A DNA stretch of 64,000 nucleotides. Origin: Apus apus. Taxonomy: Eukaryota > Chordata > Aves > Apodiformes > Apodidae. The notes beneath the pieces were generated by a model that did no database searches, was not told where the DNA came from, and was given only the letters and a program-made list of their open reading frames with translations. The position numbers were made by a program, and so were the translations under genes. The stretch covers positions 100,369,440 through 100,433,439 of the forward strand of contig NC_067284.1 of the NCBI RefSeq assembly GCF_020740795.1, written 5' to 3'. Of this stretch, positions 1-64,000 are shown one piece after another. The number at the start of each line of letters is the position of its first letter. Position 1 is the stretch's first letter.

Positions 1-3000
1 TTTCAAGCTGGAAAGATGATACAATGGAGATTATATCATAAGGCATTGGTTTATGGTTCTAATCAGTTGGAAGGATAATTTGATCATACTGATTGCCTGC
101 CAGTGTTGTCTCCCATTTTCAAAGGACGTCCCTGAACACACTGACACTGTACATTCCCTTGCTTAAATCCCTGAAAAACTACAATGAGAATAAAAAGCAG
201 AGAAGTGTGCATTTCTAGTTCTTGCGGTGGGGTGTAAAAGCAGTCATGCTGGGTAGAGAAGTCAACATCCTTTTTGTTGTGTTTTTTTTTTTTCCTTTGG
301 AGAGCCTCAAGTTTCAAGTATAGGAAGATCTGGCTCTTTGTGTTGCTAATAAATCCTTGACATTATTAGCCAAATATAAATGCAAAATCTTGTCTCTATT
401 AGTAAAGAGCCTGAAAAAGCAGCTGTGCTGAACTATGTCTATTTCATCTTGTTATTCTTAACTTATGTGCTGCTATTGGAGTGTAACAGAAGATGTAGGG
501 AGCATCTTGGGAATATCACCGTGACCTGCTTGTGAGTGCCACATAGCCTTGACTCTCCAATCATTAAGTACTGGGGAAGAAGACCTTCCAGCTCTGGCTG
601 ACCCACAAGGGTCAGAGTAAGTGCCAACGTTCATCCCAGCCCGACTGCTAGGAGCCAGTCCTCTGTGTAATGTGGATGGGTTCTCTGTCCCAATTGTCTT
701 CTGTCTCCTTTTCCCCTGCTCTAATGGAGGAGGGAAAGGCTCTGTCCTAGGAGGGTGCTTCTTCATTGCCAATTTTTGGTGTACCTTGGGGTGGAGCAGG
801 GGAGTTTTCTCTTATGTGTTTCGAGATGCACTAGGAGAGTGATCATCTTTTGAGTGTCTGAAGTGAAAGTGTTCTTTTTGCCTTGCGTGGGGCGATGGGG
901 TTCCTGAGAGGAAACTTGTGTTCATGGTTCAGGTAGTTCAGCTGGTGGCTAACCAGACCTGTGTGTTGCATGTAGAGCTGTCTCAGTGCTAAATGTCAAC
1001 TCTTTGTGCTGAGGGGTGTTGCAGAGATGGGGCACAGCATTTGCTTCACATCTTGTACCAGGGCACAGGTAGCAAAGTCAGCGCAGATGTGCTTTGAATT
1101 TTCTTCACGGTGTGTAATAGCACTGAACTTAGGAAAACAGTAGAGTAGCAGTGTCTAAAGGATGCTAGTATGTACAGTAGTAAGCAAATATAGTGCAGTG
1201 AGCAATATCATGCTTTGCTCCCCCACTCAGTCTTTTGTTTCTGGGTTCCTTTTCCTATGGAAGATGTTGAGGGTTCTTGAGGATAAGCAACAGTATATTC
1301 TGCAAGAGTGTCAAGTATCTTTGTGGGAGTACTGTAGCAGCAAAAGTCCCACAAGCTTTTTTTCATCATAAACTGTCACTGCAATTTTGTTGGTTTACTT
1401 CAGCTAGATTATTTAAGTCACTGCAGATGTGTAGTGTGGTCAACAGCATTACTTTGTCCTGCCCTACAGAAATAAGTAGCATTAGAACCAATATGGCATT
1501 TTTCAAGATTACAATTGAAAGTGCTGCAAGGCTGAGCAATAAACAAGTGATATATAATGCATTAAAATTCTGCTTTCTCATTGCCTTGGCAGATTGACAC
1601 CCAAAGAAGACCTCAAGTATTGCCCTGCAGTACTAAACAGTGGAAGGACCAGTGAAGTACACATTCAAAACATAGCTGAGCTAGTTCAAAGTTTATTTAG
1701 TCCTCAGGGAGATGGATGTTCCTTCTGTGTCAGGTGGAATTATCTCCAGAGTCATTGCTACAGATGTGATGTGCAGAGAGCCAAGGGAAGTATGAAAGGA
1801 AGGGAAGCAGCGGTGCTGAACAGAGATCTGGAAAGAGGCAGTAAGTGGAAGGCAAAGGAAAGATAATTAAATACTGGAAAGTATTAGCTAAAGGAAAGAA
1901 GTTACTAAAAACATACCTGAAGTTTAATTGAAGAAATAAAAGGGAAGCTCCTAGATGGACAAACAGAGCAAACAAGAAAACCCCAGAGATTTGTTTTATC
2001 AACATAATTTTAATTCAGTTTTCATTTAATCTTAGCAACCAGCTCAACTTTTTCTGCAGACAGGTAACCGTTGCAATCTTGTAGAAAGCAAAAAAACTCT
2101 GCATATGCAGTCTGGGGTGCTTTCTGGCTTCTGATTTTTTTCTTGTATCTTGGTGGGAGTCTTCGCTCACCTGCATCTTTGAACAAGGCATTAAACAGTT
2201 TTTAAGCAGTTAAGCTATGAAGAAGTAACATAACTCTTTTCTGCTTCAACTGCATTTAGATATCTCAGCAATCACCCTTATTAATTAAACAAGTGACTTA
2301 AGACCTCTCACAGTGAAGCAGCAGCAGGTGATTTGCCTGCTGAAATCAGGTGATTTGCCTGTTGAAACAGTACCTTTTTGTATTCTCAGGGCTCATCCAA
2401 GAAAAGCCTGGGGCTGCTGGCCAGAAGGAACCTAAGCACACTAGGATAAAACCACTCCTCCCTCTTTCAGTGGAAGCGAAATTTGAGAACTAGCACATGA
2501 GGTATCCCAAGTGGATGCATCATTTGCTGCTTGTCAACCTGGCAGCCAAACAGCCCTTCCTCATTCCGATGGTGCCAAGCAGTGGAACGAGATTGCTCAG
2601 TGGTTGGTCTGCAGTGATAGGTGCCAATGGAAGTAAGAAAAGTGACAGGTGAAGATTTCCACAGCTGGGGGGAAGGCTGTTACATCCCAGATTAAGTTAG
2701 GATGAAACCGAGAATTTCAGTGAAATGTAACACAGCCTGTAGCATTGGTACATTACAAAATTAGTGAATCTGGTACGTTTCTACAAAATGTTTTGGTTTC
2801 AGTCAACTCAGTGTATCCAGACAAAATAAGTTTTACTGGAAATGTTTTGACTTGTTCGTGACTCACTTGTTTTTGCAGGCCTAACGCTCCCTTCCCCACA
2901 AAGCAAGTAAATGAGCAGGCAGAGCAAGCACACAGGTTTACTGTAAAATCTGCGATCTTGAAATTCTGTAGTTCTGGAAAATATTCTCTGCTTTCCCTTC

Positions 3001-6000
3001 TGTGACTCTGTTGTGGGTAGGGGTGTTTGTGCAAAGTTTTGTATGGCTGTGGTGACACTCACAAAGGCCTAGTTTGGAAACATGTCACTTTGGGTTTTTA
3101 CTTTTGCTCAGAACAAAGATTACAGAGGCATTTCGGGTCTCCTGGAGGTTGCAGATGGACCCTAACAATATTCTTATCGCTGGTTGGACCCAGCAAGGCT
3201 TCTGGACCTTATTACTTCTCACGTAACAGCTGCCAGTGACAAGAATAATTTTCACACTTGGAAACAATCTTTACTTGACCTGTGCACACTGACGTGCAGT
3301 TCTTCTCGCTGTAATATTGTTAGTCTGAGTGATGGATGGAATAACTTCCCTTTTTAATGCATGAATTTGCTATACAGATTTTTCATTGAGTCTACTAAGG
3401 TATTGAGGTTTTTAATTAACAAAAATATATCCTGGTTTTCATGTATTTATTGCTTTCCTCTATTTATTTAGTTTACATGTATTGTATTTACAGGGCAGAG
3501 AGACTGCCCTGACCAAAAGAGATGAACAAGGAAGAAACAAAACAAGGATAAATGGGAGAGATAATTGGTTTTCCCTCTTTCGTAAAAGGCAAGAGAAGAC
3601 TGTAGCTGATATTTTTTCTTTAAGTTGCTCTTATTGTTTTGGTAATTTATCAACGCTAAAGCCTGAATCTCTGAACACTTCAGTCTTTGCAGGCTTCAAC
3701 ACCCATACAGACAAATATTTGCAGTTTCTGGACCCCTCACAAGGTTGAAATGCTGAGTGATGGAGTGTACGAGAGAATGTTAGAGGTCGTGAAATTGACT
3801 CTGTTGATCAGGGGTTATGGATCGCAGTCTTTGTTTTAGGAAAAAAATTGTCATGTTTTTGGTATGTCTTACATCAGCTTTTAAAATTTCAGCACTTTAG
3901 AGTAATTTTCTAATAGGACATTACAGAAGTAAGTTTCAACTTATTAAACTAGTAGAAAACAGAGTATAAAATTACATTATTTTAAATATTTTGTGCCCAG
4001 CTTGGCGTAATGGTTCATAAAATTCTTGAAGACAATGTTGAATGAGTGTCTTTTTCCATCTGAAAAATATCAGGATATATCACTTTAGAATTTTTTTCTT
4101 GTCAAATTTGTTATTTTTTAGGCTACATAAGTTTCTGACTTATCTTTATGATCAGTGATTACTTTATTAAAAAATAATTTGATTTTAAAGATTATAACCT
4201 GATGATGGTGGGTTTTTCTAAATTCTGATCTGATAGCAAAAAATGTTATGGATGTACTTAGGTTCTAAGGTTGCTGTCATACTTCTAGTAACATACTGAG
4301 GACCCAGAATTCTAAATTGCATTAAACTGTAATTTTAAAATAATTTCTTTTTAAAGGATGGTCTTCAAAAGTTGAATCTGTGGCATTTAAAGGACAACTT
4401 AAAACAGCATCTTTGTGGAACGTGCCTTCATTTTGTCCCAGCAGAGTACTGACTCTTGAACCATACTGATTCTACCAGTGCAAACCTGGTTAGCATTTCA
4501 TCAGTGACCATTTAGTGGAAATCAGTTCGGGTTGTTTGTTTTTTTTTCAACATATTAGTAGTTGTTGGAGATTAGAATGTTGCAGTGTAACAAGTAAAAT
4601 ACACTTAAATAGTTTACAGACCAAAACCATCTAGTTACGGGATAGTGGACACTTCTAGAGTTCTTCCACTTACAGACTTCACATCCTGTATGAGCATCTG
4701 ACAGAATATGGTCATGTAGGTTTTATAAATTACTGAAATGACCTTCTGGTAGCTTAGAGTGCAAATGTCAAAAGCCTGAGTTGTTCAGTGTTTTTTTTCA
4801 TTAAGTCACTGAACCATACTGAATAGATGTTTGAAATGTCAAAGTTGGAGTTGAAGAGGTCATTCAACTTGGTGATGAAATAGGGACAAATGACCTCTTG
4901 CTGAACTTTTAATTAAAGGTTAGGGATCACAGGATTTTTTTCTACATTGTAACAAGCATTTCTATATGAGGGTAGCTTTTCAATGAAGAAATTGTATTAT
5001 TTGCATCTGTAGCTAGAGCCTTTGAAGAAATGAAACAAATTCCAAGGTTGTCTTGGAAAAAATGGCATACAGACAAATGCCTAACTGCTGAAATCCTAGG
5101 TATATTTTATATCTGCCTTTACTTTTTGTTCATTAATCCGTAGTGTGACACATCATAAGTTCCTCATTTAGTATTGATATGGGAGGTAGTAGTCACTTGT
5201 ATTTAAGTTCATTTTTCCATTCTGTGGAGGTAGCGGCTGAACTCTTCCTGTATCAGTCTCTAAAGGGCTCTTCAGCACTGGACTTGTTACTCTGATTTCA
5301 TCATTTCTTTCACATTCTCCTGCACTGAAAAAAAGAAGCTTGTCTATACAAGAGCCAGTCTCTTAATTTATTCAAGTTTCAGTTTTGCTGGAGAAAAGGG
5401 CAGAACTACATTACTGTGCAGGAGGAAATTGCAGGACTAACATTTTAAACAAGCACAAAAGCTGTGCATGTAATGCCACATTTTTTAGCTTCTTCGAGTA
5501 ACATGCAAGAAGTAGCAGAGGTTCCCAAGAACTGCTTCCAGTCCAGGCCCTTGGAAAGGCAGGAGTCCAATTATAACTTTATTACAACCCTGCCAGGTTC
5601 AACTGGTTTTTAGTTGACAGTGGGGTACAACTTATTCTTTCTCCTTTATCTGAGAAACAAATTACTGTGCTGAATATGAATGGTAATCTATTGTGTTGAA
5701 TCTGCATCTGTATCTACATTTATTCAACAGTAACTTGTGAGCCACAATTTGTGGATTTTTGGAATCGTATGGCTTCATAATCATAGGAAAAATTAGGGGA
5801 GCAGCTAAGTAATATATGGGAATGTGGGTGGCTTTTATTAATCAAGCTTATATACAGTATTTGGTGAACTTTAATATTTTTAGAGTTGTGCACTGCAGGC
5901 ATTCTAAGTACTACTAAGAAAATACAACCCCTGAAACTAACATGTCCTTTAAGAAAAGGCAGTAAGAAATCACTCCTCAAGTTGCAGTTTAATTCCAACA

Positions 6001-9000
6001 GAACTAATCCTTGATAATTGTTCCATTTTAGTAAATTAGTTTTAATAATTGCCCCTTGCATCTGTACCATATGAAGTGGTAGACATTTCTCATGCAATAT
6101 CCCTCTCCAGCCAGTCCGTGTGTGTGAACAGGAATGAAAGGATGTGGGTGGTTTTGAATCCAGCTGCTGTTGGCAGAAAATCTGAGTGTGCAGGTTGCAG
6201 CAAACAAATTGAGGGATGTGATGGGCAGCTGTTACCCAGTGCAGGGGTTGTCATGTTTAATTAAACAAGTCAGCTACTGCTGTCTCTCTACCTTGAATAT
6301 TCTTAGTGAAAACTCTTAGCTTATGCATTAGTTTGAATTTTGAGGATGTATTAGTGTTATCCTTTCTTCCTTCAGACAGCTCAAGCAGTTCTCCAAGTCT
6401 GAGGCCTTTAAGGAGTGGACAGAGGAAAGAAGATGTTGTAGGCAAGATGCTGTTAACAGTTGGTCATATTGTGGAAAAGCATTAGTTACATTTTCATACA
6501 GAACCTATACAGAGAGAAATACAGCTTTTGTGAAACATCTGAGGGGACTAAAGAACATCGAAAGCTGCTAAATGTGATGAAATCACCATGAAGATATGTT
6601 GCATGTAAAAATAATAACAATAACAACAATGAAATAATATAATAATACCTGTAAAAATATCAGTATTCTTGACCTGAAATCCTTCTTCAGGTAAAACTTC
6701 CTTAGTTTTACTAATTCTGAAATGTGATGCTGCTAAAGAGTGACAGCAAGACTCTGAAAGTGAAATTTGACCAAATAATTGTAATATGTACATAATATAG
6801 CAGCAGTGTTAGGCACAGCATTACATTATTGCAGCAGTGCTATAGGAGGCATCAGGATGATGCTGTAGGTGTGTGCAAATTTTGAGAGCATTTGAGGCTG
6901 GGAGGTTTTAGATTTCTATAATCAAGGCAAGATGTGTGAGGTAAGGTGTTGGCTTCCAGATGACAAATCTGTTTTTACGATTACGTGAGATTTCCCGATG
7001 TTGGTGCAGTACTGGCTGAATGTGTATCCCCCTCTCTGGTCACAGGAGCAGCTGTCGCACCATGTGGGAACTCACTGGTCCCTCTGTCTCCACTGTGGGT
7101 TTTGCTCACTGTGTTTGGGAAGCTGGCAGCTGCTAATGTGTTTTATTTGTAGGGAGCTTATGAAAGGAGAGAGTGTTACAGCCAAGGCTTTCGTAAAACC
7201 TTTTTTGAAGCTGCAGGAGACTTGTTGATTCTTTGGAGAAGGCTGCCTGAGGAGGATGCAGGGAAGGGAAAGGAAATATCCCTGCCACCAGCCTGTCCAG
7301 CAGAAAAGAGTGTCAGTGCCCTTCCTCAAATGAGTGTTGGGATGCAGGCCTGAAGCAATGAAAAGGGTTTAGCCAAGGTATTGAGGGAGGACAGGAAAAT
7401 GTGCTTTTTCACTTCACCTCATACAAGTGGATTCAGTGTTTGTTCTGTGCTGGTTCAATCCTGAGTTTCAGGGAGTAGAATCAGAGTCCTCTCCACAGGC
7501 TCATTGAAATGGAAATAGTTTTGCCAGCTGCTGTGGAATGCAAATTATTTTAGGAATGTTCCCGGGTCTTGAGGCTTTTTGAAACTCACTTTTAAGATTT
7601 TTTGTTTGTTTAGCTTATTTTAACTGATTCTCATAACAAAACAAGCATTCAAAAAGATGGTTAGTGCCTTGATCCTGACCCAGCAAAATACTGAAGTGTT
7701 GGTGTGTCTTCGTGTGTACAAATGGTTGGAAAGACAAGGGAGATGCAGCAGTGCTCTGGTGGATTGAAGTCAAAATGCAAAGCCAAACAACAGAGCAGCC
7801 CTCAGTAAGGCAGGCTGGCATGAGATGCCATTTGGTACCATTCCTAAGGATTTGTCTCCCTTTTCAATACTATTGCTTTTTAAAAACACTATTTAGTACC
7901 ATCTCTTCTTTTGTCAGGGCACTGGAGATGGGAAAAGACTGTTACTTGATGCATTGTCTGCCATGAGTCTTTTAAAGACCAGAATAGATGGACATCTAAG
8001 TTGGAACATGGAAGGCTGGGAAAATGGTGATGCTAGACAGGGCCAGTATTTCAAAACAGGGAAAACTTGTTTAGAAACAAGGAGTGGGATTTGTAGGTCT
8101 TTGTATTTCTGGTATCAAGACACAGAATATAAAATGGATTTGCTTTTAATCAAAATTGTTTTTTTTCTTAAAACTGAAAATAAACTTGGATAGATTAAGT
8201 GCACATGTGGAGTGTATTATACAGTGCTACATGTTGAAATGATTTTAACTAGGTTAGACTTGATTGGTTGGTGAAGGGAATGGAAAAGCAGGACTTTTTA
8301 TCTATGCAAATTTAATAGTTGATACAGCTTTGGCAAAAGAATAGCCATGATAAAAAAATTATCAGATTCAATAGAATGTCTTACTGCCTGACCTCTTGAG
8401 GTCACCGGAAACTGACAGTGCTCTTGGTTTCTTTTATACCAAGGCATATAATCTGTAAAGATGTATATAAAGTATCCTTCAGCAGCATGGCTGGTTTATG
8501 TATATGCATATATGTGTGTGTGAATACACACTTTAAAACAGTATCATGAAGCTATACCCAATATTCTTAGTAAAAACATATTAAGGAAACATATCCTTGA
8601 GTGCATGACTTTTTTCCACCCAGTCTCCCTTACATATTTGTACACCATTCTTTTGCATCTGTGTAGTCCTTTTTAAAAGAGAGATGTTCCAATATAACTT
8701 TGGATATAACTTTAATTTTTTTTCATACATAACTTTTCTTTTTTTTTTTTTTTTCATTCAAAAGACTTCCATATGAAGAACCCCAGTAGTAGTGAGACAG
8801 ATTTCTGGAGCTGGGACAGAAGTGTCTGTGTATTGTAATGCTGAAATTCTTTGCTTGATCAAGGGAAAGATGTGGAATCTTACGTAAAGAAAAACATTAT
8901 AATGGCAAAGGAGATAGCCTGTTTTAAAATTATAAAATAATTCTATTATTTGGAAAAAAATACATAATTTTGTAAAAGTACAGGTATACACTATTTTATA

Positions 9001-12000
9001 CGATACACTATAAAATTATTTGTAATTTAACGTTTAATGTTTTCCTCAATGAGGGACTGTATGTATGGTAGATCCAAAATGCACAGAATTCCACTGTTGG
9101 AAATGTTTGATGAGTTGTACTTAACACCTACCAAATCCTGATTGTGGATGCACATGTGGGACTAACACAAACTTCAGAAAATCTACAAAAGTGTCTCTGA
9201 ATTCAGCTTTCAGCCCTGCATATTCATTTTCCCCTGTTAGTTCTGCGTTAATACTTAAACCAGTTCTATGTCATTGTGATTTTCCTTCCTGTTCATGAAT
9301 TTGGGAGGAGAGAAACTATGTCAGGAGAAACATTGTTAGCCCAGCATGGACACTGGCAGCAGCCAAAAGAGAACAAGTCGGGACACTAGTGGAATGCTAA
9401 TGCTCAGTAATAGATGTGTTGTCTCCTGAAGGTGTTTTCTTCTGATGGATGAAACCTGAGACATAAGATACTTTGAAAGTTCAACCGTGGCAACAGATTT
9501 CTGTAAGGAGGGAGAGAGAGTCCTTTCTGATTTAATCTCCATGTAAGTAGGTTAAGTGTGGTTTTCCTGTCACATCTGTGGTTGTGTATTTTAAAGACAT
9601 CTGCAACTCTGCTGTTTACCTTGGATGTCTTGAAAAAATACTTTTACTTGCGTTTTACTTTTACTTAGTTAAAATGTGATAAAAGGTACCTAGATAACAA
9701 AATCATCTTTATGTGGAGCTGTTGGGAATCTATAAACTAGTTGTCCTGGATGTTCTTCAGAATATCTGAAGTATAGCAGTGTCCCCTTTTCAGCTGCACA
9801 AGTCAGATGGACAGATGACTTCACAGCATCAGGAGAAGAGTCTTCCGGTGTCTGGTTTCTGGTGTGCAGCATGAAGCTGAGGTGCGTTTTTGAGAGGTAT
9901 AATGTAGAATCATTAGAAAGACTATGCCTGTGCTGGCAGTTGGCATTGCATTTGTGCTGAAATCAAAGTAAGGAGTTCTGGAAGAACCTTGATGGGCTTG
10001 GGGCTGTTCTGCAGTAGGTGCTCACTAGTTCAGAGCAGCCATGTTTCTGCTTACAGTGGATTCATAGTTTAAAAGCTGTTATTCAGATCTTTGTCTCTGC
10101 ATTGTGTACGTCTCTTCTGCAGACAGCATGTTCTGTTGTCATCTACAGGTGGCATCACCACACAAGCTTAAGGGTATCATACACAGTGCCAGTGTGGTAG
10201 TATGAAGTTTTTCCTGTTGCTGCTAGTAAATTCTTTTCCTACATCAATGCCTGCTTTTCCTCTGGCTTTCTGTGCCACGGAAGATAGATGTACCTCTTGT
10301 GAAAGAGAGTCAGGTCAGTAGAAGAGCTCTGACACACAAACCCATGTGAGAGTGTTGTGATGTTGCACACAGGACAGTTGTCATGGACAGCTAGTTGTAG
10401 TCTTATGTTGCAGATGTTGCAAAGGTCCCTCATAGCTTTTTCCTGGCCTACCTTACCTTGCCATGGAGTCCATTCTCTGGTAAAGATGAGTTTCAGGGCC
10501 AGTGAAGCAAGTGCTGGTTGGTAAAACTGTCATCCTGTGACCTGCAGTGGACACAGGGCTGGAAACTGGCTTGGTTGATTTAATAACTCCCATGTCCTCT
10601 GCATCAGAAAGGGTAACAGGCATTCCTTTTCCCACTGGGCATCCCAGGGCAATCCCACCACCACAATGTATACCCGTCCCAAGTCACACATGCCTACAGT
10701 GTGCCCAGTACTGTCACTTCTAAACCACAAAATACGTAGTCTTTAAATTTGTGGCAGTGGTGGTACAACCAAGAAAAAACCTAAACATCCTGGCTCCTTC
10801 AGAGATGTACTCCAGTGTGTCCTTCTTGATAGGCAGTGCAGAACTCATCCTCACTTCCTCTAACCGGGGCATAGCCCCTTTTCATCACTGCAAGGCACGG
10901 AACCTTTCATCATCCAACGTGCCTGTAATCACTGCTTTGCTATCTGTAGACTGTTAACCATCAGTTATACCTAGCCTGTCAAGTCCTATTCAAATGCATA
11001 AGCTAATTTCCTGATACCTGAAAGCCTGTAAAAACCTCAGAAAGCTCTGCTTCAAATTAATATCTGGGCCACAATTTTCATGTATGAGAAATATCCCTCA
11101 CGCTGCTTCTCCTCTTCTTCTGCCCATCCATTGATGAGAATGGACAGTATTTAAGAGCAATCCCAAACAACTTATTTTTGGCTGTGTGTGCAGCACAGCA
11201 AGTTTGGCCTATATACCTGCAACACTTAATATGAAGGTCAATATGGTATGTCAGTGTGATTTACAAGGAGTAAAAACACAGAAAATTGGCCAATGGGGGC
11301 GTTAAAATGAAGCCAGTATGGCCACTGGCCAACCAGCTAAGTTTAGATTGGCAAGTGGCTGATGTGGCCACAAACCACCAGGCACTTTGCCTGCTTGGCA
11401 CAGCATAAATGGCTGCTATGACTTTGCATGTGTTGGAGCCCCCTTGGTCAGGGGGCAGTACACTACACAAGAGGAGCCCTCATGCATGAGAAGGCTGACC
11501 TTGAAGCAGGAAAGGGATGGTGGTGGTTTTCTGCAGCTAAGAGGACAGGCAGTTCTGGCTCTGTTTTGAGGGTAACTGGTGAAGAGCTGGCACAGCTTAT
11601 GAAGGAGCTTGTCGTTCTGCTTACACTCCCTTGCCTCTGCAAATACACCTTTCTGTTCTGACCCTCACCCTGTCAGAAATAATGTCCTGACCTGCTGCTA
11701 GAAGAGGGAGAAGCGGTTCCTAGTTTTGGTTCAGTTGCTGCTGTTGTTCTGCAAGCAGTTTGTGTTGCAGTGACTGGGATGTTCTCACAGATATGTTCCC
11801 TCTTGTTCTGCAGTTCCTGTGCCCTCCCAAGGGCTGGGCTTGGGCACTGTGGGGTTGCTGCTGCTAATGCTGCTTCATGAGAGGATTAGATAGAAGAAAA
11901 AAAGAGAAAGTTTCTCGGGCTTTGATGTCCCATGGAGAAAAACACTTTGGTGATTTATCATTATTGTCTTCATAATGCCCTTGTTCTCTAGGGCAAATCT

Positions 12001-13572
12001 GCAGCAGTCTTGTATAAATGATGATGTCTGAGGACAGTTAGGAGTAGAGCTCTGTGCAGGGTGACCTGCCTCTGCTGGTAAGAGCCTTCATTGCCTTGAG
12101 GGGCAGTGCCATGGACTGATTCCTTCATGCAGGGAAAGGCATTCCTTGGGCAAAAAGGGAGGGAGGGTAGAAACAACCTGTGCAATAGCGCTTTTCTGCT
12201 GGGATTTTTGTAACTGCCTCTCAGTAATAAATTAATGGAGAATCTCTCAGGCTTCTGGTAGCTGCCCCCACTCCAGCAGCAGATTAGTATTTTGATTGCA
12301 GTGGAGGTATCTCACAGACATTAGTGTTGCTCTGTACTGTGTTAGTGTCATTCTGTGCTGTGACTGTCTCTGTATCAAAAGATAGGGACTTCTGTCCCAG
12401 GGAATATGTGCTCCTTCTCTATGCTCCCTCCACTACCACCAAAGTGGCACCACAGAACAATTCAACCAAACCTTGATTGGGGTGTTAATGGACCACAAAG
12501 TCACTGGAACATGATTGGGTGGCAGGCATGTGGGGAATGGGGACAGGATGGTCTGAAGATGGCCTTCCTTCTGACAGAAGACTGGTGCAGACCAGATGTG
12601 GGAGGATGAAGATAAAACTGCTGAATAAACCATACAGAAGGGCAGAGCTTATCATGTAGTGATGGTTTACCAGGTAATTGCCCTGCATGTTGAGTGTCAG
12701 CAAAATGAAATTTTTTTGCGTGATAATTCAGTGGAGGAATGAAATATTTATTAGTTGATGGCACTGCTTTGATATTGACAACATGTAGCCTGCTGTGTCT
12801 GGGGATGACAAAGGTTGGCATGTGTACAGTCACATGTGGATGCCATGAAAGTCCAGTGTTCCTTCCCTCTGCAGGGCCTAAATTCTTAGAAATTAACAAC
12901 ACAGACAAGTCCTCCACTCACAGCCAGAATGGAGTCAAGCTGCAGAATATTTTTTTTTTTTGCAGAAAGGAAGTATTATGTGGGTGATGGAAATCAGGCT
13001 GGGACACTTGCTGCTTACAAAGCAGCTCTTGGAGTGGCTTTTTTCACCTGGAAATAGGACTTGATGATGTCCTTTTGGCATGCAGGCCCCTTTTCTGCTT
13101 CTCTCTCACATCTGCACACAGTCCTAGTCAGGGACAAAAGCCAGCTCATAAGCTGTATGTTCACTGGTTGCAGCTGTTTTGGCAGAGGACAGAGGTTACA
13201 GAAGGAAAGCTGATATTCTGGCACTTCTGTTTTGTGCCTCCTCCGCAGTCCCCCTGATCTCAGACAGAAGTGATGTACCATCAGCCTTCCCAGGCTCTGT
13301 CTGGCTTCTTGTAAAAACAAACTGCAATACCGTCAGACTTAATTAATTTGCTGAAACATAAATGTCTAGTTCTGTCGTGATGTGCCCTGCCTAGCTTCTA
13401 GATCCTGGTCCAGGAGGAAAATTGGCTTCATCCTGGCTCAAACCAGGACACCTACGTAACCAGTATTAAGAGCTATCAGCCTCATATGGGTGCTTCAGAA
13501 GTCCTAGGGCATCTCAGAAGACACCAGATGCTTGTGCATGAGCAACTGAAGTGTCTTTCCTTGTAGTGTCTT
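1..13572. other. Non-coding region, left flank
   Basis: AT-rich sequence with many short open frames but no recognisable protein, splice-site-bounded exon or RNA gene. It contains simple-sequence patches (a T run at 8733-8754 and a short TG/TA tract around 8500-8522), a 22-bp tandem duplication (2325-2368), and one stretch with a faintly coding look on the minus strand (about 10240-10960) that I could not assign. It is upstream of the PLAGL1 exons and could be intergenic or 5' intron of that gene. Confidence 0.5.
2325..2368. repeat. 22-bp tandem duplication (2 copies)
   Basis: Two adjacent 22-bp copies (2325-2346 and 2347-2368) share the core AGGTGATTTGCCTG and differ at two positions. This is a small local duplication in non-coding DNA, with no evidence of function. 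Confidence 0.85.
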
Positions 13573-14560
13573 AATCATAGAATCATAGAATCCTAGGGGT
13601 TGGAAGGGACCTCGAAAGATCATCTAGTCCAACCCCCCTGCCAGAGCAGGGTCACCTAGAGTACATCACACAGGAAGGCGTCCAGGCGGGTTTTGAATGT
13701 CTCTGGGCAGCCTGTTCCAGTGCTCTGTCACTCTCACAGTAAAATTTTTTTTTCTGATACTCACCTTAAACCTCCTATGCTCCAATTTGTATCCATTACT
13801 CCTTGTCCTATCACTGGTCATCACTGAAAAAAGCTTAACTCCATCTTCTTGACACTCACCCTTTACGTATTTGTAAACACTGATGAGGTCACCCCTCAGT
13901 CTCCTTTTCTCCAAACTAAAGAGACCCAGCTCTCTCAGCCTTTCCTCATAAGGGAGATGTTCCACTCCCTTAATCATCTTTGTGGCTCTGCATTGGACTC
14001 TTTCCAGCAGTTCCCTGTCCTTCCTGAACTGAGGGGCCCAGAACTGGACACAATACTCCAGATGTGGCCTCACCAATGCGGAATAGAGGGGGAGGAGAAC
14101 CTCTCTTGACCTACTAGCCACACCCTTTCTAATGTACCCCAGGATGCCATTGACCTTCTTAGCCACAAGGGCACATTGCTGGCTCATGGTCATCCTGCTG
14201 TCTACCAGGACCCCCAGGTCCCTTTCACCTACACTGCTCTCCAGCAGGTCAGCCCCCAACCTGTACTGGTACATGGCATTTTTCTTCCCCAAATGCAAAA
14301 CTCTACGCTTGCCCTTGTTGAACTTCATCAGGTTTTTCCCCACCCAAGTCTCCAGCCTGTCTAGGTCTCTCTGAATGGCAGCACAGCCTTCTGGTGTGTC
14401 AGCCACTCCTCCCAGCTTGGTGTCATCAGCAAACTTGCTGAAGGTACATTCTGTTCCCTCATCCAGGTCGTTGATGAAGATGTTGAACAACACCGGTCCC
14501 AGTACCGACCCCTGAGGGACTCCACTAGTCACAGGCCTCCAACTAGATTCTGCCCCTGCT
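13573..14560 (-). mobile_element. CR1 LINE fragment with reverse-transcriptase ORF, 5'-truncated
   Basis: A CR1-type non-LTR retrotransposon on the minus strand. Its 3' end is the tail at 13573-13595 (complement of repeated ATTCTATG). An open frame of 288 codons (14532 to 13666) encodes the C-terminal half of the reverse transcriptase: a [12 protein letters not shown] block, then FADDTKL (the catalytic FxDD box, equivalent to YADD), then the CR1 thumb and C-terminal region, with [29 protein letters not shown] and [13 protein letters not shown]1, the endonuclease and the N-terminal RT are missing, as is usual for 5'-truncated CR1 copies. Compared with the sister copy at 21749-22176 it lacks 26 bp near the 3' end (between WNRLPR and the original stop), so the frame runs into a different ending. 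It is a dead insertion. The left break is clear and the right break is approximate. Confidence 0.93.
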
Positions 14561-17196
14561 AAAGGTCTCTATTGAGTTGCTTCCTGTCTCTTTCATCTCA
14601 CTGATGTTAGCGAATGTGTGCAGCCCAAAGCTGGGAGGAATCTTTTTGGGTTTATGTTGAAAATCTCTATTTTCTGGAATAAAGACTACAGTATACCTGT
14701 CAGCTCTCCCTCACCACCCCCCACTGCAAATCACTCTTATGTAATCATTGTATGCTTATGTAGTCAGTATAGGTGTTACGTTGGGTAGTAGTAGCTATGA
14801 TCTGTATGTACATCATTGTTGAGTACATGGTGGGGTGAATGCTCAGCCTGGATGCTTTTGTATGCAGGTACAAACAGCGTGTCTTCAAGGTAAGACCTAG
14901 GTGCTTACAGTGGATCAATAGAAATATTACCTTAATCTTCTCAAACTTCAAAATGGCACTACTGTGTGCTCCTAGATTTCAGCAGACAAGTGGATCTCAG
15001 CTTCCTAATCCTGCTTACAGACAGCCTGGCAGAGTTGCAGCTTCTTTCTTGGTAAATTCTCATCAGCAGGCCACTAACTCCTCTACCTCATTGTACTCTG
15101 TATTCACCTTGTCTTACCACTTCTTTACTCCCGTTGAGTCTGTTTCATCCTCCATTCTCCTTAATCTTTGCAATCTTTTTTTCCTGTCATCTTTGTTATC
15201 TTCTTTCAGACTCCTCTTCCCTCAGTTCTCCTAGCCAGCTCAAATTAATTTGGAAGTATCTTACTAAAGATAGTTGTGTTTTTAAAAATGAATATGTTAT
15301 CTTTGACCTGTCTTCATCAAAGTCAAGTTTTCACCCTAAATCATATACATACACCTTCAAAACAGTGCCTGAAATTTTCAAGATTTGTACAGGGTTCTAC
15401 AGAAAGACAGACACTGCCCCTATGTGCTTATAGTAAGATTTCAGTCAAAAACAGATGAATGGGAAGAGAACAAGATGAACAAAGTTAAGCAGAAAGCTCT
15501 AAGTTTCTGGGAGTCTTTCAAGGGAGCAAATAAAATGTCCTCTCCTGTAGCTGGTTAATATTCCCTTTGACTTTGCAAGGGTGGAGACTCCTAATACGGG
15601 TACCAGAAATAGCAGGTTTAAACACAGAAGGGCATGCAATGGGGTAGAATATATGGTGCCTGAAAATTGTTTTGATAATAAGTGTTAGTGAAGATGTAAG
15701 ATACAGTTAATTGTTCTTAATTAAAATGTATTACATTAATATTTTCATTTCACATTGTGTGTGAAATTCAGTTGAATTTTTTATTAAGGAATAAAAAACA
15801 GATGGGTTTACTCTTTTCTCTATGCATTGAAATTCTTCCTTGTTAGATTTCCATAGGTTTGGTCTTCTCGTTTCCTAAAGAACTAAAAAACCATGCATAT
15901 GATAACTAGCATGAGGGCTAAACATGAATAATACTAGTTCAGGAAACTGATCATTCTTTTTTTGTTTATTTTATGTAGGTTTCCTTTGCCTGATCTGTAA
16001 ACATGTCCACAGACCTGCTATGTAAGTACATTTCCATCATCTCACAGTGATTTTTTTGTACCATATGTTTTTATCAGATTCCCAGATGTGCTCATGATTG
16101 ATGTTTTTTATCTTAAGTATAAAGTCTGCTTTTACATATGCATTTCTTCTGAGACATCTGTGGAACAATATTACCATTATAATCAACAGGATTATTCTTG
16201 GAGTAAGGCATGACTTAATATGAGTAAAATTGTAAAAATCTGGCCTGTGTATAAGAACAGACTGGTTCATTGAGACTTAAACATTTTAGATAGAATTTTT
16301 TTATCTATCTTTGGCACAAATACCATCCCAGATGACTGCTGAGTGATGTGCTTGGGATTTTTTAATCACTTTGTGAATTTAACTCCTCTGTTTCCAAGGC
16401 ATCATTATCCAAGTTGCATCTAAAGCTCACTTCCTCATCCCTATTATCCATTCTTCTTTTTCAACAGGAGAATATCAGGCATATTCCTCTACTGCAAAAA
16501 ACTACCACTCAGGTCTCCCTGGTACTTGCACTTGGGTGCTGCAGCCTAAGCTAACTGCAGTTATAACCACATTCTCTATGCTTATTGATCTGCTCTACAT
16601 GCTTTCTTTTGGAGTCCTTCCACTGCCTCAGCTGCCATTTTTTATCCTTGCCTCCTTGCTCAACTGCGCATTGTGCAGTATAAGAGAAGGGAATTTCAGA
16701 AACTCCTTTTATCAGTCTCCAGTACTTCCTCACAGGCACAAAGAAAACTTTTTTTTTGGTCAATAACTGTAATCTGTTAATAAATATTAAAAAATCAGTG
16801 ACTGACTGGAAGATAGCAGCTATCTGTGGAGGCAATATCTGTATTTCCAAGTTATTTCAAAGTGCGTATTTTGAACTTTATCTGCCGTTTTGCAGATTTT
16901 GGGGCATGCTTAAGTGCCATTTAGATACCGGGAGAACTCTAAAATGAATGTAATATGCCTGACTATACAACAGGCAAAACTGCTGGTTGGGAGGGAAATG
17001 TTAAAGAGAGAGGGCAGGGTGACTGCCCAGTCGTCCTGGTCAATATCACTTAAGACTCCTCAACTCTACTTAGATGTTTAAGCTCATTTGACTGTTTCAG
17101 CCAATTTGTGCCCTGGCAGTTTCATCTTTCTCCAGCTCAGCATCAGCACCTCTCTCATGCTAATGATCAGGTGGTTAGAGAAGTTGTCACCTGAGA
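14561..17196. other. Non-coding region
   Basis: AT-rich sequence between CR1 insertions. Only short open frames are present, none with recognisable motifs. I see nothing I can support here. Confidence 0.5.
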
Positions 17197-17996
17197 AGCT
17201 GAAGGAGCTGGATGTATTCATCCTGGAAAAGGCTCAGGGGATTCTAGTCATAGAATCATAGAATGGTTTAGGTTGGAAGGGAGCTTAAAGATCATCTAGT
17301 TCCAACCCCCCTGCATGGGCAGGGACACCTCCCACTGGATCAGGTTTTTCAAAGCCCCATCCAACCTGGTCTTGAACACTTCCAGGGATGGGGCTTCCAC
17401 AACTTCCCTGGGCAACCTGTGCCAGTGTCTCACCACCCTCACACTAAAAAATTTCTTCCTAATGTCTAACGTAAATCTCCCCTCTTCCAGCTTTAATCCA
17501 TTCCCCCTTGTCATGTTGCTACAAGCCCTTGTAAGAAGTCCCTCTCCAGCTTTCCTGTAGGCTCCCTTCAGGTACTAGAAGGCCACTATAAGGTCTCCTC
17601 AGAGCCTTCTGTTCTCCAGTCTGAACAACCCCAGAACAACCCCAGCGCTCTCAATCTGTATGCATGGGAGAGGTGCTCTAGCCCTCTCACAGTCTTCCTG
17701 TAGAAAAATGGTTATGTAGAAGATGGGTGCACAAGGATGCCATAAGTTGCTTCAGGGGAGATGCCCTTGGACATAAGAGGTATTTTCACCATGGGATCAA
17801 TTAAACACTGGAATAGGCTGCCCAGAGAAGTGGTGGAATTTCCCACACTGGAAATAGTTGGGATATGGCCTGACAAGGCCCTGGGTAACCCTCTAAGGTG
17901 TTAACCTTAGCAGGGCTAAGGCCCTGCTTTCAGCAGTAGGCTGGGCTGGTTGATCTCCACAGGTCTCTTGCAGCTTAGATAATTCTGTAGTTCTTT
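17197..17996 (+). mobile_element. Degraded plus-strand CR1, split by a younger CR1
   Basis: Two plus-oriented CR1 pieces flank an oppositely oriented CR1. The left piece (about 17197-17245) has the 'ctggaaaaggctcagggg' motif of the region upstream of the CR1 3' end. The right piece (about 17700-17996) resumes with 'aacactggaataggctgccc', 'agaagtggtggaa' and the closing ggctgggctggttgatctcc and attctgtagttct tail. The copy is strongly diverged, so it is older than the insertion inside it. Outer boundaries are approximate. Confidence 0.7.
17246..17700 (-). mobile_element. Minus-strand CR1 LINE fragment nested in an older CR1
   Basis: It starts with the CR1 3' tail 'tcatagaatcatagaatgg' at 17247 and runs through the typical minus-oriented sequence ('ggttggaagggagcttaaag', 'ccaacccccctgcatgggca'). 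The minus frame 17514-17296 encodes a C-terminal CR1 ORF2 fragment with GLKLEEGRFTLDIRKKFFSV and [20 protein letters not shown]. The element is 5'-truncated at about 17700 and lies inside the plus-strand CR1 pieces. Confidence 0.88.
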
Positions 17997-18989
17997 TATT
18001 TCTTTGTGTCCTCAGCTGTCTTTTGTGCAATGATAGTCACCCCTACCACCTGTCCCTGGTCTTCTCAGTATTGTACTGCTTGTGCTGTGGCAGGTTCTGT
18101 GTTACTCAGTCATGCTAGAGGAATAGGCTTTTGTCTTCTCATTTGGAGACGTGTGAATAGGGTTGAGGCAGTACCAGTGCCCAGGGGACTTCCCAGGTTC
18201 CAGCTGGTGGAGCTACACATGCATATGGGCTTTGTGACAGCCAGGTAGTGTCTTGGAAAAATGTCACTTCACAGTAGAACACTAAAGAACAATATGGCAA
18301 ATTTGTACAGATGTGAAGTCACTCTAGATTTCTCTGCCTGTTTTTGTATAATTAAATGAGCCAAAAGCTTAGGACTCACCTATGCTAACAGGTAGCATCA
18401 GTGTGCCTTTTGGGGATAACATCTACCAGGCTCTGTTCCACGTAAGAAGTTTGGATGTAACAGAACTGTTTGTGGGGGAAAAGGGAAGGAGATGAGGAGT
18501 ATTCAGACATGTGGAGCAGATGCCAGGTCATCTCAGCACCAGGAAACAAGTCTCTGACTCCTACTATTTAATAGTGGACATGTAGCCTAAACACCCAGTC
18601 CCATCTTTCACTAATGCTTGGTTCAGTACGAGGTCAAATTCTAGGATTTAAAATCTTGTTCCAGGTCACATTGATGAAGACTAGATGTATAAATAATTTA
18701 AAAAATAATAATCTAACTGAACCAGACTGAACCCTCTTAGATTCCTAGGAAAAAAATGCTGCTGGGCAAATTGCACTAAGAAAATGTCATAGATTCACAA
18801 TAAGAGGACTGCTGTGGCTGGACCTCAAACTCCAGCAGCTAAGTCTTCAAGCCTGTGAAAATAAATTAAAAAAGCCAACATCCCAGAGAAGTTTCAGCAT
18901 CAAGAGTTTGAGGTAGCAAGCGTTTCTCTGTTTTAGATGGAGAAGCAAAGGAAAAAAAAGAGAAGTCTATAAGATGTCTGGCAGCTACT

Positions 18990-19235
18990 GAGGCTCGGCT
19001 GGTTGGAGAAGCGACGGACTTCCCCTCAGAGCTTGTTTTTCTTTTTATCCTTGGATGAACTAGCGTGCAGTATATTATGCTGCCTGACCGTAGGGGTTTG
19101 TCACGGTTAGCGCCAGGGGCCGTTCCGGGAGCGCAGGAAGGCAAGGGGAGTGAATGGAGCATGAGGTGGTCGCTGGGGTTGGAGCCCGCTCTTTCGGGAG
19201 ACCTGCCGCTGCTCCTCCCGGCTCGGCAGGCCAAA
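18990..19235. promoter_or_regulatory. Isolated CpG-rich patch, possible promoter or 5' exon
   Basis: About 17 CpG dinucleotides fall in roughly 240 bp by eye, against an AT-rich, CpG-poor surrounding. Such small islands often mark promoters. A plausible splice donor (AG|GTGGGT) lies at 19250-19251. On the plus strand this could be a 5' exon of the PR-PLAGL1 gene 13 kb downstream, but the open frames ending at that donor do not have the phase needed to join directly to the exon at 32218, so at least one more exon or a different donor would be required. The function is inferred from base composition only. Confidence 0.3.
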
Positions 19236-20473
19236 GCTGTGCAGGAAAGGAGGTGGGTCTTTGATCTCTTTGTTGTAGCTGCTCCCTGGGAATTTGCTGA
19301 AATCAATGCCCTGTTTTCCTGAAGAAATGAATGGCTATGCCTAACTAGCTTTGTGAAGCGCTTGGGAATTCACTGCTTCTGTTTATTGACAGCTGAAAAG
19401 GAGCACATGGTGCTGAATGGGTCCTCTTGGGGAAACAAAACAGAGCAGAGTTAGACTTAGCTGAGCACAGGGACATTTGGAAAAGTCTGCTGAAGGAAGA
19501 TGGCACGGTTCCTGCCACCTTCTAGCATAGCCTGACTTTTTACTAAAAGTGCCATTTTAGAGAAGGTAAGGAATGTTTTTATTTCCCATGCGTAGAGTGA
19601 TTATGAAACATTTGCGTTTGTCTTCTTGAATGCAAAAGTGTTTGAATTTTATTCTGTTACGGGGACCAAGTGACTCTTGTGCTGTTTCTAAGCCTCTGTG
19701 TATGTTCATTTGTTCTCTATCTACTGTTAATTAATATGAAAAGTAAGAAGAAGTAATTTGGTATTTGGTCTTGCAATCAGGTCCTGAACTTCAGTCGTTT
19801 ATGTAGATTATTATATGCAGTTTTTATGTTCTTGAGAATCAGTTGAACTGCATCAGATGATTTCTTGACTGGTACAAATTGCTGCTTTAAAACTTAGGCA
19901 CAAGGCAGTGACTCACAAGTGGCCCTGTCTGGCAGAAAATCCTTGAAATGTAAGGATATATTTCCAAACCTCTGTTCCTAGGCTCAAGGCAAGAGATGGT
20001 CTTAAGTTTGCTGGTTTTGCATGCGCAGTTTTTTGTTGTAAAGACAGCAAAGAGTAGCAAGAGGAGGATGATAATGAAGAAGCAGTATTCTCTTCATTCG
20101 AGTCCAGAACAGTTTATCAGACCAAAGGAATTTGGTGTGTAATTCATATGTAAATTTTCTACTGAAAACAGGAGAACAAATGGTCAGAGTTTCTATATTA
20201 GTTTCTGTGGTGACTGAAGAAAAAGGTTGCTGAGCTTACAACTTTCAGGTGTGGCCAACTTAAGACTGCAGGAAAAAAAAGTTAAGTAATGCCATTTTTT
20301 CCTTTTGTCAGTTTAAGTGTAAGGGCAAGTTCCGAAGGGAATAATTGCTGTTGTACTGGTACGAATTGCTGGTTTTGTGTTGCAAACCTGCTTCAAAGTG
20401 CTTGTGTATGCATGCAGTTGTTTGGAAACTCTTGAGTAAGTCTCTCATTTTGAGGGAAGTGTTTAGGAAGTTC

Positions 20474-20523
20474 CACATTTTATCAGAGTAGTTTGTGTCA
20501 CATTGTATCGGAGTAGTTTGTGT
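20474..20523. repeat. 25-bp tandem duplication (2 copies)
   Basis: Copies 20474-20498 and 20499-20523 share 'gagtagtttgtgt' and the 'cacatt' start, and differ at two positions. This is a local duplication in non-coding DNA. Confidence 0.85.
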
Positions 20524-21748
20524 TCCTCGGTGTGGCGTTTTTGCTTTGGGTGACTTTGAGCGAGTAATCTTACTGGTTTTGGCTCATTTTGCTCTTCTCT
20601 GCAGCAAATAACCGTTTTTCTTGGAAGCATTTGGGCTCCCTATGCAAACAGACCTTCTTTAAAAAATAAAAATATACTGTTTCACTGCAAAGTGTCAGCA
20701 CTGTTGCTTGTGGCATCTACCTTTAAATTTACAAGATTTTTGGAGGGAAAATAAAAAAAGCAAATGCATTTATGATTTTGACTGAAGTAAAAATGTTGAG
20801 CTCAAACAGGCTGATATTTGTGTTTTTGAACTCTATTGTCATAGTTTTTATCCAACTGCCTCAAGAGCTTTTTTGACCTCACTTATGTGTATTTGTGAGT
20901 GGTAGACATTGGAAGCCACTAACATTTAAAGCTAAGGCTAGTTTATAGTTGAAATTTAAGGTAGACAGGAGTTATTTTTGTAGGCAATTTTAATGCTGTA
21001 GTATAGATGTGTCATTAGAATGTTGACCAGTGAGGATTTCTGGGTAGTTGTAGCAGTGTAAGTAGAAAAGAATCTTGGTCATGGAAAGCTCACTTGATCA
21101 GAGCTATCTTAGCTAGTATAATGAAGAAGAAAGCAGACAACTTATGTGTGGCATAAAAGGCGGCATTTGTTCTCCTTTACTTGGGCAATAAGGCAAGGCA
21201 GAGTGTGCGATGTGTAACTTAGCAGACTGTTCAGGCAGAGGTATGTAGGGAAGTACATGGGAATGTTTTGGCAAGACAGTTGTCACTTTGCCTGTTCTAA
21301 CATCAAGGGTTTTTAGAAAAGAAGAATATTGTTGTGCCTTGTTGTCAATGCTGAAGTGGAAGGAGTATAAAATAAAATAATTTATTTCTAACCAGCAGAG
21401 TAAGAAAGTGGGATATGTGATCATACCCAGCTCTAAGTAAATATGCATGTTAAATGACCAGGGTTATACAAATATATATCTGAGGGATGGTGCATTTCCC
21501 CCAAGGTGATGCCTTTACCATCTGTTGATCCTGTTCTTTGAGCTAAGAAAGTGTGAAAATGGGAATCAGGTCTTTGCAATTTTGCTTTGAAATGTTGTTT
21601 CTTCGATTTTTGCAGCAGAGACTACTATTATTTTTATTTTTGAGGCTTTCGCAAATAGTTTGAAGAATCTACAAATTAATCAGAAACTAATGGAGAAAAA
21701 GCATTCAGATTTTATGTAATCTCCTACTGAGATGACTGTCAATAGGGG

Positions 21749-22176
21749 AATCATAGAATCATAGAGGTTGGAAGGGACCTCGAAAGATCATCTAGTCCAA
21801 CCCCCCCGCCAGAGCAGGGTCACCTAGAGCACATCACACAGGAAGGCGTCCAGGCGGGTTTTGAATGTCTCCAGTGAAGAAGACTCCACAACCTCTCTGG
21901 GCAGCCTGTTCCAGTGCTCTGTCACTCTCACAGTAAAAAAATTTTTTCTGATACTCACCTTAAACCTCCTATGCTCCAATTTGTATCCATTACTCCTTGT
22001 CCTATCACTGGTCACCACTGAAAAAAGCTTAACTCCATCTTCTTGACACTCACCCTTTACGTATTTGTAAACACTGATGAGGTCACCCCTCAGTCTCCTT
22101 TTCTCCAAACTAAAGAGACCCAGCTCTCTCAGCCTTTCCTCATAAGGGAGATGTTCCGCTCCCTGAATCATCTTTG
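21749..22176 (-). mobile_element. CR1 LINE 3' fragment
   Basis: The 3' tail is at 21749-21766 (complement of repeated ATTCTATG). The minus frame 22171-21824 encodes the last 115 residues of CR1 ORF2, including [40 protein letters not shown] and [20 protein letters not shown], ending at the normal stop. It belongs to the same subfamily as the copy at 13573-14560 and is nearly identical where they overlap, but keeps the 26 bp that copy has lost. It is 5'-truncated at about 22176. Confidence 0.93.
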
Positions 22177-23537
22177 AATAAATAGGACTTTATGGGGTTA
22201 CATTATAATCTGAGTTTGGAGTGCTTCATTTGTGTAAAAAGATCTGCAATTTGTTCTAAACCCACAATTTTTTGCAACTCTCAGATATAATTCTCCAATA
22301 ATATTCTGTAATGATGTACTTTGTAGTTCTCTATTTTAGACAACTAAACTCAAGGCTATCCATATGCCTGAGGAGAATAGTTAGCACAAGGAAAATGTAG
22401 GATACTGCTGCCTAATTTTTGCTGACAATTTTATTATCCTTTCCTGATCAGTCTGTTAAAGCTCAGATGGACGTTTCTTCAGTGCAGTATCAGTCAAGAC
22501 ATTCAATAATTATCTTATGGTTCCCACTGGAAGTCTTTAGAGTAGAAAAAAGAAATGTATCTTAAATCTCAGGAAAAAAGGGACAAGTAAATGGAAACAC
22601 AGATATGACATTTGCCTGTGTATTTTTTTCACAGAAATACATTTTTGTGTCTGTTCAGTAGCAGAGCTTCCCAATGTCCATGTTGGTTGTTCTGGTTTTT
22701 TTTAAGAAAACACTACATGCCTTAAAAGAGGAGAATAATTTTAACAGGATCATGAGAGTCTCCTACTCATTTTGTTCCCAGAGAAGCTGGGGATCAAGCA
22801 TCCTTTTTGTGTTCAAAATTAAGCAAGTAGTGACAGAAGTTTTTGGCTGAGTCCTCTCTTTTGAAGGTGATGCACAGTAAGAGCCTAGCTGGTCTGCTAA
22901 GCTGTTAATGACCCTTCATTTACAAAAAAACAATGCTTTTAAAATAATATTTATACATTTCAGTAATTTAAATATATGCTTCAAGATTCATTATTTAAAA
23001 AAAATCCACACAACTTTTTTGTTGTTCTTTGGGGCGAAATGAAATACCAGTAGGAAGTTTGGATGGTTCACTGCAAAAGTTAAATGATTTTCCAGTTTTA
23101 TTGAGACTTTGTTTCCACTGATTAATATGAGTTGGGAGCATTCTTCCAGGATTGGCCCTCCACAGTCTCAACACCCACTAGTCCTGGGTGTCTGTGTATT
23201 CACTTCTCCACATGGACTTCCTTTTTTCATAATGTGGCTAATTGCACATCAGTAGAGCCAATTGTATAGATTTCTACCTGCAGAACTATGTCCCATGGTT
23301 TTTACACTGTACTTTTATTCTCAATAGCTGCAGCTTGGTTCATTTAGTTATAACTGCCTCTAAAGACCTCAAGTTCTCCAGCCACAGGATGAGTACAGCA
23401 TCTCTTCGCTTTCATGCCAGGCTTCCTCATTGCCTCCTGCAGTAAACTCACATTTCCTTCTCCAAAGCGTTTCTACCTGCCTGTTTCTTTCTACCAGTAA
23501 ATGGATGGAAATACATCCCAGCCTGTTTCCTAAAGAG
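22177..23537. other. Non-coding region
   Basis: AT-rich spacer between two CR1 fragments. No exon, RNA gene or repeat could be supported. Confidence 0.5.
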
Positions 23538-23985
23538 AATCATAGAATAGTTTGGGTTGGAAGGGACCTTTAAAGGTCACCTAGCCCAACCACCCTGTAG
23601 TGAGCAGGGACATCTTCAACTAGATCAGGTTACTCAGAGCCCCATCCAGCCTGACCTTCAGTGTTTCCAGGGATGGAGCATCTACCACCTCTCTGGGCAA
23701 CCTGTTCCAGGATTTCACCACCCTCATTGTAAAAAAAGTCTTCCTTCTATCTAGTTTAAATCTGCCTTCTTTTAGTTTAAAACGATTACCCCTTCTCCTG
23801 TCACAACTGGGTCTGCTAAAAAGTCTGTCCCCATCTTTCTTATAAGCCCCCTTTAGTTATTGAAGGGCCACATTAAAGTCTCCTGGGAGTCGTCTCTTCT
23901 CTAGGCTGAACAACCCCAACTCTCTCAGCCTGTCTTCAGCAGGAGAGGTGTTCCATCCCTCTGATCGTTTTTGTGGCCCTCCTCT
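23538..23985 (-). mobile_element. CR1 LINE 3' fragment
   Basis: Minus-oriented CR1 with tail 'aatcatagaatagtttgggt' at 23538, followed by 'tggaagggacctttaaaggt' and 'ccatccagcctgacc', through to 'ctctcagcctgtcttcagca' and 'atccctctgatcgtttttgt' at its 5' end. No intact frame remains. It is a more diverged subfamily than the copies at 13573 and 21749. The right boundary is approximate. Confidence 0.9.
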
Positions 23986-26900
23986 ATCCATTTCTCCATT
24001 AAAAGGGCAACACCTCCTCTGCCTCCTTCCTCACCCATCCCTTCTGAACAGCCTGTAGCCATCGATGGCTGCACTCCAGTTATGGGGATTCATCCCACCA
24101 AGTTTCAGAGGTGGCTTGACCACCAGTCTCCTTCACGTGACATCTGGACTTGGTAGCCGGTAACAAACAAGTTCAGTGAAGGAGAGAGAGAACTAATGTA
24201 AGGCTCCCTTTTAAGGGAATGTTGCGGGGGTTGGAAATATTTCAAGTAATTAATACTAAGCATTAGTCATTAGAATTTCTGCACTTCATTTATCAGTACT
24301 GAAACCACAGTGTTGACCTGCTGTGAATAACATTGTCAACTGTATTGATGCAGTTGATATGCTGCATGTGGCTGTGTGTGTGCATTTATGCATACATACA
24401 TTTAGGAAGACATACATGCTTGTGAGGCTTTTTTTGCTTGAACAAAGATAGAAGATTCTGGTGTCTCTTAAAGTGCAACAGTAGCAGTAGCATTATCCAC
24501 TGAAAGATCAACACTAATGCAATTCAACTGTCCTGCTAGAAATCTCCGTGAAGAAAAGTGCTCAAGACCAATTAAAGCTATTTTTGCTGTGGGAGGTAAA
24601 ACTTATGCTGTGGGAGATGGAAATTAAGGGGTGCAACATGTGGTGCAGGAGCCATGGGGTGCTTATGAACAGTTTAAATACAACTCTCTTGATGGCTGTC
24701 TGTGTTTCTGTGGACAGGGATTTAGAGGGATTTTAGTTTTGCTGTCTGCAGTATGGAAGCAGGGCAGTTTTCCCAGTGCTAGTGAAGACCTAAAGCAAGA
24801 AGAGGCCACAGCCTTGCACCAGGGCCGGTTGCTGCTGGCTGCTGAGGTAGATGGGCAGAGTGCAACAGAAAGGCTTGGCTCTAGGCAGGCTTTCACTGGG
24901 CATTTTGTAGGACCAGGCTATGCTGACCAGAGCTGTTTCTCATTTAAAAAGCAGTTGTTTCCGTGAATTTGCTGTAAACCTTCTTCCCTGTTTCTGGATC
25001 TATTTTTATATGACTTCATACCAAGCCAGTGGAGGGAGAGGGAGAGAAGGGGGAAAAAAGCAACAAAAAAACCCCAAACAAACAAAAACCCAAACACTAA
25101 AATCAAAACCCAACCAACCAAAAAACCAAAACAAACCGCAAACCACCTGAAAAATCCAAACTGCGTTTTTCAGTTTGATAGTTAAAATATATTCAACTTT
25201 CAGCAATGAGAGAAGTCTCTTTGTTCATGCTGATTAGAAGCTATTACATGTAAACTAAGGGAAGTGACTTCACTTGAACTGTGCTATTTATGTATATGGA
25301 TTCTGATAGCAACCAAACTCCATGTGATTTACCAGAAATGTGACACATACATTTTAGTTCCAAGAATAAATAGGAAAAGTTTATTTTTTAAATTAGCTTT
25401 CAATCAATCAGTGCTTTGCTCTCAAGTAATTTTTAGATGAATGGACGAACCAAGAACTTTGATTAGCTGGTTGCTCAGACTGCAGAGTGAAGTTAAACTT
25501 GGTAAACACACCTACATACTTTTCCTGCTGTTTGGTTTGTTGTTTGTTGGGGTTTTTTTTCTGTTTTTTCTTTATGTTTGCAGGAAAGTCCTGTAAGTTA
25601 CTTCCTTTTCAGATGTTCAAACATGAATGTAACTTTTTTTTTTTCCCTCCTCTAGCTGTGAAATTTGTAAGATACAGCAGAGCACAGGTATTCTTCTGCT
25701 GCACAGGCTTTGTGGGAACCTGCAGTCACATCACTGAATTTCACAGCCCAGCTGTGCTCCTTGAGGCTTCTGTAACTGTTTAGCTCATAAGATTTGCTAG
25801 ATGGAAGGAGCACCCTAGAAAGCCTCATTGGGGTTGGTTGAAGGATGACTTTTTATGGGAACCTGGTTAAATTCCTTCTGACTGTGCCTGTCCTAATACT
25901 TCATAGTCACCAAGGAAAAACTTGGTATTCCCAGATGTGCTCAACTGACATAAATATTACTCCCTATTAGGAACTAGTAATGAATCACATTAGTTATCAT
26001 TTATATGGTTTTATAACAAATAGTTTTGAAGGAAGAGTTTGCATGCTGAAATTTGTGTCTGCCAGGAAAACATATGCATTCTCTGCCTTGGAAGATTTCT
26101 TTACAGTCAGGTAAGTGCTGAGGCTCCCTTCTAGAAGCATCCTTCCAGAACAGCTGTGCTGGACAGGATTGTACCACTGTGAGGCAGGAGCTCGGTGCAT
26201 TAATGGATGGTCTCCCACTGCTAGAGACCTGAGGATGTACCCTCCCTCCAAATTCTCCTTCCTCTTGGGAACAAAGACAAGGGCACAGGTAGGGTGGAGA
26301 TGAGGTGAGGGAAAGTTTCACTGCTCATGAGCGTCTGTGTCAGGAAGCCTGAGGGCTGGACTCACCTGCAGGGCTGGGTCCCAGCTCTAGGGAATCAGCT
26401 CAACCTGCAGGTCTGATTGAATGTATAGGTTAGCCATAAGGCATGTTTGCTGTTCTTATTTCTATGTTTCTGTCTCTGAATATAGTAACTCAGTTTTTAA
26501 GTTTTATGTTTTAGTAGAGTGAGCTCATGTTCCTGCAAGTGTGTTTAATGTTAAGAAAGATTACTGGGATGTTTGCAAACCACCTACTGTTCTCCTCCCC
26601 AGAGAGAGGAGGCCCCCCAAAAGGCATAGGCATTCACTCAAAGGGTGCCACTCACCGCTGCACAAGACCAGGACTCTCCTTCCTCTCTGCCAGCATCTCG
26701 GGGGCTCTGGTCCACTCACCTGCAAGCCCTGGAGATGGCAGTTGGCAGCACAAGGCTTTGGTAAGGGCGCCAGTGTTGCCCCAGCAGCACGTCCTACAGT
26801 GTCTGTGCTGGTGCTGCCAGGTAGAGACTATGAGGCTTCAGTGTCTCCCTGTGTGAAAAATGTGGGAACTCACTCCTGGAAATCTGTCAAAAGTTTCCCT

Positions 26901-29900
26901 CTCCTTCCCTCTCCCAAGAACTTAGGAGTATATATCCTTTTCTCCCCTGCGCCCCCCTTCTGTTTTTGGGGGGGTGTTATTTTGGGTGAAAGTTTATGGA
27001 AAGTACAGTGCCTGCTTCTCAAGTAGTATGCAGTGTGGTGCATATATGTGCAAGTTTGTAGTCTTTGCTCAGGGGAGCAATCCTGGTTACAAAGTCAGCC
27101 CAGAGTGTGGTTTCACAATTTATTTATTTTTACTGTTTTTCTGTGCAGAGCTGAGCAGTTGTAACTCTCTGTTAATGCAGGGTTTTGTTGTATGAGAGAG
27201 AAAAGACATGAAAAGGACACATTGAAGAAATGTTCACCTATTTTTGTGTTGGACTAGGAATCAGACATTACCATTAAAAAGTGAAAATCAGTCAGCAGGA
27301 TGTTCAGCATGACAAAATATAAGAAGTTAATGGGATTTTAATTAAATTATTCTGAATTTTGCTAATTATAGCAAATTCTGTTTTACTATAGTATAAATAG
27401 GATGGATTACTAATCAGTTAAGAGCTTCAACTCCTTTGTAAATGCACTTTGCACATCAAACTTGGGAGATGTGGGGCTTCTTTCATATATGTTTTTTACA
27501 GAGGAAACGTGTGGCAGTGACCCACAATAATGGGAAAATAACTTGGGATTCACTGTTTGCTAATTGGGGACTTTTAATTTTTTGCCAAATAAATTATATT
27601 ATGGAACAGTATCTTCAAGCTTTTCTAAGCAAGGACAAACTGCAGGGCAGGAAAATCTTATGTGCCTTTCTGTAAGAAGAACCAAGGCTCGCATAGAGCA
27701 CATGAAATAGATATTAGACAGAAAACGTCCACAAGATGTGCCTGCAGAGCTCCTCAGCTTGAGAGCTGAACAGGGCTAAGGGGCAGTACAGTTTTACTTT
27801 GGGATAAATTACTGTTGTTTGCTATGCAAATCTTATGATTGTAATTAGGCTAGGATTTGGACTGCTGTGTACACTGATCTTTGTTCCCTCTGCACACGGG
27901 AGCTAATTCTAATGCAGCAAAACAGCACAGCAAATGTTGAGCTCTGCTGAGCTGGACAATCGTTCCTCATGGGGCGTCTTTGCACATTTTAAAAGGAATT
28001 CTTTACCTCTGCCTTCACGGGGCACGTAAATTGTACCACAGGCATCTTGTGGGCCACGGAGGTGTTCAGGTACCGTAAAGTCTTGCTTGAAAGTAGAGAT
28101 TGGAGAAAGCAGGAAGGACTGCACAATAGGCATCTAGTTTTTAGCAAACTGGTTTTAAAACGTGGTGTTCTGCCTTGGATTGGTTAAGGATCTGGTGGTA
28201 TGTTAGAGCTATCACGACAGTGATTGCAGTTCCTAGTATGGCTATGTATAGCTCCCGTTATCTCTGCAGCCGGACTTGGTGTAACCGCAGCCCGTGGCTC
28301 CCTGCCTACACTGACGAGCTCTCCCCGAGGCCGGGCTTGTGCCTTGTGGGGGTGGCACGGCGCTCTTTTGGAAACCCGAGGTTGTTAACTGTGCTCGAGT
28401 CCTGCTTGCCTCAGTCACTGCGCTAGCTTGGCTGCTGCTGGCTGTGGGGAGCTTGTCCCTGTGCAGCGTGGCCAGGCCTGGAGCTGTATGGAGGAAAAGG
28501 CAAGCTGGCTGCAAAGGCTGCCAAGCTGTAGTCCACAGCAAAGGAGAGCTGTCGCCTAGACCTGGACTGGGGGGAAGCACCATTGTGCTGAGGATGATAC
28601 AGGTGAGCCCCACTCGCAACCCCCTCTTCCCCCTGGGAACGTGGCCACCTCACATGGTGGCCTTTTGTGGCCAGCCCATGTGGTGGGAGTGATTCCTGCA
28701 GGCAGCAGGCATCATTTTTCCACTGACCCAGAAGTCAGAGGAAAGCCATAGCTGCCAACCGTGCCTCCCAAGAGCTGGGCAGAAAGTGGGAGCAGATTCA
28801 TGCGGAGCTTCTGGGCTGGGGGGCTACAGGTGATGTAGTTAGCAGGGCACAGGCACCTTCTCCGTGTGACAAGGTGGTGGCTGAGCACCCACTCCCTGCT
28901 CGGAGTGCACCTGCACCCACAGCCATTCTGGGCTCCTCTGTACAGATGCCTCCTCACTGCTGCAGTGGAGCTGTGCAAATTAAGTCCTATTAGCAGTAGG
29001 ATCTATTATTAGATTGTGTAGTTTTATTACAGGTAGATGAAAAATGCATTATTTGGAACTTTTTCACAATCATTGGAAAGCCATAGGGAAAGAACAAAGA
29101 AGTACCCTCCAGGGGACAATATAGCACTGCTGCTGTAAAGATACAGTAAATGACATGATCACTTTTTTAACAGCTTGTAACTCCTGTGAATCTCATTTGT
29201 TTATTTTCGTTGCCTACTCATCTAAATCACAGGAAAGCAGAGGAATGGAGGCAGTTTTACTTTTTCTTGCATGCTTGCACATTGTCAAGTATTCTTGTAA
29301 AAATGACATTGAATCCATTAATTTTGTTTGTGTAAATACAATTTAAGGGTGCAGGGAAACTGTAAAAGCATCAAAAGATGTACTAAAGTGCCTAACAAAA
29401 AGTAGAAAAAAATCTTCACAGAAGGTGATTTTTCTTACCAAGTGCACTTTATTCCTGATGCTAATACAATGTGTGTTGTTTCCATAGTTGGATACTCTAT
29501 TTCAGAACAGGTTAGAGTGTGTTCTGAGGCTGTTGTTGAAAAAATTATTTCACTTAAGCAGCCAATATAAAAGGAGGCACAAAATCTGTGAGCTTTGCAA
29601 ACCAGTGCTATGCTGCAGCTATGATAATGCACACATTCCTTCACTGAAGGCATCTGTAATTTAGCACTGAGACACAAAGGATCGTGAGGAAGAAACTGGA
29701 CAGTTTTCTGCTGTTACTATGAGGGGAAGAAATTAAAAAGACCCCTGTTCCCCAGGGTAATCCCTACAGTTATTATATTTACAGTGGCCCAATCGTGTGC
29801 TTCTGGTACACCCAGCAGTTTTTAGTGTGCAATAAATTCAGTGTCAGAATACTAATGTGCTGATGTGGGGTCAGAAATACTGTGTCATGGATGTAATTCC

Positions 29901-32217
29901 AGGCTGCCTGTTAAATAACTGTGTCAGCTAGTTATCTTCATATCCCATCTAATGAAGCACAGAAAATCCTAGAAACAAGCCTTGGGCATTGCTGGCTATT
30001 TCAAGGTGCCATGCACTGATGCCAGGTCAGAATCCCAAGCCCTACTAACACAGTGCTTAAAAACCACTTTCAGCTCTGCAGCTAATTCCATTTGGTGAAG
30101 GCTGAGGGCTGGTTTTGTGTCACGCCAGCTAGGTGTGCCTCCTGGGGAGCCATCTCTGGGGCACTTGAGGTTGGTGGCTCCTGCTTGGATGCAAAGCTAT
30201 CCCTGATCTTGGAGAGCAGCTCCCAAGCACCTGCACAGCGTGAATTATTTCAGACCTTGTGTCTTGGCTCCAAAGGACCAAGGAGGGGTTTGCTAACAGG
30301 CCACTAGTGCTGAATTTGGAGGCTGATTCAAGGAAGACCCTTTTTCACTTCCTTCCCTTTCCAGCCTTCTCATTAGCTGCCCACCCTGGGGCCTCTGCAG
30401 CAGGCACTGCCCTGGGGCAGCTGGAAGGTTTGCTTAGGATCTGGGTTGTGATGAATCACAGAGGCATGGCATGGTTTGATAAGGTCGTGTACTTTACGAT
30501 TAGATACATCCTCCCTCTAACAGCAGTTCTTTGTCTCCATTTTGCTTTTGGTAATGTTTTTCAGCAGTTTGCATACAGTGACTCTCCAAGCAGGAGCTGT
30601 TTGACTTGAGACAAAGTCACTATTATTCTAGGTATGGAGAGGAAGTCCTCATAATTTTGTTGAAGACACAGATTGTTGGCAATTTATTGAAAAGCCAATG
30701 AGGTTAAAACACCAAGGAAATATTTTTTTCCTTGCAGCCCAGCTGGAAAGGACTTTCAGGTGCATTAAAAAGTGTGTAACTAGAAAAATCTGCCTTGCAG
30801 CTCTGTTATTTTTTGTGCCTTTTAAGTAATGGCTGTAGAGTGGCATGTTCTTTATATATGGCAGTATCTGAAAGCCGCATGTATTTCAGCTATTCATAGT
30901 GCAGGTGTTCAGTCTGGAAGCCATGGCAAAAGAGAACTAAATGGTCTCTGAATTATTGAAAAATATGGACTACTGCAGTGCCTGCAACCTGAGCAACATG
31001 CAAGTCTGCCTCCTCATTTAGTTGATGGAGAACCCAAAAAACTCAGGAACACTTCAGGCAGTGTATCCTGGGCTCTTAAGCTTTTCTTGACTTCTCTTTG
31101 GCTATGAGCCCCCATCTGTGGTGAAGCCTCACCTCTCCTGCCCCAGTCTGTGCTACAGCATCCCATGGCTCCCTTGGACTCTCTTGGCTGTTCTGGCTCC
31201 CCTCCTCTGCTCCTTATTGTCACTTACTGAATAGACTTGCTTGGAAGAGTTTTCAAAAGTAAAATAAAATGAGGTAGTCATGGATGACCAATAACAGCTT
31301 TTCCTTTTAATTCAGTTGTAAAATGTTGTTGGCTCACTGGTTTGGTTTCTATTGTCTATAAAAAGGTTCTGTGCAAGAAGTCCCTTTTTTCCCATCCCCC
31401 TGTGTGACACCAGTGCCAGGATGACCTTCTGCTGGAGAGTATCATTGCTCAGTTGTGTCTCTGCTCCGTATGAGTTTCCCTGGCAACCAGCTTGAGCTAC
31501 ACTGAACCAAAAATATCTCACTGTGCTGGGAGAAAGTCAGTTTGCAGACATGTATTTCTGAGTAATGACTTTTTTGGATGGTTTGTGTGTTCAGCCTGCA
31601 GATGTCATTACTGTGAACCAATGACTGGGAGATGCAGAGTGCCTCTTTTGTTTACTTCCACATCTACAAGCAGGCTGCCCTTGCGTGACTGTCAACTGGG
31701 TTGTGACTGTAGGACCCATCGTACTCATTTTTCATGGTACACCAAGGGTCTTGTCTTCTACTGAGAATGGACTGTGCAGACTCACAAAGTCACAGTGATC
31801 TTTCTTGGATTCCTTAGTTCTCTGCAAATTGTCCTGGTTATTACTAGCAAATTTGCCCTTCTCATTTCTATATAAGTATATGCCCCTTGGGCGCACGCTG
31901 TGAGCTCCAGTTTTGCTACCATCCTAGTCACCGAAGGCACAGTTTGTGACACCCACAAATGAGCTTGTGTATAAATTGTTGGAATTCATTTCACCAATTT
32001 GCACAGGAGAGAATGCACAAACTGGAGGTCTTATTTGAAACCTTCCTAGTTCAGTTTCAGCTTGCAGATAATCTTTTTGCTATCTGATGTGGAACAGTGG
32101 TGTGAAGAAAAGCATTGGTGATTCAAGATATCTTCTCAAGGTGACAAGATTAGAAGAGACTAAATTGGAGAGCAGTATGTCATTTTTAGTAACAGGTTCC
32201 CTTTTCTGGATTTGCAG
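23986..32217. other. Non-coding region upstream of the PR-domain exons
   Basis: No exon is supported. It includes an A/C-rich low-complexity tract (25055-25147), a T/G-rich tract near 25530-25580 and a modest CpG cluster at 28240-28420. A 161-codon open frame (26541-27026, +) lacks recognisable domains and sits in a C-rich patch. If the PR-PLAGL1 transcript starts upstream, this stretch is intron and may hide a short 5' coding exon ending in phase 1, which I could not identify. Confidence 0.45.
25055..25147. repeat. A/C-rich low-complexity tract
   Basis: About 90 bp built from AAAC, CAAAC and AACC words with almost no G or T on the plus strand. The complement is T/G-rich and resembles the tracts at 42826-42935, 45989-46040 and 50340-50390. 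Confidence 0.8.
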
Positions 32218-35200
32218 GGTGTGAGGATTGCGGTAAAAGCCTTGTAGGAGAATGCAAACTCCACGGGCCACTCATCAGGGCTAGGGACAGGGTTATTCCT
32301 AGCCGAGCCCGTCTCACCCTACCTCATTACCTCACTTTGCGAGTGTTGGAGCTGCGAGCTGGAAACGAGCAGAGTAAGTATTGTAGCTCTTTTTCCCACA
32401 TTTCAGACAGGCCAAAATCCTAGCACTGGCTTTCTTCATTAATAACTCCCAAGGCATAATCATTGGGTATTAACAGTATGAAGACTACTTTATTTCAGCT
32501 GAGCACAGCTAAAGCTCACGTTCAGCTGCTGTTTTCTGTGACTGATTTCTAGTAACCTTGATACGTAGACTGACAGCAGGACGTTAGCCAGAGCTGGTCA
32601 GACATCTAGTTGTGAGCAATCAGTTAGCTATATTCAGTCTATACAAGTTTAATGAATGTTGAATTTGTGTCTAATAGTAACAGCCATGCACTATTACATT
32701 TATTTTTTTTTCCCCAAGCATGCAAAACAGGAAGGAGTATTCAATAAGAGGTCAGAAACAAAATAGTAAGCAGCATCCCTCATCCACCCCCCTGCAAACT
32801 CTATAAAGATCACAGTGGGTTAATTTACCTTTTGCAGCATCTTCAGTTCATATTATGGATATACTGTTCTTTCCTTCTGAGGGCAGGGGGATTTAAATGC
32901 CCAGACTTGAACAAGGGAACTACATCCTTAATGTGCAAATTTTCCACAGCTACCTGTGTAAAATGAGTCCTGCCAAGATTGCGTTTCAGAAGGAGAATGA
33001 CAAGATTCCTCTTGTGTCACACCATTGGTATTAGGCAGGGGGATAACTAGAATTATTAAGGTGGCTGATGTTGTGTTTTTATAGATTCTCTCCACTCATA
33101 TTGGGAGAGCACTGTGATAGCATCAGCTTGTAGATTGAAGGAATGTCAACACCTTTGTGTTGCATACTAAGTTTAATATCCTGTCATATATTTTAGGCAT
33201 TTCTGTATTCAATGTAATAACCATTTAAAAATAAAACCTCTGTATATATTTACATCCTTTTCAGATTCTTTTTGTTAGAATTATTTACCTGGGTTATTTG
33301 TCTAGCAGAATTCATGTGTTCTGCACTGTTGTGTTTATCTCTATTTGCACAACTCTAAGCATACTAGAAATAGTTCATGATGTTTATATTAATATTAGAC
33401 TGGTCTTTTTTTATTCATAGTCCTTGGAGTATTTGCAAAGAAAGTAATACAGAAGAGAACACAGTTTGGTCCTTATGTTGGTCAACTGTCTACAAAACTG
33501 ACCTGCTATGATGAGAGCAGGCTAGTCCTGCAGGTAAAAACCCAGTGACTTACTATGAAGTGCATATGTGTCTTTAACATTATATGTATTTATATATTTT
33601 AACAAGTCAATTTGCCATCTAATCTAGTTAATTAATTGTACTTCCGATCTGTATGTATGAATGTAAATCACATTGTTAGACTGCACAACATATCCTGAAG
33701 TACCAAAATTTTCCTATATGTTGTATTTTTTAAAAGTTTGTTTTCCTGCTTTCTAGTTTTACCACTTCTAGGTGATTTACCTGTCAATCTAACAGCTCTT
33801 GATAAACTTTTCACAAAGCACAGCTTCTGAAAGCATCCAAGGATAGTAGTGCCTTCCTAGATAAACAAAAGGATTTGTGCATAAAACCACGTTGCTCGGA
33901 GGGTTCAGTTTGTGCGCTGAGTTTGCAGTAGTGGCAGAAATACATGCTAAGGCACTTGCTCAGTAGAGAGGAACAGTGCAGGAATGGGAAACACTTCTTA
34001 ATGCTGTGATATATGAATCTGTAACACAGCGCACTGACTCAGTTATTTAGTCAGATTGTTATTTGGGGCTGCACCATCCCTCGCTGCATGTGCAGGTACT
34101 GATCACCTCCTGTGGATCATGACGCTATTGTTTGTACTTTATCCAGCACAAATAGCAGCCACTCAGGACTAGCCTTAGAAATACCTGTATGCATGTCCTT
34201 TCCCACTGGAATTCCTTGGAAGCGATAGTTGATCATAATTCTCTGCACTCCCATCTTCACATTTTGCTGCACGTGGCCACACCTGGGCACACCTCTCTGT
34301 CATGCAGCAAGACTGTGGCTTGACCACAGACTTCATCAAGATTTCCCAACAGGTTCTTCCAAAGTCTGTGTTTCATATCAGGCCCTCTCACCCCCCAAGA
34401 GAGAGGGACCAGCACCAACTTCCTCCAGAAGCTTGGACCTGGAAAACACTGTGTGTTGAGGTGGAAGGCAGAGATACAGATACTTCTTTAATTTTGTTTG
34501 AGAGCAAAATAGCGTCAGTAATTGCTCTAAACTTCATTAGCTCATGGAAGTCCTGTGAATGGTCTGCCGGGAAAGTGAATGCTGTCCTCCTGTGGGATTT
34601 TCATAACATGTTGGGACCAAAGAGGATTTGTTCTTCTCAATAACTAATTATTTTCTGTCTTTTCATGAGACACTTTAATTCTTACAAATGCAGAAAACTT
34701 AGTCCTCTAACAAGCTTGCAAGCATGGATGAGCTAAGCACCCAGTTCCTTCCTCTTCACCAAGCCATTGTAAACCACACCCTGACTATCAGTCAACCCCT
34801 TTGCTTAAAAGTATGCAGTGATAAGCAGAGCTCTGGCTGATGAATGGACTGTTTCTTCAGAAAAGGAGACTAGAGTTCCAGGTTTCCTACAAGACAGCAG
34901 TAGCTGCCCTGACTTTTCCCTAGCAGCATTCTGAATTTTTGACCAAAAAAGTCCATCAGACTGATGTTTTCACTGTAAACATGATGAAGTTAGAGAAAAT
35001 AATTCCTAAAATTAATGGAAATACAACTTTTTCTTTGCAATTCATTGCTCACTTATGCTGCTAGTAGAACAGATACGTGCTGTGCTGACATCTGTTGCGC
35101 GTGTTCCAGACTATATTGAAGTAAAGGAACTGTCTTGTATGAGGTCAGGAGCGTTTGCCTTGTAGAGGCATTCTCTTGGAAAGGAATCTAGGAGGAACAA

Positions 35201-38200
35201 AGTAAAGGAAAAAGAAAGAGATCTTTCTGGCCTGATTGTTCATTTCAGTTTACTTTTGCATTGTTAAGGGGAAAAAGAGAAGACTGTTAAAATGCCATTA
35301 TATTGTATGTTACCTCTCTGGACTTGTTACACAAGCTACACAATTGTTCCATGCAAAATGTAGCTTTAATACAGCACTAGAGTTTGAGATTATCACGTAC
35401 TCAGGAAGTACATTAAGGCATAAAGCTTATCTTCCTACCTGCACTTAGTTCATATAATATTATCTTCATATAACATGAAAATGATGAAATATAAACTGGA
35501 AATACATACAAAGGCCTACAGTTATTTTAGTAGCTGAGTGCCTCGGCATCTATTCGTTCTTCACTTTCTTTTGCACTCTGTATTCTTTGAGAGTGATCTA
35601 TTTCAAAACAACCACCATTTGAAAGGACATATGACCAAGACAGGTTAAGTAACTGATAGCCTTGATTCCAAGTTAAAGAAAACTAATGTGCCTTTATACA
35701 GGACTTGGTTTTGTCATGTTCTTTCTCCTGTCCTTCCCCATTGTTTCAGGTCTTGAAAGATGGAGGGAAGTACTTTCTGGACACTCCCAATGAAGACTGT
35801 GGAAACTGGATGATGTTTGTCCGGCTAGCCCGGAACCAAGAAGAACAGACTCTTGTGGCTTATCAGCACTGTGGAGAAGTCTACTTCACAACTGTTAAGG
35901 TAGTTAAACCCACAGTGTTTCACCTGTCATCCAAATTGAAATGTATAGGCATAGGTTCCGAAAGGCTAACCCGTTTACGGATGAAAAAGTGATTATATTG
36001 TGCCAACTGGATCTTTATATATCCTTTTATATCACTTAATCCATAGTATAGCAAGCAGTGTATGGGGTTTTCCAGTAAAAAATGGTGTGTACTTGCTGTC
36101 ATGGGTAGTGAAGAAACTGAACAGAGTAAAACAGAAATATAATTCATGGTAGCAGTGTTTAAATGTGAATTTTGTAAAGTTCTTCAGTCCCAGATAGGTA
36201 CATGGTGAGATGATCTAGCATTGTTACATTCAACAGTACTTCCTCCTATACGCTTAGGAAACTGAAGTATGTTGAACATTCATTGTTTTTCTTTTTTATT
36301 CTGAAGTCAATGTTTGTGTATCACTGTGAACAACACTTAAAATGAAAACAGATATAATATTAGTCAAAAGACATTACTGTGGGATTAAAATTCAGCATTT
36401 CAATTTAATTTCCAAGATTGGCACACATTTTTGTGATACAGTAGTGTTTACTTTTGTTCCTCCACGGTTGTTTATCTACCTACACAGTGAGAAAAATATT
36501 TACCAGACTGACAATGTGAGAAGTTAATAGTGATAATATTTTACACCTTCAAAGTCTTTTATTACAGTGTGAAGTATAGTTGCTTTTGGATTAATATTAA
36601 AATAATTATTTTTAACAAATGAAAATGAATGTAAAATAGTAAATGCTACTCTGAGATATTGTTTATGCTGTGTTTGAGATTCTGATGCAGCATTTGAGAT
36701 TTCAGTTTGATTTCAAATGCGTGCTAAACTTGTAGAACTGACAGAATTAGTAACACTGTGTCTGGGAAGCATAAACAAATGCTTTTCAAAGAAGTTGAAG
36801 TTGTGAACTGGTAACTTAGAATTTCCACTACCATTTAAATACTATTGAACCAGCTCTCTGCTGATTTCAGCATAACTCTGCTCATTGGCATGAATGGAGA
36901 GTTGCATTCTATATATGGACATGAAGAGTATGTTAGGATGAGGAATGTACCTTGGAACCTTCACTGTGCTGTCTGTCACAGGGAATTACATTGGTTTTGT
37001 TTCTCCTAAGTCCCAGTATCATTCTCAGTACTGTGGCATCCTGCAGATCTTGTTCTGTTCAGCAAAAGTGATAGCCTTTTCCTAGACTTAAGCACACCCT
37101 GCTGGCCACAGCATGAGGCTGCCTTAGGGCTGGTTATGAAGATCTTTTCTCAAGTTATTTTGGATAAAGTCTGTTAAATTGGGAGTAGAAGGATTGGCTC
37201 CTCCCCCCACTGTTTTTACAAAGGCATGGGATTTTGGTGACATGAAACTGCAGCTTCAAAAGCACACATGTAAGTGGCACACTAACAGCACTATTAGTGT
37301 ACTTGCTGACCTAATGACTGCAGTCCCTAGAAGTGTTTTAAAGAAGTATAGAATTATGAGGGAGTAGAAATCATCCATAGTTGCTGACTTGTCTGATCAC
37401 AGGACAGTTTTGCATAGTTGCTGCCACAGCTTTCTGTTATTGTCACAGATAAGACAGAGTAAATGACAGCTTATAGTAGGTTTGGATACTGGCGTTTAAT
37501 CTCAGTTTTACTGAGATTAGAGCTTTTAGCTTACTTGACTATTTCACACACTGATGTGCTTGCTGTCCCTCCAAAGTTTCATTGACTAGGTCTCAGCTTC
37601 CCACAGAGTTCTCTGCTGGTCCAGGAACGTCAGGCAGGAAGTCATGAAGGTATCATCCTATGTAGCTTTTTGTGGGTTGCGGTCTCAGGTGTCACTAGCC
37701 ATGGTCCCAGGGCATCTCCAAGCATGTGTCTCTGTGAACCTACCCCAGGCTTGGTTCTTCTCCATCTGAATAGACTATATGCAGGAGCACAGTGCATGAT
37801 AGGCCTCCTAGTTGGTGGCTGTGCCTCATGTCCTTTATTGAGTGGAGAATTCCACACATAGCATTTATGTTTAGGCCAGGTGTTATCAAAAGGCACAAGC
37901 AATCCATACTGGCTGTAGTTAGCAAGCAGACTTGTGCCTGGGAGATCAAAAGTTCACTTTTTGACATTATACACACAATTACCTTTTACCTGTTAACATT
38001 CACAATTTAATTATCTTTCAGCTGTCATGTTTATCCAACACCAATGTTAAAAAATAAGTGCATTTTAAGATGTCACATTTTGTGGAATAAGTCTCAGCTG
38101 CTCTTCTTCCAGGCTAGTTTGTTCTTTTTAGTGATACAAATTTATCATAGAATCAGAGAATTTAGTTTAGCTTAAATAAAACTAAACGATTGATTCTATC

Positions 38201-39128
38201 CCTGTTGCAGGAAAATTATTTTTTATTACAGATTAAAAAGACTGTGTAGAGGGCCAGGGAGCCATATAAATCATGACCACAAACTTAGTTTTCTCCTTTG
38301 CTTTTAAATAACTAACGGACCTTTAGCCAGTGAGTGTAATCACTCCTCTCTTTTTCTATTTGATGTGTTATTGACTCAAAGTATTTGTCAGAGGAGGTCA
38401 TAGTTCAGTGCAAGGAAAGATCTGGGCAGGCACGACTGGATGAGACTGCAGATAGTGGGCTCCCTTAGAGCTGTGTGGGAAGGGAGCCAGCACATGGAAA
38501 CATGCAAGTTTCACTTGCAGTCCATATATTGATCAACTCTGCACCCATGTTGCCTGAGTGCAACACATCCAGGAGGCAGCCAAGCTCTTGTGCATTCACA
38601 GTGCATTTTTCCTTTGATTGTACCCTATAGCGAAGTGTTTTGTTCCTTGGGCTTTGCAACATCAAGGAATAGGCCTGGGATGTTGTTTGGAAAGACTGCT
38701 GGACATCACAGACAAATAGATCTCACTGGGTAAGGTCATGAGGGCTGAGGCACCTCTCCTGCTACTTTTCCCCCAAAATTTCTGTACATTTGTATTTCTG
38801 CTTTTAGAAACTGAAGGTGTCAACCCTCCTGAATAGTAATTCTCCAAAAATGCTTGAATCTTGAAACTAACTTACTAATAATTTAAACAGATTCAAAGAA
38901 CGCAACCTGGGAAAGGACACAGATTGCACACACAACTTATCTCCAATCTTCAGTATTTGGTATAGGAACATTTGGGCAAGTAAATGTGCTGTTTTCTTCC
39001 ATTCACAGCCAATTGAACCCCATACAGAATTGAAAGTATGGTATGCTGCCGATTATGCCAAATTTATGGAAACTTCTGCAGTCTTCATTAAAGAAGAATC
39101 TGATATCTGTCCATTGCCTCCAGTAGCG
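32218..39128 (+). other. PR (PRDM-type SET-like) domain module, four exons
   Basis: Exons 32218-32373, 33421-33533, 35750-35899 and 39009-39128 encode the N-terminal zinc knuckle and PR domain of the composite gene. From memory the sequence is closest to PRDM10-like PR domains (shared [21 protein letters not shown]), and unlike PRDM9 it lacks the VWYGDEY form. PR domains are related to SET methyltransferase domains; many lack strong activity and act in protein binding. After the PR domain, FIKEES (K167) fits the SUMO consensus (hydrophobic-K-x-E). The introns inside the module are about 1.0, 2.2 and 3.1 kb. Confidence 0.9.
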
Positions 39129-42100
39129 GTAAGTACCCCTGATCTGCATTCAAACCATCACCAGACATAGTAAATTACAATTTACATGTTTTCTGTGTTT
39201 ATGTAACTCTGGTAATGCTGGACTGGACCACAGTGTAGTAGCCTGACACAAAGCCAAGAGCAACTTGAACCAACAGTTACTCAAAGAAAGGCTGTTCTTC
39301 ATTTCTTGTGTTCATAATCCAATAGAGCCATTAGATATCACTGGAAGTGAGTGGCACCAGTGTGATGTGTTGGAAAGACTTGGATTAATTTGTAGATAAC
39401 CAAGATGCCCAGCCTCAAGCTTCTTTCCCCAGTTTCCCTTTATTATGCCCTGACTGGCTGGTCAGATAATGCACCGATGATTTCAGTTTTTCCTGTGCTG
39501 TAACACTTCTAATTCCAATACTATCCCCTCTCTATAGTAGTAGGAATCCTTAAACTCATAGGAGAAGCTTGTAAGCACTGAATATATGACCATGAGGATT
39601 AGTACCTGCAATAGATGGAAATGTTAAACGGGAATATAATAAAAGCAGGAATTCAGAGGTGGTTCAGGAAGGAAGTAACCCTGTTTTTGCATTTGCATGA
39701 GGGCCTTAGAATACACCCCAGAAAGAAGGGGTGGGAAGGCCACAGCATCAGACATAGATAAGGTAGAGGGGAGGGCACTGTCTGTAAAGACAGAGTAGGT
39801 GTAGGCTCAGCATGTTCTCAAGAGCAAGCTAGCCCAAGAGCACGGGAAGGTAAGGACAGTGTATGAGAAGCTGAAGTAAAATATAGAGACAGGAAGTACA
39901 TGGTCGAGTATTAACTGGAAGTACATTTCAGTAGTGACTGCAGGGGTTTTTTTGTAATTGTTTTTCATTGGATTTTAAAGATGTCTATATTTAAAGTGAA
40001 TTCAGCTGAATCCAGTAGAGCTTTCATTTCCACAGAAATAATACTTCCAAATAATGCGTTGCTGCCAAAAAAGCTTTTATGTTTTAATGCCTCTAAGACA
40101 GGATGGGCTTGATATTTCCAAACTTAAGGTGTTTCTTATTGAGTTTAAGTTTAATGCCAAATGTCAAGCTAAGTGAAGGAGTCTCTCTTGGAGACATTGA
40201 CCATTACTGCCTGGTAAAGTATGGAGTCCTCCCAAAACACAAGGGAATCCTGTATAGCTAAACTACATTTGTGTGCAGAAACTCACCCAATTTTTGTATG
40301 ATTGCAATGGCAGATAAATTACATCAGTCTAAGGATAAAGGATAAATTTGCAACTGCTTTTACAAGTAATTCCATACAAGAAACAAATGTAGAGACTTTG
40401 AAATTCTGTAAGCACAAGTAAACAAAGGTGAAGGACTCGGGACAAAACCACAGAAATTGGTATTTTGCCAACCATTTTTTTTTCCTTCTAGTTTGTAGAC
40501 TGGTAGAGAGAATCCATTTCCAGCTGAACAGCTCTGTGGTAGTACACTGAAGGAAATTACAGTAGGGACAATGACCGGTCTTGGGAAGGCCCAGGAAAAG
40601 ATGAAGTGTCAGTAAGAAGAATATTACCTTCCCTCAGAACAGCTAATAAGGAAGACCTGTTTCTGTTCTCATTGCAGAAAGAGCCTATAGAGCCTTGGAT
40701 ATGCTCCAGCTGTGGAAGCACTTTTGCAGCTTTTGCTCTGCTGGAATCTCACCAGTGCATGCATAAAGACCGAGTCCTTGCCACCAGGTTCAGATCGCCA
40801 AATAAACTGGGACCTGTAAAAGCAAAAAGCAAACTCAAAGGGAAACTGAGAGCAGCGGCACTGGGCAAAAGCATCGCCCAGTGCTACGGGACCTGTTCCT
40901 CTGCTGCAAAGCTCAGCTGTGCCAGCTCAGGAAGCACTTGTGATGCACTTGGGAGGTTTATACCTAGATGGAGAAATGCCCGGTCTTCGCTGCTGAAAGG
41001 AAGGGAGGTGAAGCAGCCCGACGGCTTCCCCTGCCGGCTCTGCGGGAAGGTATTTGATTCCCTGGATAAGCTCACAGTCCACACGTACGCGCACAAAGGG
41101 GAGCGCCCCTACAAGTGTGCACAGCACGGATGCACAAAAGCCTTCATTTCCAGATATAAACTGCTCAGGTACAGCACTGAAAGCAATCCTTTTCTGCTGA
41201 GTGTGTGTGTGTGTGTGTGGGAAACCAAGGACATCTTTTTCCTCTCAAGTGCCCTAGTGACAGTTAATCCCCAAGTTCCAGTGTTTATTATTCCCATTTG
41301 GGTAGAATTGGAGAAAACTAATCTCCCTCAATTGCAGCAGCTACTCAGAAACGTTATATTGAGCAATTTTAATGTACTATGATTAACACCTTCCCCCCAG
41401 AAAAGTCAGGTTTTTCCTAATAGTCTGAGGATTTGTGAAAAAGCCTTCCTTGGAGAGTGCCAGTGTTTTGAAGTCTCAGCTGCACTGTGTACTAGAGTGA
41501 ATGTAAATGCAAATAACTCTTTTCTTTTGTCTCCCTTAGGCACTCAGCCATTCATTCTTCACAGAAATCTCACCAGTGTGGCTACTGTGAAAAGACCTTT
41601 CACAGGAAAGACCATCTAAAGAATCACCTTAAGACTCATGACCCTAACAAGATGGCCTTCAAGTGTGAAGACTGTGGCAAGAAGTACAACACCAAGCTAG
41701 GCTATAAGAGACACTTGGCTCTTCATGCAGCCACCAGTGGGGACCTCACCTGTAGGGTATGTGCCCAGGAGTTTGGCGGTACTGAAGTTTTGTTGGAACA
41801 CCTCAAAAGCCATGCAGGGAAACCAGCTGGCAATACCAAGGAAAAGAAACATAAGTGTGACCACTGTGAGCGTCACTTCTATACCCGTAAAGACGTGCGG
41901 CGTCACATGGTAGTTCACACAGGCTGCAAAGACTTTCTATGCCAGTTTTGTGCCCAGAGGTTTGGACGGAAGGACCACTTGACTCGCCATACTAGGAAGA
42001 CTCATCCACAAGAACTGCTGAAGAGCAGATTGCAGAATGGGGACTCAGTGGGTCTCCTTGACCAGCTTTTTCCACTCAGACTGAAGGAAGATGCCAGCAT

Positions 42101-42815
42101 ACTGTCTCCTTTTCCTGAAAGGGTCTCTGTGCAGAATGGGATTTTGAATAGTTCTGAATCAGAGGAATACAACTGTTCACATCTTCATTCCCAGCCAAAC
42201 TTACAAACTGCTCTTCCTGTTGAACCTTCTCCTCATTTGCAAAGGATGGGCTGTGCAGACAGCCTTCCAGCTGTCCATCCCACACCATGCTCAACAGCCA
42301 TTCCTGCCAACCTGAACCTTCATCAGCCTAGTAAATATGACCTTAGTTCTACCTCATTTGCAGCAGGATCCCTCAAGAATCTTCCGATAAAAGTGGATGT
42401 TAAAGGTTACAACGTGCACCTACTTGAGGACCTGCCATTACCAGAACCTCAATCTCTGCAGAAAATCAGTCTGGAAGAAGCTTCCTCAGGGCCTGTAGGG
42501 GATACTAACAAGTACCCAGTGCACAAGGAGACAGAAGCAGCAGCTGAAACTGCGAGCCTGCCTTTCATGGATCTCACTCATGTGATGAGTTTCTGGCAGC
42601 TCCCACCAGGCGACAACCAGAACACTACTGGGGACATCACAATGGCTTTTGGCCCAGAGGAGCCATCCCACAGGCTGAATGGCCTTGGCCAACAGCAAGG
42701 TCTTCAGCTAGCAGCTGGTGGGATGGCCATAAACCAGCTGCATCATCTTCCTCGCTCCTTTCCATCCACTACAAATTCTGTAACATTGCCTCATTTTCAT
42801 CATGCCTTCAAGTAA
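32218..42815 (+). CDS. PLAGL1: PR-domain/PLAGL1 zinc-finger transcription factor (5'-incomplete)
   Basis: Exons are 32218-32373, 33421-33533, 35750-35899, 39009-39128, 40678-41168 and 41540-42815. All introns are GT-AG and the junction phases 1,0,0,0,2 agree. The decoded part is 767 residues, counted from the first Cys. Residues 1-19 form a zinc knuckle (CEDC, then GEC and LHG). A PR domain follows to about 155, with the marks [23 protein letters not shown] and [11 protein letters not shown]2H2 finger 188-208 is the usual post-PR finger, then a Lys/Arg-rich linker. Seven PLAG-type C2H2 fingers span 298-498, including [17 protein letters not shown] and [15 protein letters not shown]. The tail 499-767 keeps PLAGL1 blocks ([29 protein letters not shown] end). 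The family binds GC-rich DNA and regulates transcription in the nucleus; mammalian PLAGL1 is an imprinted growth suppressor. It is odd that PLAGL1 carries a PR module and lacks its usual start Met. The start exon is missing: exon 1 here needs one base from upstream. Identity is very sure; the fusion rests on shared exon 40678-41168. Confidence 0.93.
41201..41218. repeat. (GT)9 microsatellite just inside an intron
   Basis: Perfect GT dinucleotide run beginning 32 bp after the splice donor of the exon ending at 41168. Length variation here is likely. No direct function is shown. Confidence 0.9.
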
Positions 42816-43168
42816 CTGTCACAGTGTTTGTTTGTTTGTTTTCCTTATTTTTTTAAGACTCTGCTTTTTACTTAAATCTGTTAGGATGGGGTGTTTTTGG
42901 TTTGGTTTTGGTTTTTTTGTTTTTGTTTTATTAAGAAAAAGTGCCCCAAATGTTTTCAAAGCACGTTATGAAACATGGTAGTTAAATTCAGGATGTTAAT
43001 AAACAAGAAGCTCTATTTTTCATACTACTATTAGTTTTTTAGGATATGACAACAGTAGAACTAACATATTTCCCTCAACACCCTCTGTATTTTTGTTTCT
43101 TACCTTTCCTGCAAACAGCTGAATAAATATCTTCAATTATAGTAAAGCATTGTAACAGGCACAATAAA
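42816..43168 (+). terminator. PLAGL1 3' UTR with poly(A) signals
   Basis: Sequence after the TAA stop at 42813-42815. It contains a T/G-rich low-complexity stretch (42826-42935) and AATAAA hexamers at 42998-43003, 43122-43127 and 43163-43168. These are candidate polyadenylation signals; which one is used cannot be seen from sequence. Confidence 0.55.
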
Positions 43169-46100
43169 ACTACGGCTGCTGCAGTAGGAGAAATAGGGTT
43201 AGGGTAAAGGGGAAGAAGGGGAAAGATCACAGAAAGTAAATTTTAATGAGCCATAAATCACAGCAAACTTACACATATGGCAAATGTAACAAACAATTTA
43301 ACATTGCATAGATTTCTGTCCAGCACTTAATTACGAAACTTTATGAATCTTTTAATTGAAATCAGAATCATTCCAGGAGTAAATCTTACCTCCTCGTTTC
43401 ACTTTTTTTAAATGAAGAAAATCACTACTGTGATGATTTTTAACTAGATTTTGTTTTCTGAAGTGCACTTCAGCTGTGTGCATCTCCTGCATTTTGTTCC
43501 TGGGGCTGGAAATAACTACCACTTTTGCATGACTGTGTAAGAACTGATGTCTTCTATATGTGCAGTTTCAGAATGGGAAGTGAATTGTCTTGAAGGTTTA
43601 GAGCAAAACATTAATTTTCACTTAGAGCTGGATCTGACAAGCTATCAGACACTGGCCTTTCTCTCTCTATAGTAAAACACTTAAGCATTTGCTTAAATTT
43701 AAGCATGTGTTATCCCATTGGGTCAACAGCTTGATTGATTTAACAATAAAAAAATGATTCCTACCTTATTCACCTTTTGTTGATAAAATTGGCCTTTGGT
43801 TCATCTGGAAAATGATAATTAATTATAGCCATCTGAAATGTGGATTCTGCCACAGAAAGCCCAGGGAAGCCTACAAACAAGCAGGACCTCTGTGGGGCCA
43901 GGGGTAGGTCCATGCACAGAAGGGTTGTGGTGATGAGCTGATGCTGGGCCCTGTTCAAAGCCAGGTTATGAACCTACCTCACAAGTGGCACCTGAAAATA
44001 GTGGGTGTGATAATGGTCAAGGTTATTTTAATCAAAAGGGTTTTGCTCAGTAGCACTGTGACAGCTGCAGTTGGACTTCCAGCCTTTGTTTCTTCTCAAA
44101 CAGACCCAGGGTGATTTTTGATTGTTACCCGGGGTAAATGATCTCTGTACGTTTCCAGTTGATGCTGGGTTGGTGTGACGGTCCTATCACCTGATGCAGG
44201 AACTACCAGAAATCACAAAGACTGCATCACTTAGTAGAGAATATTATCATTAAAAAGCCCTAAATGCTTCAAAATTTACTTTGTCTAAGCCATGCTTGTA
44301 AAAAAGTTTTAAAATCCTGTTTTTAGTGGATGATGCAATTACTAATTAATTCTGTTGCAGCTAAAACAGACTTTCTGAATCTGAATAAATTTTCAAACCC
44401 CAAGTTCTCCCCCATTAATCACAGGAATATTTCCAGACAGCTTCAAATAAAAAATATTTTTTAAATTATTGCTGTTTTGATATTAATTAACTACACTGAC
44501 ATTGTACATCTACAATGATCTGAATATTCTTACAAGTTTCATTAGTAGTTGGATTAAGGGAAGGTTGTATTATTGCAGTTCATGCAAGAATGTGTTTATC
44601 AGAAATACTGTTGAGGGGTATTTTTTTGCTATGAAAATTTCTAGGATAAGGCAAACCATAAGGAATGTTAAGACCATTCTTGTAAGGACAACAGCAGGAA
44701 GAAGATCAGGTGCTGCATGGTCATGCCCAGTTAGCAGTTATTTAAATTATGAGTTCTAGAATAGGGAAAAGGTTGCAGACAATGTTACGTGCTCATTCTA
44801 CACCTAGGCTCATGTTTTCATCTGGACTTGGAAAGGTGTGTGAGCAACATGGTCTAGTGGAACTAAGTTAAGGACCCTTCCAACCCAAACCATTCTATGA
44901 TTCTATGATATGACTGGCACACACATTTTTAGAGCTGTAGCAGGATGCCTGAGCTCAGAGCTGCCAGGAGGGAAGCTGCTCCCTGACCTCAGCCTCTTCT
45001 GAAATATGGAAGTATGTGCTGGTGAGAGGAGGTTATTGCATGTTACTACAGAAAGAACACGTCTTATTCATGTAAAAAGAAAATAACCACTTTTGATCTT
45101 AAAATGCTTAAAAATCACACAATGATGGTGTCTACAGGTAAAACACAGCAGCAAACCTTAAATGTGTAGTACTGCAGCTTTAACCCTTCAGTCCCTTCAA
45201 ATTTCTTTTTCAACATTCTTGACATCATAAATGGAAGAGGAAGCTGATCATGTCCCATCATAAAGGCAGGCAAGCTATTTCAAAAGGTTATGTTTACAGA
45301 AAAACTGTTCTCACAACTTGGGAGATACTGCTGAGTCATCTAATACTTAGTGTAGGGCTGAACTTCCATATAGCTGGTGTTAGGGAAACTTTTGTGAGCA
45401 TTTTTTGAGAGGCCATCAGTAGGTGAGGCTTGTGAATGCTTTGTTTCTGGGCAAACAAATACTTAAGGCTCAGAGGGCCTGCTTGATGTGGGCCTGAATT
45501 TCACATTTCTGAATGAGCAATAGCTTGGTTTTGAGGGGGTTCAAGGCACAGGCAAGTGCTAAAGGAGAGGTATGGAGAGGGGGCAGCAAGTCCTCCCCAC
45601 CTCTCCCTGGGCTTACCTGTGGTGTCCGAGAGGATGGGGCTGACAGGCACAACTCAGGCAGTGCCAGTGGAGAAGGCAGCACGAGCTGCAGGACATCAGT
45701 TTGGTGGCACTGCCTCTGGGTGATGCCGGGCCATGAGAGCACTGGTGGGGGCAGAGGAGTGGCCCTGCACAGGCTGGGGGTGCAGTGGGGGAGGGAGGCA
45801 GCCCCACCAGCTGCCAGTGCTCCCCCTCTGCACAGCTCCTGCCTCCTGCAAATGGGAGAGAAGGATAGGAGGGCATAGGGGTGACATAGGAAAGGTAGCA
45901 TAGACATGGCATAGCACCTAAAAGACAGGAAAAAAAAAGGGATTTTTTACCAAGTTCAAGCACTGGACCTCTGGGAGACCTTAAGATATTTGTTGTTGTT
46001 GGCTTTGGTTTGTCTGGGTTTTTTGCTTTGTTTTGTTTTTTTCTGGAGCCAGGAGGGCTCCAAAAAAAGCTCGATTGACTATATCACACTCCCTCCAACC

Positions 46101-48345
46101 CACCAGGGCAAGCGCTACGTGCTTGCGATGGTGGAAGCGAGTACCTGGTGGCTGGAAACATCCTGTGCCTCGTGCCACAGCCCGGAACACCCTCTGGGGC
46201 CTAGAGAGGCAAGTCTTGGGGCAACATGGTACTCCTGTGGCACAGGATATACATCCTCACTAGCCCCCTCGGCAATTTGTCTTTCCTAAAAGGCAGTTCT
46301 ACAACTCCTTTCTCCACAATTACTGCTGTTCTTGCACAATTTGGTTTCCTCCACATGGGAGAAGGAAAGGGAGGGGTCTGCTCTTAGAGTTGGTAGAATC
46401 AGACAAGAAAATAACAGAGTAATTAAATAATTCAGTAGTGGAAATTCAGAGAGCAGCTTGACCCCAGTTAAGGAAGGACAATGTGTCCCACTGCTTATAT
46501 CGCATCACTGCCATGTAGAAGAGAAAGGCTGGAATCACAGCAGCTGGTTTTCCTATCAGTTAGGAATTCCTGCTCTGGAAGTGAGCCCAGAGAGCCCCTT
46601 CCCGTTCCCCCTCCCTCTGCCTCCCTAATGCAGGCAGAACTCCACTGAGACCCTTTCCAAGGTTGCTCCCATGTTTCATAAATCACATGCTGTGAGAAAT
46701 ACTGGCTGCATGGGCATCTTCTTGGATCTTTAACTTCTATCACAGTGAGCTCTGCACTGCAAGCACACTTGGTATTAGCAGTAAGCCAGAATTGTATTTT
46801 TCTAATTGGCTTCCCCTAACTTCACAGGAGAAGGGGACAGTGGAAAAGCCACACATGGGAGTGGGGAAGCCTGTGTGCAATACAGCGATTTTGAATGGAT
46901 GCATTTCACCCTCTATTATATCATGGTACAGCCTGTGCTAGAACACAGGCGTCCCAGCTCTCCCAGAGCTCTAAGATCAGACCCCTTTAAACACAGAAGG
47001 TACAGTTTTCTCTTTCTTCCCACCACCTCTGCATTGCACTCCTACTCCGTTTAAGCCAGGAAACAGAAGAAAATTAAGAGACTACAGAGGGAATTAATGT
47101 TCAAGTACTGTTGTGCCAAAGAGTGCAAAACTGAAGCCCAGCTGTGGAAAGAAGAGGTCACTGCTTTACCAAAGATCAGTAGGAGAGCAGTAATAAGATA
47201 AAGTAGCCCACAAACCTGGATTGAAGCTTCTTGGGAGAGGAGGTGGGAGAGGGTGGCCCTCCTTCAGAGCTTTTGTGACTTGCTTGGCTGATTGAATAGC
47301 ATTAATAAAATCCTCATGGTGCTGTGTTCAGATAGATTTCTTCCCTGGCTGTTTCTGTAACAGAAAGACAAAAACTTTATTTCCCCCTTGCAAGGGATAG
47401 AGAAAAATCTTTTAGAGTAAGGGTTCTTCTTTTCTGAGGTAAGGGAAAAACATTACAAACAAAAGAAATCTGCTTTTTTTTTTTTGAGAGGTATTCAATC
47501 AAAGCTCGTTTAGCCCTTTGCCATCTATTGACAGCACCAGAAGACTGATGAAAGAATAATGACCTCCAATAAAATACTCTGGTCATGCCATCCAACGGGT
47601 GGAAGAGGCAATAAAGACATTATGATCAACACCTTCCCTTCTCAGATTCCACCCCCCTTTCACTTGTCAGATTCTTCTTCTTGCTTTAAATCTTTGTGCA
47701 CATGTGTTTCTTTCCACAACAGATTTTAAAAGACATTTTACAATGGCAGTCTGCATGGATACCATATCAGTAGTCATTTGGCATCTCTGGGTAAAATTAG
47801 ACACATGTATGTCCATGTGTCTTCCACTCTCCCCAACAATGCATGAAAAAACCCTGTTCCAGTAAGAGCTCAAGCCTCTTCCCCTCCAGCTCTGTAAATA
47901 AGATCAATTTAAATACATTTTTAAACCCTCAAGTACAATAGCAGTAGATTTCCATAGATTCATCATGGAAAATCTGGAGATACTGACAGCTCCCAGGTTC
48001 AAGATGGTACATTCATGCACCAACTATCTTGGATCATGCTTTCAGATTTAAGAGAAGAGGAAGCTGTCAGAGACTTGCATAGTCTTTAAAATACACACGT
48101 TAATATTTCCTGTAAGTGCCGAGATGCTCATGTGCCCAGAATAGTCATGACACCTACTGGTCTGGCTTCTGAAAGTATTCTCAGACACCAGCAGCACAGG
48201 GACAGGGAGGAAAGAATCTGGCACTGAGTCAAGCACATATGTGAGACTCATCCACAACATCCAGCTTTGTCCCCAGAGAAAACAATAGCGCTACTGAATG
48301 AAAGGCTTCATATGGAGGTAAGACGCGTTTGGATTTTAACTATAC
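43169..48345. other. Intergenic/intronic region between PLAGL1 and the ZC2HC1B exon
   Basis: In mammals this interval holds the 3' exons of ZC2HC1B on the minus strand. I looked for its second finger (CPYC...) and the conserved NWR motif on that strand and found neither. A short plus-strand CR1 tail is at 44839-44910, a T/G-rich tract at 45989-46040 and a T run at about 47473-47484. The GC-richer stretch 45470-46270 has long open frames on both strands but low CpG content and no recognisable domain. Confidence 0.45.
44839..44910 (+). mobile_element. Short CR1 3' end fragment with internal deletion
   Basis: It has 'gagcaacatggtctagtgg' followed directly by 'cccttccaacccaaaccatt' and the tail 'ctatgattctatgat'. 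The usual sequence between these blocks (the tcc-ctgcccatggcagg part) is missing, so this is an internally deleted 3' remnant in plus orientation. Confidence 0.85.
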
Positions 48346-48463
48346 CTTTGGGGGGGGACTGCTTCTTCACGGTGATTTCTGTTCCCCGCAGTCTCTGTTT
48401 CAAAGAGCTGAAGGGCTTGCACTCCTTGTTGAAGGCTTTCTTGCATTTTGGATCATGTCTCAG
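48346..48463 (-). CDS. ZC2HC1B: ZC2HC1B exon (C2HC zinc-finger protein), partial
   Basis: On the minus strand an acceptor (tttgcatcccag) precedes 39 codons plus one base and a donor (gtatag). The product begins LRHDPKCKKAFNKECKPFSS and continues LKQRLRGTEITVKKQ. This matches the ZC2HC1 (FAM164) family around the second half of the first C2HC finger: His and Cys of RH-PKC, then the conserved KPFSSLKQRL-GT-I block, closest to ZC2HC1B as I remember it. The CxxC half of the finger should lie in an upstream exon (above 48463), and the rest of the protein below 48346; neither was found. The position between LTV1 and PLAGL1, on the LTV1 strand, is where mammals have ZC2HC1B. Function is poorly known (putative zinc-binding protein). 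The frame and splice sites are intact, so this may be a live gene with diverged exons or a relic. Confidence 0.82.
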
Positions 48464-51400
48464 CTGGGATGCAAAGAAAAACAGTCGCTCATGGGCTGAA
48501 GTCATGCTTTGTTAATGATGCCTACTTACCCAAGCTTTAAAACTACTTCTATTCAGGAACAGGGAGCTGAAGCAGTATTTATTCCAGATTCAGTTTAACT
48601 CCTGAAGGAGTTCAGCAACATTTTAAAAAGCTATCCAAGTACAGCTGCAGCTCAACACAAACAAGAAATAGAAGCCATTTCCAATTTGTTCTGCTCAGGG
48701 ACATGCTGGAGGCCAGAAGAAGAACAGACTAGGTCTGTGAACAGTAACAGTCTCATTGGATTTCCCACCCACACCAGGACACTTGCTTTTCTTTCTTGGT
48801 TAAGAGGGAGTACAGACTGGTCCTGTTAAAGGGGCCAATATTTACATTATTAGCTCTTTGAATTTAGATAAACCTTCCAGACTGGAGGCTCCCCTGACAA
48901 ACAGCTTCACATCCATTGCATCAGCGCCACTGAAACTGAAGAGGAGCAGCTGCTCCCCATTCCACAACACACATTTCTAAGTTCCAGTTTCCCTTTGAAC
49001 CTTTCTATTCATGTGCTTCAGGTCCTTAACTTCTGTTTCTAGATATTTTTGACAGCAAATTTGAGAAGAGGATTCCTCTGCAGGACCACAAAGCCCCAGG
49101 ATCAGTAATGCAGACTGAGGAGGGGAGGGGTGTGTGCTGAGCCCTCCTTTGCAGAAAAGCCCCACAGTTGGGTTGTGCCAGGCAAACTGCACAGCCACCC
49201 ATTTAGTTTGTAATCCAGAGATCAGGGAGGTCAGGGGGAATCTTTTCATTCACTTCAGCAGGCTTTGGAACAGAGCCTGGTGCCGGCATTATGCTGTCAA
49301 AGGGACTACATATCAGATGGTTTATTAGTCTGTTTTTCCCAGGAAGTCTGAAATAATAAATTCTGCTTAGAAATCTGGAGCACAAAGGAAGCTTCAGGTT
49401 AGTTATGTCTCACCAAGAGATAATGTATTATTTTAAATGCATTACATAGTAAACATCTGTGTTTGTACAAGCAGGCAAATTAAGATAGTGCAAGAGTGCT
49501 GATTAAGTTACTGTATTTCTGTGCACATTCATTCTCTAATAAAGATCACTAATAAAGCAGTTACTAGAATGTTTGCTCTTTTGAACATGTTCAACCCATT
49601 TCTCTGCTAGCAACCACCTCCTTTTCCAGTCCTCACTACCCCTTTCAGCTAAACATATTGACATTCCCATTAGAGTTTTGTTCTACCTGAATATCTTGTG
49701 CAAAATGCCTTCCCCAGGTTGTACAAAGACCAGGTCTTGCCTTTGGGCAGCTGTGTAAAATTCAAACCATGCAAGAGTCTCAGTTACACAGCACAAGATG
49801 GCTTGACTACAGCAGAGTCAGCCTTTGGACCAAGCCCTTTGCTGAAACAGTATTTTGGTGTCTGAAAGGGATGTCTACAGTCACGTGCCAGGGCTCCCTT
49901 TTGCAGAACTACCTCATTTATCCTGTTCCTAGGAAGCATAAGCTCTCCTTTACTATTGCAGACAGCTGTTTTCTATATGCCTGCTCAGGTATGACCTTTC
50001 ACAGTGATGTGGTGGGCGAGATGATGGGAGTACTCAAGTTCATCACTACCTAAATTGAGGAAGGGGGGCTGGAAAGCAAGAGCAGGCAATCTGCACCCAG
50101 ATTTATTCCATTTTGTTTGTACATCACCAGGAGGCAGCGATGCCCAGGAAAGGCTCAGGGTAAACCCTCGCTATTCCATAAAGCAGCAGGTGGCACAACT
50201 CGGTGTGACACAATCCCCATTCTCAAGATAGAACGTTTCCATGATGTGCTAAACAGCATTCCAAGATGATTTCACTTTGCAACATCCCAAATTTTAGTGG
50301 ATGTTTTTGAATCAGTAACTTAAAAAAAAAAATAGTTTGAGTGGGTTTTTTTGTTGGTTGGTTGGTTTGGGGTTTTTTGTTTAGTTTTAAATAGGTTTTA
50401 AAGTTACATGGAAAGTAGTTTTAAACCTTTCCGACTCAGATGGCAGTGACATTCTCATTTCAGACCAGGAACATAACTTGTATTAAACAAAAACAGTTTT
50501 TAGGAAAACCTGAACAATAACAAAGAGCCTTTTTCGTGAGACTCATAACCCTGCAAAGGGAAAGACTTCTCATGTCAATGTTCCTTACCTGCTCTTGCTG
50601 AAACAAAAGAAATCCTTGTCTCGCTGAGAAGTAGATGTGTGACTGCTTTTGTTTCTTACCTTTTTCTTCAGGTTTTACCCTACTCCAATGCACAAAGCTA
50701 AGGTTAGTGCAGTGTTTCATTGACTACAAGTGTGGAGGAACAAAGCAATTTTGTAAACTTTCCAACTCATATTCTATTGCCTGTTTAAACATCTTTCCAC
50801 TTTTGCTCCCAACCAACACCTTTACATGTGTCTGTGCTTAGTCTGGGCTATGCTGTTCAAGCAGCTCCTTTCTGCCTCCCCCATCTCTTACTCTGTCCTC
50901 ATCCCCTCATGGTTCTGACTAAAAAACCCAAAAAGCTGTGTCAAAGGAATTTAGGTCCAAGTACAGTGACACTGAATCAGCAACAAGCACAGATTATAGT
51001 TACTTTTGACAAGTACAACAGCAGACGAGTGAAGGATCAGCAAAGAACATGTGCACTTCTATGATGAAAGATTTTCCTTCTCGGTAAATCATAAAGTCAC
51101 ATTCCACCCAAGCCATTCAACACCATCTGTTACTCACTTGTTCCATTCAGCTCCTTTCCTGGTATCTGACTCATCTCAGAGTGGTTTCTCAAACCTCCTC
51201 TTCCGAGCACTAGATGATCAGTCTTCATTACTCAAAAGCTCCCAACTCAAGTTACCATGCACCAGCAATGACATAACTAGTCCTTATGATCCAGGCAGAC
51301 CCTGCTTAAGCCTGTGGAACTTAGGAACACCAGTACAGGGATCAGATAAATGAAAACACTGAAACTTGTCTGAAGCTTACAGATTATTTCCAATGGTTTG

Positions 51401-52806
51401 GTTAACACAGACCCTTCAACAATTTTAGAAAATGAAGGCTTAATCTAGATGTGAATACTGTATTGACACTTCAGTTTTTGGAGCAGTGATCAAGAGACTT
51501 GCAGACTTAAATGTCTATTTATTCCCTTCTCCAAAACTGTGTTACTTCATCAATTATAATATAAAAGCATTCTTCCAATAAATGCAAGTACTTTGAATTG
51601 GTTCTGCACATTCAGAGGCCTCAATCAGCCCTTCTGTTACCTTGTCTAACCTAGTATTCACAGAACTACTTAAGGAATATTTAAGGTGGTTTGGATTTAG
51701 TAGTAGTCAAGCCACCCTACTGTTGTGTTAGTTACTGTGATCCTTACCAGTAAGACTGTTAGGCTTTCACCCAAAGGCAGAAGATTGCTCAGTCTATAGC
51801 CCTGAAGACCTAAAGCTGAGGAATACAGAAGGATTGACTACAAATCCCATTAATTCCATTCACATGTGCAGACTGGTCACTATCGGAGTAATTCACATAC
51901 ACAGTAAGAAATTTAAGATCATATCAAGCCTAAAGATACTAGCCCTCTGCACACCTTCAGGAAGTCTTTGCTGCAGTGGGTCAGCAGTTTGCATTTCAAT
52001 GAAACCAAGTTGAACACAAGTAACCTGCAGGTTAATATTTCAGGGAAACTGAGACAATGGCTGCAACATCCAGTGTTTTTTTAAGTATCTACTGCTTTGT
52101 TTGCCATAGACTGGGAACTTTCAGCCAAGCTGATTTCAACAGCAACACTAAGGGTTGTTGACTACTCAGCTCCAACACCTGTTACGACAGGTTTTATTTG
52201 CTAAGAAATGTAAAACTCAGGTTAGGTAACTGGGATGTCTAGCTACACAACAGCTTTTCAGAAACCTCTCTTTACAAAAGGCTAGTTTACATCTCTCAAA
52301 ATAGTACCTAAACAATAAATAACCAACCCAGAAAAGAACTAAGCCTTACAAAACTGTGCTATGGCAAGGCACTGTATTTAACCATGAGTGCAAGGGAGAG
52401 AAGACATAAATGGATATATTGCTTGGCAAATTGAAATAATTTAATAGAAAAAAAGCTAATCAGATAAAATCTGTAAGATACTGCTGATTTGTTGAATTCA
52501 CTCAACAAATATATACATTGTCCAGTGATAGCTTGTAACAAAATATATGTTCATAATTTTAATACATTTCTACTGTAATGAACCTTTAAGACAGTTGCCA
52601 TGCCACTCATAACAGAATAGACACCAGCAATACGTTGTTTAAATGTATAAATTCATTACAGAAAGAACGACAGGTTCCTGGTTCTTGTTACAGTAACGTC
52701 TGAATAACCCTCTTTGTGCACGACTGGCAAAGCTATGAGTTAGCAGTTGCCTTCTCAATACAAATAAAAACTTATTGTGGAAACATCCTTAAGTTCCTCA
52801 GTTTCC
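48464..52806. other. Region between the ZC2HC1B exon and LTV1 stop
   Basis: It should contain the 5' end of ZC2HC1B and the LTV1 3' UTR. A search by eye for a Pro-Cys-x-x-Cys finger half on the minus strand was negative. It holds a T/G-rich (TTGG) tract at 50340-50390. A minus-strand AATAAA is at 52193-52198, about 610 bp past the LTV1 stop. Confidence 0.45.
52193..52198 (-). terminator. Candidate LTV1 poly(A) signal
   Basis: AATAAA on the minus strand (TTTATT on plus), about 610 bp downstream of the LTV1 stop codon. It is the first canonical hexamer I noticed; use is unproven. Confidence 0.35.
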
Positions 52807-55800
52807 TCAAGACAGCTTCAGTCCTTGAACATTTTGTTTCAGATTGAGCAACTCTTTTTCTTGCCTTGTTTTCTCCAATTTGAAGGCTAACTTGTTGGCT
52901 TTCTTCTCCATTCTGCGTTCCTGTGCATAAGAATGGTTACAAATTTACAAAACAGGCATAACATGCAAAAAAAATCATTCTCATTAACAGGTCTAGATCA
53001 CTAAAACAGCAGCAATCTGGACAATAAATTACTCTGGACAACACTTATTTATGGCACTAATTATTAGTAGTCAAATTAATTGATGTACCACCAGGATTTT
53101 AATCTTCAATTACCTTAAGCTTCTAAGAGGCTGGCAATTTCTGTTCCTGAATAAAACAACTAATGGAAAATCCACATTGGCCACAATGATATATATTTCT
53201 TTCAGAGAGTTTTCACTTTCTGTGATCTGAAACATCGCAAGTGTTTGCTTCCCAAGATATATTACCTTAGAAATATGAGGGCTCCTTCTGAAGCTTATGT
53301 ATGTAAGAGAAGAGACCAGAATTTCCATATAGGAAATCAGGATGACAAAGTTATGAGGTCAACTTTCTTTCCAGTAGATTTTTTAAAAAAAGAAGCAATT
53401 ACTAGTCCTTTGAGACCAACAGGTTTTTCCCATTCATTTCCAGGCACAAGAACAAATGAGCCTTGAAAACAGTTTGTAAGACAGAATTCAGATCACATAA
53501 GGTGCTTCTGCAGGGTTTTATTTAAAACAAAGCTTTACCTTTCGCTCCTCTTTTATTGCCTGTTTCCTAGCTCTGCGATCCTCTTTGCTCTCGCCTCTGG
53601 AACGGGGCTGTGCTGATGCTCTTGGCAGGTCAGTGCCATTAATCATCTGCATGCGTTCAACCTGCCTAGCAGTCAGACCTCTCTGAGGCAAGACATGTAG
53701 AGGAATTCCAGTCTTCTGGGAAATTTTTATTGGTTTGGGCTAAAACAGAGAGCACATGTGCATGAATGTTCCCTAGCTTTCTCTAAAAAGTGCACATTCC
53801 ACTGCTTTATCAGTATAAAAACATGACATTCCCTTTTAACAGTAACAAACACGTAAGTTTCCTCATACTATTTTCTTCCCTAAGAAAAACTGCTCATTAA
53901 TCTCAAAGTAAGGAATCAAATACACCTGTGAGCAGAATATGGCCTTCCTGAAAAAGGACTTTCAATCTTTTATTTAATTATTACCAAAAAAAAGATAACC
54001 TAAGTCAACACTTATTATTCCTTGATAAACTTTCAAGAAAAAGGCTTCCTTTCAAAATGTCACACATCTGGAACATCAAGCAGTACTCTAATGATGGGAA
54101 ACATCTGGAAGACCACAGAACAGGGACAAATTGTTTCAAATTATAGAAGGGAAATAGAGGACTATTTTCTGAAAAAAAAACCTAGTATGTGGTTGTGAGA
54201 CACAAATTACAAAAAGGTGTATCACAGGTAAGAAGAAAGTAAGTTTTTCACTCTCTACATTTCTGCCTAGCTATTACAGAAATTTTGAACTTAATTTTCC
54301 TACTAGTAGAGAAAATTTATCCAAACCCTTCTTCAGTGATGAATTATACCAGAGGCTAATACCCTCCCCAACCCTCTTTTTTTGCCCCCTCCTTCTTTTA
54401 AAAACAGATATTAATTGAGAAAACAATCACTTTTGTCTCAAGTTTTCCCAGACCGAGTTGTTCTTCAGAATAATCTTCATTATTTTACCTTTGATGGCTC
54501 CTTAATAAGTGTTGGGTGATTATACAAGTTTGAATATGTACCTAGGTCACAAAAAAAAAAAAAAAAGTAGTGAAGAAAGGCTTGCAAACAGATACGAGGT
54601 AAATTTACTATGAATTGACTACTAGTTAGTTTTTGAAGATACAAAATTGGAAGAATTGATTTCCACACAAAACCACTAGTTTTGTCTAACAAGAATTCCC
54701 ACTGTTGTGCTCCAGAAGCACAAACCATTTTACCTAAAGCACTTCTGAGATAACCTATCATTTACTTTAAAATCCTAGGAAAAAAAGAAGTGAGCTCCAA
54801 AATACTTACTCAAAATGGATTCACAATCCCACTTTTCTTTTGGTTCCTCAATAACTACAGCTACTGTTTCTTCCTTTTCTTCCTCACTTTCTTCATTCAC
54901 AGCAGAGTCTAAATCTTCACAGGGTTCCAGAGCATCCAATTTCACACAACTTTTAAGAAGACCAGAGAGGAAAATAAGGTTTTTCTTTTCTTGAAAATGT
55001 GTAATTATGTACATTCAGACTCCCCTCAGTAAAATCCCAAACTGAAGAAAGCCATTCCCAATAAAACTTGCAGCAAAACTAAGTTTCCTTAAGTAAGCAT
55101 CCCCAAGATAAACTGAAACATTAGGACAAGAGACATAGTTGAAAAAAATAATTATTTCTGCATTTCAAGGGTACGTGACACACAAAATTTGTGTCTGGAG
55201 GGCAGGCAGAGAAAAAGATAAACTTTTTAGTCTGTAAGCAGGGCAACTCTAGAGGTGATGACGTACTCTGCTAGTGACCAGTCATATTCTGCTACAAGGG
55301 ACACATTGCCTTACCTTTCAATCATGACACACAAGACTAAGGTGCGAACGTTTAGCCATTTAACTTCGGGATAATATCACCTGCTTTAAGGCAAAGTGAA
55401 CATACTGTGGAAATGCAGTCTTACATTGAGAAGGGGTTGCTTTATAAACACCGACTTTTGCAGTGCTCTGAACAGTGGCACCCACAGAACAGTCTCCTGC
55501 AAGTTTATCATCATGTCACAAGTACACAGCGGAATCAGCTGCACACCAGCACAACAGAATACATTTGGCTACAGTGTGTTAAAAACAGAAGTGAAGGCAT
55601 AAGGAGAAAGGTAAGTTACACTAAAAAGAGAAAGGAAGAATGGATATCACTACACTAAATTCAATGTAATTATACAAAAAGCACAACCTCACATAAATCA
55701 ACAAAATGCCTCCACTTAATTTTATCATTAATTCAGTGACATTAAAAAATGGATGACACTTGTACATTTTATTGTGGGATGTAATCTCCAAGTACATGAG

Positions 55801-58800
55801 CTGGAAACAACATACCCAAACGCTCAGTATGAACACACAATTACGTATGTGAAGCAGTACTTCTGGGAATACATACTCCTTTGCTTTCTCTTTGTAGTAA
55901 TCATTCAGGACTTCCTGCAACCGAGTGTTGTCTGTGTTAATATAGCCTTCCAACTCCACATTATCCAGGGCTCCAATTTCATCCTCATCGAACTGTTCAA
56001 AAAACTAAAATAAAGAAGCGGGTATCTGCAGTTAGATCATATTTGCCACACAACTTCTGGATAGGTTAAAGAAGGTCTACACGTTTCTATTTGTCCCTTT
56101 TTTCTCTTCCCTCTCACTTGCTGAACTGCTGCCAACCACATCTGCAGTAAGATTTCCTCCTTACTGTCAGTTTTCTTCAGCACGGGGGTAACAAAGTTAT
56201 ATTTTAATAATATATAAATCAGTTCCTAGGAAAAAAAAGCAAGCCTGTGACTAGTCAGGACAAAAGCTACACCATACTTCCACTGCCCTGACATCATTTC
56301 CTGAAGGCATGCTTGGCACAGCGGTGATAAAGCAGGAAAGAAGGGAGTCTTTACTAGGCACTTGTACATGACTTGTTGAACTGAGCCTCTCAGACAGAAG
56401 CATAACTCCAGCTGTACCTGCTCATTATAACGACTGGTGTAATTCTATGTGACTATATCCATGTTGGGCCTTTCAATAGCAATTAACACTAACTATTTAA
56501 CACAAGCCTCTGAGCACACACACTACTAAATACGGTATATGTGCAAAGAACAGCTGCTTGATGCCTGACTACTGAAGGCAGTAAGAATTTGCACAAGCAT
56601 GAAGGTCACCACCTTATGAGAGGAATCAGAAGCCAAAGCAGCATTTAACAACCTTATGTTTAAACGTTACATTCTTGAACTGCCTCACCTTCTCAAATCT
56701 GTCATCCAACAGGGTTAACTGCTCATTCCTTCTCATCACTGAAGACGTCATAGAATATTCTGTGAAACGACTCCTGGTTTCTTCTTGCATAAAAAGAAAT
56801 TCCTTTGTCTGTCCATTAACCCCATCATCTGATAAAGGACCTTCTGAATCATAGTCTTCATCATTACTGCAACTATCATTTCCATCACTGTCATCCTCCA
56901 CATCTTCCCATTCATCTTCATCCTCAGCATTTGATCTCCTGAACAGAAGTATAAAACAGTTTTAGAATAATACATGGACCTTTCCACAGCTCTGACCAGT
57001 GTTGTGATATCTGAAAAAAATTTGCAGTAATAGATAAATCTTGAGAGGCAAAGATAAAAAGTGATTATTTTCAAGCCAGTAAAAACAAGTTCAGTAGTAA
57101 CAGTGTTGCCAAAACCAGCATAATATTACTTTAGTCTGAAAGCTGGAAACATATCTGATAACTGTTGGGTCACACATCTGTGCAGTGAAAATGAGGTTAT
57201 GTTCACATTCAGCCATGCATGTGAAAGTAGAAAAAGAAACATACTATCTGTGTTCTTGAGTATTTTAACTAGCAAAATTTCTCATTGATCATAAAATGAT
57301 GAGAATTATACCAGAACATAAAGAAATAACATGCAGTGGGGTATCACAAAGTATTTGTAAAGGTTCTGGAAAAACCCGTTAGCCTTCACCAATGTAATTA
57401 CTGATGTATTTTGAATGTGATAGATGCTGATGCTTTAAGTAGTTGACGAATCCTATTATTCCATACATTGTGTACTGTAAACAAACATATAATCCATGAG
57501 CTCAAAGTAAAAATGAAACCCATCTCTTGGAAAACACATGAAAATCTGATTTTGTAAACTACTACACACATAACACAAGGTAATACTTTTTTTCTTTAAC
57601 ACTCCTACGTACTCAGTTAGAAATCAGAAATGATTCTTGCTTCCTGCAACAACCACATGAAGTACAAAACAGCATCATTACTATTCACACATGACAAACA
57701 GTTCTGCAATGCTCTATATACCTTTTCTGTGGTTCATTTGCTTGCAGAACAAAATCATCTTCCAGAATATTTTCTGGATTATCAAAGTCAAAATCATCAT
57801 CGAGGGCTGCAACAATATCAGGGTCAAAATCTAGCCGTGGTCCTAGAAAGAAAAAAAAAACAACACAACAACAAACAACAAGATAAATATGTACTTTTCT
57901 CTGACATTACAAAGCTACTTTTCTGGATAAAAAACAATGCAACTAGACTGTTAATTTGCACTAAGGGAAGATTAAACCTAAGAATCAAAATTCCTCAACA
58001 ATATTTGTAGAGTTGATACAAGCCAGGGCAAGTCACCAGACTCCTGTCAAACTTCCTCATCCAGAAAATAATATTTTTGGAAGCTTAAGACCTCTGGGGA
58101 ATGTATTTTAATGTATTTTACTTAGAATGTTTAAAAGAAAAGTATCCAAGTTGAAGCACTGCATATCAGCCAAACCTAGCTCCCACCCCTTAAAACTCCC
58201 TATAGTATTAAGAGGTCAGAAATTATTTATCTGCTGCAATTAACGGAAGTGTCTTTAGCATCCTTCTGCTGGGACAAAGAATTTCCACAATTCATTCCTG
58301 TTATAAAACATAAGGTAGCTGCAAACTGATTGTTCAGTGCAAACATAGATAAGTAACAAAAATATACTTAACAGCCTGCAGCACTGAAATAATACTGATG
58401 AAGGAAAGTACACACCACTTTGCATTTGAAAAGAAATTTTGAGGGTGAATATCCAGTTCCAGACCTGGATTCAAACAGATGAAATAATAAATGAACAGTC
58501 CAATCTACTGTTTTCCCCTGTTATTAGTTCATATTTGTTACACAACAGTATGAGCTCCCACCTCCCCAGCAAAGCTAAAAAGCTATTCTTAGTGAATCAC
58601 AGCAATAGCGCTCAAACGGAAACAGAGTCTCTTATAGATGATTCTTTATGTCTGCTACTGAGCCCGTTCTAAACCAGAAACATAATTACCAGCTAGTATA
58701 TAGATGGCAATTTGTGTTACAGAAAAGTAAGACTTAATGATACCTGAAACAGGAGCAGCTTTATTTAACAAGCCCACGTCCTCTTCAAACTCTGTGGCAA

Positions 58801-61800
58801 AGACTGAGGAAGGCAACTTAATAGATGGAGCCTTAGAAAAAGAAAAAAAAAACAATCATTACAATATATTTGTTCTCAGTTTCTCATTTGAGCTCATATT
58901 AACAAAAATGTGCAGATAATCAGGTGACCAAAAGAAACTCTGAGGGCTACTTTTTTTATTAAGAGAAGTGCTGCCTGATCTGTGGCAAATGTTCAGTTAT
59001 GCAATGAAAGGTAGGTAAAGCATTGTCAGCATTAATTTTCATGTCAATATTCTCCAGGCATAGAGACAGTATTTTTGCATCTCTGAAACTTTTTAGAGAA
59101 TGGCTGTTCAACAGGCACAAGGAAGTTTTTAATTGTTTTTGTTTCAGAGAACAGTAATATGCATTTGAAATCACCCCTTTATTGAAAGCCTTATTAAAAG
59201 CTTACTAATATGCACATCTAGAATAACTTTCAATCTTAGGCAGTATCATCAAACTGTACCTGAAAGGTATTCCTGACTAAGAGCATCAGTTTCAACTAAA
59301 ATGACAGTGTTTGGTTAAACCAAACTCCTTCAGTTAAAAGTGACTGACTGGCAATTGCACACTTCATGGCTTGAAATTACTGATTTTTCATTCTAACATG
59401 ATCTACACTTGTGAAATTCCACAAGTTAGGCAGCAACTGAAAAGTTTTATTGTATTCCCTCAGGGTTCTGCTACCTTCCACTTTAAAACACGGTGTATTA
59501 GTAACACAAGTGGGTGTATTCATAACTCTCAGGGCATTCAAAAGTTCTAAAATTCTTAAAAACAAACACCAACCCCAGAAAAACATTACTTGTTCAAACA
59601 AAAACCTTTGTAAGCCATCTCTGTCATAGGTACACAAAGTGTTTTGGCACTCTGCTAGCAAAATATTGCTCATTGATATTTTGGCTTGTCAACTTCTGGT
59701 TTTACTTGTACAGAAGTCTGATTTTGGGTCAAAATGATCCTGTATTTATATATACAGCTCACAAACAAGACAGCACTTGTTGAATATGACTATTGTGTCC
59801 ACAGAATGCTAAACTCCAAAGTACAGTGTAAGATTATTAGCATAAACACTACTTACTGGAATTTGCTGAATTTCATCCTCAATGTGCCCCTCACTTGTGA
59901 CAACAATTCTGCTTTGCTGCCCACGCACAGAAGGGACAAGCTCAGAGGGACCAGAGGCTTCTTTTAGATGCTGCAGATAGTCATAGTCATCATCAAAGAA
60001 GACTCCATACTTCCGCTGCTCTTCCCTCCTTTGTTCCTCATGCCCCTTGGAATTGTAAAAAGAAATACATGTAGTTACTTAAGTCAATTTAAAACTTATT
60101 AGCAAAAAGAAATGTAATTCATCTGTTGAGAATGTAAAGTCATGGCAGTTCTCTCTTCACTCATTACCTTAATGCACAGCCAATCCGAATGTTGTAACCA
60201 TCTGGCTCAGTGTCCAGGTGCTGTCTGAGCAGGACAACTTTTTCCATAAGCAGCATAACGAACAAAGCCTGTTTTTTCAGGGTCAGTCAGGCAATCTTTG
60301 TAATAGGTGTATAACCCTAATGCCAATTAGTCACCCTTCCACCCATCAGGTAGTAACTCACAACTGTCAAATTCCCTACAACATCCCCCTCTTTTTAATA
60401 AGCTGGACTAAAAACTACCTTATTTCAGGCTATGTTTCTGAATGGTACAAGTGTATACCCGCTTTCCTCTCCTGTAGCATTAATCTTCTGAATGAACCCT
60501 AATACTTAAAAGCAAGTATTTACTTTCTGTGTAGGCAGCAGAACTCTCTGGGGTGCAGTATCATCAGCAGCAAGAGGATCCCTCTGACTTCTGTGCACTA
60601 AGTGAAACGTCACCGCTTTCTTCTTCTCTATGAAGGGTTTCTTCTTCTTGTGAGGCTGCAAAAGGACATTTCGTTAATCATAAATAAAAAAATGAAATGT
60701 TACATTCATCTAAAAGGAGTCTTCTGCCTGGAGTATGCTACTGTACTCCTTTTCAGGCAATGTCTTAAAAGCATATGATTAGAGGCAGAGCAAAAATAAA
60801 CTAGGAGCAGCTTAACTCTTGTCACCCTATGCACAACAGCCGTTTCATATGTTACATGTGCAGCTGCCTTCAGCTATTGACACAACAAACTTGTTTACAG
60901 CAGACACACACTACCATACAAACCTAGAAAGGAATTTTTAAGTAACTGCTTTCTCAATAGTGGGTCAAATCTGAAGTAAACTTAACCCAAGAAACAAAGG
61001 GAAACTGACATAAGGAATTCCATCTAGACACAACTAGCTTCTTGAAAAACGTTGAAACAGCTGTTCATATACCAGTAATTCAGTATCTATCATGAAGAGA
61101 ACCCACTGCACCATTACAGAGACATAGCTTGAACATAATAAAAAATATATCTGCATTCTGGATCAGCAGAAAACAGAAGCATTCCTAACTGGCTGGAAGC
61201 CTTTTCTGTAAGTTAGCATCTCTGACTTGGGGAATTACTTTTTTTCAAAATTGCTGGCTTTACCTACCTACCCAAACATGTTAACAGCAGATATGTGCAA
61301 CTTGGAAACTATTCACTGGATCTAACCTACCTTCTTTATCTGGTCACTTTAAGTACACAGCATTACACGCCATCTCGTATCAAAGTTCAGAGCAAATCAA
61401 TTGCCACCACACGTGCTGAGTTAAAAAACCCAAACAGCGCCTCAAAAATCTTATGCTCGACACAACCACAAAGGAAACAGAGCAAGTTTTTTGGGAGCAG
61501 GCACGGTGCTCCCCCCGCGACCCACCCTGCTGCTGACCCCGGGTGCGGGGCAGGGCCGGTGCCCACCGGGCCGAGCAGGGACGCTGCCCCTCAGGGAGAG
61601 CCACGGCCCGGGCTCCGCACACCCCGAGACACCGCCTCAGCCCGGGCCAGGCCTCTGCTCCGCCGCCGCCGCCGGCCTCCTCCCCGGCCCGCCTCCCGCT
61701 CCCCCCGCGGGCACGGCGCTGCCGGAACAGGCCCCACGCCCCCCCGAGAGGCAAAGCGGTCAGTGTGCCGCTTCTCCCCCGCAAACCGCGCTATGGACAC

Positions 61801-61902
61801 GGCCCGGTGCCAGCCCGGCTGCTGCGGGAGAACGGACGGACGCGACGCTTAACGAGCCGCACGCGGCGGCCCGGTCCCGGGGCCGGGGCCCTTCCTCACC
61901 AT
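52807..61902 (-). CDS. LTV1: LTV1 ribosome biogenesis factor, complete
   Basis: Eleven coding exons on the minus strand: 61900-61902, 60524-60655, 59857-60045, 58744-58831, 57722-57842, 56689-56938, 55877-56004, 54810-54949, 54489-54541, 53539-53739, 52807-52920. All junctions are GT-AG and in phase, giving 1419 nt or 472 residues; human LTV1 is about 475. LTV1 is a non-ribosomal factor of the late pre-40S particle, needed for small-subunit maturation and export and released after casein-kinase-1 phosphorylation. Seen here are the basic N-terminus (HKKKKPFIEKKK), the conserved YGVFFDDDYDYLQHL and LPSSVFATEFEEDVGLLNKA, long acidic runs (residues about 145-170 and 190-220), SRFTEYSMTSSVMRRNEQLT, DDEIGALD-like FDEDEIGALDN, KEKWDCES, NLYNHP, and a charged C-terminal helix (KANKLAFKLEKTRQEKELL). 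The first coding exon is the ATG alone. It is transcribed convergently with PLAGL1. Nothing is broken. Confidence 0.97.
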
Positions 61903-61906
61903 GGCG

Positions 61907-62015
61907 GCAGGGCAGGGCAGGGCGGGCGGCAGGGTAGGGCAGGGCGGGCGGCAGGGCGGGCGGCAGGCTGGGCGGCAGGCTGGGCGGCAGGGCGGGCGGC
62001 AGGGCGGGCGGCAGG
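61907..62015. repeat. 12-bp GC-rich minisatellite at the LTV1 start
   Basis: Tandem units of the form GGCAGGGCGGGC, with variants GGCAGGCTGGGC, begin a few bases upstream of the LTV1 ATG and run about 110 bp. The unit is 12 bp, so all frames stay open through it. This creates spurious (GGRQ)n and (PPCR)n open frames on the two strands. Confidence 0.88.
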
Positions 62016-62091
62016 AGCCGCTCTGGCTGCCCCCGGCACCCCCGGCCTTGCCGGCTCTCACGCGGCGCGGCCCTCAGCACCACCAGCTGCG

Positions 62092-62102
62092 GCCTCCATC
62101 TT
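62092..62102 (-). promoter_or_regulatory. YY1-type site in LTV1 promoter
   Basis: Minus-strand AAGATGGAGGC matches the YY1 consensus AAGATGGCGGC at 10 of 11 positions. It lies about 190 bp upstream of the LTV1 ATG and is oriented with the gene. Such sites are common near the start of ribosome-biogenesis and ribosomal-protein genes. Confidence 0.5.
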
Positions 62103-62373
62103 GGGATAAACCAGTGGCCAAGGCGGACGGGGGGGATCTACAGGCTGCCACTCCGGACAGCTTGTTGTTTTCCTCAGTAACAGCAACGAAGAGAGTTTTC
62201 TCAGACTCGAATGTCATTTTAACAAAAGAGAGGCTCAGACAATGCAAGCGGGCTGCCTTCTCCCGTCCTCCACAGGCGTATTTTCCTTCTTCTCCCCCGA
62301 AGTTAGGAGACAATGGTTCCGCCCGCCAGCGGCCCGCAAGGGCAGAACGCGTTGCCGCGCGACAAAGGGCAGG

Positions 62374-62383
62374 GCGCATGCGC
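62374..62383. promoter_or_regulatory. NRF1-type palindrome in LTV1 promoter
   Basis: GCGCATGCGC followed by A, a full NRF1 consensus core, sits about 470 bp upstream of the LTV1 ATG within the CpG island. NRF1 commonly drives housekeeping promoters. Binding is inferred. Confidence 0.6.
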
Positions 62384-62640
62384 AGTGGCCGGCCCGGCGC
62401 GCGGGCGGCCGTTGGGGCGGCCGTTGGGCGCGGGGGGCTCCGGGGGGCGCTGGTCGGGCTGGACCCCCCGTGTCCCGGGGAGCCGCGCCGGGCTTCGTGC
62501 GGGCTGAGGTGCTGGGCAGGCGGGATGGAGCGCAGCCCGGGGCGCGGCGGAGGCGGAGGTGGAGGTGGTGGGGCGAGAGGGTGGGAGGAGAAAAGCGTGT
62601 CTGAGTTTGCAGCCGCCTGCGGCCCCGCCAGCCCTGCCAG

Positions 62641-64000
62641 TCGTTTGCCTTGCCGCACTAAGTGCTCCCGTGCTGCGATAAAATGCGATAAACTTGTATA
62701 AAAAGCCCGTGCGAGACGGAAGGCACAACAGTACTGGCCTTCTGGCCTGGCAGGAAGGGTCTCTTCAGGCGGCTTGTGCCCCAGGGGTCCCTGATGCACA
62801 GCTTTGCGGATTGGCTCCACACAAGCTCCTATCCCGGCTGAATCTGAAAGCTCAGGTGTAAATATTACCAGTGTTTCCCCAGATACGAGTTCTCCTCTCT
62901 TGTGAGAGTGCACTCCAGGTGTATGTCATACCTGTGGCACGTCGCGTGCCTGTGCACAATCCCACAGATGGGTACGTTCCTTGCTAAGGAAAACAGTTCA
63001 GTATTTTAGGGATATGATGTAAAGCCATTTTGTTACACTTCAAAAGGGAAGTGTAAAACACAGAAGGGAGCAGTTTCTTCCATACAGACAATTAGAACAA
63101 CTGTGGAAAGGTAGGAAAATTTAAAAAGAGTTATACACTTGTGTGTACGTGCACACAGCTAAATATATATACATATGTATATCTTAAAATACTAGCTTTA
63201 AAAGTTTTAGGGTGAATTTCCTTATTTTTCAGTAGGTGTCACTAAAGCTCCAAAAGTGTCGGAGTAACTCCTCTGGTTATTGTTTTGTGAAGTCTTGCAG
63301 CTTTACCATCAAGTTCCATCACATCGCTCTCATGGAAGTGCACAAACTGTGATCTGCCCATCAGTTGGAATTACTCCTGTAGTCAGGGTGCAAATTAGCC
63401 CTGTGTATATCTGTGCAAAGGCTAGACCTTCCTTTCTGCTTGCTGTCTGAAGGTATCTCATTGCTGTCAGCCATCTGAAGGTTGCAGTGCACACCCCGTG
63501 GAGCCTTGACTACATGCTCTGAATGATTTTTTTCAGGACTGCACCTAACAGGAGCAATTCCCTTCCTGTAGTATGTCTACTGCAAACCTAGCGACCGGTG
63601 GGATAGCTGAGCTCGCTTTTCACAAGGTAGCTTTAATACTAAGAGCAGAATAACTCAACTGTTAAAAATACAGTGCTTTGCATTTATCTGTGGGGTAACA
63701 AAGTAGATTAGATTACTCCTTATTGCTTCCAGGTTCCCGAGGTAGCTCTGGCATCCCTACAAGTGCAAAATACTTGTATGTAGACTTGATAATAGGCTTA
63801 CACTGGGTGACCCCCTGTGCCTGGTGATCTGCTATCTAGTGGTGGCTGTACTGTTCTCCCACATACCCCAAATCTGGTCTAGAGTATCGTCAGTATGGAA
63901 GTGGGAAAAAGTAGCTTTTGCTCTCAGCTGTATTGCTAATAATCTGTGATAACAGGTTATCAAGCCCTCCTTCCTGTCGGCTTCTCTCGGAGGTGTCCTT
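62641..64000. other. Non-coding region upstream of LTV1
   Basis: It leaves the CpG island and returns to ordinary composition. I see no exon. In mammals PHACTR2 lies upstream of LTV1 on the same strand, but no PHACTR2 motif (RPEL repeats) was recognised here. Confidence 0.5.

Follow-up and report, generated by a model that had tools for sequence, protein, structure and literature searches.

Gene structure and domain order

The window, 64,000 nucleotides of Apus apus contig NC_067284.1, holds a chain of six plus-strand exons, all with GT-AG edges, which join in phase. Past the first two bases, the joined sequence stays open for 767 residues and has a single stop, the terminal TAA. The predicted protein carries, in order, a zinc knuckle, a whole PR domain, a post-PR finger, a basic linker, seven PLAG fingers and a PLAGL1-like tail (Table 1). 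The chain's six acceptors lie between the 95.4th and 99.4th percentiles of all AG sites in the window and its five donors between the 94.6th and 99.6th percentiles of all GT sites, these 11 sites being ranked by a consensus score set from general knowledge. When the chain of four PR exons was slid at random on the plus strand, none of 19,863 slides gave an open frame of 179 codons.

A preliminary description of this DNA had proposed that four exons with a knuckle and PR domain splice in phase into the exon here called e, which would itself hold a post-PR finger, a basic linker and the first PLAG finger. Both proposals are borne out, the first by one open frame with only a terminal stop and the second by a single frame through exon e. 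The last exon completes seven PLAG fingers and a PLAGL1 tail, as had also been proposed, and the total is eight fingers, one PRDM-like and seven PLAG-like. The exon set of that description holds, with some edges shifted by one base.

Table 1. Features of the predicted gene and of its surroundings, in positions of the window
Feature	Position	Strand	Basis or remark
Exon a: C2HC zinc knuckle and first part of the PR domain	32218-32373	+	Entry phase 1 (?/GG TGT)
Exon b: PR domain	33421-33533	+	In-phase frame, Pfam match, splice scores
Exon c: PR domain core (VLKDGG...TTVK)	35750-35899	+	Phase-0 intron before exon c common to PRDM4, PRDM10 and PRDM15
Exon d: end of PR domain and short tail	39009-39128	+	In-phase frame, Pfam match, splice scores
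Exon e: post-PR C2H2 finger, basic linker, PLAG finger 1, start of PLAG finger 2	40678-41168	+	One open frame
Post-PR C2H2 finger	40702-40764	+	In exon e
In-frame ATG, the only one between ATG 39066 (end of the PR domain) and ATG 41652 (PLAG finger 4)	40759-40761	+	Context CAGTGCATGC
PLAG finger 1 (residue 296)	41032-41094	+	In exon e
Match to chicken Zac1 qPCR forward primer	41113-41132	+	Exon e; 1 mismatch in 20
Exon f: remainder of PLAG finger 2, fingers 3-7, PLAGL1-like tail, LPHFHHAFK then TAA	41540-42815	+	
Match to chicken Zac1 qPCR reverse primer	41643-41661	-	Exon f; 1 mismatch in 19
AATAAA signals 3' of the stop codon	42998, 43122, 43163 (span 42998-43168)	+	
LTV1 exons	56.6-60.1 kb	-	Downstream of the gene

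Scanning both strands of the 64 kb with a C2H2 pattern gives seven fingers, all in exons e and f, and no further fingers to which the PR exons could splice. To these is added PLAG finger 2, an eighth finger that the last intron interrupts. Eight C2H2 fingers lie C-terminal to the PR domain in the predicted frame, which is the arrangement that marks the PRDM family.

Around PLAG finger 1 the frame has methionines at residue 159, where the PR domain ends, at residue 207, which is 89 residues upstream of the finger, and at residue 381, in finger 4. That of residue 207, the ATG at 40759, is in poor context, with no purine at -3 and no G at +4. Since no ATG lies near finger 1, a protein with all seven PLAG fingers has to start at residue 207 or further upstream, barring a first exon spliced into the middle of exon e.

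Identity of the PLAG half

A search of this genome for PLAG arrays, in which 90 of 448 candidates were scored, leaves three loci far above the rest. The window is the divergent third of these, beside PLAG1 and PLAGL2, and has the seven PLAG-type C2H2 fingers that characterise the PLAG family. In the parts compared its fingers are 80.5% identical to those of PLAG1 and 72.3% to those of PLAGL2. Its tail is 31.0% identical to that of PLAGL2 and 29.8% to that of PLAG1, against 46.4% between the tails of PLAG1 and PLAGL2. The last intron splits the same Arg codon of finger 2 as does an intron of PLAGL2.

Exons of LTV1 lie downstream of the gene; in human, PLAGL1 has LTV1 on one side and SF3B5 on the other. 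SF3B5 is located 6.7 Mb away in this genome, a distance that suggests a rearrangement upstream of the gene. The search for PLAG arrays, the divergence of the tail and the LTV1 exons support the locus as the bird PLAGL1 orthologue, the third PLAG gene of the genome, adjoining LTV1.

Mammalian PLAGL1 (ZAC1, LOT1) shares with the window the seven PLAG fingers and a tail ending in LPHFHHAF. Translation of the mammalian protein starts at an ATG shortly ahead of finger 1, by a few residues, and neither a PR domain nor a post-PR finger nor a long linker is known in it, whereas the window encodes all three and has no ATG just before finger 1. PLAG1 and PLAGL2 of this genome also differ from the window: their tails are only about 30% identical to its own, and no PR exons were found in a 30 kb stretch at PLAG1 (412 bases of which are N, the finger-1 exon falling outside the readable part) or in a 20 kb stretch at PLAGL2. 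A whole-genome PR search likewise gave no match near either gene.

Descent of the PLAG array from the fingers of PRDM15 was considered and rejected, the genome-wide and reverse searches both being unfavourable. The PRDM15 exon at C1:99121319-99121450 scores 109 against 74-92 in six other finger-bearing loci, out of eight others tried, two of which had no qualifying frame. Genome-wide, this finger pair is third among the non-PLAG matches (35.2 bits, behind 35.7 and 35.5), and when the search is reversed and starts from the PRDM15 fingers, the window scores 32.1 bits and ranks low among the 150 matches listed.

Kinship and conservation of the PR domain

Residues 47-160 match the Pfam PRDM2_PR model (E 4.4e-38), and PF21549 gives 130.2 bits against a curated cut-off of 27, which places the domain among PRDM-family PR domains. 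The best solved structure for the PR half is the PRDM10 PR domain (3ihx, 2.8e-25), with PRDM4 and PRDM11 next. Searching the whole genome with the PR half returned 18 matches at E values up to 1, four of which are the locus itself. The best foreign match, at C1:99.14 Mb, is taken to be PRDM15 and that at C1:149.84 Mb PRDM4, the paralogue names being assigned by sequence; the other PR matches that were read are presumably PRDM genes on the same basis. Two weak matches, of 31-32% identity, lie at C5:39.58 Mb and C21:1.04 Mb.

A PR-domain tree, which the preliminary description had suggested, was built from eight rows of PR domains of this genome, with the rows for PRDM1 and PRDM5 partial and long branches flagged. 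It places the window in one clade with PRDM15 and PRDM10 (support 82/90). The grouping stands at that support, although no branch was starred by the tool and the order among window, PRDM15 and PRDM10 has only 59/27. Pairwise, the window PR domain is identical to that of PRDM15 at 79 of 153 positions (51.6%), to PRDM10 at 71 of 147 (48.3%) and to PRDM4 at 68 of 152, and PRDM10 and PRDM15 agree at 70 of 148. As the window is about as distant from PRDM10 and from PRDM15 as these are from each other, it is no recent copy of either. To judge from these comparisons, the window PR domain is an old third lineage of the PRDM10/15 type.

Conservation at the residue level is similar to that of the paralogues. 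The window keeps 37 of the 47 residues that are invariant in PRDM4, PRDM10 and PRDM15, and the same leave-one-out count gives 37/45 for PRDM15, 37/49 for PRDM10 and 37/51 for PRDM4. Intron positions are also partly shared. Of four introns at or in the knuckle-PR region, two are common to the window and to PRDM4, PRDM10 and PRDM15 of this genome, namely the phase-1 intron before the knuckle and the phase-0 intron before VLKDGG. The phase-1 intron between exons a and b falls within a few residues of that of PRDM4, and the intron before PIEPHTE is private to the window, its place not being seen in the other three genes.

PRDM15 and PRDM10 have the same succession of C2HC knuckle, PR domain and post-PR finger as the window. 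In PRDM15 the resemblance extends to a W two residues before the first Cys of the post-PR finger and to a basic linker after it, although the PRDM15 finger is split by an intron and that of the window is not. Beyond this point the genes part, PRDM10 and PRDM15 having long and different finger arrays (partly seen here) where the window has seven PLAG fingers and a PLAGL1 tail. PRDM9 and PRDM7 also have a knuckle and PR domain before a finger array, but their PR score is lower (1.3e-16, against 2.8e-25 for PRDM10). KRAB and SSXRD define PRDM9 and PRDM7. Collections of prokaryote and virus contigs gave 23 and 6 pattern matches respectively, none of them confirmed, and are uninformative on vertebrates.

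The splice phases, the domain scores, the conservation of residues, the PRDM intron positions and the lack of a start codon near finger 1 together support a predicted in-frame composite gene of PR domain and PLAGL1. Of the composite PRDM-PLAG factor proposed at the outset, the in-frame gene model and the assignment to a third PLAG locus stand; the word 'fused' may mislead, the PR domain being an old lineage of its own.

The 5' end and evidence of transcription

The frame that enters exon a meets a stop at 32190 with no ATG between, so at least one more upstream exon is needed. ATG-led exons ending in phase 1, with T or any base before GT, were sought in the window and in the 30 kb before it, but no convincing first coding exon emerged. 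MSTDLL at 16003-16021 is one of several weak candidates, none of which stands out, and one poor candidate was left when strict Kozak context was required and the donor list kept short. A like scan on PRDM15 found the first exon MAEDGSDEIIFV, presumably the N-terminus of that protein, and on PRDM10 it gave no credible exon. The strongest CpG-rich stretches before the gene lie upstream of the window, at distances of 2.9-4.4 kb and 17.7-19.3 kb. Weaker ones are found 6.3-6.9 kb upstream of it and, within it, at 18901-19400 and 28001-28500. The intron between exons d and e has no stretch above the CpG threshold.

Additional information on expression can be garnered from chicken. According to one study (PMC4991769), Zac1 mRNA is present in embryonic chicken retina by qRT-PCR, at a level low yet above background. 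The primers of that assay match exons e and f (Table 1) and flank the junction between them, so the chicken product is expected to span the last intron. The assay is evidence that a related bird transcribes the PLAG end, and it bears on the exon e/f junction only. The functional arm of the same study used mouse Zac1 (PMC4991769).

Ancestral or acquired PR domain

Because the PR domain is an old PRDM10/15-type lineage of its own, a new fusion is no more likely than inheritance of the domain from an ancestor. The age of the lineage points to an old gene. No free-standing third PRDM10/15-type gene is among the matches in this genome, which fits survival of the lineage only inside PLAGL1. Carried to its full extent, this would make PLAGL1 by origin a protein of the PRDM10/15 kind. 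Its PR domain would be kept by birds and perhaps by all non-mammalian vertebrates, and would have been shed in the mammalian line once transcription came from promoters adjoining the PLAG exons, one of them becoming imprinted, and translation from a new start codon three residues ahead of finger 1. The full scenario is put forward tentatively, with somewhat less than an even chance of being right. Two of its steps, that the PR half was already there in the amniote ancestor and that mammals shed it through promoters closer to the PLAG exons together with a start codon just before finger 1, are suggested with less assurance than the docking role proposed below for the PR domain.

Conversely, a PRDM10/15-type gene could have been joined to PLAGL1 by rearrangement in birds or sauropsids, with mammals keeping the old form. 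This bears on history only, and its probability stands apart from that of the gene models considered below. The displacement of SF3B5, which suggests a rearrangement upstream, agrees with such a gain, as does the lack of PR exons at PLAG1 and PLAGL2 both in the stretches inspected and in the genome-wide PR search. Against it are a PR domain about as divergent as the split between PRDM10 and PRDM15 and a whole-genome search that, the two weak matches aside, contains no free-standing third gene of that type, the donor that a recent fusion would have required. A gain is a substantial possibility but on balance a doubtful one.

Alternative gene models

The six exons are very probably one gene, bird PLAGL1, predicted to encode a PRDM10/15-type knuckle and PR domain, a PRDM-type finger, a basic linker, seven PLAG fingers and the tail. 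The main competing model is one of alternative promoters, in which a PR-less PLAGL1 is made from a start in intron d/e or from the ATG at 40759 and the PR exons belong to a minor or read-through transcript. That ATG is in frame, a weakly CpG-richer stretch occupies 40801-41200 in exon e, and human PLAGL1 has more than one promoter according to a published account (PMC5619815). Yet the ATG lacks both favoured context bases, and a protein begun there would cut into the post-PR finger. Intron d/e is without a CpG-threshold stretch, and the strongest such stretches before the gene lie upstream of the window. Conservation of the PR residues is similar to that in PRDM10, PRDM15 and PRDM4, so a PR form should matter. 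Exclusive or predominant use of such a start is accordingly unlikely.

It is more improbable still that the PR domain is a decaying remnant, once part of the gene and now drifting. The missing first coding exon could be read in that way, but the 179 codons run without stop or frameshift, the splice sites are intact and the count of invariant residues kept is that given above. Least credible is that a PRDM-like gene ends before PLAGL1 and joins it in phase by chance: AATAAA motifs do occur in the introns (e.g. at 39638), but the pattern scan shows no other finger exons in the window for the PR exons, the PRDM-type finger and PLAG finger 1 share one exon and one frame, and the exon d donor, at the 99.6th percentile, matches the acceptor of exon e in phase 0.

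Predicted function and implications

PLAG fingers bind GC-rich sites, and those of the single composite protein would bring it to GC-rich PLAG sites in DNA. There the PR domain could serve as a docking surface for co-factors, by which the bird protein would recruit a PRDM-type partner to PLAGL1 targets. A 2020 paper calls the biochemical function of the PRDM10 PR domain unknown and describes activation of a reporter by the fingers combined with an N-terminal part of PRDM10 that includes this domain (PMC7368010). By analogy, the same division of labour would be expected in the window protein.

The single-gene model is also of interest from the side of the mammalian gene. PLAGL1 is imprinted, regulates growth and suppresses tumours, and decades of work in mammals have treated it as a bare zinc-finger protein. 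No PR domain is known in the well-studied mammalian PLAGL1. No paper on a PR domain in PLAGL1 was found, most subscription literature and automatic genome annotations lying outside the search, and the exon model may already stand in a database, unnoticed. A 2007 survey gives 16 PRDM orthologues in birds (PMC2082429). If the composite gene is real, PLAGL1 may be a PRDM protein outside mammals, and PRDM catalogues would miss one member. The mouse Zac1 of the chicken experiments would be a form that may not exist in birds. The history of imprinting would gain a testable event, in which a whole domain was lost or acquired next to an imprinted promoter. Should the reading of PLAGL1 as PRDM-derived also be true, the human gene, a tumour suppressor also linked to neonatal diabetes, would encode a truncated PRDM factor, and chicken would allow the study of the ancestral domain on which its co-factors docked.

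Surroundings of the predicted PR-PLAGL1 gene

The third PLAG-type C2H2 finger of the predicted PR-PLAGL1 protein is closer to a PRDM15 finger exon on another contig (26 protein letters, not shown) than to most C2H2 fingers, and among C2H2 fingers this likeness is not unique to that exon. Within the window, the reverse-transcriptase fragment is probably an old CR1-type LINE. Judged by eye, three other fragments resemble it (17296-17574, 21824-22189 and 23620-23856). Pfam LTV scored above cut-off in all three frames tried across the LTV1 exons, and the strong CpG-rich stretch beside them may be the LTV1 promoter.

Location of features in and around the window (C4, contig of the window; C1, another contig)
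Feature	Position	Strand	Remark
CpG-rich, strong (L048)	C4, about 100350140-100351740		17.7-19.3 kb ahead of window start
CpG-rich, strong (L049)	C4, about 100365040-100366540		2.9-4.4 kb ahead of window start
RVT_1 fragment	window 13666-14568	-	
LTV1 exons	window 56626-60078	-	Pfam LTV above cut-off
CpG-rich, strong	window 61.3-63.0 kb		
SF3B5 (L050)	C4, 93692507-93692761		
PRDM15 finger exon (L052)	C1, 99.12 Mb		

Ahead of the window, both strong CpG-rich stretches are candidate promoters of the PR-PLAGL1 gene. SF3B5, a direct neighbour of PLAGL1 in human, lies here on the same contig but 6.7 Mb from the window, which suggests that the block upstream of the PR-PLAGL1 gene has been broken by rearrangement.
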